In this document: in pieces, positions 1-64,000 of the stretch | Layout of the letters: each line of letters opens with the position of its first letter | Position numbering within the stretch: the stretch's first letter is position 1 | Origin: Halichondria panicea | Taxonomy: Eukaryota; Porifera; Demospongiae; Suberitida; Halichondriidae | Assembly: GCF_963675165.1 (NCBI RefSeq) | Contig: NC_087390.1 | Span: 1,569,501 to 1,633,500 of the forward strand | Length of the DNA: 64,000 bases | Direction of reading: 5' to 3' | Made by a program: the position numbers and the translations under genes | The notes under the pieces: generated by a model | Databases searched by the model: none | What the model was told of the DNA's origin: nothing | Seen by the model: the letters and a program-made list of their open reading frames with translations, nothing else

Positions 1-177
1 ATTGTTGTGTACTAAATCTGTATTTGTGATAAAAATTAATTATACTTTATTAGGGTAAAGATCATTAATGAAACAATGGTAGATCACAATTATGGGCTAG
101 ATGGGCGTATCAGTCCAATCCAACAGCAACGCCCAACTGCCATGTGGTAAAAGCCATGAAGATAGCCTAATTTCATG

Positions 178-2599
178 ATGCCTGCTCCTCTTCCACGATG
201 TTTCTTTGACATAGCTATCAATGGAGTGGCAAGTAAGTTATGGATGTGTTGGTTTGGCTGTATAATCAAGCTGTACTAGATCTAGTAGACATTTTAATAT
301 GCGACTGTCGTAAAAAGTATTTCTTCCTCTCTTGTTCAGCTGGGCGGGTTGTGTTTGAGTTATATAGTAATGTGGTTCCCAAGACAACGGAGAACTTCCG
401 GTGTCTGTGTACGGGTGAGAGGGGGGAGGGCAAGAGCACGTTCAAGCCACTACACTACAAGGGCACACCCATCCACCGTATAGTGAAGGGATTCATTGTA
501 CAGGGAGGAGACTTCAGCTGCGGTCAGTATGGACATTGTATCATGTCATTTGTGATAGTATTATGTACCTAAGTGTGAAAAAATACGATGCTTAAATTTT
601 TTTAGTCGTAAGTTAATTACATGTACACACAAGGGTACTACACATCTTCAGTAGTTTTCCCGAAGACAATTGGACAATCTTTGTGTTTCATCCCCCCTCC
701 ACACACACACCCACACACACACCTCCACCCCCACACACACCTCACACAGGTGATGGAACGGGTGGGGAGTCCATCTATGGTGGCATGTTCAAGGATGAGG
801 CGTTCCAGCACAAACACGAGAAACCATTCCTCCTCTCAATGGCCAACAAGGGACCAAACACCAACGGATCTCAGTTCTTCATGTGAGAGATTGGGCGGAT
901 AATAGCTGTGTGTGTGTGTGTGTGTGTGTGAGACTACCATCTTAGCTGCACTTATATTTATAGTATGAAATGCTACCATCCGGAATTAAAACATCTGGCA
1001 GAGGAGACCTAATCATGTCACCAGCCGAGGGTTTGCACTTTAGTGCTCTAGTGTAAATTGAATGTTTCTTATCCCCCTATGTATAGGTCTAGATCTGTAG
1101 GCGTGTAAAGCCTCTGTAATTGTCTCCATAAGATAATTATTGCCCTGAGCTTGAAGTCTGATAGTTGTGTTTGCAGCTGTGTATGTTCATCTTGTATACC
1201 GTATAGCGGGTAATTTTCATAAAGTAAATATTCGTTATTTTCGTGGGCAAGCTGACCTACACAAAATTTCACGAAACTCACCGTTTTCTAGTTGAACGAA
1301 TACCCAGTATACAGTATACAGAATGTAGTTTGTATACCAGTGTCGTTATAACAGTAATTATATTCTTACCCCCCACCCTCTCATAGTACCACTCGTCCTG
1401 CCCCCCACCTTGACGGCATTCATGTGGTGTTTGGTCATGTGATCAGTGGAGTACAGTTTGTGACAGAGATGGAGAATCAGAAGGTAGACACGAACTATCG
1501 ACCCTACACTGACGTCAGGATTGTCAACTCAGGGGAGCTGGTACGAGTCTCTAAAGGTGAGAGGTCATTTCCTTAATGCATGATTGTCAGGGTCAAAAGG
1601 TCGTATTTAACTGCCTTCCCAGATGACTTTAATTGCATTCCAATTGTCTCCAATTCTACCTCCAATCCTTGGAATAATTTTTAGAGTACTAGAATTGGCT
1701 TTTTAAATAGAGTTTCGATTGTCCAATGTTATCGATTTTATAATTTTCTAAAAAAAGCTCTTTCAGATGGTGTGTTTAATTCTTAAATTTGGAACGCGCC
1801 ATAATTTCTGGAAAATACCATGGGCTATAGTTCATGGTATTTTGCAAAAACAGACCTAAAATAGACTTTTGATTTTAAGACACCATCTTAACAAGTTTGA
1901 TCTAAGCTTTCAAAATATCATAAAATTTACGTTATTGGACCAACAGAACTAAAGTTATGGCCGTTCAAAGATGCTTTATTTAACGCTTGGCCAATCTACG
2001 TTATAGTTATGGTATGTGTAACCAGCACTGGTCTCTATGCCTACACTAATGTAGCGTACTAAATACACGCCCAGTTATCTAACACTCTCTGTTAATTCCA
2101 CAAACAGCTAAGAAGGTCAAGAAGAGAGCAGTGGTGGAGTTGTCAGCAGAGTCTACCAGCCATGATGAGTCATCCTCTGAGATTGAGAGTGAAGAAAGCT
2201 CCAGCGATGAGAGGAGCAATAGACGTAAGAAACACAAGAAGGGGAAGGTTGTAAAGAAGGAGAAAAGAAAAAAGAGGCGTAGGGAGAAGAAATTAAAAAC
2301 GAAAAAGAAAAAGAAGCCTCCACAGTGAGTATTAAAAATAATTATCACAATCTGAAAAAATTACGTATAAATACACCCGTGAATTTCTACGTAGGTTTAT
2401 TGCACGTTAATGTTTTTCCCAGGTCTGACTCAGAGGAGAGCTCTGTGTTGTCAGGTGATGATCATGTGACCTCCACGATGGTTGATGAGGAGGAGCCTCC
2501 CTTTCCTCCCGAGCTAGAGGATGAAGCTAACAAGTCGTGGCTGTACCAGCGCAGTAGGACACCCTCACCCGTCAGGGAGGAGAGAAAGAATGATACAAA
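178..2599 (+). CDS. PPIG: SR-cyclophilin (PPIG/NKTR type), 5' six exons, 3' end missing
   Basis: Peptidyl-prolyl cis-trans isomerase of the nuclear SR-cyclophilin class, which acts with splicing and transcription machinery. Exons by GT-AG and continuous frame: 178-232, 340-522, 750-882, 1387-1556, 2108-2324 and 2423-2599; ATGs lie at 175 and 178. Exons 1-4 encode the whole cyclophilin fold. [15 protein letters not shown] keeps the catalytic Arg, [10 protein letters not shown] and NGSQFF are canonical, and [11 protein letters not shown] has His where CypA has Trp, as in SR-cyclophilins. Exon 5 is an acidic/serine stretch followed by a Lys/Arg block; exon 6 contains [12 protein letters not shown] and RTPSPVREE. 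Family members continue into a long RS tail. Here exon 6 ends at a donor (GTAGGT, 2600) and no RS exon follows; formin exons begin at 3159. The gene is probably 3'-truncated or ends in a chimeric exon. Family assignment is confident, the exact orthologue is not. Confidence 0.85.
905..931. repeat. (TG)n microsatellite in cyclophilin intron 3
   Basis: Simple TG dinucleotide run just after the exon 3 donor. Confidence 0.9.
1020..1050 (+). mobile_element. 3' end remnant of the CTAG-ending Helitron-like element
   Basis: The stretch ends GCACTTTAGTGC then TCTAG followed by T. This matches the terminus of the elements at 48638-49207 and 54179-54748 read on the minus strand. No 5' end is visible in this intron, so only a tail is present. 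Confidence 0.45.
1197..1290. mobile_element. Fragment of the TACCGTATAGCG inverted-repeat family
   Basis: Begins TACCGTATAGCGGGTAATTT like the complete element at 33368-33595. The interior is AT-rich with TTTCGTGG-like words. The right terminus is degraded, so the end is approximate. It sits in cyclophilin intron 3. Confidence 0.4.
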
Positions 2600-3158
2600 G
2601 TAGGTCCGACAAAACTACAGTACCGTGTGTGTATATACACTGTACATGTATATGCTTAATTTCTATTTGCTTTGTGATTTGTAAATATTATGCAACTTTC
2701 TCGCAGTTTAACAACAACAAGAAGTTCCATTCAGTACTTCCCTATAATATCAGTGTTGTCTGTAGGTACCTCCTTCCATTCAGTATTTCCCTAGCTACCG
2801 TATAGCGGGGATATTTCGAGGGTATAAATGTTCATGGTTTTCGCTGATTAAGCATCTACCGCGAACATTTATACCAACGTATACCCTAATTATAGCCCAC
2901 GCTTTTGTCAGACAAATTGGACCCTACACTCGTGTTATAATTATAGTCCGTCTATTACATACCAACTTCATCCCCCCTCCGTTTAATCAATGGTTTGAGG
3001 ACTCTTTCAGCTGCCATAACCTGCATTCAATTTCAACTATTTTGGGGGTTTTTGACAGCTTAAAAAGAGACCTTTCAAATGGTATCATCAATGTTGAGTA
3101 CGTACATGTAATTACCAATTGCTTATCGATCACACCACATGTAAACCTCATTTTGTAG
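2600..3158. other. Junction between cyclophilin and formin fragment, no gene seen
   Basis: No coding exon is recognisable. A TACCGTATAGCG-type element starts at 2796 and contains an internal inverted repeat (GGTATAAATGTTC at 2820s against GAACATTTATACC near 2865). From about 2965 the sequence matches the formin intron near 20175-20340, including the dispersed word ACTCTTTCAGCTGCCAT. The switch from cyclophilin intron to formin intron therefore lies near 2900-2965. Confidence 0.6.
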
Positions 3159-3815
3159 GAGGCGTTCGGAGAAGTTGTGCAATACTTTGGAGAAAATGCT
3201 AAACTGAGTCAACCCAACTCCATCTTCCCCGTTCTGCACAGATTCGTCACAAACTTCAGAGTAACTTTCTTACTATAATTATAATAATGAGTGTTGTGCA
3301 TTGACATGTAGGATAGATGTTGGCATGTCATGAGATCAGTCTAGTATACTGCCCTAGGTAACCAGCAGTTGACCCTACAACTATTGCTGATACCATCAAT
3401 CACCTTTAGTGGTCTGTGGTGGTTTCCTGTTTGATATGCTTCAGGGGAGATGAGGGCTACTGATTATCTACAAACAACATGTTCACCTTTGTTTATACAT
3501 TGTCCAAAGAAATTGTTTCAAACCTTTGTCAAAATTAATGTTGGTTCCTCTTTCCCGTATGTATATGTATTTTAGTGTTTCTAAGTGCAGTCATGTACAG
3601 TATGTGGGTGTGGTATACAGTACAGTTTGAATGGTGAATGATATTTTGTCTCTATACAGAAAGCAGACAGTGACAACCTTGCCAAGATAGCCATCAGACA
3701 AGCTGTAAGTATATCACAAGAGCGTACATCAATCATTCTGTTAACACATTCTCTCATTCCCCCATTATAGCAACTGTGTGTATTACCTTGCGTGGATGAC
3801 ACTTCCTTATCAGAG
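3159..3815 (+). pseudogene. Formin FH2 fragment A (three exons)
   Basis: Copies of three consecutive formin exons: 3159-3260 ([16 protein letters not shown]...), 3660-3704 ([15 protein letters not shown]) and 3771-3815 ([15 protein letters not shown]). Splice sites are retained. No FH1 or earlier FH2 exons precede them. Just after the third exon, near 3825, the intron jumps to the sequence that precedes the [10 protein letters not shown] exon, so fragment A is joined head-to-tail with fragment B: the footprint of an internal tandem duplication. It cannot encode a working FH2 domain. It could serve as a fortuitous 3' acceptor for the truncated cyclophilin. Confidence 0.8.
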
Positions 3816-4302
3816 GTAAACAAGACATTCACTTTCACTTGTTATTGGCCCCCGTACTTGCTTGTTACAGCGTCATAGAAAGCATGGGGGCTCCGGGGGA
3901 GGGCTAGAATCCCCCTATACCTTTCAGACTACATTCTACTGCCTTTCCTCCTCTTGTGCCAACAATTAATATCAGTGTGACTCTACGTACATGTATATGC
4001 ATGTACATGTTTGTAGCAACATTCTATTAATAATTTGTAGCTTGCTTTCTGCTCTCATTTGGTTGTGGTTTACTCTTGCTATGTATCTTATTGCGCAGAT
4101 AATTCTAGCGTTTGGCAACTACATGAACAGCAGTAAGAGGGGCGGAGTGTACGGGTTCAAGGTGGCCTCTCTGGACATGGTGAGCTGGCCACACAAACTG
4201 ATTCACTCTAACAGACAATAAATTATGACTGTTTGTGGATGGGTTAACTTTTTCTCATGCATACACATGTACAGCAAACCATATAGGCCACGAGCATGAT
4301 TA

Positions 4303-4455
4303 TACTGTATAGCGTGAAATTTTCGAGATACTTACATTTCGTGGAATGGATAACTGCTTACCGGAGCCACGCCTTTAATCTTTGCACATTTAATTTTCGT
4401 GAATACACAAAAACAACAAAAATAAAGCCTCTCAAAAGTTCCGCGTTATACGGTG
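4303..4455. mobile_element. TACTGTATAGCG inverted-repeat element in formin B intron
   Basis: Left end TACTGTATAGCGTGAAATTTTCGAG and right end CTCAAAAGTTCCGCGTTATACGGTG are imperfect inverted repeats of the family seen complete at 33368-33595. The same insertion is present at 19342-19525, so it predates duplication of the formin segment. Confidence 0.65.
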
Positions 4456-4776
4456 TATCAGTATGTGTGACCTCCTCCCATGCAGCTGCGTGATTCTAAG
4501 GCCCCTAGTGACCACACGGTAACACTGATGCACTACGTAGCAGGAGTGATACGAGACAAGTTTCCCTTGCTGTTAGGATTTGTCCATGAGCTCACATACC
4601 TGGATAAAGCTGCACCTGGTGAGAAAATAGTGTCTATCATCAGCTTCTTGTTTCATTAGCTCTAAACCGCCTTGGAATTATATGTACATGTACTTTGAAT
4701 CACTGTCTCTCTGGCTTTTATCAATAGACATGCTCTGTAAAACATTGATTTTTGTCACCCCATCCACACACCACCT

Positions 4777-4778
<2 letters not shown>

Positions 4779-4818
<40 letters not shown>

Positions 4819-4835
4819 ACACACACACACACATC
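4779..4835. repeat. (CA)n microsatellite
   Basis: CA dinucleotide run just upstream of the 4857 exon acceptor. The orthologous intron at 19850-19935 has an interrupted CACACC version. Confidence 0.9.
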
Positions 4836-6474
4836 ACACCTCACACACCCACACAGTCTCTTTGGACCTACTCATGGCCGACTTCCGTCAGATCAGTAAA
4901 GGGATAAAGGAAGCGACTGGAGAGCTCATCAACAATAAACAGAACACTGCCCTCAAGACCTTCTGTCTGGAGGCAGAGCCTAAGGTCACCAAGCTGGAGA
5001 AAGGATTGGAGACTGCCAAGGTCAGCTCAGCTTTAAGATTTTATTATACATCGTTATTACGTACATGTACATGTAATTACCAATTGCTTATCGATCACAC
5101 CACATGTAAACCTCATTTTGTAGGAGGCGTTCGGAGAAGTTGTGCAATACTTTGGAGAAAATGCTAAACTGAGTCAACCCAACTCCATCTTCCCCGTTCT
5201 GCACAGATTCGTCACAAACTTCAGAGTAACTTTCTTACTATAATTATAATAACGAGTGTTGTGCATTGACATGTAGGATAGATGTTGGCATGTCATGAGA
5301 TCAGTCTTTCTAGTATACTGCCCTAGGTAACCAGCAGTTGACCCTACAACTATTGCTGATACCATCAATCACCTTTAGTGGTCTGTGGTGGTTTCCTGTT
5401 TGATATGCTTCAGGGGAGATGAGGGCGACTGATTATCTACAAACAACATGTTCACCTTTGTTTATACATTGTCCAAAGAAATTGTTTCAAACCTTTGTCA
5501 AAATAATGTTGGTTCCTCTTTCCCGTATGTATTTGTATTTTAGTGTTTCTAAGTGCAGTCATGTACAGTGTGTGGGTGTGGTATACAGTACAGTTTGAAT
5601 GGTGAATGATATTTTATCTCTATACAGAAAGCAAACAGTGACAACCTTGCCAAGATAGCCATCAGACAAGCTGTAAGTATATCACAAGAGCATACATCAA
5701 TCATTCTGTTAACACATTCTCTCATTCCTCCATTATAGCAACTGTGTGTATTACCTTGCGTGGATGACACTTCCTTATCAGAGGTAAACAACACCCTCTC
5801 CTGGTATAAGAATATCTCTGGAATAATAATCACTTGCTGTCTAAATATCAACTGAGAATGTTCTGTCTGTCTATATATTAACTGAGAACCTGCTTGCTTG
5901 TGTGTACAGGATGATCAGGGTGTGGACGTACTGCCTCAGATCTACGACGGAGCTATTGAAGAGATCATTTCCGGTCAGTTGAATGGCTACTGTCAGTATC
6001 TTTGAGACTGTATATATAATTTGGTAGTCTGAAGTTTACTGAGCAGCGTGCACATTTTTTAGGTGTAGATTTGGCCCTGGGTCATTTTGTATTTTGTAAC
6101 TATCGAACTATAGTATAGATTTGCATGCATGCTACTACATACATGACAGTGTACCAATTCTGAATTCATCGGCCGCTCTTGTGCTTGTACTATATACAGG
6201 TATGAAGAACACTGCATACAGACCGGCCAACTACAGACGTAACACATTACGTAAGCATGGCAACTCTACATCGTCCAATCAGGTGGCAGCACCCTCACCA
6301 CATAATGAACTTCTCAAGTCCCTACAGAGAAGAACTAAAGCTAGAGAGGACAATTACGGTGCCAATAGACCATGGCTGAAATAATCTGTATAGCTAGCTA
6401 AAATCATTTCATTCACCGTTATTGTCTTCTGTACATTTTGTGTTTCTTTGCTCAATTCATATAATTATACATGT

Positions 6475-6480
6475 AATAAA
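6475..6480 (+). terminator. Poly(A) signal of formin copy B
   Basis: AATAAA 91 bases after the TAA stop. The same context occurs at 21730 behind the longer formin. Confidence 0.6.
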
Positions 6481-6678
6481 ATGTATTGTATGTTCGTTGA
6501 TGACCCATGCTTTACCGTATTACTATAACAAGTTGGCATATGCGAGAATATAATTATAAGTATGCACATGTACATGTATGACATTGTGAGATTTACTATA
6601 TATAGTGCAGTTCATATACTTGAAGCAGGGATGAACATTATTATGAACAGTTTACACATGACAAAGAACAAAGTATAT

Positions 6679-6925
6679 ATATGGTAAAGATCATTGATGG
6701 AACAATTGAAAGAATAGCGTTGCAAAAAAACGGGGAGGGTCTTGTATTGTCAATTTGACAAAGGAGGAGGGTCTTAATTGCATGTATGTGGTCAAGTAAA
6801 CAAAGCTCTATTGTTCTGACCTTGTGTTCTGACTGCATATGCATTAAATCTGCACTGAAGAAGTAAGCTTCAACCACAACATTAAATCTTGGAGCTGGCA
6901 CAGTTGGTCTATTCCTGACAGAACC
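6679..6925 (+). promoter_or_regulatory. Conserved NLR upstream block and 5' leader (NLR1)
   Basis: The block begins GGTAAAGATCATTGATGGAA, then has GGGGAGGGTCTTGT (6731), and ends with a leader (CTTGGAGCTGGCACAGTTGG...) running into ACCATGAAGATG. The same order of words precedes NLR2, NLR3, NLR4 and an orphan site at 45612. Conservation and position suggest promoter plus 5'UTR; this is inference. Confidence 0.5.
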
Positions 6926-9900
6926 ATGAAGATGACATCTCAGAGACATGCCCGTTATCTCTCAATTGATCTGGACAACGATGTTACCCTGGTTTTCCGT
7001 AAGCCTAGTTGGCAGCTCAGAGCCAGCCTTGCCTCTGTGTTGATCACCCCTGTCCTCTACCAACTCTACCTCATTATGGTCACCATCAGATACATACTCT
7101 TCTTACAAACTTTTTCCTGTGAGTCAGTGAAGCATACTCACCAATAATTGCATAACATTTCTTATCATACACTTTTGGTATAATTTTACAGAGCATTATT
7201 ACGGGGCATAGGCCACTAAAGATCAGTTGTAAACAGCCATTAGTGCATTGCTTGGTATTCACGGAATGACCACAATTGTGATTTCATATATTTTACATTT
7301 TACGTATAAAATTATGTGTACTTTCTAGTCTCGCGGACTGAAAGAGAGTCTGGCCAATTTCACCGCAGAGTTGTGTTGACCTATGCCACAAATGTCGTGG
7401 TGCTCTAAGTGGTTGATAAGTGTTTGACTGTAGTAAGTTGTGAAACTGCACAGCTGCAGGCTTAGCTTTAATTATATGGTTTCACATGCACATCCGTCCT
7501 CTAACCACTAACCACTTATCAATGCAAACAGCCACTTAGACAGCTGCACAACACAAGTAGCTCATGTGTAATTTGCCAGACGATATGATATATCGGCTGG
7601 TCCACGAGACTAAGTTACAGCTACATGTGTATTTATAGTTAAACGTAGATAAGAGTAAAAGTGTTGAACTGCTAGTAACAGCATTTGCCCTGTATTGGTC
7701 ACCACTTGATAGTCATCAGTACTAATTAGCAATACTTCCCAGAACAGACCACAGTTTACTCAAGAACACTTAACAGTTTACTCAACTGAATGTTTTGCAG
7801 TATCGAACTTTATGTGTAGAAAATAAAATATGGACACTACTCCAGCTTTATATTGTAGGTGCTTATGCTAATCTGGGTGTGGCTACTTCGGGGTTTATTG
7901 TATCACGTGGCGAATGAAGAAGAAAAGTTAATTGTATGTTTTACTCTTGCATACATGCAGAGGTGGAAGCATTCTTGGTGCACTACTTACTGGTCAACAG
8001 AGATCTAGGAAGCTAGAGAGTGTCACTGTGCTAGTTTGTAGTAGTCTACCGTAGAAACTGGATTATTAGCGCTTACTCGACTATACAGAGCATAATTATT
8101 ATACGGGGCATAGGCCACAATGTAATTATACTTAAAGGGTCAGTTTTAAATACCGTATAGAGGGTGATTTTTGTGGGACAACATATTTTTGGTTTTCCGT
8201 GGTTGAAGGTCTGAATGAATATATTATCCATGAATGAAGCGACCTTGCCTACCTTTGCAAGTTCAACCACGAAAATATTACCTATGAAATGTCTTAATAA
8301 TTATTGCTGAACCACAAATATTTTGTCCCCCGAAAATTACCCGCTATACAGTAGGCATTAGTGCATTGCTTGGTATTCACGGAGTCATGACCACAATTGT
8401 GATGTCACACCACATGAATATATTTATGCAACTCTACACAGCTCCCCCACGTCCTGCTTGCCCTGTGGTTGACTTGAGTTGGACTGGAGTGTTTCCTTGT
8501 GAGCTGGGATGGAGGGGGAGTGCACTGGCCGTTCTCATTATGTCAGCTGTGCTTATCACCTGCTACTCACTCATCACTGCCTGCTTGGTGAGATGGAACC
8601 CTCGGAAACAATGGAACTCAACCACATCAGGTAATCAATTATATATTTACTGCTACAATAATTATAAACGTCACTCTTACTTTTTAGTTTTTGATACTCA
8701 AGAAAAGCCGACCAAGTTCCAAGTGAGAGTTCAGAGCACTAATCGACTGATGTTGCCCCCCACTCTCAGTCTGTGTATACTGTTACTGATATTCCGCTTA
8801 CTGTTACAGTCAGGAGATGTTGAAGCAAACCCTGGACCAACGCTTAGTAAGCAGTGTCTCAGTCTTATGTATGTATATAATGTACAAGTTGCTCCAGCTA
8901 TTTTATAGAACATACATGCACGAACCATGTGTACGACATTGTACTTATTATTTGTTTTGTAGCCTCAATTCTGACTCTCCGTGATTTGAATTCTGTTTAC
9001 AAGAACTTGATAAAAGCCGCTGGAAACTGGTTCAACTTGGGACTTGATCTGGGATTAGGCTTTGACATCCTTAATAATATCAGTGATAAACATCGAGACA
9101 ATCAAACCTGTCTACGTGACATGATAGCTGCTCGCTTGAAGACTGGCCCTCTTACCTATTCTGAAATATGTCAGAGTCTCAGAGCATCAACAGTTGATCG
9201 AAATGATGTCGCTGAGGCTATAGAGGGGACATGTACAGGTATGAATAGTAGCATTTCTACTGCAGCCTATAAAGAATGTAACTATGAATAGTCATGAGGA
9301 TAACTTAGACCACGATAACTATCTATAATTATTACCACAGCCTAGAGCCAGAAATGTAATTTGTTCAATCGGACAATTGTTATAGCATCCAATTACTTAC
9401 TTTCAGATGAGGATACTTCACATATGAAGCCGAAATTGTCCACAACGACTCCTGAACCAACCAGTGAGTTAGCTAATCGGTAGTTTATGTGGTGATATAG
9501 AGGCATTTGTTCATGTAAGACTTTGACTTTTGGATTTCTGTGCATTTTTTTTTATAAGAAAGGTTGGGCTCAGGCACATTTGTTGTATTTCTCACTGTTT
9601 ACTTAGTTTGGAGGGTCCATTATTGAAGATTCCACTGTATTATTACCTTCACTTCATGATTATTCTTTTATACTGTAGAATCCAAATCCGATAATCGTTC
9701 CACCATCCAACCAGATGAAGCAATAGGAATTTATCGATCATACTTAACTAGTATTTACGATACAAGATCCCTCCCTGCTGATGACAAATATCCTCTCCAG
9801 TGCGTTAAGCATTTTGTTAACCTAACATGTGCTGATGTAAGTAAACATTTATCCAGAGAGGAAATCAAAGAGTCTTGGTCAGAAATAGTTCAAGGCAAGC

Positions 9901-12788
9901 TGGATAAATTTCCAAGAGAGAGAATCACAATGGACCAGATAGTTTCCAAAGTAGAGGGCAAATTCTCTAAACTAGTTGTCATTAAAGGGGCTCCTGGAGG
10001 AGGTAAGACGACTTTGTCATGGGAGCTGTGCAGACGATGGGCTAATGGTGAAGTTTGGACAGAGTACTCCCTCGTTGTATTGCTCCGACTTCGAGATGAG
10101 AATATTCAGGAAGCTGTAGAATTAGTCGATCTATTTCAATGTGAAGATACTGATGATTCCAAAAGTGTTTATTCTATTATCCGAAAGAACCATGGGCAGG
10201 GCATACTTTTCATTTTGGAAGGCCTGGATGAATTGACACCATCCCTTAGAGAAAAAGACTCCATATTTATGAAGCTAATAACCGGACGTCTTCTGCCAGC
10301 TAGTACCGTTCTTGTTACCACTAGGCCCTGGGCTGTATGCGATCTACCTGTTACTTGTAGCTCAAGAGTTGATCAGTTCATCGAAATCTTAGGTTTTTCT
10401 GGCGAACAAATTAAAGAGTACATTGATCTAATGATCAAAAATCGAGAGGCTCCACCAGAACTACGTGAATACATTAACTCTAATCCACATATATCTAGTG
10501 CAATGTATAACCCTCTTCATGCCAGAATTGTAGTTGATGTTTACAAAAAAAATTGTCACAAAAAAAGCAGCGTCTTTCCTAGCACAACAACTGAACTATA
10601 CACTGCATACTGTCAAGTTTTAATTGAAAGATATTTACATGACAAACCAGAGAGTGATTGGAGTGACGAGCTTAGTGAGTTACCTTGGTCACTTCAGGTA
10701 CATTTTGATAAACTCTGCCAAATTGCGTACAATGGAATAACAAAAGAAAAACAACAGTTGGTTTTTTTCAAGGAAGATGTTGTTGATACTAACACACTTG
10801 GATTCATGAACAGTGTACATCCTTTATATAAGAAAAGCAACAGTTCTCCATCTTACAATTTCCTTCATCTAACACTTCAAGAGTTCCTCGCTGCATTTTA
10901 CGTCTGGAAAAATAACACCCCACACGAGCAGTTGATCTTGTTTGAAACAAAGACTGATGATGGATCATACAAGATGATTCTATTGTTTTTAGCTGGATTG
11001 ACTAAACTGAATGACCCATGGACACAGTGTGTACTTTCAACTCCTTTTGTGTACTATGAGAAAGGATCGTCAAAAGCCGAGAGAATGTGTAGTAGATTCT
11101 CAAGTGATCGAATTCTTTGGATCTATGAAAGCCAAAATGTGCAAGCCATGAAGGACATGTATTGTAATGTGCTGTATATACTACTGCTATATTATGAGAC
11201 AATTGATCATTTTGCACTTGGTTATGTTGTAGCTTCTGCTCATTTCAAAGTAACTGTAATGGACATGTTCACGTTTAATGAAAATAATGTGGATGGATCA
11301 ATGATATTAGCAGGAATCAACAAAGTTTTGCCTTCTTTTACTCTAAGTGTAAGGCATCTGACAATGTCTACCACATTCAAGATTCCATCTGCTTGGCATA
11401 CACTCACTGATAGGATACTACCAGAATTAGAAAGCGTCACTATCAGTATTGACGATATATTTGATGGGCCTGAGGTTCCATGTACATTAAAAATATTTGA
11501 CACTATACAGCTATCTCCAAACTTAAGTGTTGTAGAGCTAGATTTTGGCATCTCAAGAGACACTGTGATACGAATACTTGATATTTTGAAGCCAAAACAC
11601 TGCTTGAAAGTTTTGAAATGTGCTCAAGTATCGCCAGCTGATGAAGAGTTGTTGTCTGACTTCATTGCACATTCTAGTATTGAAATGTTGGTGATACATT
11701 TGGTTCGAGCGCTTTCTATTGGTACCTCACCCATCACAGATGCTAAACATTGGTGTATTTCAATTGAATTGAACGTGACTGAGTTAAAAAGGAACAACAC
11801 GAAAATCTTGCCACATTTGCTGTCTGAAATTTCATTTACCAATAACGATCCAAGAAGAATGTTTACAAAAAAAGAGTCAAAAACCAAAAACTTAATTTCA
11901 ATATTAAGCCACTGGAAACTAAGCTTACAATATCTGCGATGCTCTTCCCATCTTCACTTGACTCCCACACAATCTGAGCAGCTTTTTAGTACTCTACTCA
12001 ATTGTCCGATACTTAAAGAACTCGATATCCAAAGTGAAATAAAGGGCCGATTTGAATATTTCTGTACCCCCCTGCAGCACTTGCAATCACTAACTTTGGA
12101 TTGTCGTGATAATGCCTGTGAAGTTTTACGTTCTCTCAAAGACAATCGATTACATTCCATTAAAAGCCTTAAACTGATATGTAACTTTGACTGCTTTTTT
12201 GATGAAGCTATTGGTGAGTATCTACAGACTGACACATCTCTAGAGGAATTGACACTGCATTATATTGATTTCGAAAGTAGCCCGAGTCATTTAGAGCAGG
12301 GACTGCAAGTTAACACATGTCTAACTAAGCTAACTATTTTACCTCATATTAGTTATGATGAATCGCTTGATTATGATTATGGTTTCGAAACGGTTGAACT
12401 GGCCCAAATGTTTCATACAACTCTACAATTCATTGAACTTATGTTTTGTAAGCAGTTTCCACCGGATCTACTACCCGTTTTGGAAGCATTGGGAGAAAAC
12501 AATACAGTTAAACACCTGAAACTCCGTCTGTGTGTGCCACCATTAGAACATTTTATACCGTACACTGTTACCACTGAAGAGGCTGAAGCTGTTGGTAATG
12601 TGTTAGCCAAGAACAAGACTCTAGAGGTGTTTTACCTCAATGTTGAGATCATTGAGTGCTCCCCAATTGTCAGGGGGCTGTTTGAAAACAAAACACTGAA
12701 ACAATTCGGCACTTCTAATAATACAAAAAAAAACATTGTCACATGTCCCGAGTACATTGATGTCAGACAAAGAATTGTGTTTATTTAG
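6926..12788 (+). CDS. NLR1: membrane leader - 2A - Death - NACHT - LRR receptor
   Basis: Predicted intracellular innate-immune receptor with an unusual N-terminal extension. Exons: 6926-7118, 8442-8630, 8688-8846, 8963-9238, 9407-9463, 9679-12788. All introns are phase 1; about 1327 codons. Exon 1 starts MKMTSQRHARYL and has a hydrophobic segment (ASVLITPVLYQLYLIMVTI); exon 2 has another (ALAVLIMSAVLITCYSLI); exon 3 a third (LSLCILLLIFRLLLQ) followed at once by SGDVEANPGP, a 2A motif that splits the chain before Pro178. Exon 4 is a Death-fold domain (WFNLGLDLGLGFDIL... ends ...AEAIEG). Exon 5 is a short Ser/Thr/Pro linker. Exon 6 holds NACHT (Walker A GAPGGGKTT about residue 395, Walker B FILEGLDEL, sensor STVLVTTRPWA), a helical region and divergent leucine-rich repeats to the TAG. 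Fully open. Confidence 0.85.
7327..7612. mobile_element. Probable inverted-repeat element in NLR1 intron 1
   Basis: TAGTCTCGCGGAC...TCTGGC at the left is mirrored by GCCAGAC...GTCCACGAGACTA at the right. Nested internal inverted words (GTGGTTGATAAGTG / CACTTATCAA) lie between. No matching empty site is available. Confidence 0.45.
8151..8353. mobile_element. TACCGTATAG-type inverted-repeat element in NLR1 intron 1
   Basis: Starts TACCGTATAGAGGGTGATTT and ends AATTACCCGCTATACAGTA, imperfect inverted repeats about 203 bp apart. Same family as 33368-33595. It lies 89 bases before the exon 2 acceptor. Confidence 0.6.
8816..8839 (+). other. 2A translational-recoding motif DVEANPGP in NLR1
   Basis: The codons read D-V-E-A-N-P-G-P, an exact fit to the 2A consensus D(V/I)ExNPGP, preceded by a hydrophobic run and SG. 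In known 2As the ribosome fails to form the Gly-Pro bond and resumes at Pro. An in-frame ATG at 8750 lies 29 codons before the break, so a short signal-like product is also possible. Confidence 0.85.
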
Positions 12789-13112
12789 TAGTATGTATGA
12801 CTCCTGTTTTATGTTATGGTCTAGTTTGTATACTAAATCTTATAAGTCTTCCCAATCGGTGGCTATCTTTCTTATACATGTACAGTATATTTTTGTGTAC
12901 CATTGGGCAGAGAGTATAAACTCTGTACAATAATTATACACTCCATAATTATTTATGTCTCTAATAGCAATTGTTTTTGATCGTTTCGTTGCTTTGGTAA
13001 TTAAAATCTTCTCTTCAAACAACATATTAAATGACACGACTATAATTATAGATTTCATTTTTATCCTTATACTTGAAGCATGATCATTTCCAGACAACAT
13101 AATTATAATAAG
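12789..13112. other. NLR1 3' flank, no gene seen
   Basis: AT-rich sequence with repeated TAATTATA words. Similar flanks follow NLR2 (28539-28989) and NLR3 (41144-41567), including a shared block ACTTGAAGCA...ATCATTTCCAGACAACATAA immediately before the CPVL fragment. It is part of the duplicated unit. Confidence 0.6.
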
Positions 13113-13253
13113 CTATTGCATGTTCACAAAGTTCTGGATGAGGTTGAGTGCTCTCTCCGGCTGGTCAAACGGGAGAATGTGCCCACCCCCTCTCACGACC
13201 ACCTGCATAAACTTGTTCACTGTCCTCACACACCCGGCAACATCATCTCCTAT
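13113..13253 (-). pseudogene. CPVL: CPVL-type serine carboxypeptidase, last exon only
   Basis: C-terminal exon of an S10 serine carboxypeptidase (lysosomal/secretory exopeptidase family). The protein reads DDVAGCVRTVNKFMQ, VVVRGGGHILPFDQPE, then ALNLIQNFVNMQ and stop. GGGHILPFDQP contains the catalytic His. Against the 41568-41717 copy it lacks nine bases (residues VWK) next to the acceptor. No other carboxypeptidase exon lies upstream (13254-16000): minisatellite and an unrelated gene fragment follow. An isolated dead fragment. Confidence 0.8.
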
Positions 13254-13261
13254 CTGTGAAG

Positions 13262-14735
13262 GGAGAAATGTGTGTGTGGGGGTTAGGGTTAAGGTTAACC
13301 CGAACATAACAAAATTAGAAACTACTTTAATGTGTGTGTGTGTGTGTGGGGGGGGCCGGGTGAGAACAAGAATATGTGTGTGTGGGGGGGGGTGAGAACA
13401 AGAATATGTGGGTGTGTGTGGGGTGGGGGTGAGAACAAGAAATGTGTGTGTGTGGGGGGGGTGAGAACAAGAAATGTGTGTGTGTGTGGGGGGGAGGGAT
13501 GAGAACAAGAAATGTGTGTGCGTGTGTGGGGGGTGAGAACAAGAAATGTTTGTGTGTATGTGTGTGGGGGGTGAGAACAAGAAATGTGTGTGTGTGTGGG
13601 AGGGGGGGGTGAGAACAAGAAATGTGTGCGTGGGGGGGGGGGGGTGAGAACAAGAACAGTTTGTGTGCATGTGTGTGTGTGTGGGGGGGGTAAGAACAAG
13701 AGATGTGTGTGTGTGTGGGGGGGGGGTGAGAACAAGAAATGTTTGTGTGTATGTGTGTGGGGGGTGACAACAAGAAATGTGTGTGTGTGTGGGGGGGAGG
13801 GATGAGAACAAGAAATGTGTGTGTGTGTGTGTGGGGGGTGAGAACAAGAAATGTGTGCGTGGGGGGGGGGGTGAGAACAAGAAATGTGTGTGTGTGGGGG
13901 GGGTCAGAACAAAAATGTGTGTGTGTGTGTGGGGGGTTAGAACAAGAAATGTGTGTGTGTGTGTGTGGGGGGGGGGGTGAGAACAAGAAATGTGTGTGTG
14001 TGGGAGGGAGGGATGAGAACAAGAAATGTGTGTGTGTGTGTGTGGGGGGGGGGGAGAACAAGAAATGTGTGTGTATGTGTGTGTGTGGGGAGGGGTGAGA
14101 ACAAGAAATGTGTGTGTGCGCGTGTGGGGGGTGAGAACAAGAAATGTGTGTGGGGGGGGTGAGAACAAAAAATGTGTGTGTGTGTGGGGGGGGGGGTGAG
14201 AACAAGAAATGTGTGTGTGTGTGTGGGGGGGGGGGGTGAGAACAAGAAATGTGTGTGTGTGGGGGGGGGATGAGAACAATAAATGTGTGTGTGTGTGGGG
14301 GGTGAGCTAGAACAAGAAATGTGTGTGTGTGTGTGTGTGTGGGGGGGGGGGGGTGAGAACAAGAAATGTGTGTGTGTGTGGGGTGAGAACAAGAAATATG
14401 TGTGTGTGTGTGGGGTGAGAACAAGAAATGTGTGTGTGTGTGTGTGTGTGTGGGGGGGTGAGAACAAGAAATGTGTATGTGTGTGTGTGTGTGTGTGTGT
14501 GGGGGGGTGAGAACAAGAAATGTCTGCGTGTGGGGGGGGTGAGAACAAGAAATGTGTGTATGTGTGTGGGGGGTGAGAACAAGAAATGTGTATGTGTGTG
14601 TGTGTGTGTGTGGGGGGGGGGTGAGAACAAGAAATGTCTGCGTATGGGGGGGTGAGAACAAGAAATGTGTGTATGTGTGTGGGGGGGGGGTTAAAACAGG
14701 AAATGTGTGTGTGTGTGGGGGGGGGGGTGAGATGT
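13262..14735. repeat. GTGAGAACAAGAAATGTGTG...GGGG minisatellite, ~1.47 kb
   Basis: Dozens of tandem units of roughly 26-40 bases, each GTGAGAACAAGAAATG followed by a variable (TG)n and a G run. The plus strand is strongly G-rich and could form quadruplexes. Long open frames on both strands (MCVCVGG... and HTHTHFLFSPP...) are translation artefacts of this repeat. It sits in the CPVL intron before the last exon. The same repeat is expanded at 41725-42020 and 47105-47775, and is a single unit near 29160. Confidence 0.95.
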
Positions 14736-14740
14736 ACAAA

Positions 14741-14970
14741 GTGGGTCCTCACTGAACACTAGTTAACCACTAGTCCTACAGCTGTGTACCCAGTGGGTCC
14801 ACATTGTACACTAGTTAACCACTAGCCCTACAGCTGGTTACCCAGTGGGTCCACACTGAACACTAGTTAACCACTAGCCCTACGGCTGTGTACCCAGTGG
14901 GTCCACATTGTACACTAGTTAACCACTAGCCCTACAGCTGTGTACCCAGTGGGTCCACATTGTACACTAG
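14741..14970. repeat. 52-bp tandem repeat, ~4.4 copies
   Basis: Units start at 14741, 14793, 14845, 14897 and 14949, each beginning GTGGGTCC and containing CTAGTTAACCACTAG. The first four units alternate ACTGAACAC and ATTGTACAC variants, hinting at a 104-bp higher-order period. Confidence 0.9.
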
Positions 14971-14978
14971 CTACTTAC

Positions 14979-15813
14979 TTGTTGATGAGGAGGAGTGGTT
15001 GATTAGTACCTGTGAGTAGTTAAACGAGAAGGGCTACCCCACCAATTGAGAAGCACACTCTCCCAGAGCTCCCACCATATTCATCAGAACCTGCATCAGG
15101 AGGATCATTCATTGCTGTAGCTAGATTGTGAACAGGTTTATACAGTTTCATTCTAGTACCTCTTCAGGTTGATTGCCCAACAGTGATACCAGTTGCTCAA
15201 CTGCTTTCAACTCTTTGAACTAAAGCAGACAAAAAATTAATATTAAATCAACAATTAGATATCTCAACGTATAATTATGTGTGTGTTTGTTCATCACACA
15301 CACACAGAAAGCTGCCATTCTATAAATGCTCCAGATATACATAGCTCACTTTATGACATTTTCCTTGCTCTTGCTACACTTCCAGACAGCCCAGTCACGG
15401 CTATGAGGAGGTCCTTGTTATCAGTGACCTTGAGTAGTGCAGCCAGTGGTGAGAGTCCATCATGAGAGTGTACCAGCGATCGTGTCACCTCCTCCTCCGC
15501 ACACTAGTGTGTGTGAAAGCAATTTTGAGCAACCACTCCGCGATCTGAGTGTGTGAATAAAATTATGGTAATCAAATTTTAGCTCGTTGTGGTAATAATT
15601 GTGGTATACACATCGATCACACTGCACACACACGCCCACTCACCACTGTCGTCTGGTGTTAACGTGTCATCTTCGTCTGCACAGAGAGGTATCAGTGTGT
15701 TGTGTGTGCAAGGTGATGAAGTTCAGTTATACACAGTTTATTTAAAGACAGATCATCTACTCCTCACCATCTAGTAAGGACTTGGTCTCTTCTTTCTTCT
15801 CTTTATCATCCAT
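14979..15813 (-). pseudogene. ODAD2: ODAD2/ARMC4-like armadillo-repeat fragment, frameshifted
   Basis: Minus-strand exons read as armadillo repeats of the outer-dynein-arm docking protein ODAD2/ARMC4. 15503 downward: [18 protein letters not shown] then [10 protein letters not shown]. 15160-15219: FKELKAVEQLVSLLGNQPEE. Near 15110: VLMNMVGALGECASQ. 14979 upward: GTNQPLLIN. Around 15390 one base appears missing, because [14 protein letters not shown] continues in a different frame from IAVTG. The GECASQ exon runs into a stop. A possible first exon at 15813 starts MDDKEKKEETKSLL and a second exon has DEDDTLTPDD; whether these belong to the same protein is unclear. The rest of the gene is absent. 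Recognition of the family is from its characteristic repeats; loss of function is inferred from the frame break and missing exons. Confidence 0.6.
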
Positions 15814-16041
15814 TTTAATGGCCACTCACTAGCCTAGTTAGAATGAATAGCTAGCTACCTTAGCTGTAAAGAAGTCATAATTATGATCAAAACTCCCAGT
15901 ACAAGCCGCCCTCATTAGTGGTGCATTTTGGGGATTCCCCTGAAAGAGGGGTGGGGCTGGCCTTGCAGCTTTGATGTTGGCAAATGACGTCATGACACCC
16001 TTGTATGTACATGTATGATGACACGCACATTGTCTGGTTAG

Positions 16042-19000
16042 CTCCAAGAGAAGCACGAGGCTGCAGAGTTCCAGTCACTCAAGAGAATTGGTGAGAATCA
16101 TGTTTAGCTAGTATAAATACTTTATGGGTTTGAGAACTCTCGATGATCTGCTATAAATTGAGAGAACTGACCAACAAAAAAATACTTGCTCTGAGATTCT
16201 GCATATATAAATCATCTTGTTGACTGCATTTCTCCATTGCCCTCTCCCTCCTAGCTGACCTGGAGAAGAAGTTATCAGATTTGAACAAAACTGTCAAGGA
16301 GGTACAAACTGGAACATTACCTGTACGTTGACTGTTGAAGCATCTGTAGTGCATGCCTGTACACACTGTAGTACATATATAAATATGAAATTAGACAGAT
16401 GTATGGTTGGTTTTGTACAAATGCAGTAAATTGTTATAATCATTTTCTTCCACAGCCTTCGTCAAATGCCCCTCCCCCTCCTGGAGCACCCCCTCCACCC
16501 CCACTCCCCGGAGGTGCCCCACCCCCTCCTGGACTGCCGGGTGCCCCCCCACCACCACCCCCTCCACCAGGAGGGCCGGGAGCACCACCACTTCCACCCC
16601 TGGGAGGAAAATTCGGAAGTAAGTCAATACTTATCATTATCAGTTGCTTTTTGAAGGAGCCAACTTTTTTCTTAAGAAGAAATTTTTATTGTCTAATTAA
16701 GTTACTAGCTGTATCTTAAGTTTCAATAGTTTCAACTACTACAGCTCAGAATTTGTTTAGTTATCAGAATGTTAGAATCCTACTGTCTGTACTCATCGTA
16801 CATATAGTTATACATGTAGCTATAGAGCTGATAATACACACTGTATGTACTTGTCCCTCTCTCTCCCACTGTCCCCAGTCCGCGGGGGTAAGAGGAAGAT
16901 TGAGACCAAGTATCGACTGCCCCTACTCAACTGGTCCAGTATCCCGGCCACCCAGATCGCAGGCACTGTCTTCACTGAAATGGACGATGAGAAAATCATT
17001 AAACTGATCGATTTTACCGGTGAGGGGTGGTCATGTGATTAGAGTGTGAAAATTTTGTCATTTGTACGTCTTTTAATATTTCATGTATGTCTTCACGTAT
17101 TGCAGTATGTACTTGTTTATAGCTATCGAGCGATCCAGTATTTTGTTTATTTTTCCCGAAAACAATGGAGACCGGAACTCCAAGATTGGTATCAGTAGCT
17201 CTACTGTTCAATTGGTTTTTCTCTCACTCAGAGTTTGAGGAGACCTTCAAGCTGAACACACCCGCTAATAATGAGCCTGACAGAGGAGGAGTCAAGCCAG
17301 AGCCCACCCCCCGCAAGAAGACGGTGCAGAAGGAAGGGCTACTGGACACCAACAGATCTCAGAACGTTGCCATTGCACGGAGGAAGATCACGTGTTCTTC
17401 AGAGGAGCTCAAAGATGTCATCACACAGTAAGTATGGTTAGCTACAGTAGCAGGGGATCTGAAAACAAATTAATGTGGAGTTTACAATTGATATACAAGC
17501 AGAGGAGGTCCGACAGGCGCGGTGCAGCTCAAGTAATTAGCCTCTGATTACTCTCAGCAAAAACATACGACGTGGGAGGATAATTATTATTCAATCAAAG
17601 ACTAATTGCTTGAGCTGCACTGCGCCTGTCGTACCTCCTCTGATATACAAGTACTGTACATGCGTTGTTATTTTGTTTACTACTGTGCGTGACTGATTAT
17701 AATTATACACACCACACCCACCCTTTGATGTTCTTGTTGGCCACTCCCCCAGGATGGACTTGGAACGTCTGCCAGTGGATTTGGTGGAGATCCTAAACAA
17801 AGTGACTCCCAACGAAGACGAGGTTAAGAAGTTTGGTCAGTTCCAGAAAGACAAGAAAGACCCGAAGACACTGCCAGACAATGACCGGTTTGTGTTTGAG
17901 GTGAGAGAAGCAATCTAAAGTCTATTTGCATTGAGTTTGGCCCTGGAAGTTATGTGGTCAATTATGGCTTCATTTATGCTTTATGTGGTGGACAAGTATG
18001 CCTGGGACTTCTACATGGAAAATGCTAACTTTTAACTGGTTGGAGCTTACCAGCTCTACAGCATATATAGATAGAAGCGCTTTTTAACAAGGAATCCAAT
18101 GGTATATGAAACTTTGAATTTCAGTAAAGTATGACAAAGTTATGACAACTTTATGAAGGTCAAACTCAACACAAATAGACTTTAGCTTGCTGTAGGTGAT
18201 GGGTAGCTACGTATAGGCTGCATTTTGAAATTACTAGAGTTGTCTCTTTAAATAGAGTTTGATGGTCAAATTCCAACGATTTTATTTTTCTGAAAGCTTA
18301 GAAGGAGCTCTTTCAGATGATATGCTCAGATCGCATAAAATTATTTGCAACAGGCCATTAATTTTCATTTTCACGACGGCCCTTGGTAGTTACTTCTCCT
18401 GTTCCCTAATTGTGCAGTTGTACAGAGTGGAGAGGTTACAAGCACGACTGAATGTGATGATCTTCATGGGAAACTTTGAGGAGGACATTGGTATTCTAAT
18501 CCCTGTGAGTTGAGCATAATAATTATACATGTGTTAGTAGTACTTGTGCGGCTTCCCCTGCCTTGTGTATTGCCTAACAACTATTGTAGCGGTGGAACCC
18601 ACAAGGAAAATCTTTAGAAAACAAGTTTTTGCCCCATTGAATGAGGTTTTAGGTAGTTTGTTCTCGCCTGACTACTACTCTAAACCTCCTCACAAATGAA
18701 TAACTTCTCCATACATAGTTACAGTACTGCCTGTACATTATCTCCTCACAGCAAATTGATGCAGTGATAGCAGCCTCTAAGTCTGTGACTTCTTCAGACC
18801 ACTTTAAGAAATTCTTGGAAGTGAGCAAACTGCTATCTGTGTGTCTTGTTGAACTTAGACATTCACTTTCACTTGTTAGTGGCCCCCGTACTTGCTTGTT
18901 ACAGCGTCATAGAAAGCATGGGGTCCGGGGGAGGGCTAGAATCCCCCTATACTGTTTAGTACCTTTCAGACTACATTCTACTGCCTTTCCTCCTCTTGTG

Positions 19001-21639
19001 CCGAAAAATTAATATCAGTGTGACTCTACGTACATGCATGTACATGTTTGTAGCAACATTCTATTAATAATTTGTAGCTTTCTTTCTGCTCTCATTTGGT
19101 TGTGGTTTACTCTTGCTATGTATCTTATTGCGCAGATAATTCTAGCGTTTGGCAACTACATGAACAGCAGTAAGAGGGGCGGAGTGTACGGGTTCAAGGT
19201 GGCCTCTCTGGACATGGTGAGCTGGCCACACAAACTGATTCACTCTAACAGACAATAAATTATGACTGTTTGTGGATGGATTAACTGTTTTTCTCAAGCA
19301 TACACATGTACAGCAAACCATATAGGCCACGAGCATGATTATACTGTATAGCGCAAAATTTTCGAGGTACTTACATTTCGTGGAATGGCCTCTAAAAGCA
19401 TTTCGTTGCATATTTGTGGGATAACTGCTTACCGGAGCCACGCCTTTAATCTTTGCACATTTAATTTTCGTGAATACACGAAAACAACAAAAATAAAGCC
19501 TCTCAAAAGTTCCGCGTTATACGGTGTATGAGTATGTGTCCTCTCTCTCTACCCATGCAGCTGCGTGATTCTAAGGCCCCTAGTGACCACACGGTAACAC
19601 TGATGCACTACGTAGCAGGAGTGATACGAGACAAGTTCCCCTTGCTGTTAGGGTTTGTTCATGAGCTCACCTACCTGGATAAGGCTGCACCTGGTGAGAA
19701 AATGGTGTCTATCATTAGCTTCTAGCTCTAAACAGGCCTTGGAGTTATATGTACTTTGAATCTTTTGAATCACTGTCTCTCTGGCTTTTATTATTTAACA
19801 AAAGACTGCTCTGTAAACAGATCTTTATCATCCCCTCCACACACCACACCTTACACACACCCACCCACACCTCACACCACACCTCACACACACACACACA
19901 CACACCTCACACCACACCACACACCACACACACAGTCTTTCTGGACCTACTCATGGCCGACTTCCGTCAGATCAGTAAAGGCATAAAGGAGGCGACTGGA
20001 GAGCTCATCAACAATAAACAGAACACTGCCCTCAAGACCTTCTGTCTGGAGGGAGAGCCTAAGGTCACCAAGCTGGAGAAAGGATTGGAGACTGCCAAGG
20101 TCAGCTCAGTTTTAAGAGTTTGATGGACATCTTTATTGTAGTACACCTTCAATGCATCATATACCATATTAAACTACACCCCCCCCCTCATGGTTCGGGG
20201 ACTCTTTCAGCTGCCATTACTTGAATTTGTGCATTCAGTTTCAACGATTTTCTGAAAGCTTAGAAAGATACCTTTTAAATGTTGAATTTAGGGAGTAGCA
20301 CATACATGTACATGTTAGATCACACCACATACACCACATGTATAAACCTCATTTTGTAGGAGGCGTTCGGAGAAGTTGTGCAATACTTTGGAGAGAATGC
20401 TAAACTGAGTCAACCCAACTCCATCTTCCCCGTTCTGCACAGATTCGTCACAAACTTCAGAGTAACTTTCTTACTATAATTATAATAACGAGTGTTGTGC
20501 ATTGACATGTAGGATAGATGTTGGCATGTCATGAGATCAGTCTAGTATACTGCCCTAGGTAACCCGCAGTTGACCCTACAACTATTGCTGATACCATCAA
20601 TCACCTTTAGTGGTCTGTGGTGGTTTCCTGTTTGATATGCTTCAGGGGAGATGAGGGTGACTGATTATCTACAAACAACATGTTCACCTTTGTTTATACA
20701 TTGTCCAAAGAAATTGTTTCAAACCTTTGTCAAATGTTGGTTCCTCTTTCCCGTGTGTATTTGTATTTTAGTGTTTCTAAGTACAGCCATGTACAGTGTG
20801 TGGGTGTGGTATACAGTACAGTTTGAATGGTGAATGATATTTTGTCTCTATACAGAAAGCAGACAGTGAAAACCTTGCCAAGATAGCCATCAGACAAGCT
20901 GTAAGTATATCACAAGAGCGTACATCAATCATTCTGTTAACACATTCTCTCATTCCCCCATTATAGCAACTGTGTGTATTACCTTGCGTGGATGACACTT
21001 CCTTATCAGAGGTAAACAACACCCTCTCCTGGTATAAGAATATCTCTGGAATAATAATCACTTGCTGTCTAAATATCAACTGAGAATGTTCTGTCTGTCT
21101 ATATATTAACTGAGAACCTGCTTGCTTGTGTGTACAGGATAATCAGGGTGTGGACGTACTGCCTCAGATCTATGACGGAGCTATTGAAGAGATCATTTCC
21201 GGTCAGTTGATTGGTTACTGTCAGTACTTGTGTGTAACCACTTGTCTAGGCTCATTATTTGAGACTGTATATAGTTTGGTAGTCTGAAGTTTACTGAGCA
21301 GCGTGCACATTTTTAAGGTGTAGATTTGGCCCTGGGTCATTTTGTATTTTGTAACTACCGAACTATTGTATAGATTTGCATGCTTGCTACTACATACATG
21401 ACAGTGTACCAATTCTGAATTCATCGGCCGCTCTTGTGCTTGTACTATATACAGGTATGAAGAACACTGCATACAGACCGGCCAACTACAGACGTAACAC
21501 ATTACGTAAGCATGGCAACTCTACGTCGTCCAATCAGGTGGCAGCACCCTCACCACATGATGAACTTCTCCAGTCCCTACAGAGAAGAACTAAAGCTAGA
21601 GAGGACAATTACGGTGCCAATAGACCATGGCTGAAATAA
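16042..21639 (+). CDS. FMNL: FMNL-type formin: coiled coil - FH1 - FH2 - DAD, no N-terminal half
   Basis: Actin nucleator/elongator. Exons: 16042-16090, ~16255-16302 ([16 protein letters not shown]), 16456-16618 (FH1, long Pro runs), 16879-17019 ([19 protein letters not shown], start of FH2), 17232-17427, 17753-17900, 18418-18504, 18752-18820, 19136-19216 ([19 protein letters not shown]), 19561-19693, 19936-20099, 20360-20461, 20856-20900, possible 45-nt exon 20967-21011, 21138-21201 and 21455-21639. The last two encode a DAD-like segment (DGAIEEIIS ... [11 protein letters not shown]). FH2 is complete and open. Family members start with a GTPase-binding/FH3 (DID) half of several hundred residues; nothing of it is visible upstream, where an armadillo fragment and tandem repeats lie. 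Either the 5' end was lost by rearrangement or it is distant, unlike the short introns here. Without DID the DAD would have no partner in cis. Confidence 0.75.
17500..17642. mobile_element. 143-bp MITE with 9-bp target duplication
   Basis: Terminal inverted repeats CAGAGGAGGTCCGACAGGCG... / ...CGCCTGTCGTACCTCCTCTG, about 33 bp each. Flanked by ATATACAAG at 17491-17499 and 17643-17651. Nine-base duplications are typical of Mutator-like elements. It shares its CAGAGGAGG ends and 9-bp duplication with 44932-45384. It lies in a formin intron. Confidence 0.85.
17901..18417. other. Long formin intron holding a dispersed repeat
   Basis: Contains a degenerate copy of an interspersed family marked by AAAGCTTAGAAGGAGCTCTTTCAGATGATATG. 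Related words occur at 1700-1790, 33985-34080, 43910-44300 and 48460-48630. No exon seen. Confidence 0.45.
19342..19525. mobile_element. TACTGTATAGCG inverted-repeat element in formin intron
   Basis: Same insertion as 4303-4455, with some internal sequence (GCCTCTAAAAGCATTTCGTTGC) that the 4303 copy has lost. Ends in GTTCCGCGTTATACGGTG. Confidence 0.65.
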
Positions 21640-21729
21640 TCTGTATAGCTAGCTAAAATCATTTCATTCACCGTTATTGTCTTCTGTACATTTTGTGTTT
21701 CTTTGCTCAATTCATATAATTATACATGT

Positions 21730-21735
21730 AATAAA
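21730..21735 (+). terminator. Poly(A) signal of the formin gene
   Basis: AATAAA 91 bases after the stop, in the same context as 6475. Confidence 0.6.
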
Positions 21736-21946
21736 ATGTATTGTATGTTCGTTGATGACCCATGCTTTACCGTATTACTATAACAAGTTGGCATATGTGA
21801 GAATATAATTATAAGTATGCACATGTACATGTATGACATTGTGAGATTTACTATATATAGTGCAGTTCATATACTTGAAGCAGGGATGAACATTATTATG
21901 AAAAGTTTACACAATAGGATGCATTCATGCATTATCGAGAATTATA

Positions 21947-22183
21947 AGGTAAAGATCATTGATAAAACAATTGAAAGAATATCTTTTTGTAAAAAAACGG
22001 GGAGGGTCTTGTATGTCACCCTCGCAAAGTTCGCAAATGTTTGATTCTCGCAAAACATTCTAGGTAAACAAAGCATCAAGAATTCTCTGTTCTGACTGGC
22101 ATTAAATCTGCACTGAAGAAGTAAGCTTCAACCACAACATTGAATCTTGGAGCTGGCACAGTTGGTCTATTCTTGACAGAACC
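21947..22183 (+). promoter_or_regulatory. Conserved NLR upstream block and leader (NLR2)
   Basis: GGTAAAGATCATTGATAAAA, then CGGGGAGGGTCTTGTATG, then CACTGAAGAAGTAAGCTTCAACC and the leader ending in ACCATGAAG. Same order and similar distance to the ATG as in NLR1. Confidence 0.5.
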
Positions 22184-25100
22184 ATGAAGATGACATCTCA
22201 GAGACATGCCCGTTATCTCTCAATTGATCCGGATGATGATGTTACCCTGGTTTTCCGTAAGCCTAGTTGGCAGCTCAGAGCCTGCCTTGCCTCTGTGTTG
22301 ATCACCCCTGTCCTCTACCAACTCTACCTCATTATGGTCACCATCAGATACATACTCTTCTTACAAATTTTTTCATGTGAGTCAGTAAAGCTACTCACCA
22401 ATAATTGCATAACATTTTTTATTTAATATACACTTTGGTGTAATTATACTGAGCATATCACGGGGCATAGGCCACAATTATATACTTGAAGGACAGTTTT
22501 AAACAGCCATTAGTGAGTGCCGTATCCATGCAGTTAGGGGCTCATTGTGCTCACGTACCTAAGCTCAACAGTAACTTACTGGATAGCTGGGAGCTGTATG
22601 AGCCTGAGCCTGCATTGCACTAGAGCTATAGCTAGCTAGCTAGCAAGAGCTTTTATACTGCGGATTTCACGGAGACCACACCTTCATGCATGCAGATATC
22701 CAAGGTTCCTGTTTTGTGACAGCATGCTCTATAATTTTATTCACCCAAGTTACAACCATCACCAGCAGAGGAGCAGAGGGCCTGATCACACTACCTGAAT
22801 AATTATACAATGGGTTTGATAGCCTGATTTGAGAGCACAATGATATACTATCACCAGAACATCTGCATCAAAACCATTGTATAAGATGTTCTGGGGATAG
22901 TATATCATTGTGCTCTCACTATATAGGCCTTGCCCAATTATTCAAATTTTGCCTAGTCTCCAAGTCTCATGCATTGTACCTTATAATTCGTCTTTACCAT
23001 TAGTCTCAATAAAAATCATCAACGAGAGTTATACTGCAACATCACTGACGCTTCTATATAATCTTCTAAGGAACTATTATTGGTTAAAGAAATCTTAGAA
23101 AATAGTCAACTGATCCAGTACTACTACTAGCACCTTCCATACGTATTATATACTCAGTATAGCCACTACTATACTAGCCAGTCTAGCCAGTGGTGATCCA
23201 GGAATGTTGAGAGGGAGGTTTCAAAACAGTTAATTTTAATAAAAAAATAAAATAAAAAAAAGCAATGAGCATGCGCATTAGAGAGCCCTTCCCACATATA
23301 GAAATCAGCCTAGTAACTACAGATGGTGATCATTCAAGCTGAGTTGCTAGCTGGGAAGTTGATCTCCAATGTGTTAATTCTTGTGTGAAAGGGGGGTTCC
23401 ATGGAACCCATGGAACCTGTCTGGATCCGCCACTGCTAGCCACCACGTGTGCTCAGAAGTGTAAAGGTCAACAATTAGCATTGGTCATGCTTCTATAAAT
23501 ACTTTCTACCAAAATTTGATAAAAATTGCCTAATAGGCTAATATTTTTTGCCTATTAGGCTGGCATAATGCTCAATGCTCCACGCTAGCATAAAATTGGG
23601 CAAGCTCTTACTATAGCCTATAGTGAGAGCACAATGATATACTAAAACCATTGTATTATTAAAGACAGCATGCAGTACGATTACACAGAAAAATCGACTG
23701 ACAAGACTATGTCTTCTGCACATAAGTGATACACTGTGAAAAATACCTGTAAATATTGACTATTGTTCCCTGTAATGTGCAGTAAAGCGTGGGCGTAGGC
23801 GGAATCCAAACATTTCGCGCTATTCCGCGACCTGAGCACCCTCGTACCATTATTCCTAGAAAAACTTGGTATACAGAGACTCTCGTTAATTCGGTCACCC
23901 TTGGGACCATGCAGCTTGGCCGGAATAGCGAGGTGGCTGCAGCTCAGGAAATAGCCACAGCTTATACCTCGAATCTAATGACTACTTTTGCGGTTCTTGT
24001 CTCGAGAATAATGTAGGATAATGTTCTCTATTTAAGTGTAATCCAATTTTATTTGCTAAACCACACCCAAAATGTCATATCCGGCCGTAATATACGTATA
24101 AAATTACATAGAAAACCTTGTTTGGGACAGCCAGCACTGGCCGGTAAACGGAATAGCGAGTGGCCGTACTTCAGGGTGATTTTTGTGCAGTAAACATATA
24201 GCTAGCATTCCGTGCAAAGCCAAATGGCCGGTATATCGAGGTGGCCGTACTTCAAGAGCCGGAATAGCTAGAGTCTACTGTACATGGAATCTCATGACCA
24301 TCCACAATAGTGATGTCACAGCACATGAATATATTTATGTAACTCTACACAGCTCCCCCACGTCCTGCTTGCCCTGTGGTTGACTTGAGTTGGACCGGAG
24401 TGTTTTCTTGTGAGCTGGGATGGAGGGGGAGTGCACTGGCCGTTCTCATTCTGTCAGCTGTGCTTATCACCTGCTACTCACTCATCACTGCCTGCTTGGT
24501 GAGATGGAACCCTCGGAAACAATGGAACTCAACCACATCAGGTAATCAATTATATATTTACTGCCACAATAATTATAAACGTCACTAGTTTTTGATACTC
24601 AAGAAAAGCCTACCAAGTTTCAAGTGAGAGTTCAGAGCACTAATCGACTGATGTTGCCCCCCACTCTCAGTCTGTGTATACTGTTACTGATATTCCGCTT
24701 ATTGTTACAATCAGGAGATGTTGAAGCAAACCCTGGACCAACGCTTGGTAAGCAGTCTCTTTATGATGCATATAAAATTAAACTATGTGTATGCCATTGT
24801 ATTTAGGCTCTATTCTGACTATTGATGATTTGAATTCTGTTTACGAGAAACTGTTAGAAGCCGCCGAAAACTGGTTCTTCCTGGGACTTTCCCTGGGATT
24901 AGGTCATGGCACCCTCAAGAATATAACAGATGACTATCGCGGGAACAGGAAATATCTATGTGAAATGATAGCTGCTCGCTTGAAGACCGGCCCTCTCACC
25001 TATTCTGAAATATGTCGGAGTCTCAGATCACCAACAGTTGATCGGAATGATGTCGCTGAGGCTATAGAGGAGGCATGTACAGGTATGAATAGTCATGAGG

Positions 25101-28100
25101 CTAACATCAATGGATAGTTCACAACCTACCTAGTCACGAACGTATGTACTTCATAGCATCCAATTACTCACTTTTTCAGATGACGATACTTCACCTGGGT
25201 CATCTAAGAGGAAAAAATTATCCACAACGACTCCTGTACCAACTAGTAAGTTAGCTAATCTGTAGTTTATGTGAGTGGTGATAGAGTAGGTACATCTCAA
25301 GGATTGCTGTGATAAAAGCGGTTTGTGCATTGCTCAGGTTTTGAGGGCCAATTATTTGAGATTCTATTACTCGCTTCATGAATATTTTAGTATTTATAGT
25401 TTATTCTTTTATTATAGAACCCAAATCCGATGATCGTTCTACCATCCAACCAGATGAAGCAATAGGAATTTATCGAGCATACTTAACTAGTATTTATGAT
25501 ACAAGATCCCTCCCTGCTGACGAAAAATATCCTCTCCAGTGTGTTAAGCATTTTGTTAACCTAGAATGTGCGGATGTAAGTAAACATTTATCGAGAAAGA
25601 AAATGGAAGAGTCCTGGTCAAAAATAGTTAAAGGCGAGCTGGATAGATTTCCTAGTAAGAGAATCACAATGGATCAGATAGCTTCTAAAGTAGAGGGAAA
25701 ATTCTCTAAACTAGTTGTCATTAAGGGGGCTCCTGGAGGAGGTAAGACGACTTTGTCATGGGAGCTGTGCAGACGATGGGCTAATGGTGAAGTTTGGACA
25801 GATTACTCCCTCGTTGTATTGCTCCGACTTCGAGATGAGAATGTTCAGAAAGCTGTAGAATTAGTTGATCTATTTCAATGTGAAGATACTGATGATTCCA
25901 AGAATGTTTATACTATTGTTCGAAAGGATCATGGGCAGGGCATACTGTTCATTTTGGAAGGCTTGGATGAGTTACCACCATCCTTTAGAGAAAATGATTC
26001 CATATTTATGAAACTAATAACCGGACGTCTACTTCCAGCCAGTACTGTGCTTGTTACCACTAGGCCCTGGGCTGTGTGTGAACTACCTGTTACTTGTAGC
26101 TCCAGAGTTGATCAGTTCATTGAAATTTTAGGTTTTTCTTCCAAACAAATTCATGAGTACATTGATCTAATGATCAAAGATGGGGCTCCACCAGGACTAC
26201 GTAAATATATTGACTCTAATCCACGTATCTCTAGTGCAATGTATAACCCTCTTCATGCCAGAATTGTAGTTGAAGTTTACAGAGAAAACCACGAGAATAG
26301 CAATAGCATAATCCCCAACACAACAACTGAACTATACACCGAATACTCTCAAATTTTGATTGAAAGATATTTAGACAGTGATTGGAGTGGTGAGCTTAGG
26401 GAGTTACCTTCGTCACTTCAGGTACATTTTGATAAGCTCTGCCAAATTGCGTACAATGGAATAACAAAAGAAAAACAACAATTGGTTTTCTTCAAGGAAG
26501 ATGTTGTTGATGCTAGCACTACACTCGGATTCATGAACAGTGTACACCCTTTATATAAATCCACAAAGAAAAGCAACAGTTCTCCATCTTACAATTTCCT
26601 TCATCTAACACTTCAAGAGTTCCTCGCTGCATTTTACATCTGGAAAAACAACACCCCACACGAGCAGTTGATCTTGTTTGAAACAAAGGCTGATGTTGGA
26701 TCTTACAAGATGATTCTATTGTTTTTAACTGGATTGACTAAACTGAATGACCCATGGACGCAGTGTGTACTTCCCACTCCTTACTTGTACTATGAGAAAG
26801 GATCGTCAAAAGCCGAGAGAATGTGTAGATTCTCAAGGGATCAAATTATGTGGATCTATGAAAGCCAAAATGCGCAAGCCATGAAGGACTTGTATTGTAA
26901 TGTGCTGTATGAACTACTGCTAGATGATCCGACAGTTGATCAGTTTGCACTTGGTTATGTTGTAGCTTCTGCTCATTTCAAAGTAACTCAAATGGACATG
27001 TTCGAGTTTAATAAAAGATATGCTTTTGATGTGGATAGATCAATGATATTAGAAGGAATCAACAAAGTTTTGCCTTCTTTTACTCTAAGTGTAAGGCATC
27101 TGAAAGTGTCTACCGCATTCAGGATTCCATCTGTTTGGTATACACTCATTGATAGGATACTACCAGAATTAGAAAGACTCAGTTTTGGATCAAGAGATAT
27201 TGACGATAAATTTGTTGGGCCTGAGGTTCCATGTCCATTAAAAATATTTGACACTATACAGCTATCTCCAAACTTAAATGTTTTAGAGCTAGATTTTGGT
27301 ATCTCAAGAGACACACTGTGATACGAATACTTGATATTTTGAAGCCAAAACACTGCTTGAAAGTTTTGAAATGTGCTCGAGTATCGCCAGCTGATGAAGA
27401 GTTGCTGTCAGACTTCATTGCACATTCTAGTATTGAAATGTTGGTGATACATTTGGTACATTCGAGCGATCTCTTCACAGATACTGATGATTGGTGTATT
27501 TCAATTGGATTGAACGTGACTGAGTTAAAAAGGAATAATACAAAAATTGTACTGTCTAAACATTCATTTACTATAAAAAGAATGTTTTCAATAGAAGATA
27601 TTAAATACCTAATTTCAATATTAGGCCACTGGAAACTAAGCTTACAATATCTGCGATGCTCTTCCGATGTTAAGTTTACCCCCGGACAATCTGAGCAACT
27701 ATTTAGTACTCTACTCAATTGTCCGATACTTAAAGAACTTGATATCGAAAGTGAAATAAAGGGCCAATTTGAATATTTCTGTACCCACCAGCACTTGCAA
27801 TCACTAACTTTGTCTGGTCCTGATAATTCCTGTGACGTTTTACGTTGGCTTAAAGACAATCGATTACATTCCATTAAAAGCCTTAAACTGATATGTAACT
27901 TTGACTGCTATTTTGATGAAGCTATTGGTGAGTATCTACAGACTGACACATCTCTAGAAGAATTGTCACTGCATTACATTGATTTCAAAAGTAGCCTGAG
28001 TCATTTAGTGCAGGGACTGCAAGTTAACATATGTATAGTGAAACTAATGATTTTACCTGATATTACTATTACAAGGGCCTTAGATTATGATCTCGGAATG

Positions 28101-28538
28101 CTTGAACTGGCCCAAATGTTTCAACTTAATACAACTCTACAATTCATTGAACTTACGGTTGATATGCATTTGCTAATGGATCTACTACCTGTTTTGGAAG
28201 CATTAAGAGAAAACAATACAGTTAAACACCTGAAACTCCATCTGTATGACCTTGCGCTACAATTCGCTGGGTACATCCCTATAAGAACAACGTACACTGT
28301 TACCACTGAAGAGGCTGAAGCTGTCGGTAATGTGTTAGCCAAGAACAAGACTCTAGAGGTGTTTCACCTCAATGCTGAGATCACTGAGTGCTCCCCAATT
28401 GTCAGGGGGCTGTTGGAAAACAAAACACTGAAAGAATTCAGAATTTCTAAGGATATAAAAAACAACGTTATCATATGTCCCGAGTACGTTGATGTCAGAC
28501 GAAGAATTGTGTTTGTGGAGATCCCTTTTTATGGTTAA
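22184..28538 (+). CDS. NLR2: membrane leader - 2A - Death - NACHT - LRR, frameshifted in the LRR
   Basis: Paralogue of NLR1. Exons: 22184-22376, 24353-24541, 24589-24747, 24807-25082, 25180-25245, 25418-28538. Leader hydrophobic segments, DVEANPGP, Death domain (ENWFFLGLSLGLGHGTL) and NACHT (GAPGGGKTT, FILEGLDEL, TRPWAVCELP) are intact. The first part of exon 6 stops at 27319-27321: ACACAC has two extra bases relative to the other NLRs (near 27311-27316), so ...SRDT is followed by L and TGA. The rest of the repeats stays open in another frame (27318-28538). The exon 3 acceptor lost its pyrimidine tract (AAACGTCACTAG), unlike the CTTACTTTTTAG-type acceptor of NLR1. Product: a receptor truncated after the first LRR part, or a pseudogene in progress; an assembly error at a dinucleotide run cannot be excluded. 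Confidence 0.75.
22830..22919. repeat. Long hairpin: TGAGAGCACAATGATATACT inverted repeat
   Basis: Arms of about 32 bases (GAGAGCACAATGATATACTA...CAGAACAT and its complement) around a ~24-base loop in NLR2 intron 1. Part of the arm recurs at 23628-23650. Confidence 0.7.
22920..23627. mobile_element. GCCTTGCCCAA-ended element in NLR2 intron 1
   Basis: Left end TAGGCCTTGCCCAATTATTCAAATTTTG, right end AAATTGGGCAAGCTCTTACTATAG. The left ~100 bases match the element at 33088-33758 (CTAGTCTCCAAGTCTCATG). It is bracketed by the hairpin-forming sequence at 22830 and 23628, suggesting insertion into an older element. Confidence 0.45.
23628..24352. other. Remainder of NLR2 intron 1, repeat-derived
   Basis: Contains a unit ACTCTCGTTAATTCGGTCACCCTTGGGACC and several related GGCCGGAATAGCGAGGTGGC words up to GGAATAGCTAGAGTCTACTG near 24280, looking like a degraded inverted-repeat transposon. 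A short relative is at 28690. No coding sense found. Confidence 0.4.
24717..24740 (+). other. 2A motif DVEANPGP in NLR2
   Basis: The coded octapeptide is the same as in the other three NLRs, in the same place at the end of exon 3 just before the Death-domain exon. Confidence 0.85.
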
Positions 28539-28989
28539 CATGTAGCGGTTAATGACTCTTGTTTAGTAGTCTAGTGTTATAATTGTTAATAGTACTAGTA
28601 CTGAAATACACAATGCGTATAATTAATTATAATTATATGTAAGCTTAATTCCCGATATTGGTGGCTATCTTATAATTATAATTGTACAGTAGGCTCTCGT
28701 CCGGTCACCCTTGGGACCTGCTAGCTTGATATCATAATTACTTCACAAAACTCGCCCTTATAAGCAGTCACTTCGCTATCCTGGTCATGCAGTTGTAATT
28801 ATATGCAGTATTATTTTTTTTGTACCATAATTATTATATTCCTTCAAGTCAAGAACAGTTTATATATTTACTGTTCTCATGCAGTCGCTTCGTTGATTTG
28901 GCATAAAATTATAATCTTCTCTTCAATTCTTCTAGTTTTGTTTTTATACTTGAAGCATGATCATTTCCAGACAACATAATTATAATAGG
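28539..28989. other. NLR2 3' flank, no gene seen
   Basis: AT-rich with TAATTATA words and a small relative of the GGTCACCCTTGGGACC repeat at 28690. The last ~60 bases match the flank before the other CPVL fragments. Confidence 0.5.
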
Positions 28990-29502
28990 CTATTGCATGT
29001 TCACAAAGTTCTGGATGAGGTTGAGTGCTCTCTCCGGCTGGTCAAACGGGAGAATGTGCCCACCCCCTCTCACGACCACCATGCAGCTCACATACCCGGC
29101 AACATCATCTCCTATTTTCCACACCAGTCCTGTGAAGGGGAGGAATGTGTGTGTGTGTGGGTGTGTGTAGGTGTGGTGAGAACATAAATACAACCTTTAA
29201 TTTACTTGACAAAATGCACACGCAGGGAAGCTCTAAACAAAACAATAATAAAACGGAATTATCCACACACCATAACGGGAGGAGAGGACATTGTATCACT
29301 ACTGAGGCCATTATGTATCAGTACTTTATTGCACTCTCGTTTCCAAGGACCATTTCCACATCTTCAGACTGAGAGCCATAGCCGACGTGAATGGCTCGTC
29401 TGATGTCAGTGGTGTTGATTGGTGTTGATGAAGGGAACGTAGTAGTTAAAATCAGGGGAGGCTGGGCGAATAAGAAATATTGCATGTGAAGAACTGTCTG
29501 AA

Positions 29503-31185
29503 CCCTTTAACCGCCACGGGCCCACGATCGTGGCCCGCAATAGTAACTTTTTTGCGAAATTCTAATTCTGCGATACTTAGGAAGTAGCTCGAACTACGCA
29601 CATCCCTGTATAGAGGAAGAGCTGTAGAATCACGTGCAATTTAGTCTAGAATTTTCCAAGCCACGTTGCTATGTTAAAATTTCATTAGCATCTTACCGCA
29701 CGAAGTTTATAGCTATGGCTAGGTTGTTTACTTGTGCCTAGTCTCGCACAGCCAGCCCCGGATGTTTTCTATTTGAACGCTAGGTCGATAACATGGGTCT
29801 GGTGAACTTCCTATGTACAAGTTGTGTCGACACGCCGAAGATTTCTCGGCGTGTTAACCGCTGCGGTCAACTGGAGGCAAAAAGAAGGAAAGATAGTTAT
29901 GCAAAGCAGCCTCTTGTTGCCCAACTTGCTACAGTTTCTAGCTAAATGCAACTGACAATAATGGCTTATTTATGCCCTAAGACTATCCCAGAAGATCACA
30001 AAGAGAGAGAAGTTCCATGGGTAGTTGTACAGAAGCAAGAGCTGAGTTGTAGATAATTAGCTGCAAGGATGTCTCCTACTAGTACTACATCTATACCTGA
30101 AACCAGCATTCTATATTCAAGTGGCAGTACTGCAAATAAGATTTGATTTGCATCTTTTTCTCTGAGAACTGAATCCATGCCATTGTTGAGAACCTTGAAA
30201 CATAACATGCCTGGTTTAAACTCAGTCTAAATCTTTCTAGTTACTCTGAGTAGTTCTTGCATGTGTAGATCCATCCTGATTTGAGCACTGAGGACTCTCA
30301 ACTATACTGTACATATAAATTTATTTGCAGAACTGTGTGGTTTTCACATTATTGTAACCACAATGTGGTCATCAACCATGAATAATATTATTTGTGACCA
30401 CTATTTACTATAACCCACTTAAGGCCTTGCACAACTCGTTGATAGGAAGTTCTCCAGACCCTATTTTTAATCGGGGCTGGTGCGAGACTAACTTGTGCCG
30501 ATGTGCTTGAACATCTTGAGGACAGCAATGGCGATGTCTCCTCTGGTGATGACAGTGCCTATGAAGGAGAGGGGATAGTAGGATACCTCCCAAAGGCTAC
30601 CAGCTTTATGCCAGATGCTGATGAACTGTCTGGGACTGAGGACATGCATGACATGGACCTAGACGCTAGAGCTATGGACCAGGACGGTGAAAGACCAGGA
30701 GAGGGCTCACTGTGTGACTCTGGCAAGTAGTATAGTATAGCTAGAATATCAGTAGTAAGTATAGTATAGCTAAAATAGAATTAGCAGTAATGAACAGTCT
30801 TTATGTGAGCTTGTAAATTTCATAGATCGTTCACCGATATAGTAATACATGTACGTATTGTACTTCAAATTGATATATCTTAGCACTGTTACATTCATAT
30901 GATGTGAAAATCAAGCTTAGTCAAGCCTTTATACCATATGATAGGCTGATCCATAAAAAAAAATTTTGGATTTTATCTCACCGCTGGCCGAGCATTTAAA
31001 ATGATAAAAACGGGTGAGCGTAATAACTGTGGTTGTTATGGCAACACATGTTGCACCATTTTATTCTTTGTGGTATGGGCATTCTATTGGTATATGGTTG
31101 CTAGGAATTGTATTGCTCTGGAAACCCGATAGAGAATTTACAGACATTTCACTTCACTGTTAATTAGAATCCGACGGTTAAAGGG
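29503..31185. mobile_element. piggyBac-like DNA transposon, 1.68 kb
   Basis: Terminal inverted repeats CCCTTTAACCG / CGGTTAAAGGG. The right flank is TTAA (31186-31189); the left flank is TGAA, one base from TTAA. The paralogous CPVL copy B has the uninterrupted site CTGTCTTAAATAATC (TTAA at 42465-42468), giving an exact filled/empty pair. TTAA targets with CCCTTT-type ends are characteristic of piggyBac elements. No complete transposase is present. Confidence 0.8.
30470..30730 (+). pseudogene. Acidic ORF inside the piggyBac-like element
   Basis: An open stretch encodes RLTCADVLEHLEDSNGDVSS, GDDSAYEGEGIVG, then Asp/Glu-rich sequence to a stop. An acidic start of this type is common at the N-terminus of piggyBac transposases, and its position in the element fits. 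No DDD catalytic core follows. The assignment is tentative. Confidence 0.35.
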
Positions 31186-31189
31186 TTAA

Positions 31190-31913
31190 ATAATCAATTT
31201 TTGCATGACCAAAATGTCAGCAATTGCCCTCTACAGTTCTTATACTGTAACTAAATTAAATGCAGTGAAACTTGTATTGTGGTCAGCCTATAATCAGGCA
31301 CCCTTTACAATACAGCCAGGTTAACAAGCTTCAGAGTCTCCATAGCATGTGTTTGAACCAGACCACCTCTTTATTATAGCCACTGTTGGTCTGCCCTTGC
31401 AAGGGGTGACAGCTATAGATTGGTTTCCTTACACAAGTATACACACATGGAGAAACCAATCACCCCAGGGCATGACATTTCAACAACACCCTACAATACT
31501 TAAGTCAGTGTTTCCCCCAGTGTACAGTTCAAACAGGGTGGCGCTAGACTATGGCTTGGGGGAGGGGCAGCATGTATTACTGCTAATCTTTCTTGCCATT
31601 ATTTGCCATGCACACAGCTTCTCAATGTCCTCTAACACAGTACATGACCACAATAGAGATAATTGTATAGTCCAGGACTTCCCCAAATTCAATCCATACA
31701 CACAACTTAACTTGTACAGATTCCCAAATTCAATTAGCTACTCAACAAGAGCCCTTTAACCAAACACTGGTTAAGTATGTACCAACATAAGATAAATAAT
31801 ACAGTAGAATGTTCAGTACACTACGTATAGGTAAAAAGAGTATATACCACTCCAAACAGGACTGTATACTTCTATCCAACACTTTCTGACATACTCTATC
31901 AACATACGTGTAC
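31190..31913. other. CPVL intron sequence, repeat-bearing
   Basis: Closely matched by 42470-43154 in copy B. No exon seen. Contains GTGTTTCCCCCAGTGTACAGTTCAAACAGGGTGGC and other non-coding words. Frames in it are not conserved between the copies. Confidence 0.5.
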
Positions 31914-32469
31914 ATAGCGAGGTCCTGAGAATGTTGTAGTAGTTGGTGGATCCAGTGATGTTGCACAAGTACGTAGGATACGGTATCAGATCTCCGTTGA
32001 GCAGAGCAGCAAAAATCTGCAACAGTCGACACAAACATGTTATACCTAGTTTGAGAATGTGAAATGAATTTTGGATGCTGAGCTTCTGTGAATTGGCCAC
32101 CGAATAAACCGTAACAGCTGCGTTGAGTAATAGCTTAGACAAGCACACAGCTGGCTACAATGTTCACTAACTGCTAGGTACTGAACCCTGGTGGACGAGA
32201 GGGGGTACGTGATGCACATACATTGTAGTTAGTCAGTGGCTTCAGTAGTTGGTTCCTGTACAGGTACTGAGTACTAGAGTTGCCTCTGTGACTAGAGTTC
32301 TGATGCTGTGTATAGTGTGTGTACCTTGAAGCCATCGTAAAACCATTCAGCTTTGATGTACTGCACAGCCGTGTTGGTCCTTGAATAAATGTAAGTGGCT
32401 TGGTTCTCGTCAGCCATTCCAAACTGGAACACAAGGTCAGCGTACGCCATCATCACTTGCGTCCGTCCC

Positions 32470-32473
<4 letters not shown>

Positions 32474-32528
<55 letters not shown>

Positions 32529-32551
32529 GTGTGTATGTGTGTGTGTGTGTG
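32474..32551. repeat. (GT)n microsatellite in CPVL A
   Basis: Nearly pure GT run immediately upstream (minus-strand sense) of the 32468 exon edge. Confidence 0.95.
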
Positions 32552-33087
32552 AGGGGTAGCAGCAGAAATAAGAATTGCCTTTTTATCTCTCAAATATGAA
32601 AGGTCTCTTTCTAAACTAGCCATAACTCGAGAAAGAAGCTTTAGTTTGCTAATCCACGAATCAAAATCCAAGAGAATGTGGCTAAAAGACTATAGAAGCT
32701 GTTAGTTTTCTTCGCATTGCAACCGTTGAGCAGTTACAGCTGGAACAGACACACAGACAGACACACGCACACACACACACACACACACAGTCAGCTCTAC
32801 CGTATTCCTCGTGCGGCTACATCTCGAGGCATAATTACAGTATTTGGTATTATGGCTGGTTAGGACATGATTATTGTGGGCATGCAGTGGCTATGTTAAC
32901 ATGAACAATTATGGGCTTGGGCTGTACATAAAGACTTTGGACTGTATAAATGGAGGGTCCTTTGGTTGCTTGGTTGGTGAGAAGCTTTTGTGCTTGTACT
33001 TGGTATGACAATAATTTTATGATAATAAACCTCAGGAATTGTCTAGAGGTTTTGTGGTGGCTGATGCATGGGGGTGTTGGGAGTGGG

Positions 33088-33758
33088 CCTTGCCCAATTA
33101 TGCTCAAAATTGTTCCTAGTCTCCAAGTCTCATGTACATTGTACCAAGAGTTCATTAGGAGGAGTACACAACTCCACTTAACACCGTAGTACCTTCCCAC
33201 AATCACATGCTGTTGTATAAAGAATCAAAATTAATTTGCAATGAATGACAGTGTGGATGGTGATAATGTGATCACTAATGTTATTCATTTACAACTGCCA
33301 GTAGGAAAGGCAATGAATAACATAGTTACTAATTGCCTTTCCTGCTTGTTGTGATTACAATAGTGAGTACCGTATAGCGCGAAATTTTCGAGGCACTTAT
33401 ATTTCGTGGATTAGCCTCTAAAAGCTATTTCGTTGCACAATGTTCGCGGAATGACTGCTTACCGGAAGCCACGCCTTTAAATCTATGCATGCTATAGCAG
33501 GTAATTCAATTTTTGTGGACTTAATTTTCGTGTAGGATTCTAACCCACGAAATCCGCGAAAATTAAGCCCCTCGAAAATTTCGCGCTATACGGTATCTGT
33601 GACCTAGGAATGAGGAATGCTTTTTGTGCAGTCTATTGGAGTAGCTATACTCTTCCTAATGAACTCTTGATTGTACCAGGAGTGCACTCCTGATTGTATA
33701 CCTATTAGTCTTTAATTATTACCATTAGTCTGCTAGCATAACTTGGGCAAGGCCTAGT
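33088..33758. mobile_element. Composite GCCTTGCCCAA inverted-repeat element with apparent 9-bp target duplication
   Basis: Left end CCTTGCCCAATTATG, right end TTGGGCAAGGCCTAGT. GGGAGTGGG flanks it at 33079-33087 and 33759-33767. The paralogous region near 43830 reads GTGTTGGGAATGGGCAACAGG without it, an empty site. A second element (33368-33595) is nested inside. The two ends are offset by a few bases, so exact boundaries are uncertain. Confidence 0.6.
33368..33595. mobile_element. TACCGTATAGCG MITE, intact, perfect 26-bp TIRs
   Basis: Begins TACCGTATAGCGCGAAATTT and ends with the exact complement AAATTTCGCGCTATACGGTA; the repeats match over 26 bases. The interior has TTTCGTGGATTAGCC and CCACGAAATCCGCG sub-repeats. 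This is the reference copy for the degraded relatives at 1197, 2796, 4303, 8151 and 19342. Confidence 0.8.
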
Positions 33759-33814
33759 GGGAGTGGGGAACAGGCATTAGTCAGTATATACGCCCTTGGT
33801 CAAAGTAAATAGAT

Positions 33815-33839
33815 GTGGTGTGTGTGTGTGTGTGTGTTG

Positions 33840-33870
<31 letters not shown>

Positions 33871-33878
33871 TGTGTGTG

Positions 33879-33934
<56 letters not shown>

Positions 33935-33942
33935 TGTGTGTG
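33815..33942. repeat. (GT)n microsatellite
   Basis: Interrupted GT run followed by GAGGGGTAGCAGCAGAAATAA. The same tail follows the runs at 32551 and 43876, so the run is part of a dispersed repeat. Confidence 0.95.
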
Positions 33943-34238
33943 AGGGGTAGCAGCAGAAATAAACTTGGCTTAAGAATTGAAAAATACTTTAAATATTAAA
34001 GCTAGGTCTCTTTCAAAGCTTTCAGAAAATCAGAAAAGTGTTGAAATCAAGTTATGGCAGTCCCCAAACCATTGGGGAGCTATTACACTTTGGTGCCCTT
34101 AGTGACTTTGCTGGATTTTGTCTATAATTGTAAGCAAGCAACTCCATTAACCTGGGCTGTAATAATTATAGAGGGTGTCCTAGTGGTTAGTGTACACACA
34201 TAATACACTTGACTCTGCCTGAGTGTCCTACTAATAAC

Positions 34239-35548
34239 CTGATGGCCTTGAGTTGGATGTTGTTACTGATCCTCTCCAGTACTGCCTCCCCAGACACAGT
34301 GTCTATGATGAGCACACACTCTTTAGTGACAGGCTTCTTGGGTCCTCTGAACTGGGCCACATCATCAGTCCACTCAGCCTGTGTGGAAGTGAAGGGGGGC
34401 AGAATGATTGTAGTTATAGTCAAACCTGTCTATTGTAGTCACCCTCTATAATACAGCCACTCAACATCTCCATAGCATATAATTATGTGTTTGGACCTGA
34501 CTGTGTTAGGAGGCCACCTCTCTATTGGCAAACATGCCTCACAATAAAATAGCTGATTGAAGAGCTCATAATTATAACTACACAACTACATGTACTTGCT
34601 TATTAAGTTTGCTCCCTAGAAACCTACTAATAGATCTAGCTCAGTTGCTGTGAGATAGCAAATAGTGTGTGATATGATGCTGGGCTAGTTGTACAGTACC
34701 CCAGTGTACCACCACGGTGACTGCTCACTTCCCTAGATACAACCTCAGGGTATGGAGGAAGTGATTGTAGCTAAGCTACAGTTATCCCCTCACCTGGTAG
34801 TTGTACGTTCACTTCATCATCAGCCACTCGCAGTTTACCAGGCTTTGTGGGATCCACTGACAGAGGCTTGAAGTCATCTGATACAGTGGCCATCAATGTC
34901 AGTCACTAAATGATTCGGTAAAATTCGGCTGAAAAAATACATCTATTAAACATTATATTAAGACTAAGAGGGTGGAGATACGCTAGTCGGGCGCCGCCGC
35001 CCTCTACCATTGCCCGGAAGGAGGTCGGGAATCAAGCCTATCCACAGTTTTGTTCTGTTGTTGGAAATCCAACAATTCCACCAGCTCCAATCAGATTGCA
35101 GTATCTCAAGGGGATTAATCACACCCACTCAACTGTACCATGTGTGAATTTTGCACACGTTGGATTGACTGAGAGGCGAGGCCAACACCCACTTTAATAA
35201 ATGATTTCATCGCTATTGGTTAGCACCCACATAGAATGAATGATATTCATGATACTATTGCGTAACAGGCCAGAACAAAACTGTGGATAGGCTTGATTCC
35301 CGACCTCCTTCAAGGAGGGCGGCGGCGCTCGACTAGAGACACGCCACTACAGTCTTCCTGGTTTATATAATCCTTCACTGAAGGAGATGAACTCTATGTA
35401 TGCATGGCGATATGATTTTTTTTTGTATGGTACTGAGAAATCGGAGAAACTGTGACTCACATTTAATATTTGATGGTGTGATAGGCGTTCTCCCTGGGGA
35501 AGGTGAAGCTCTTGCCCAGTTTGACTCTATATTCCTCACCCAGTTTCA
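34239..35548 (-). pseudogene. EAF: EAF (ELL-associated factor)-like gene fragment A
   Basis: EAF proteins bind the ELL elongation factor and stimulate RNA polymerase II elongation. Minus-strand exons: ~35468-35548 (KLGEEYRVKLGKSFTF, PRENAYHTIKY), 34794-34877 (DFKPLSVDPTKPGKLRV, DDEVNVQLP) and 34239-34378 (FRGPKKPVTKECVLII, GEAVLERISNNIQLK). Together they match the conserved EAF N-terminal domain in order. Defects: a small insertion before the first donor places TAA after HTIKY (the 55310 copy lacks it). The second and third exons do not join in frame with the visible splice sites, so an exon may be missing. The Ser/Asp-rich C-terminal half is absent. A hairpin element sits in the first intron. 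Confidence 0.7.
34983..35336. mobile_element. Inverted-repeat element in the EAF A intron
   Basis: Outer ends CTAGTCGGGCGCCGCCGCCCTC... / ...GAGGGCGGCGGCGCTCGACTAG. Inner arms GTCGGGAATCAAGCCTATCC... / ...GGATAGGCTTGATTCCCGAC extend the match to about 60 bases with gaps. The equivalent intron by EAF exon D (near 55175) lacks it. Confidence 0.7.
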
Positions 35549-35629
35549 CTGGGAGCAGCTCAGTGCAGTAGAAGCAACTTCAGCCGGCCATAGTCTAACA
35601 AGAGGCAAGCGAGGCCAAATTTGTCCCAT

Positions 35630-35818
35630 ACGGTAAAGATCGTTATTGAAACAATTGAAAGAATAACGTTGCAAAAAAGTGGGGGAGGTTTTGTGGTCAA
35701 AAGAGCATGCACAAGATTCTCTAGCTCTGACTGACATTAAATCTGTACTGAAGAATTAAGCTTCAACCACAACATTAAATCTTGGAGCTGGCACAGTTGG
35801 TCTATTCCTGACAGAACC
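35630..35818 (+). promoter_or_regulatory. Conserved NLR upstream block and leader (NLR3)
   Basis: ACGGTAAAGATCGTTATTGAAACAATTG, a diverged G-rich word (GTGGGGGAGGTTTTGTGG), and the leader CTTGGAGCTGGCACAGTTGG running to ACCATGAAG. It directly abuts EAF exon A on the other strand, so a shared bidirectional region is conceivable. Confidence 0.5.
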
Positions 35819-38800
35819 ATGAAGATGACATCTCAGAGACATGCCCGTTGTCTCTCAATTGATCTGGACGATGATGTTACCCTGGTTTTCCATAAACCTA
35901 GTTGGCAGCTCAGAGCCAGCCTTGCCTCTGTGTTGATCACTCCTGTCCTCTACCAACTCTACCTCATTATGGTCACCATCAGATACATACTCTTCTTACA
36001 AACGTTTTCCTGTAAGTCAGTGGGAAGCATACTCACCAATAATTGCATAACATAACTTGTCATAGAGTAGAGAAATTTGGAGTTGTATGCTTGTGTTGAC
36101 AGAGATACTGCAACAGTTTGTTAATTGACTAAATTTAAGTGTGGGTGCCAAGTAAAATTCATTGTTAAAACAAGAGTAACTGTATATAGGCAGAATTATA
36201 TACTAGGCAGAATAATCACTATAATTATTTTATTATCAGATATTATGTTAGAACAGCCAATTAAGGTTAAAATTAATCACTAGCAATGGTGTCACGTAAT
36301 ACCCCCCTGTCTCATAATACCCCCTGTCTCCCCCTATCTCATAATACCCCCCTGTCTCATAATACCCAAACCACTTTAAACACTAAATTAATGCTAGCAT
36401 TAGCTGCAAACAAAGCACTGTCACTAATGTTTTTGCTTATTATGCAGACATAATTATAACAATGCATATTGACCATAATTATAGTAGTTAGTGAACAGGT
36501 TATTTAGCTGATTACTGCAAGACATTAACTGGTCAGAAACATTAATTTTATAGAGGTCTCATAATACTGACTTGTACTCTACTCATATTACGGGCTACAA
36601 TTACACTTAAGGAACAGCCATTAGTGTATTGCTTAATTGGTATTCACGGAATCTCATGACCCACAATTGTGATGTCACATGCAGCACATGAATATCATTA
36701 TTTATGTAACTCTACATAGCTCCCCCACGTCCTGCTTTCCCTGTGGTTGACTTGAGTTGGACCGGAGTGTTTCCTTGTGAGCTGGGATGGAGGGGGAGTG
36801 CACTGGCCGTTCACATTCTGTCAGCTGTGCTTATCACCTGCTACTCACTCATCACTGCCTGCTTGGTGAGATGGAACCCTCGGAAACAATGGAACTCAAC
36901 CACATCAGGTAATCAATTATATATTTACTGCCACAATAATTATAAACATCACTCTTATTTTCTAGTTTTTGAAAAGCCGACCAAGTTCCAAGTGAGAGTT
37001 CAGAGCACTAATCGACTGATGTTGCCCCCCACTCTCAGTCTGTGTATACTGTTACTGATATTCCGCTTACTGTTACAGTCAGGAGATGTTGAAGCAAACC
37101 CTGGACCAACGCTTGGTAAGCAAATGTCTCTTTATGTATGCATATAAAACTTGTATTAAACCATGTGTATGCCATTGTATTTTTGTTTTTGTTTTTTGTA
37201 GGCTCTATTCTGACTATCGATGATTTGAATTCTGTTTACGAGAAATTGATAGAAGCCGCTGGAAACTGGTTAGACCTGGGACTTTCCCTGGGATTAGGTC
37301 ATAGCACCCTCAGTAATATAAAAGATGAACATCGAGACAAGAACCAAACCTGTTTACGGGAAATGTTAGCTGTTCGCTTGAAGACTGGCCCTCCACTCAC
37401 CTATTCTGACATATGTCGGAGCCTCAGAGCACGAACAGTTGCACGGAATGATGTCGCTGAGGCTATAGAGGAGGCATGTACAGGTATGAATAGTGATGAG
37501 GTTAACCTCGACCACACTATAACTGTAGATAGAATTAGTATACTTATACGTAACTATATGTAGTTACCGCAGCCTAAAGCCAGGAATGTAATTTACTATT
37601 ATAATACTTCAATAGGACAATTTTATCCAATTACTTACTTTAATTTAGATGAGGATACTTCACCTGGGCCACCTATGAAGCCAAAACTGTCCACAACGAC
37701 TCTTGGACCAACCAGTGAGTTAGCTAATCAGTAGTTTGTGTGAGTGCATGGATTGAGAAAAGGCAATCTCAGGATTACCGCGCATTTTTAAAAATATATA
37801 TTTCCACAGCGACTCCTAGACCAACCAGAAGTTAGTTAATTGGTATAGTTTGTGTGATAGAGTATGTAAGAAAATTTGGGATAGAATTATACAGTACTGT
37901 TTGGAGTCGCACTCTTTTAACCTATATACGTACGTAGTGTACTGAAGATTCCACTATAATTATTGTTTATCATTCGCTTCATGTTTATTCTCAGAATTCA
38001 AATCTGATAATCGTTCCACCATCCAACCAGATGAAGCAATAGGAATTTATCGATCATACTTAACTAGTATTTACGATACAAGATTCCTCCCTGCTGATGA
38101 CAAATATCCTCTCCAGTGTGTTAAGCATTTTGTTAATCTAGAATGTGCAGATGTAAGTAAACATTTATCGAGAAAGGAAATTAAAAAGTCTTGGTCAGAA
38201 ATAGTTCAAGGCGAGCTGGATAGATTTCCTAGAGAGTCAATTACAATGGACCAGATAGCTTCCAAAGTAGAGGGTAAATTCTCTAAACTAGTTGTCATTA
38301 AAGGGGCTCCTGGAGGAGGAAAGACGACTTTGTCATGGGAACTGTGCAGACGATGGGCTAATGGTGAAGTTTGGACAGATTACTCTCTCGTTGTATTGCT
38401 CCGACTTCGAGATAAGAATGTTCAGGAAGCTGTAGAATTAGTTGATCTATTTCAATGTGAAAATACTGAAGCTTCCAAAAATATTGTTGCTACTACTATC
38501 ATACAAAATCATCATGGGCATGGTATTCTTTTCATTTTAGAAGGCCTGGATGAGTTGCCACCATCCCTTAGAGAAAATGACTCCATATTTATGAAGCTAA
38601 TAACCGGACGTCTTCTGCCAGCTAGTACCGTGCTTGTTACCACTAGACCCTGGGCTGTATGTGATCTACCTGTTACTTGTAGCTCAAGAGTTGATCAGTT
38701 CATCGAAATCTTAGGTTTTTCTTCCGAACAAATTCAAGAATACATTGATCTAATGATCAAAGATGGGGCTCCACCACAACTACGTGAATATATTGACTCT

Positions 38801-41143
38801 AATCCACGTATCTCTAGTGCAATGTACAACCCTCTTCATGCCAAAATTGTAGTTGAAGTGTACAGAGAAAACCATGAGAATAGCAATAGCATAATCCCCA
38901 ACACAACAACTGAACTATACACCGAATACTCTCAAATTTTGATTAAAAGATGTTTAGAGAATGATTGGAGCGATGAGCTTAGTGAGTTACCTTCGTCACA
39001 TCAGGTACATTTTGATAAGCTCTGCCAAATTGCGTACAATGGAATAACAAAAGAAAAACAACAGTTGGTTTTTTTCAAGGAAGATGTTGTTGATGCTAGC
39101 ACTACACTCGGATTCATGAACAGTGTACATCCTTTACATAAGAAAAATAACAGTTCTCCATCTTACAATTTCCTTCATCTAACACTTCAAGAGTTCCTTG
39201 CTGCATTTTATGTCTGGAAAAATAAAACCCCACACGAGCAGTTGATCTTGTTTGAAACCAAAGCTCATGATGGATCATACAAGATGGTTCTATTGTTTTT
39301 AGCTGGATTGACTAAACTGAATGACCCATGGACACAGTGTGTACTTCCAACTTCTTACTTGTACTATGAGGAAGGATCATCAAAAGCCGAGAGAATGTGT
39401 GAATTCTCAAGTGATCAAATTTTGTGGATCTATGAAAGCCAAAATGTGCAAGCCATGAAGGACTTGTATTGTAATGTGCTGTATGAACCACCGCTATATG
39501 ATGATATTGATCAGTTTGCACTTGGTTATGTTGTAGCTTCTGCTCATTTCAAAGTAATTCTAACGGACATGTTTGAGTTACATAATGGTATGGCTATATC
39601 AATGTTATTAGCAGGAATCAACAAAGTGTTGCCTTCTTTTACTCTAAGTGTAAGGCATCTGAAAATATCTACCACATTCAAGATTCCATGTTTTTGGCAT
39701 ACACTCACTGATAGGATATTACCAGAATTAGAAGGAGTCACTATCAGTAGATCAAAAGATATTGACGATGAATTTGATGGGCCTGAGGCATTAAAAATAT
39801 TTGACACCATACAGCTATCTCCAAACTTAAGTGTTGTAGAGCTAGATTTTGGCACCTCAAGAGACACTGTGATACGAATACTTGATATTTTGAAGCCAAA
39901 ACACTACTTGAAAGTTTTGAAATGTACTCGAGTATCGCCAGCTGATGAAGAGTTGCTGTCAGACTTCATTGCACATTCTAGTATTGAAATGTTGGTGATA
40001 CAATTGATACCAGAGTCACCCACAGATTGCTCACTCACCACAGAAACTAATAGTTGGTGTATTTCAATTGGATTGAACGTGACTGAGTTAAAAAGGAATA
40101 ACACAAAAATCTTGCCACAATTACTGTCTAAACATTCATTTACCAATAGCGAAGTAGAAAGGACGTTTATGAGATCAGATGTGATCTTTTCACTGTCTAC
40201 TATGAAAAATTTAATTTCAATCTTAAGCCACTGGAAACTAAGCTTACAATATCTGCGATGCTCTTACCTGGTTCAGTTCACCCCCGCACAATCTGAGCAG
40301 TTTTTTAGTACTATACTCAATTGTCCGATATTTAAAGAACTCGATATTCAAAGTGAAATAAAGGGCATATCTAGATATATCTTTAACCCACAGGACTTGC
40401 AATCACTAATTTTGCGTTGTTTTGATTATGCCTGTAAGGTTTTACATTCTCTCAAAGACAATCGATTACATTCCATTAAAAGCCTTAAACTTATGTGTTA
40501 CTTTGACTGCGATTTTGATGAAGCTATTGGTAAGTATCTGCAGACTGACACATCTCTAGAAGAATTGACACTGAATTTTATTTATTTAAAAAGTAGCCCG
40601 AGTAGCATATGCATGAGTCATTTAGTGCAGGGACTGCAAGTTAACACATGTCTAACTAAGCTAACTATTTCACCTCATCATAATTTTATAATTAATATTA
40701 AAAAAAGGGACTCAGATTATGATCTCAGAACGCTTGAACTGGCCCAAATGTTTCAACTTAATACAACTCTACAATTCATTGAACTTACGGTTGATATGAA
40801 CTTGCTAATGGATCTACAACTCGTTTTGGAAGCATTGAGAGAAAACAATACAGTTAAACACCTGATACTCCGCCTGTATGTGACATCATTTACACCGTAC
40901 GCTGTTACCACTGAAGAGGCTGAAGCTGTCAGTAATGTGTTAGCCAAGAACAAGACTCTAGAGGTGTTTCACCTCGATGTTGAGATCACTGAGTGCTCCC
41001 CAATTGTCAGGGGGCTCTTGGAAAACAAAACACTGAAAGAATTCGGCACTTCTAAGAATACAAAAAAGAACATTGTCGCATGTCCCGAGTATCTTGATGT
41101 CAGACGAAGAATTTTGTTTTTGAACATTACCCCTTTTCATTAA
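35819..41143 (+). CDS. NLR3: membrane leader - 2A - Death - NACHT - LRR receptor
   Basis: Intact paralogue, about 1342 codons before the stop. Exons: 35819-36011, 36720-36908, 36966-37115, 37202-37483, 37649-37714, 37995-41143, all phase 1. Exon 3 is nine bases shorter than in NLR1 (VFEKPTKFQ against VFDTQEKPTKFQ). The 2A break falls before Pro175. Death domain: NWLDLGLSLGLGHSTLSNI. NACHT: Walker A GAPGGGKTT, Walker B FILEGLDELPP, sensor TVLVTTRPWAVCDLP; a winged-helix/helical region follows (YNFLHLTLQEFLAAFYVWK). LRR-like C-terminus: TLQFIELTVDMNLLMD, NNTVKHLILRLYV, LAKNKTLEVFHLDVEI. Intron 5 contains a second, partial copy of the exon 5 tail near 37808-37830. Likely a cytosolic sensor released from its membrane leader by 2A. 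Confidence 0.87.
36299..36367. repeat. Short tandem repeat ATACCCCCCTGTCTCATA
   Basis: About three to four units of a ~20-base C-rich word in NLR3 intron 1. The rest of that intron (36012-36719) is AT-rich with no coding sense. Confidence 0.7.
37085..37108 (+). other. 2A motif DVEANPGP in NLR3
   Basis: Same octapeptide and same exon position as in NLR1. The upstream hydrophobic stretch (LCILLLIFRLLLQSG) is unchanged. Confidence 0.85.
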
Positions 41144-41567
41144 TATGCATTGTGTACTAAGTTTAGGTGGCTATCTTATACAGCATAATTATTTTGTGTG
41201 TATACCATTCCTGACCCAGTTTTAGGCAGAAAGTAAAACTGTTCTATAATAATTATAATTATATAACATCATACACTCCATCTTGTTTATTATCTATGGC
41301 TCTTATAATTATCTTTTTATATATAGGTATCTTAATTTGCAATTCCTGACCCATGCAGTTTTTAGGCAAAAAGTAAACTGTTCTTATTATTATGTTTATG
41401 TCTCTTGTTTTTGATCGCTTCATTGAATTTGCATAAAATTATAATTCTCTTAAAACAACATAATTATTAAATGACACGACTATAATTATAGATTCTAGAA
41501 CTCACTATATAGTTTTTATCTTTACACTTGAAGCACAATCATTTCCAGACAACATAATTATAATAGG
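41144..41567. other. NLR3 3' flank, no gene seen
   Basis: AT-rich, with two related copies of TACCATTCCTGACCCAGTTTTAGGC-AAAAGTAAACTG about 140 bases apart. The last part matches the block before the other CPVL fragments. Confidence 0.5.
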
Positions 41568-43654
41568 CTATTGCATGTTCACAAAGTTCTGGATGAGGTT
41601 GAGTGCTCTCTCTGGCTGGTCAAACGGGAGAATGTCCCCACCCCCTCTCACGACCACCTGCATAAACTTGTTCACTGTCCTCACACACCCGGCAACATAA
41701 TCTCCTATCTTCCACACCTGTGAAGGGGAGGAAATGTGTGTGGGGGGGGTGAGAATAAGAAATGTGTGTGTGTGGGGGGGGGTGAGAATAAGAAATGTGT
41801 GTGTGTGTGTGGGAGGGGGGGTGAGAACAAGAAATGTGTGTGTATGGGGGGGGTGAAAACAAGAAATGTGTGTGTGTGTGTGTAGGGGGGGGGGGGTGAG
41901 AACAAGAAATGTGTGTGTGTGTGTGTGGGGGGGAGTGGGGGGTGAGAACAAAAAATGTGTGTGTGCGTGGGGGGGGGGGTGAGAACAAGAAATGTGTGTG
42001 TGTGTGTGGGGGGGGAGGTAAGAACATATACAAAACTAGCAACCTTTAATGAATAATTATCATACTGTAGGTGTACAATGGAGTCACTTGTGTGTAAGCC
42101 TTGAGGTAGGCGTGTCTTCCCGACGTACCTGCAACATGCTCTCCGTAAGGGGAACCCCCACAATGATGTCCAGCTGTCCATTGTACAGGAGCACCTGAGG
42201 GGCTACACTAACAGTCACCACATTATTATAATGCAAAAGAGACCGTTTGTATGTACTAAACAAAGACAATATTCACTCATTATAAGCACACCATAGTATG
42301 ACATTGTACGAAACACTTGAAAACACAATCTTCAGACTGAGAGCCATAGCTGAGACTACCGACGTGAATGGCTCGTCTGATGTCAGTGGTATTGATGAAG
42401 GGAACGTAGTAGTTAAAATCAGGGGAGGCTGGACGAATAAGAAATATTGCATGTGAAGAACTGTCTTAAATAATCAATTTGCATGACCAAAATGTCAGCA
42501 ATTGCCCTCTACAGTTCTTATACTGTAACTAAATTAAATGCAGTGAAACTTGTCTATTGTGGTCAGCCTATAATCAGGTACCCTTTACAATACAGCCAGG
42601 TTAACAAGCTTCAGAGTCTCCATAGCATGTGTTTGAACCAGACCACCTCTTTATTATAGCCACTGTTGGTCTGCCTTTGCAAGGGGTGACAGCTATAGAT
42701 TGGTTTCCTTACACAAGTATACACACAGGGAGAAACCAATCACCCCAGGGCATGACATTTCAACAACACCCTACAATACTTAAGTCAGTGTTTCCCCCAG
42801 TGTACAGTTCAAACAGGGTGGCAGGCTAGACTATGGCTTGGGGGAGGGGCAGCATGTATTACTGCTAATCTTTCTTGCCATTATTTGCCATGCACACAGC
42901 TTCTCAATGTCCTCTAACACAGTACATGACCACAATAGAGATAATTGTATAGTCCAGGACTTCCCCAAATTCAATTAGCTACTCAAACAGGGCCCTTTAA
43001 CCAAACACTGGTTAAGTATGTACCAACATAAGATAAATAATACAGTAGAATGTTCAGTACACTACGTATAGGTAAAAAGAGTATATACCACTCCAAACAG
43101 GACTGTATACTTCTATCCAACACTTTCTGACATACTCTATCAACATACGTGTACCTAGCGAGGTCCTGAGAATGTTGTAGTAGTTGGTGGATCCAGTGAT
43201 GTTGTACAAGTACGTAGGATACGGTATCAGATCTCCGTTGAGCAGAGCATCAAAAATCTGCAACAGTCGGCACAAACATGTTATACCTACTTTGAGAATG
43301 TGAAATGGATTTTGGATGCTGAGCTTCTGTGAATTGGCCACCGAATAAACCGTAACAGCTGCGTTCAGTAATAGCTTAGACAAGCACACAGCTGGCTACA
43401 ATGTTCACTAACTGCTAGGTACTGAACCCTGGTGGACGAGAGGGGGTACGTGATGCACATACATTGTAGTTAGTCAGTGGCTTCAGTAGTTGGTTCCTGT
43501 ACAGGTACTGAGTACTAGAGTTGCCTCTGTGACTAGAGTTCTGATGCTGTGTATAGTGTGTACCTTGAAGCCATCGTAAAACCGTTCAGCTTTGATGTAC
43601 TGCACAGCCGTGTTGGTCCTTGAATAAATGTAAGCGGCTTAGTTCTCGTCAGCC
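41568..43654 (-). pseudogene. CPVL: CPVL-type carboxypeptidase fragment B, catalytic His replaced by Asp
   Basis: Best-preserved CPVL copy in exon content. Minus-strand exons: 43564-~43654 (FGMADEN, stop, AAYIYSRTNTAVQYIKAERF), 43155-43257 (LLNGDLIPYPTYLYNITGST), 42360-42428 (SPDFNYYVPFINTTDIRRAI), 42129-42194 (VLLYNGQLDIIVGVPLTESM, with the catalytic Asp) and 41568-41717 (VWKIGDYVAGCVRTVNKFMQ, VVVRGGGDILPFDQPE). The catalytic His of GGGHILP reads Asp (GTC on the plus strand, 41634-41636). The first visible exon has an in-frame TAA after MADEN and its 5' part runs into a GT repeat. No N-terminal half with the nucleophile Ser is present. Inactive as an enzyme on three counts. Confidence 0.82.
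41725..42020. repeat. GTGAGAACAAGAAATGTGTG minisatellite in CPVL B intron
   Basis: About eight to nine units of the repeat seen at 13262-14735, in the same intron position before the last CPVL exon. Confidence 0.95.
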
Positions 43655-43663
43655 ATTCCAAAC

Positions 43664-43667
<4 letters not shown>

Positions 43668-43709
<42 letters not shown>
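43668..43709. repeat. (GT)n microsatellite truncating CPVL B
   Basis: GT run placed directly against AACTGTAT where copy A continues the exon. A second, shorter GT run is at 43857-43877. Confidence 0.9.
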
Positions 43710-43716
<7 letters not shown>

Positions 43717-43904
43717 GTGGGTGTCTTATCTTGTGACTGTATAAATGTAGGTTGCTTGGTTGAGGTGATTTTATGATAATAAACCTCAGGAATTGTCTAA
43801 AGGTTTTGTGGTGGCGACGGGAGTGTTGGGAATGGGCAACAGGCATTAAATAGATGTGGTGTGTGTGTGTGTGTGTGAGGGGTAGCAGCAGAAATAAACT
43901 TGGC

Positions 43905-44310
43905 AAAATACTTTTATCTTAAAGGTCTCTTTCTAAGCTGTCAGAAGATCAGAAAAGTGTTGAAATTGAATTCGAGTTATGGCAGCTGAAAGAGTCCCCA
44001 AACCATGGAATAAAACGGAGGGGGGTTGTAATTGAACATAATCTTTCAACAGCCATAACTTGAGTACTGGTGATCCAATGTCAACATTTTATGATTTTCT
44101 GAAAGCTTAGAAAGAGACCGTTCAAATTATGTGTTTAAATCCAAACTTTCGTTGGGGCTATAATTTGTCATTTGGACCATGGGCTATTATGAACTTTGAG
44201 TACATCATATGAAAGGTCTCTTTCTAAGTTTTCAGAAAATCAGAAAATCGTTGAAATTGGATACATAGGAATTCAAGTTAAGGCAGCTAAAAGAGTCCCC
44301 AAACCATTGG
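43905..44310. repeat. Dispersed repeat with AAAGGTCTCTTTCTAAG / CTTAGAAAGAGACC words
   Basis: Two oppositely oriented copies of AAAGGTCTCTTTCTAAGCTTTCAG and several AGCTGAAAGAGTCCCCAAACCAT words. Relatives lie at 33985-34080, 48460-48630, 20190-20300 and 2980-3090. A multi-copy non-coding family; its type is not identified. Confidence 0.5.
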
Positions 44311-44931
44311 GGAGCTATTACACTTTGGTGCCCTTAGTGACTTTTGCTACAGTAGATTTTGTCTATAATTATAAGCAAGCAACTCCATTAACCTGGGCTG
44401 TAATAATTATAGAGGTGTCCTAGTGGTTAGTGTACACACATAATACACTTGACTCTGCCTGAGTGTCCTACTAATAACCTGATGGCCTTGAGTTGGATGT
44501 TGTTACTGATCCCCTCCAGTACTGCCTCCCCAGACACAGTGTCTATGATGAGCACACACTCTTTAGTGACAGGCTTCTTGGGTCCTCTGAACTGGGCCAC
44601 AACATCAGTCCACTCAGCCTGTGTGGAAGTGGAGGGGGGCAGAATGATTGTAGTTATAGTCAAACCTGTCTATTGTAGTCACCCTCTATAATACAGCCAC
44701 TCAACATCTCCATAGCATATAATTATGTGTTTGGAGGCCACCTCTCTATTGGCAAACATGCCTCACAATAAAATAGCTGATTGGAGACCTCATAATTATA
44801 ACTACACAACTACATGTACTTGCTTATTAAGTTTGCTCCCTAGAAACCTACTAATGGATCTAACTCAATTGCTGTGAGATAAGCAAATAGTGTGTGATAT
44901 GATGCTGGGCTAGTTGTACAGTACCCCAGTG

Positions 44932-45384
44932 CAGAGGAGGAATACCAGGGTCAATAGGGTCACGTTTAATGAAAGATTAAACATTCTTGTTCTGGGTTCT
45001 TGACCTTTGCTGAATATAGCAGCTTAGCGCTTCTGTTCTTTATTTGCCTGCTTGGAAAGCTTACTATACCTAGATCTATCCAGTGCAGCAAGCCAGTACA
45101 TCAACATTTATACCCTAGCCACGGAAGGCTAATTTCTATATCTTGTGGTTTTGAAGAATGCAATAAAAGGTCAAAGGTTGCAATTAAATCCTGGATCTCC
45201 TCTCTCAAGCTGATTCCTCTGGGGCGCAATAGCTCAACCGATTTCTGTTGTGATTATAAAGAGGATCAATCTATTAATGGTGTATAAACTCAGCGGCGCG
45301 AGGGTAAACTCAGTTTTACATGTAAAACATAGGGCCACGTGGTGTTTTAATTAGTGACCTTTTGACACTGGCATTCCTCCTCTG
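44932..45384. mobile_element. 453-bp CAGAGGAGG element with 9-bp target duplication
   Basis: Ends CAGAGGAGGAATACCAGGGT... / ...ACACTGGCATTCCTCCTCTG, inverted repeats of about 31 bases. Flanked by ACCCCAGTG at 44923-44931 and 45385-45393. The paralogous site near 34698-34712 reads GTACCCCAGTGTACC with one copy and no element: a clean empty site. A 95-codon open frame inside (45000-45287) resembles no protein I recognise and is probably chance. Confidence 0.88.
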
Positions 45385-45409
45385 ACCCCAGTGTACCACC
45401 ACGGTGACT

Positions 45410-45446
45410 AGATGGGCGTGGCCCGCCCCCAGAGCCACGCCCATCT
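45410..45446. repeat. Small perfect inverted repeat AGATGGGCGTGGC
   Basis: AGATGGGCGTGGC and its complement GCCACGCCCATCT surround CCGCCCCCAGA. Absent from the matching position in copy A (34718-34728), so it is a recent insertion. Confidence 0.7.
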
Positions 45447-45611
45447 ACACAGTGACTGCTCACTTCATTTTTGATGGTAGTATTCTTCGTGGGGAAGGTG
45501 AAGCTCTTGCCCAGTTTGACTCGTTCCTGACCCAGTTTTAAGTAGAAGCAACTTCAGCCATACAACTAGAACAAGACAGGAGATTCGAGCACTTTGAGGG
45601 CAAATTGTGGT

Positions 45612-45760
45612 ATACGGTAAAGATCATTGATGAAACAATTGAATATAGTGTTGCAAAAAAACAGGGAGGGTCTTGTGTTTGTATGGTCAAGCCGCCCTCG
45701 GTACAGCACAAAAACGGGGAGGGTCTTGCTCATGGTCAAGTTGTATCGACCACAAGCTAG
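45612..45760 (+). promoter_or_regulatory. Orphan NLR-type upstream block
   Basis: ACGGTAAAGATCATTGATGAAACAATTG then AACAGGGAGGGTCTTGTGTT, followed by a second GGGGAGGGTCTTGC at 45717. It matches the block before NLR1-4, but no NLR exon follows before the next CPVL fragment. It marks a deleted fifth NLR unit. Confidence 0.5.
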
Positions 45761-45875
45761 CTGCTACCGTATTATTAAAACAAAGTGGTATAGCTAAAAG
45801 AACATGAAGAGGTATTTACCGTATTAGCCACACTTTTAAATCATCGCACTACAGACATCTATCCCTGACTCAGAG

Positions 45876-46163
45876 ATGATCTTTGGTGATTGGCAAAGCA
45901 GTGAAAGAGCTAATACAAAAATAGAAACGTATGCTGATGGCACTGTACTAATCAATGGACGTAGATGTACATGTAACGATAGAAGGAGTTGGACACGGTG
46001 TCGCTGTTTTGTATGGCTGATTCCACTACTAGCTGTCCTGACACTGAGCTGGTTGTTGGACTATACCGGTTTCGGAATTGAACAGGCAGCACTTTTAACA
46101 GGAACACTCGTGCTTTTAAGTATCATTTACATCTATCTCTGTTTTTTTAAATACTTGGGCTGA
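45876..46163 (+). CDS. Small two-pass membrane-protein ORF (95 aa), uncharacterised
   Basis: A single open frame from ATG to TGA: acidic/polar N-terminus (MIFGDWQSSERANTKIETYA), a Cys/Arg cluster (RRCTCNDRRSWTRCRC), then two hydrophobic segments (WLIPLLAVLTLSWLL and ALLTGTLVLLSIIYIYL) and a short tail. I do not recognise the family. It starts 264 bases downstream of the orphan NLR-type upstream block, where an NLR first exon would be expected. Its hydrophobic layout loosely resembles the NLR leader, but no sequence identity is evident. It may be a real small gene using that regulatory region, or chance. Confidence 0.4.
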   Translation: MIFGDWQSSERANTKIETYADGTVLINGRRCTCNDRRSWTRCRCFVWLIPLLAVLTLSWLLDYTGFGIEQAALLTGTLVLLSIIYIYLCFFKYLG

Positions 46164-46576
46164 TGCATAGATCTAATTATTTGTTCGTAATTATTGTAAG
46201 ATTACAAAATTAATGTGGACAATAATGTTTACTTCCTATTATTACCCAATATAGTAAACCATGGAAAGATCATTGACATTGATAAAGATTCCATACAAAG
46301 AGGTACACATACATAATTATACAAATGCACCAAGGTCAGATGCAGTAATGAGTTCACTTAGTCTCGTGATACCACAGCCAGTTCTCTCTCATTAATATAT
46401 AGTGTGGGGGAGAAAAATTCAGTAGAGTTAATTTTTTTGCGACAAAACAACACTATAAGGTTGTAATTTAAAGGAATTTGCCTAGTGTAGACTACAGTGC
46501 ATTCATTATTGATAGCTACACACACAGTTCTTGCGTTGTGTGAAAGGACGATAGATTGTGTGGTGCATGAACTTAC
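46164..46576. other. Stretch without a recognised gene
   Basis: AT-rich. ATGGAAAGATCATTGACATTGATAAAG at 46261 weakly echoes the NLR upstream block. Minus-strand open frames here have no recognisable domain. Confidence 0.4.
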
Positions 46577-46637
46577 GTAGTTGAGACATGGTACGAGGTC
46601 TGATGTTGTTCTGCTGTTGCGGAGTGAACGCCGAGGC
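46577..46637 (-). CDS. Possible isolated exon (ASAFTPQQQNNIRPRTMSQL)
   Basis: On the minus strand a good acceptor (GCTGCTGCAG) precedes 61 bases reading ASAFTPQQQNNIRPRTMSQL and a good donor (GTAAGT) follows. No partner exons were identified and I do not recognise the protein. It may be an exon of another passenger gene. Confidence 0.25.
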
Positions 46638-46966
46638 CTGCAGCAGAGCATGCAGTGTACATGTAAGTAAAGTAAAGTAAAGGTAATGGTACAATAATTA
46701 TAGTTAGGAGATTACTTCGCATGCATAAAATCAATCCATGTGAGTACTGCTGGAGCAGATTATTACAGTGTCTGTTGTATAATTATAGCCTTTTCCTGAG
46801 TCAAAAATGGGCTAGAAAGGAACGTAGTATCAGCTGTTTAAAAGGCCTACCGGTAGAATTATTGGAATGCATGTGTTTAGAACGCTCAGTAATTTCACTA
46901 AATGTATGGGCCTTGAACGTAAATACATTGAACGTAAATACATTGTACCCCTGAGGCTGAGGTTGA

Positions 46967-48382
46967 TTATAGGACGTTCTGGATGAGGTTGAGTGCTCTC
47001 TCCGGCTGAAGAATGTGCCCACCCCCTCTCACGACCACCTGCATAAACTTGTTCACTGTCCTCACATACCCGGCAACATCATCTCCTATCTTCCACACCT
47101 GTGAAGGGGAGTGTGTGTGTGTGGGGGGGATGCGAACAAGAAATGTATGTGTGTGTGTGGGGGGGTGAGAACAAGAAATGTGTGTGTGTGTGGGGGGGAT
47201 GAGAACAAGAAATGTGTGTGTGTGTGGGGGGTGAGAACAAGAAATGTGTGTGTGTGTGTGTGTGGGGGGGTGAGAACAAGAAATGTGTGTGTGTGTGGGG
47301 GGGAGAACAAGAAGTGTGTGTGTGTGTGGGGGGGGAGAACAAGAAATGTGTGTGTGTGTGTGTGGGGGGGGGGAGAACAAGAATAGTGTGTGGGGGGGGG
47401 GTGAGAACAAGAAATGTGTGTGTGTGTGGGGGGGGAGGTGAGAACAAGAAATGTGTGTGTGTGGGGGGGGAGGTGAGAACAAGAAATGTGTGTGTGTGGG
47501 GGGGGTGAGAACAAAAATGTGTGTCTGTGGTGGGAGGAGGTGAGAACAAGAAATGTGTGTGTGTGGGGGGGGAGAGAACAAGAAATGTGTGTGTGTGTGT
47601 GGGGGAGGTGAGAACAAGAAATTTGTGTGTGTGGGGGGGAGAGAACAAGAAATGTGTGTGTGTGGGGGGGAGGTGAGAACAAGAAATGTGTGTGTGTGGG
47701 GAGGGGGGGTGAGAACAAGAAATGTGTGTGTGTGGGGGGGGGTGAGAACAAGAAATGTGTGTGTGCGTGTGGGGGGGTGTACGTGTATATTTCTATCCAA
47801 CACTTTCTGACATACTCTATCAACATACGTGTATACCTAGCGAGGTCCTGAGAATGTTGTAGTAGTTGGTGGATCCAGTGATGTTGTACAAGTACGTAGG
47901 ATACGGTATCAGATCTCCGTTGAGCAGAGTATCAAAAATCTGCAACAGTCGGCAAAAACATGTTATACCTACTTTGAGAATGTGAAATGGATTTTGGATG
48001 CTGAGCTTCTGTGAATTGGCCACCGAATAAACCGTAACAGCTGCGTTGAGTAATAGCTTAGACAAGCACACAGCTGGCTACAATGTTCCCTAACTGCTAG
48101 GTACTGGACCCTGGTGGACGAGAGGGGGTACGTGATGCACATACATTGTAGTTAGTCAGTGGCTTCAGTAGTTGGTTCCTGTACAGGTACTGAGTACTAG
48201 AGTTGCCTCTGTGACTAGAGTTCTGATGCTGTGTATAGTGTGTGTACCTTGAAGCCATCGTAAAACCGTTCAGCTTTGATGGTGTTGGTCCTTGAATAAA
48301 TGTAATCGGCTTGGTTCTCGTCAGCCATTCCAAACTGGAACATAAGGTCAGCGTACGCATTCATCATCACTTGCGTCCATCC
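46967..48382 (-). pseudogene. CPVL: CPVL-type carboxypeptidase fragment C
   Basis: Minus-strand exons: 48248-48382 (MNAYADLMFQFGMADENQAD, ...IKAERFYDGFK, with a twelve-base in-frame deletion), 47837-47939 (IFDTLLNGDLIPYPTYLYNI) and 46967-47098 (VWKIGDDVAGYVRTVNKFMQ, VVVRGGGHILQPERALNLIQ). In the last exon three residues of the active-site motif (PFD) are deleted, leaving GGGHILQPE, and the normal stop is replaced. The YYVPF exon and the catalytic-Asp exon are gone: the intron after the second exon runs straight into the minisatellite near 47780. Confidence 0.8.
47105..47775. repeat. GTGAGAACAAGAAATGTGTG minisatellite in CPVL C intron
   Basis: About twenty units of the same minisatellite as 13262-14735, again directly before the last CPVL exon. 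The long His-Thr-His and Cys-Val-Cys frames over it are artefacts. Confidence 0.95.
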
Positions 48383-48637
48383 CTGCATGTATGTGTGTGT
48401 GCGTGGGTGTGTGGGTGGGTGTGTGAGGGGTAGCAGCAGAAATAACTTTTTTATCTCTCAAATATGAAAGATCTCTTTCTAAGCTTTCAGAAAATCAGAA
48501 AAGAGTTGAAATTGGATACCCGGAATTTAAGTTATAGCAGATGAAAGAGCCCCCAAACCATTGAACAAACGGAGGGGAGTTTGTAGTTAAACATACATGT
48601 ATCTTTCAACAGCCATAACTTCAGTACGTTAAGTTTA
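48383..48637. other. Stretch without a gene, dispersed repeat
   Basis: GT-rich start, then GAGGGGTAGCAGCAGAAATAA and the AAAGATCTCTTTCTAAGCTTTCAG / CAACAGCCATAACTT family also seen at 43905. Confidence 0.5.
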
Positions 48638-49207
48638 ACTAGAGCACTAAGTGCTAACCCTCGGCTGTTCACATAAATCAGAATTAAGGGTGTTATGTGA
48701 GCAGGCTAAGCAGCAAGTAACGTACGGGAGCAATTAAAGTCTAGAGGCTGAAAGTTTTGAGAATGGAGTTTAGTAGTGCACTGGACTAGGATCACAGCAA
48801 AGTCAGCAAAGAAGCCTAGAGTCTCAGTATAGCTCCTGTGAGGTATGCTCTGGGGCTAGGATAATAATTATAAGCAACAACCACAATCATAATTCTATAG
48901 CTTTCTATTAGCGACCCTGTTCCATTGTTCTTGGTACCGGATCACTTCAGCTGTAAATAAGTAGGGTACCTCGAATAAAGGCCGCGTGTAGTTAGTTAGC
49001 TAGCTGCCAACGGGCAAGTTTAAGCTTCTTAGTTTTGCTCGCTTATATTCGACAACGAGGCTTTATATCAAAATCTGCAACTACGTATTAACTTGTTGGG
49101 TGAAGGCTATCCATGCTGTAAACGCAGAAGCAGACTCTTGTGCCACACACAAACAAACAAACCAGATGACTACTATACCCGCTGGCCACGGCACAGCCTC
49201 GGGTAAT
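48638..49207 (-). mobile_element. Helitron-like element, left copy
   Basis: On the minus strand the element runs from TTACCCGAGGC to ...GCACTTAGTGCTCTAG. CTAG fits the Helitron CTRR 3' end, with a short hairpin (GCACT/AGTGC) just before it and T as the next flanking base. Direct-oriented partner of 54179-54748; the two flank the satellite array. No coding capacity. The 5' end is TT rather than the classical TC. Confidence 0.4.
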
Positions 49208-52200
49208 TATGCAGAGTACTATGATAAAGCTATACAGCTATTTTGAACAGACTGACTGACTGGCGCTTACCCTCCCATATTGGGATCAGTGTCAAAGTAT
49301 GAGGTCTCAAAGGGGAGTATAGCAAACCAAATGAATTTATTCCTAAGTATGTGAATAATGGCCTTGTCCCTTGACCTTTTAACACAAGATACGCACTAAA
49401 ATCTATCTATAAGTACGAATATGTGCCTTCAACCAATCACATCACAATGATTGAGTATAATAGGAAGAAAAATTGCTAATAGGCAAATTTTTTGGGACAG
49501 CCCTACTCTTGGTATGCTGGCTTGTAATTGTGCTCCTTATACACCAGAAACCACATGTACCACCAAAAGCAATGAATAGATTTGTGGTAAGACTAGATGA
49601 TCTCTAGCAAAAGACCGTCTAGATATTGTTGGGTCTAGTACTCAAACTCCCTCTCTTCCCTATTTACCCCTCTCTTTTGGGGGGTAAGCTTCCGTCCCTG
49701 ATTAGTCAGGCGCACACACCCCTTATTGGGATCAGTGTGAATACATTCAAAGTATGAGGTCTCAACGGGGAGTACAGCAAACCATTATTCCTAAATCTAT
49801 GAATAATGGCCCTGACCTTCTGATCTACACAACCACACTTTGAACAGCCAGACGACTGACGCTTACCCTCCCCTTATTGGGATCAGTGTCAAAGTATGAG
49901 GTCTCAAAGGGGAGTTCAGCAAACCAAATGAACTAAGTATGTGAATAATGGCCTTGACCTTCTAACACAAGATACGCACTAAAATCTATCTATAAGTACG
50001 AAAATGTGCCTTCAACGAATCACATCACAATGATTGAGTAACTTTAAACAGTACACGGACCAAAAAACTATCAACTGACCGGGTTTCATCTAGGATTTTA
50101 AGCTTGGAGGAGGAAACCACGCACGCTAGAACGAAAAATTGGAGGCCACACCAACTTCTGGCTACCACACCCCCTATATTGTTAGTTGTTGGTGCCTATT
50201 AGCGATGTACTCCTGGCAATGTGCATTGACAGGGAACTCCATGTAACTTTTTTTTCCTATTGACCTGAGAAGAGATTTGGACACGAATGATTTAGTGGTA
50301 ACAGTTACTCCATGTAGTTCCAATGGCAAATCTCCTTCTAGCAAGGGCATAATTAAAGGGCATCAATAGATCCTCTGAGTCATCATCTTGTTTAATTGGT
50401 ATTAGGACTGTCCCAATTATTCTAGTTGTGTGCAATCAACCTCATAATAGATATGTAATTATTGTAATTGGCACGTATAGATATCGCTTGTATGGTAACA
50501 AATAGGTAAGTCGGCCTACATGATTGACATCTGTTACAAAATTGTTTGATGCCAACTAGGAGAATAATAGGTGAGGCTAAAAAATTAGAATAATAGGTAT
50601 ATAGAGTCAGTATGAGGTCATAGAGGTCAATAATATCATGTAAGTGCAGTACACATATCAGTTGTTTAGTTTTATATGGCTGCAATATTGCTATTTATGG
50701 TGCATGTTGGCTTTTCAATGATAATGGAGAATAATAGGAAGAAAAATTGAGAAATTCTAATAGGCAAATTTTTTGGGACAGCCCTACTCTTGGTATGCTG
50801 GCTTGTAATTGTGCTCCTTATACACCAGAAACCACATGTACCACCAAAAGCAATGAATAGAGTTGTGGTAAGACTAGATGATGGATGATGACCAATTATC
50901 CTCTAGCAAAAGACCATGTCTAGATATTGTTGGGTCTAGTACTCAAACTCCCTCTCTTCCCTATTTACCCCTCTCTTTTGGGGGGTAAGCTTCTGCCCCC
51001 CGCCCCCTACTAGATGAAACCCTGATTAGTCTGGCGCACACACCCCTTATTGGGATCAGTGTGAATACATTCAAAGTATGAGGTCTCAAAGGGGAGTACA
51101 GCAAACCATTATTCCTAATCTATGAATAATGGCCCTGACCTTCTAATCTACACCCACACTTTGAACAGCCAGACTGACTGGCACTTACCCTCCCCTTATT
51201 GCGATCAGTGTCAAAGTATGAGGTCTCAAAGGAGTATAGCAAACCAAATGACCTAAGTATGTGAATAATGGCCTTGACCTTCTAACACAAGATATGTACT
51301 AAAATCTATCTATAGTACGAAAATGAGAATATGTGCCTTCAACGAATCACATCACAATGATTGAGTAACTTTAAAACAGTACACGGACCAAAAACTATCG
51401 ACTGACTGGGTTTCATCTAGGATCACGAAAAATTGGAGGCCACACCAACTTCTGGCTACCACACCCCCTATATTGTTAGTTGTTGGTGCCTATTAGTGAT
51501 GTACTCCTGGTAATGTGCAGACAGGCAACTCCATGTAACTTTTTTTCCTATTGACCTGAGAAGAGATTTGGACACAAATGATTTAGTGGTAACAGTTACT
51601 CCATGTAGTTCCAATGGCAAATCTTCTTCTAGCAAGGGCATAATTAAAGGGCATCAATAGATCCTCTGAGTCATATCTTGTTTAATTGGTATTAGGACTG
51701 TCCCAATTATTGTAGCTGTGTGCAATCAACCTCATAATAGATATGTAATTATTGTAATTGGCACGTATAGATATCGCTTGTATGGTAACAAATAGGTAAG
51801 TCGGCCTACATGATTGACATCTGTTACAAAATTGTTTGATGCCAACTAGAAGAATAATAGGTGAGGCTAAAAAATTAGAATAATAGGTATATAGAGTCAG
51901 AGGTTTAATACTGCACTTACATGATATTTATTGACCTCTATGAGGTCATAGAGGTCAATAATATCATGTAAGTGCAGTACACATATCAGTTGTTTAGTTT
52001 TATATGGCTGCAATATTGCTATTTATGGTGCATGTTCATGTTGGCTTTTCATTGAGAATAATTACCTGGGAATAATAGGAAGAAAAATTGAGAAATTCTA
52101 ATAGGCAAATTTTTTGGGACAGCCCTACTCTTGGTATGCTGGCTTGTAATTGTGCTCCTTATACACCAGAAACCACATGTACCACCAAAAGCAATGAATA

Positions 52201-54178
52201 GATTTGTGGTAAGACTAGATGATGGATGATGACCAATTATCCTCTAGCAAAAGACCTGTCTAGATATTGTTGGGTCTAGTACTCAAACTCCCTCTCTTCC
52301 CTATTTTCCCCTCTCTTTTGGGGGGTAAGCTTCCGCCCCCCCCCCCCACCCCCCATCTACTAGATGAAACCCTGATTAGTCTGGCGCACACACCCCTTAT
52401 TGGGATCAGTGTGAATACATTCAAAGTATGAGGTCTCAAAGGGGAGTACAGCAAACCATTATTCCTAAATCTATGAATAATGGCCCTGACCTTCTAATCT
52501 ACACCCACACTTTGAACAGCCAGACTGACTGGCACTTACCCTCCCCTTATTGGGATCAGTGTCAAAGTATGAGGGGAGTATAGCAAACCAAATGACCTAA
52601 GTATGTGAATAATGGCCTTGACCTTCTAACACAAGATATGTACTAAAATCTATCTATAAGTACGAAAATGAGAATAATTTATGTGCCTTCAACGAATCAC
52701 ATCACAATGATTGAGTAACTTTAAAACAGTACACGGACCAAAAACTATCGACTGACTGGGTTTTATCTAGGATTTTAAGCTTGGAGGAGGAAACCATGCG
52801 CGCTAGCACGAAAAATTGGAGGCCACACCAACTTCTGGCTACCACACCCCCTATATTGTTAGTTGTTGGTGCCTATTAGTGATGTACTCCTGGCAATGTG
52901 CAGACAGGCAACTCCATGTAACTTTTTTTTCCTATTGACCTGAGAAGAGATTTGGACACGAATGATTTAGTGGTAACAGTTACTCCATGTAGTTCCAATG
53001 GCAAATCTCCTTCTAGCAAGGGCATAATTAAAGGGCATCAATAGATCCTCTGAGTCATCATCTTGTTTAATTGGTATTAGGACTGTCCCAATTATTCTAG
53101 TTGTGTGCAATCAACCTCATAATAGATATGTAATTATTGTAATTGGCACGTATAGATATCGCTTGTATGGTAACAAATAGGTAAGTCGGCCTACATGATT
53201 GACATCTGTTACAAAATTGTTTGATGCCAACTAGGAGAATAATAGGTGAGGCTAAAAAATTAGAATAATAGGTATATAGAGTCAGTATGAGGTCATAGAG
53301 GTCAATAATATCATGTAAGTGCAGTACACATATCAGTTGTTTAGTTTTATATGGCTGCAATATTGCTATTTATGGTGCATGTTGGCTTTTCAATGAGAAT
53401 AATTACCTGGGAATAATAGGAAGAAAAATTGAGAAATTCTAATAGGCAAATTTTTTGGGACAGCCCTACTCTTGGTATGCTGGCTTGTAATTGTGCTCCT
53501 TATACACCAGAAACCACATGTACCACCAAAAGCAATGAATAGATTTGTGGTAAGACTAGATGATGGATGATGACCAATTATCCTCTAAGCAAAAGACCAT
53601 GTCTAGATATTGTTGGGTCTAGTACTCAAACTCCTTCTCTTCCCTATTTTCCCCTCTATTTTTGGGGGGTAAGCTTCCGCCCCGCCCCCTACTAGATAAA
53701 ACTCTGATTAGTCTGGCGCACACACCCCTTATTGGGATCAGTGTGAATACATTCAAAGTATGAGGTCTCAAAGGGGAGTATACAGCAATTATTCCTAAAT
53801 TTATGAATAATGGCCCTGACCTTCTGATCTACAACCACACTTTGAACAGCCAGACGACTGACGCTTACCCTCCCCTTATTGGGATCAGTGTCAAAGTATG
53901 AGGTCTCAAAGGGGAGTACAGCAAACCATTATTCCTAAATCTATGAATAATGGCCCTGACCTTCTGATCTACAACCACACTTTGAACAGCCAGACGACTG
54001 GCGCTTACCCTCCCCTTATTGGGATCAGTGTCAAAGTATGAGGTCTCAAAGGGGAGTATAGCAAACCAAATGAATTTATTCCTAAGTATGTGAATAATGG
54101 CCTTGACCTTCTAACACAAGATACGCACTAAAATCTATCTATAAGTACGAATATGTGCCTTCAACCAATCACATCACA
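49208..54178. repeat. Satellite array, ~1.34-kb units with ~150-bp sub-repeats
   Basis: Landmarks recur at ~1.34-kb steps: ATTGAGTAACTTTAAA at about 50034, 51360 and 52712; GGCAAATTTTTTGGGACAGCC at about 49482, 50763, 52104 and 53445. Within each unit TTATTGGGATCAGTGTCAAAG...GAACAGCCAGACGACTG forms ~150-base sub-repeats, stacked at least three deep at 53720-54060. An 87-codon minus-strand frame is identical at 50422-50685 and 53097-53360, but it is satellite sequence with no recognisable protein. Continues at 54749-54786 beyond the second Helitron-like element. Confidence 0.85.
51909..51979. repeat. Near-perfect palindrome in the middle satellite unit
   Basis: TACTGCACTTACATGATATT... and its complement ...AATATCATGTAAGTGCAGTA, arms of ~31 bases with one extra T in the left arm. 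Neighbouring units keep only the right arm. Confidence 0.8.
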
Positions 54179-54748
54179 ACTAGAGCACTAAAGTGCAAAC
54201 CCTTGGCTGGTGACATGATAATAAAGAAACCAAAAGAGTGATTAATGCAGTGCATGTAGTGATGTATGACTAGTACAGCAACTCAAGAGCAATAAAACTA
54301 AACCAGACTGGAGGCATGCTGAAACATTGAGTGGTACATGTCACATTAGACATACACTGTGGACTGGGATCACAGCAAAGAAGCCTTGAGTCTTAGACTT
54401 AGAGAGTCCTGCCAGGCTGGAGTATATAGGATCCAGAGTCAGCCAACAACCAGTCACAATTTTAGCTTTTCTACTCAATTGTTCCTGGTACGGATCACTT
54501 CAGCTGCAACTATGTAATCAAGGCCACATGTAGCTAGCTAGCTGCCAACATGCAAGTTCAAGCTTCTTAGCTTTTGCTCGACAAAGAAGCTTTAACATAA
54601 AAATCTACCATTATTTATATTGTTGTGTGAAGGCTATCCATGCTGTAAACGCAGAGCTGTGGTACCCAGATGAGTAGAAAAGCCCATCACAAACAAATAA
54701 ACCAACAGACTACTATACCCGTGGCTGCCCACGCGCGCCTCGGGTAAT
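54179..54748 (-). mobile_element. Helitron-like element, right copy, inserted in satellite
   Basis: Same element as 48638-49207. The satellite reads CACATCACAATGATTGAGTAAC uninterrupted at 50024, 51350 and 52702. Here CACATCACAA and TGATTGAG are separated by exactly this element with no target duplication. Insertion between A and T without duplication, a CTAG 3' end and an adjacent hairpin (GCACTTTAGTGC) are Helitron hallmarks. Confidence 0.5.
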
Positions 54749-54786
54749 GATTGAGTAACAGTACACGGACCAAAAAACTATCTTTG

Positions 54787-55309
54787 CTAGCAATACACAT
54801 GCACACTGTAGGGAAGCACCCTAATATTGATGATACTAAATTAATACACTCCATGACTTCACACCCTTACACCTCACACCCCTCAAGCCCTCACACCTCA
54901 CACACCTGTCCTGCAGTACTCCGCCCATTATGATGTCATTATTTTACTGAGCATATACGATGTTATCCAAAGCCCCCAGATACCGGGGGATATTAGAGCG
55001 CATGCGCAAGCAGTCGATACCAGGCCCACTTCCCTGGTGAAGTGCGGCCTGGGATCGAGGCTACTGATACAGTGGCCATCAACAATACTAATGTCAGTCA
55101 CTAAATGATTCACATCAGTGTTGTGTACAAATTTGGTAAAAATTACATTAGACATTATATTAAGGCTAAGGGTATGGAGACACACCACTACAGTCTTCTC
55201 ACCATACCGGTTTATATAATCCTTCACTGAAGGAGATGAACTCTATGTATGCATGGCAATATTATTTTTTTAGTATGCTAGAAATCGACTTAAAGAAACT
55301 CTGACTCAC
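54787..55309. other. Stretch between satellite and EAF exon D
   Basis: CA-rich CCTCACACC words at 54860-54905, then a small inverted repeat TCGATACCAGGCCCACTTCCCTGG / GGCCTGGGATCGA at 55013-55055. From 55070 it matches the EAF A intron (TACAGTGGCCATCAA, TTTATATAATCCTTCACTGAAGG). No exon seen. Confidence 0.5.
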
Positions 55310-55392
55310 ATTTGATGGTGTGATAGGCGTTCTCCCTGGGGAAGGTGAAGCTCTTGTCCAGTTTGACTAGGTATTCCTGACCCAGTTTTTCA
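55310..55392 (-). pseudogene. EAF: Lone EAF-like first exon (copy D)
   Basis: Minus strand: KLGQEYLVKLDKSFTF, PRENAYHTIK, then a clean donor (AAAT|GTGAGT) that fits the phase of the DFKPLSVDP exon of copy A. That next exon is missing; only its flanking intron word (TGATACAGTGGCC) survives near 55064. It is nevertheless the best-preserved copy of this exon and shows that the stop in copy A is a mutation. Confidence 0.65.
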
Positions 55393-55477
55393 CTGGGAGC
55401 TGCTCAGTAGAAGCAACTTCAGCCATAGAACAAGACACAAGAGACACTAGAACTCCAAGCCAAATTGTTGTCTGATA

Positions 55478-55630
55478 CGGTAAAGATCATTAAAGAAATA
55501 ATTAATGCAAAAAAGGGGAGGGTCTCGTAGTCAGGCTATATAAACAAAGATTATTTGTTCTGAAAGCTTCTCAGCAACTATTTGTCTTGAATCTTGGAGC
55601 TGCACAGTTGCATGGTCTTCTGACAGAACC
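55478..55630 (+). promoter_or_regulatory. Conserved NLR upstream block with TATA-like box (NLR4)
   Basis: ACGGTAAAGATCATTAAAGAAATAATT, AAAGGGGAGGGTCTCGTAG, then CTATATAAACAAAG (TATAAA at 55538) about 90 bases before the ATG. A shortened version of the NLR1 block. Confidence 0.5.
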
Positions 55631-58600
55631 ATGAAGATGACATCTCAGAGACATGCCCGTTATCTCTCAATTGATCTGGACAACGATGTTACCCTGGTTT
55701 TCCCTAAGCCTAGTTGGCAGCTCAGAGCCTGCCTTGCCTCTGTGTTGATCACCCCTGTCCTCTACCAACTCTACCTCATTATTGTCACCGTCAGATACAT
55801 ACTCTTCTTACAAACTTTTTCCTGTAAGTCAGTGAAGCATACTCACCAATAATTGCATAACATTTCTTATCATAATTATACACTTTGGTATAATTATACC
55901 GAGCATATTACGGGACATAGGCCACATATAGTTTATAAAGGTCAGTTTTAAACAACCTTAGTGCATTGCTTGGTATTCACGGAGTCATGACCACACTTGT
56001 GATGTCACAGCACATGAATATAATTATTTATGCAACTCTATACACAGCTCCCCCACGTCCTGCTTGCCCTGTGGTTGACTTGAGTTGGACCGGAGTGTTT
56101 CCTTGTGAGCTGGGATGGAGGGGGAGTGCACTAGCCGTTCTCATTCTGTCAGCTGTGCTTATCACCTGCTACTCACTCATCACTGCCTGCTTGGTGAGAT
56201 GGAACCCTCGGAAACAATGGAACTCAACCTCATCAGGTAATCAGTTATATATTTACTGCCACAATAATCACTCTTACTTTTTAGCTTTTGAAAAACCGAC
56301 CAAGTTCCAAGTGATAGTTCAGAGTACTAATCGACTGATGTTGCCCCCCACTCTCAGTCTGTGTATACTGTTACTGATATTCCGCTTACTGTTACAATCA
56401 GGAGATGTTGAAGCAAACCCTGGACCAACGCTTGGTAAGCGGTGTCTCCTTATGATACATAATGTACACAATGACATTGCTCCTCAGAGAACATGCATGC
56501 ATAAACCATGTGTATGACATTGTGTGCTTATCATTTGGTTGTAATTTTTGTAGGCTCAATTCTGACTCTCGGTGATTTGAATTTTGTTTACAAGAACTTG
56601 ATAAAAGCTGCTGGAGACTGGTTAGACCTGGGACTTGATCTGGGATTAGATCTTGGCACCCTCAAAGATATAAAAGATGAGTGTCACAGGAACAAGGACT
56701 GCTTACGTGAAATGATATCTACTCGCTTGAAGACTGGCCCTCTCACCTATTCTGACATATGTCAAAGTCTCAGAGCACCAACAGTTGCACGAAATGATGT
56801 CGCTGAGGCTATAGAGGAGGCATGTACAGGTATAAATAGTCATGAGGCAACCTCGACCAGCATTTCTATGGATAAATATCAGTATACCACAGCCTAAAGC
56901 GTAGCTTAGATATGTAGGACAATTGTAAGGCTACTAGCAATATAGACCACACTATAAGCATTTCTATGAATAGTTAACAGTACTTAACTATGTGAATGGA
57001 TAGTTCACCTCATCACGAACACTTATATTATCTTTATGTACTTCAGTCAATTGTATATATAATTGTAGCAGATGACGATACTTCACCTGGGCCATCTAGG
57101 AAAAGATTATCCACAGCGACTCCTGGACCAACCAGTGAGTTAGCTAATCGGTAGTTTGTGTGAGTGGTGATAGGGTAAAGGACAAATCTCAGGGATTGCT
57201 GCATTTGTTCATGTAAGACTCCGAAAGTTGCAATTGGTTGTGTGGATAGTGATAGAGTACATTTTTTTGGGGATAGCAGTCGTAATCTTTTTACCTATAC
57301 ACATATATATATACTGTACTGAATATTCTACTGTATTATTTATCTTTCGCTTCATGTTTATTTTCAGAATCCAAATCCGATAATCATTCCACCATCCAAC
57401 CAGATGAAGCAATAGGAATTTATCGAATATACTTAACTAGTATTTACAATACAACATCCCTCCCTGCTGATGACAAGTATCCTCTCCAGTATGTTATGCA
57501 TTTTGTTAATCTAGAATGTGCGGATGTAAGTAAACGTTTATCGAGAAAAGAAATGGAAGAGTCCTGGTCAGAAATAGTTCAAGGCAAGCTGAATAGATTT
57601 CCTAGAGAGTCAATTAAAATGGACCAGATAGCTTCCAAAGTAAAGGGCAAATTCTCTAAACTAGTTGTCATTAAAGGGGCTCCTGGAGGAGGTAAGACGA
57701 CTTTGTCATGGGAACTGTGCAGACGATGGGCTAATGGTGAAGTTTGGACAGATTACTCCCTCGTTGCATTGCTCCGACTTAGAGATAAAAATGTTCAGGA
57801 AGCTATAGAATTAGTTGATCTACTTCAATGTGGAGATATTGATGTTTCTAAAAGTGTTTATACTATTATCCGAAAGAATCAAGGGCAGGGCGTTCTTTTC
57901 ATTTTGGAAGGCCTGGATGAGTTGCCACCATTCTTTAGAGAAAATGATTCCATATTTATGAAGCTAATAACCGGACGTCTTCTGCCAGCTAGTACCGTGC
58001 TTGTTACCACTAGGCCCTGGGCTGTATGTGATCTACCTGTTACTTGTAGCTCAAGAGTTGATCAGTTCATTGAAATTTTAGGTTTTTCTTTGGAACAAAT
58101 TCAGGAGTACATTGATCTAATAATCAAAGATGGGGCTCCAGCAGAACTACGTGAATACATTAACTCTAATCCACGTATCTCTAGTGCAATGTACAACCCT
58201 CTTCATGCCAGAATTGTAGTCGAAGTGTACAGAGAAAACCATGAGAATAGCAATAGCTGCATAATCCCCAACACAACAACTGAACTATACACTGAATACT
58301 GTCAAATATTGATTAAAAGATGTTTAGAGAGTGATTGGAGTGGTGAGCTGAGTGAGTTACCTTCATCACTTCAGGTACATTTTGATAAGCTCTGCCGAAT
58401 TGCATACAAGGGAATAACAAAAGAAAAACAACAATTGGTTTTCTTTAAGGAAGATGTTGTTGATACTAAAACACTCGGATTCATGAACAGTGTACATCCT
58501 TTACATAATAAAAGCAACAGTTCTCCATCTTACAATTTCCTTCATCTAACACTTCAAGAGTTCCTCGCCGCATTTTACATCTGGAAAAATGAAACTCCAC

Positions 58601-60549
58601 ACGAGCAGTTTATTTTGTTTGAAACAAAGGCTCTTGATGGATCATACAAAATGATTCTATTGTTTTTAGCTGGATTGACTAAACTGAATGACCCATGGAC
58701 ACAGTGTGTACTTCCATCTCCTTACTTGTACTATGAGGAAGGATCGTCAAAAGCCGAGAGAATGTGTAAATTCTCAATTGATCAAATTCTGTGGATGTAT
58801 GAAAGCCAAAATGTGCAAGCCATGAAGGACTTGTATTGTAATGTGCTGTATGAACCACCGCTAAAATTTAATGATAAGACAATTGATCAGTTTGCACTTG
58901 GTTATGTTTTAGCTTCTGCTCATTTCAAAGTAACTGTAATGGACTTTAGTAAAGGACTTCATGAAGTTGTGGATAAATCTGAAATGATATTAGCAGGAAT
59001 CAAAAAAGTTTCGCTTTCTTTTACTTTAAGAGTAAAGCATCTGATAATGTCTAACACATATGTGATTCCTCCTGATTGGTGTACACTCAGTGATAAGATA
59101 CTACCAGAATTAGAAAGAGTCACTATCAGTACCGGTATGGAAAGAATAAAGTGGTATAGCCCTGAGATTCCACATGCATCAACAATATTTGACGCTCTAC
59201 AACAATCTCCAAACTTAAGTGTAGTAGAGCTAGATCTTGGCATTTTAAAAGACACTGTAAAACAAATACTTCACATTTTGAAGCCAAAACACAGCTTGAA
59301 AGTTTTGAAATGTACTCAAGTATTGCCAGCTGATGAAGAGTTGTTGTCTGACTTTATCGCACATTCTAGCATTGAAATGTTGGTGATACATTTGGTACCA
59401 AATTCTAAAAGTACGCGCTCACCCCCCACAGATACTGAAAATAATTGGTGTATTTCAATTGGATTGAACGTGACTGAGTTTAAAAGGAATAAAACGAATA
59501 TTTTACCACATTTACTGTTTGAACATCCATTTACTGTTAACGGAGGAACGTTTCCAACAGACGATGCACAAAAACTGTCTACTATCACAAACTTAGTTTC
59601 AATCTTAAGCCACTGGAAACTAAGCCTACAATATCTGCGATGCACTATGCGATGTCTTCAGTTGACCCCCGGACAATCTGAGCTGTTTTTTAGGACTCTA
59701 CTCAATTGTCCGATGCTTAAAGAAGTTGATCTCAAAAGTGAAATGAAAGGCCAATTTGAATATTTCTGTATCCCCCAGCACTTGCAATCACTAACTTTGC
59801 ATTGTCCTGATAATGCCTGTGAAGTTTTACGTTATCTCAAAGACAATCGATTACATTCCATTAAAAGCCTTGAACTTACATGTCACATTGACTACGATTT
59901 TGATGAAGCTATTGGTGAGTATCTACAGACTGACACATCTCTAGAAGAATTGACACTGTGTTATAATTTCCAAAGTAGCATTAATCATGTAGTGCAGGGA
60001 CTCCAAGTTAACACATGTCTAACTAAGCTAACAATTTCACCTTGTAAAACTGTCTCATTTGTTCTCGCAAGGCTTGATACTATTGAACTGGTCAAAATGT
60101 TTCAGCTTAATACAACTCTACAATTCATTGAACTTGTGGTTCGTAAACTGTCGCCAAATGATTTACTACCCGTTTTGGAAGCATTGAGAGAAAACAATAC
60201 AGTTAAAAATCTGACACTCGGTCTGTATTTTATAGACGCTACAAAACGTGAGGGCCAAAATGTTCCATCAGTATGTACACGTGAGTACACTGTTACCACT
60301 GAAGAAGCTGAAGCTGTTGGTAATGTGTTAGCCAAGAACAAAACTCTAGAGGTGTTTCACATCATTGCTGAGATCATTGAGTGCTCTTCAATTGTCAGGG
60401 GGCTATTGGAAAACAAAACACTGAAAGAATTCGGCACTTCTGAGAAAACAAAAAAGAATATCGTCACATGTCCCGAGTACGTTAATATCAGACGAAGAAT
60501 TGTATTTTGGGGCGTTCCCCTTTTGTACTATATTAATGACTCTTGGTAG
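55631..60549 (+). CDS. NLR4: membrane leader - 2A - Death - NACHT - LRR receptor
   Basis: Intact and most diverged paralogue, about 1350 codons. Exons: 55631-55823, 56048-56236, 56285-56434, 56554-56829, 57072-57134, 57368-60549, all phase 1. The leader is nearly identical to the others (MKMTSQRHARYLSIDLDNDV). 2A break before Pro175. Death domain: DWLDLGLDLGLDLGTLKDI. NACHT: GAPGGGKTT, Walker B VLFILEGLDELPPF, TVLVTTRPWAVCDLP. The LRR half differs most from the other copies (VIPPDWCTLSDKILPELERV, LVVRKLSPNDLLPVLEAL) and has a longer final insert (IDATKREGQNVPSV). Its neighbours are an EAF exon upstream and a cyclophilin remnant, not CPVL, downstream, so it closes the NLR array on this side. 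Confidence 0.87.
56404..56427 (+). other. 2A motif DVEANPGP in NLR4
   Basis: Conserved in the most diverged paralogue together with the preceding ILLLIFRLLLQSG, indicating that the motif is maintained. Confidence 0.85.
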
Positions 60550-61015
60550 GCTTATGAAAATGCACGTTGACTAGGTATACCTGTTATACTGGTTTGTATG
60601 TCTGGAATGTTCATGTTCATGTATATTATTGTCTGGAATATTTTTCCTACATTCATTCCTATTATAAAGTCACTTATTTCATCTCATTTTTTTGTCCTGA
60701 TGAATCGCTCAATGCGAGGAAAAGCTTTGACTATTGAAGTTGAAAGTGACTAGCCTATATAGCTATTTAGTGGTTACAGAGGTCAAAAGAATAGGTGGTC
60801 GTAGCGGCCCTCTGGTAGCTGCCCCCAGCTCCCTGCAGGCCACGTGAATACACCATCCATGAGATCTAGTCTCTTCCCCACACTCTCACTCTCCCATGCT
60901 TCCCTATACTGGCCCTCACTCCTCCATTCTCCCCCCTGATCCTTATTATACCCGACCACTCCTCCCCTCTATCCCCAAATGCTTCACCACTCTACCACAT
61001 CCTGGCACTCGACTA
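60550..61015. other. NLR4 3' flank, no gene seen
   Basis: AT-rich start, then from 60880 a C/T-rich stretch (CTCCCCTCTATCCCC...) leading into the cyclophilin remnant. No AATAAA was noticed close to the stop. Confidence 0.4.
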
Positions 61016-61192
61016 CTCCTCTTTCACGATATTTCTTTGACAAAGCATGCAATCAATCAATGGACCCGGTGGCAAGTAAGTTATAAATGTGTGTGCGCAT
61101 AATTACATACTAAAGGTTTGTCTGTTAGGTGATGATCATGTAATTGTTGACGAGGAGGAGCCTCCCTTTCCTCCTGAGCTAACGCACGAGGT
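61016..61192 (+). pseudogene. SR-cyclophilin remnant (pieces of exons 1 and 6)
   Basis: 61016-61072 matches exon 1 of the cyclophilin at 178 with its donor (CTTTCACGATATTTCTTTGAC ... GTGGCAAGTAAGTTAT), with an inserted CAATCAAT. 61127-61192 matches part of exon 6 (GGTGATGATCATGTAA, GAGGAGGAGCCTCCCTTTCC). Everything between, including the isomerase domain, is deleted. Its presence at the far end mirrors the intact 5' part at the window start and suggests the NLR array is bracketed by copies of one ancestral neighbour. Confidence 0.65.
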
Positions 61193-62479
61193 GAATGCTC
61201 TCTATAATTATGAGCATCTTACTTGTAAATTAATAAAGATACAACTCTCTCACAGTTGCATGGTTAATTGTATTCGGAGACTCTCTCCCCATTCAGATGG
61301 TGGTGTGTGGAGGAGATGATTGTGCTAGGCAGTGTGTTCGTCAGAGAACTGGGGTCCTCATAGTTGCTAGAAAGACGGACATGTCCACGGCAGCAAGAGG
61401 TGATGACGTCCGCACAATAGCAACGTGCTCCCGGCCCGTTGCTATTGAGTGAGGTCAGAGATGTGATTGGCTGGAAGCTTGTACCCGGCACTGTCACTAG
61501 GTTCTACTGGGGAAAATCAACACAAGTAAGGGACTGCATAATCTGGAGGAGTGTTGTGCAAATAATTATATGATTTCCCTTAAAGTAATACATGTAAATC
61601 CTTTAATTTTTGGAAATTGTATGAATAATTATAGCAAACGAATATATATATATATGCCACTCAATCCTGACCCAACAGACACAAAATAACTCGAGCATTG
61701 ACTGAAGCTAAGACCTCCATTCATACATACAACTTTCAAAGAAAATTGTGCTAATTTGCGGGGGAAAAAACGCAAGTCGTTTGTAACAAAATATAGGCTT
61801 TCTATAATTACAGGGAGTCACAAACCACTGTTTGTAAGAAATCTATAGAAATTATAACGACTCTTTATACAAGTGTCAAAGCTCCACATGAATGGTCTAT
61901 CATGTCTAAGATTTCAATTTTACACAGAATGCAAGTAACAAATTCGGTGAATTAATGCGGACGCTTTAAACAGTACCCAGTACTGCGGTCTTCAAAAATG
62001 TAGCGCACAGAGTTGCTAATATCGAGGCATGTCGGAAAGATTGGCCGTGTTTAGGTGCGCCCCCTCGCTAAAATGTGTGTGGGGTTTAAAGACTGTTTCA
62101 GCACTTTTAAGGTTCAGTATACCCTCCGAGATGTTATTTAGCGGATAGTGAGCTCAGTGCGAACATCGTCATGTCCTGCAATAGATTAGGTGTCACCTGC
62201 AGTTCCAAGAGTACTTAAAGCTGCTGCACATTCCAACCATTTGAAAAGGGGGAGGGATTTCACGAGGGTGCTGGGTCGAGTTACCAATGAGAAAAAAGGA
62301 TCATCAGTGATTGAGAGCTTGTTAAGAATCTGCACGTGAATCAGGTGAGGTAGCTTAATTCAGCAGCTAAATGGTTAAAGAGACATGCACAAGATTATGT
62401 AATTGTGTACACAACCCAAATGAGCCAAATACAGTGCAACAACCAATCGGTTAGTGTAAAACATGGAATATACTTTTTG
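61193..62479. other. 1.3 kb without a recognised gene
   Basis: A plus-strand open stretch from 61300 (MVVCGGDDCARQC...) has no family I recognise. A short (AT)n run is at 61642-61655. The rest is AT-rich without conserved motifs visible to me. Confidence 0.4.
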
Positions 62480-63765
62480 CATCACTGAGGCAGTGATGAG
62501 TGATGGCAAGATACTTGGCCACTTCCCAGAATGCAGCGCTGAGGGCCAGAGAGAGTGGAGTATCACCAGCCTTGTTGACTGTACCTGTACAGCAGTCATT
62601 GTTTGGTTTTACGTTCTACACACCTACAAATTATGAACATACTTCTAGGATCACAACGATGCTCGTTCACAAGGTACGTGACTGTGTCCAAGTGGCCATT
62701 GGCACAGGCCAGAGAGAGTGGTGTGTCACCAGACGCTTTGTCGACTGTACCAGTACATGTATACGAGTGTACTGAATGACTACAGCAATTGATGTGCCAT
62801 ATACGATTCTTACTTCTAGGATCACAATGATGCTTGTTTATAAGGTATTTGACTGTGCCCAAGTGGCCATTGACACAGGCCAGAGAGAGTGAGATATCAC
62901 AAGCTTTGTTGGCCCCTGTGTTGGTTCATGTAGTGTTTGGTAACCAAGCAACACCTTTTATATGATATAATCAGTAACTGCATGCATGTAAAAAAATCAA
63001 ACAGGGATGTTACATTAGAGTGCAGACGTATAGTAAAAGAGATAATTATAGGCTTCCTATACAAGTTTGTGATAAATCTGGTGTACAATTGTTTCTATAG
63101 AGTACAGGCAGCAACGGAATTTCTCAAACAATGACATGTCCTTTGCAAACCTTGCTGAGTGCACACACTCCCTGCCAGCGTGTACTCTCCAATGCTCACT
63201 AGAGCTTCCACAATATCCTTCCACTGCATGTCAATATTCTTAATTTTGGCTGTCCGCAGAGTTGCTGCTGTAGGATGTTGGCTCTTCTTTATGATTTCCA
63301 GTTGGTCATTGCCCAATCCCAAGCAAACACCAAGTTAAAGCCATTGGTCACATTCCAGTTGACTCAGCTGTTCCAGTGTTGGGTACGAGGACAGAGGATC
63401 TATATAATAGTCAGATAATATACTTATAGAAATTCCCGAGTGTACTGAGGGGGGATACTATAATAGTCCCTGATGAGGCATTTTGTCCAGTTATAAATCT
63501 GAGTGTTATTGCACTGATTGTTACTATGATGTACACTGCAGGGCTACAAAATTGCTTAACTTCATTACTTGGACGTACCCTAAGACACATATATATTATC
63601 TGTGACCATGCACGAACTACTGTGTATAACAGCTGATGAGCTGGTGGCTAACTCACCTCTAGATCCAGGCTGGAACTCCTCTACATGGTCAGCCAAGGCA
63701 ACGTCTCCATTCCTTTTGGTCACATCAGCAGCAGTCTATCCATCACTGTCCTTGATATCTGCATG
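62480..63765 (-). pseudogene. Death-domain/ankyrin-repeat gene fragment with stops
   Basis: Minus-strand pieces in transcription order. About 63765-63645: ankyrin-like SDG, stop, TAADVTKRNGDVALADHVEE. About 63400-63150: Death-fold segment LGVCLGLGNDQLEIIKKSQ ... WKDIVEALVSIGEYTLAGSV, preceded in frame by TAA (plus-strand TTA at 63335-63337). 62915-62805: ISLSLACVNGHLGTVKYLIN. 62765-62640: GDTPLSLACANGHLDTVTYL, NEHRCDPRS. 62600-62490: GDTPLSLALSAAFWEVAKYL. The ankyrin units follow the GDTPLSLAC..GHL..V.YL pattern. Death plus ankyrin proteins are a known expanded type in sponges. The stops and uneven repeats indicate decay, although an exon boundary could hide one stop. Confidence 0.55.
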
Positions 63766-63784
63766 CATGGTTGCAATTGGTTGA

Positions 63785-64000
63785 ACATAACTGAGCATGC
63801 ACTGACAGTACATGTTTAATTGGTGTCTGCTATATAATTATAGCACTCGCCCAGACTAGGACACAACATAAAAGAGCTAGTTAAATCTGAGTGGGAAAAC
63901 TTAGACAGACGTATAATCGACGTCAAAATTCAAAGTCTATATATAGAGATTGTGCATTATACGCACGTTTATATATGGTTTGCCTATACAGACTCTTGTT
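63785..64000. other. End of window, nothing recognised
   Basis: AT-rich sequence, no exon or repeat identified. Confidence 0.4.

Follow-up and report, generated by a model that had tools for sequence, protein, structure and literature searches.

The window analysed here is a stretch of 64,000 bases of the sponge Halichondria panicea (positions 1569501-1633500 of NC_087390.1, termed C14, in an assembly of 131 Mb). Four paralogous genes were found in it (Table 1). In agreement with a preliminary description of this DNA, each copy begins with a leader of ~177 residues and three hydrophobic segments, and the leader ends in SGDVEANPGP, two codons and one base before a phase-1 junction with the exon of a Death-fold domain, with a NACHT domain after it. 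All junctions of copy 1 were GT-AG and of phase 1, and the open frame comprised 1327 residues. From the ATG to the NPGP there were 178 codons, and the predicted products are a leader ending at Gly177 and a receptor beginning at Pro178. The NACHT-LRR part of copy 2 (25360-28538) consisted of two overlapping frames, split near 27.3 kb; its leader, 2A and Death exons were open.

Table 1. Features of the four receptor gene copies, with positions counted from the first base of the window
Feature	Position	Strand	Evidence
Copy 1 exon 1: ATG, N-terminus, hydrophobic segment 1, phase-1 donor	6926..7118	+	
Copy 1 exon 2: PVVDLSWTGVFPCELGW loop and hydrophobic segment 2	8442..8630	+	splicing, hydropathy, selection tests
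Copy 1 exon 3: basic stretch, hydrophobic segment 3, 2A, two codons and one base	8688..8846	+	
Copy 1 SGDVEANPGP 2A/StopGo element; predicted separation Gly177/Pro178	8810..8839	+	
Copy 1 exon 4: Death-fold domain	8963..9238	+	
Copy 1 exon 5: linker	9407..9463	+	
Copy 1 exon 6: NACHT domain, then a C-terminal part with LRR assigned by eye	9679..12788	+	PF05729 1.1e-19
Copy 2 exon 1	22184..22376	+	
Copy 2 exon 2	24353..24541	+	
Copy 2 exon 3, 2A at 24717-24740	24589..24747	+	
Copy 2 exon 4: Death-fold domain	24807..25082	+	
Copy 2 NACHT frame between two stops, seemingly interrupted; continuation in another frame at 27252-28538	25360..27321	+	
Copy 3 exon 1	35819..36011	+	
Copy 3 exon 2	36720..36908	+	
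Copy 3 exon 3, 2A at 37085-37108; 9 bases shorter than in copy 1, in frame	36966..37115	+	start by eye, shifted AG
Copy 3 exon 4: Death-fold domain	37202..37483	+	
Copy 3 NACHT open frame (stop to stop, intron end included)	37946..41143	+	
Copy 4 exon 1	55631..55823	+	
Copy 4 exon 2	56048..56236	+	
Copy 4 exon 3, 2A at 56404-56427; 9 bases shorter	56285..56434	+	start by eye, shifted AG
Copy 4 exon 4: Death-fold domain	56554..56829	+	
Copy 4 NACHT open frame (stop to stop, intron end included)	57286..60549	+	PF05729 3.8e-19

The receptor part had been described as Death-NACHT-LRR, and the support for this assignment differed along the protein. The NACHT domain was recognised by Pfam in copies 1 and 4 (Table 1). 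Pfam reported neither a Death family in copy 1 exon 4 nor an LRR family in the two exon 6 products tested (E ≤ 0.1), so the Death fold was assigned by fold comparison and by a paralogue, and the LRR by eye. Exon 4 was modelled as a Death domain, which gives the receptor the N-terminal Death fold of an NLR. Elsewhere in the window, long repeats at 13113-14758, 41568-42202 and 46967-47931 carry His-Thr-rich FLVLTPP frames on the minus strand; in each of these regions one frame ends in what we take to be a sequence like the C-terminus of a serine carboxypeptidase.

The 2A codons of the four copies, at 8816 in copy 1 and as listed in Table 1 for the others, are all on the plus strand. The octapeptide D(V/I)ExNPGP lies in frame between two coding parts, and its upstream context is L-rich and ends in (A/S/C)G (ILLLIFRLLLQSG before the D), as judged by eye against the published motif. 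Four motifs were observed in the window against a mean of 0.03 in 100 dinucleotide-preserving shuffles, and no shuffle reached four. In the whole genome the D[VI]ExNPGP codon motif was found 116 times (the positions of 115 were read directly and the last was inferred from locus L047) and the reversed pattern 0 times; the exact 23-base motif occurred 33 times, always on C14. The 24 motif bases were identical in 27 of 27 aligned C14 copies, a biased figure because the copies had been found by the exact 23-base search. A fairer test starts from the leader of the window copies, here called class I: among the exon-2 matches listed, 45 of 47 had a canonical 2A within 700 bp downstream. The other two (L063, C14:1031150-1032000; L064, C14:3450950-3451900) read GNVEANPGP, with N at p12. 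A p12=N variant has been reported to be >95% active in another context, and D12A to abolish the activity of F2A (PMC12846837), so that not every change at p12 is tolerated.

The hydropathy profile of the copy 1 leader showed segments at residues 36-54, 96-114 and 149-167. In diverged leaders and in those of a second family, class II (see below), one to three segments were above the hydropathy threshold, and some class II leaders had a single one. Across 29 leaders, the median numbers of K+R were 5 in the N-terminus, 2 in loop 1 and 7 in loop 2; net charge differed weakly between loop 1 (median 0) and the N-terminus (median 1, range -5 to 4). No Pfam match at E ≤ 0.1 was obtained in the leader. 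A predicted fold of the leader was discarded because of its pLDDT of 38.

Between C14 and two C2 copies, the dN/dS of the leader was 0.18 and 0.12, with pS values of 0.63-0.71 that are near saturation; amino-acid identity was 56-69% per exon, the exon 3 stretch including the 2A. The value for C14 and C7 was 0.24, and those for C6 (0.46, exon 1 mis-located) and C16 (0.52, exon 1 left out) were higher; over all pairs the range was 0.06 to 0.52. Judged by the low dN/dS in diverged copies, the leader looks constrained as a protein over long times. Among 27 close C14 copies (29 minus two with exon 4 cut off), dN/dS was 0.59 for the leader and 0.63 for the Death exon, and synonymous divergence was 0.057 in leader exons 1-3 compared with 0.233 in the Death exon, suggesting homogenisation or extra constraint. 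Pairwise identities, which were used in place of MAFFT flank identities, were calculated from 150 random pairs of the 27 copies with poorly aligned columns dropped and are upper bounds for introns. The leader exons were the most alike (0.95-0.98). Introns 1 and 2 and the 5' flank followed with 0.91-0.92, and the lowest values were those of intron 3 (0.87) and exon 4 (0.86). The recent C14 leader copies have been kept alike, perhaps by conversion; given the low synonymous divergence at a dN/dS of 0.59, homogenisation may explain part of the leader conservation. Indel counts modulo 3, mostly non-multiples in exons 1, 2 and 4 and as such against coding constraint, were set aside, because the alignments had gaps at mismatches and free ends, also where the two exons had the same length.

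The leader, previously noted in the four window paralogues, was not confined to them. Exons 1-3 were found at 29 of the 33 exact C14 2A loci, with an exon 1 match beginning only at base 43 in six of them. At 11 of the 29, the projected splice border was off GT or AG owing to indels, and four of these have an in-frame RefSeq junction nearby. The remaining four of the 33, three units in L030 (C14:1232200-1241000) and one in L031 (C14:1258100-1261800), have other in-frame sequence upstream of the 2A.

L030 and L031 lack leader exons 1-2; instead, EHD-like fragments continue in frame into the 2A exon. One fragment was identified as EHD_N by Pfam (1.5e-13); a second that was tested had no Pfam match and is presumably EHD-like. 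The RefSeq model LOC135347354 (P0114) has a similar EHD-like piece, followed by a 2A (DIEANPGP), a Death-like domain and Dynamin_N.

The association of 2A with receptors was then followed over C14. Among the matches listed, a same-strand 2A within 6 kb upstream was present for 27 of 28 NACHTs at 82-100% identity and for 4 of 4 at 59-60%, compared with 0 of 15 at 38-41%; these bands leave out one C14 match at 35%, and two of the 43 2A positions used are GNVEANPGP variants. Conversely, 31 of the 43 C14 2As have a NACHT downstream within those limits. Genome-wide, 15 of the 102 NACHTs listed had a same-strand 2A within 12 kb upstream, and none had one within 12 kb on the opposite strand. On C14, then, a 2A within 6 kb upstream accompanies 31 of the 32 NACHTs listed at 59-100% identity and none of the 15 at 38-41%; it belongs to particular NLR lineages and not to all.

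RefSeq models, which are predictions, cover both the leader and other downstream domains. Nine C14 genes (LOC135347256, 306, 261, 321, 310, 244, 394, 305 and 242) have models in which leader, 2A and next exon are in frame, and eight of the nine contain the exact cores of all three leader exons. Intron 2 is retained in frame in the isoforms P0067, P0086 and P0124. Three of ten RefSeq-named matches (P0001, P0028 and P0050) are without the leader, so that leaderless transcripts may exist. A 2A was present in 7 of the 120 protein matches listed, most of the others being not RefSeq-named and possibly single-exon predictions. At the other twelve C14 2As, the models include a Roc-like GTPase (P0067 and P0101, below the Pfam cut-off), Dynamin_N (P0114) and Death (above the cut-off in P0067 and just below it in P0092). 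P0058 (ZU5-like by eye) and P0084 (Death only) belong to loci that also have a NACHT 1.2-2.4 kb downstream. At C14:600135 and C14:549660/779327, these two models join the leader and Death exon to other ends despite the downstream NACHT frame, and because of that frame they may be isoforms or merged models. On C2, protein P0126 combines a diverged leader with a CARD-like stretch and ankyrin repeats.

By position, the 116 genomic motifs fall into 45 that follow class I leader exon 2, 31 that follow another leader, characterised by WRARIGL (class II), and 40 that follow neither. The WRARIGL pattern gave 38 matches, compared with 9 for the reversed control. A 2A lay 180-396 bp downstream on the same strand in 31 of the 38, with 0 on the opposite strand and 0 upstream, and 29 of the 31 distances were multiples of three. 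Six of the seven matches without 2A, all but C1:6241435, were read: in five the frame was broken or the motif had decayed, and the sixth, L070, looks unrelated. Six loci were first read on other contigs, those on C2, C6 and C7 having the class I leader and those on C1, C5 and C15 the WRARIGL type. Exon 1 of the class I leader was not found at the C6 locus. Twenty further loci, read as pieces of ~900 bases, comprised class I and class II leaders, 2As immediately followed by Death- or CARD-like sequence, retroelements carrying PHD and endonuclease-like sequence, and long unclassified frames. EHD-like pieces stand in place of the leader at some 2A loci, and CARD-like exons were seen on C1, C2 and C7. 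The CARD-like label is tentative, because these exons had no CARD match in Pfam and their best PDB sequence match was weak (0.068, to ICEBERG, which we take to be a CARD protein).

A search with the C15 leader returned 25 proteins at E ≤ 10, three of them named Amphimedon queenslandica. The E-values were weak (1.2e-3 to 4.5) and the query contained the 2A, which makes the presence of DVELNPGP in 25 of 25 ascertainment-biased; for these reasons the matches are supportive and not independent, the WRA[SN]IGLW sequence being the more independent part. This leader precedes DVELNPGP in 24 of the 25, including two of the three Amphimedon proteins, which have WRASIGL and a 2A; in the third Amphimedon protein the 2A is only internal. 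Precomputed domains of these proteins included ankyrin in 25 and Death in three, and P0128 showed ankyrin and no Death match in Pfam. The same kind of search with the class I leader returned 11 proteins, all named H. panicea.

The sea urchin precedent to which the preliminary description had pointed is real. In Strongylocentrotus purpuratus (Roulston 2016), SpNLR2A is a 26-residue N-terminal 2A signal found in 14 of 87 NLR entries, and 2A was present in about 35% (85/241) when N-terminal regions were counted too (PMC4981915). For SpNLR2A6, whose leucine-rich stretch is comparable, the reported skipping efficiency is about 80%, and chains that stay unseparated are routed into the exocytic pathway (PMC4981915). 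The sponge copies share with this system the 2A and the leucine-rich upstream context before Death-NACHT receptors, and the two fates demonstrated there (PMC4981915), separated cytosolic and unseparated exocytic, are predicted for the sponge. In contrast to the short sea urchin signal, the sponge leader has ~177 residues and is encoded by three exons; in addition, the sponge has a further leader family, and some of its models contain other receptors. The D(V/I)ExNPGP core and the L-rich upstream motif ending in (A/S/C)G are as in StopGo/2A of RNA viruses, whereas the sponge 2A is in a spliced host gene family, close to the end of a phase-1 exon; 2A in cellular genes has been described as rare (PMC12846837). 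Putative membrane-bound NLRs have been proposed from sponge NLR models that, like the present genes, have predicted transmembrane segments (PMC12909245); unlike our account, that text contains neither '2A-like' nor 'NPGP', and a 2A between the membrane part and the receptor would change its membrane-bound reading.

It is probable that each gene is a natural two-protein unit, composed of a membrane leader released by 2A skipping and then a cytosolic receptor. A two-product mRNA, as first suggested in the preliminary description, is likely from the sequence features: the in-frame 2A, its leucine-rich context, the conservation of the leader as coding sequence in diverged copies, the RefSeq joins to Death-NACHT, and the close linkage of 2A to one NACHT lineage. 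One spliced mRNA would be read as a single frame. The ribosome would first make the leader of ~177 residues, with three hydrophobic segments and an N-terminus predicted to be cytosolic, and the leader would dock at the ER. The 2A and the third hydrophobic segment would then both occupy the exit tunnel, the Gly-Pro bond would be skipped at NPG/P, and the leader would be released as a separate membrane protein, conceivably with a function beyond targeting. Most ribosomes would continue and produce a cytosolic receptor starting with Pro, which would be Death-NACHT-LRR at these loci and a different Death- or CARD-like receptor at others. The smaller share of chains would stay unseparated as ER-targeted fusions. 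Because the leader itself is hydrophobic, its docking at the translocon might set the ratio of the products; an upstream protein in translocation can inhibit 2A in cells (PMC2978324). The preliminary description had supposed a fixed ratio, with 2A efficiency as a possible switch.

An unseparated, membrane-anchored receptor had been proposed as a minor product. Such a form is predicted, but not with an anchor that leaves the receptor in the cytosol. Membrane topology can be predicted from basic loops by the positive-inside rule, and since loop 2 before segment 3 is strongly basic, the Death-NACHT part of the read-through form should face the lumen or the outside, as in the fusion of the sea urchin.

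Other explanations were weighed against the two-protein unit. The genes might serve dual targeting of the sea urchin type only: the leader would be an extended targeting peptide that directs unseparated chains to the secretory pathway and has no job once freed. SpNLR2A6 behaves in this way in HeLa and plant cells, and segment 3 with the 2A resembles the 26-residue sea urchin signal, whose sequence was taken from a published primer (PMC4981915); the single-segment class II leaders also fit. Nevertheless, conservation between C14 and C2 extends to exons 1 and 2, which lie well upstream of the 2A (total dN/dS 0.12-0.18). Translation from a Met directly ahead of segment 3, by analogy with the sea urchin 26-mer, was rejected as a candidate, because that Met is missing in 17 of 33 C14 copies and the short form could not start there in those copies. 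We regard dual targeting only as rather unlikely. A lower probability is given to the leader exons being an optional 5' module, with alternative promoters or splicing yielding leaderless cytosolic receptors as the main form. All three leader exons are included in the RefSeq models of nine C14 genes, against which stand the leaderless P0001, P0028 and P0050, the many annotated isoforms of several genes and the intron 2 kept in frame in P0067, P0086 and P0124.

If the 2A were a fossil or inactive, the leader would stay fused and the products would be membrane-bound NLRs, as proposed for other sponges. This is quite improbable: among the 47 listed class I matches, 45 have the canonical motif and 2 GNVEANPGP, and class II copies without the 2A show, in five of the six read, a decayed frame or motif. 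On the other side are the transmembrane segments of sponge NLR models read as putative membrane-bound NLRs (PMC12909245) and the inhibition of 2A by ER translocation (PMC2978324). The 2A exon could also be left over from a non-LTR retrotransposon inserted upstream of an NLR, with tandem duplication accounting for its spread. The 2A of APE-type non-LTR retrotransposons was reportedly described by Odon in 2013. Like the present genes, these elements have a 2A near the start of a long frame, and they occur in this genome: at L056 (C1:10392250) and L053 (C3:1930950) the 2A is followed by PHD-like and endonuclease-like sequence, the Pfam search covering L056. In the window copies, by contrast, the 2A precedes a Death-fold domain and NACHT, no endonuclease or reverse transcriptase was found downstream of it, and Pfam detected no retroelement domain in the exon products. 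Moreover, two dissimilar leader families precede the 2A on several contigs, and the WRASIGL leader with 2A is present in sponge proteins outside H. panicea. A retrotransposon remnant, despite the 2A before PHD and endonuclease-like sequence at L056, has thus little probability.

Altogether, 76 2A motifs lie by position behind two conserved leader families in one animal genome, and those read were succeeded by Death- or CARD-like exons, mostly assigned by eye. If active, they would form a large natural polyprotein system in animal immunity, each receptor would gain a co-made membrane partner, and domain scans would report transmembrane NLRs where two separate proteins exist. Many natural 2A variants are available here for a comparison of efficiency. 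We tentatively propose, as a generalisation that could well go either way, that 2A is an established device of sponges for building immune receptors: one mRNA would encode a co-translated membrane partner followed by a Death- or CARD-type receptor, with at least two leader families at many loci of one genome and a related leader in Amphimedon. Modules of leader and receptor would be exchanged via phase-1 exons, EHD-like pieces replacing the leader, and translocon coupling would set the amount of cytosolic receptor. N-terminal 2A on NLRs is already known, in sea urchin. No paper naming 2A in sponge NLRs was found in a literature search that was incomplete for 2A surveys, so an earlier description is possible. 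As far as the literature searched shows, what is new is the occurrence in sponges, the long conserved leader and the second leader family, as well as models joined to other receptors and EHD-like pieces replacing the leader.

Some loci on other contigs had further features. Upstream of leader exon 2 on C6 (L038, C6:1050800-1053200), a cysteine-rich frame was judged by eye to be lectin-like. At L046 and L061 (C16:2730450 and 2739650) and at L059 (C6:3064400), long open frames contained hydrophobic stretches upstream of the 2A, and the sequence downstream of it was of low complexity.
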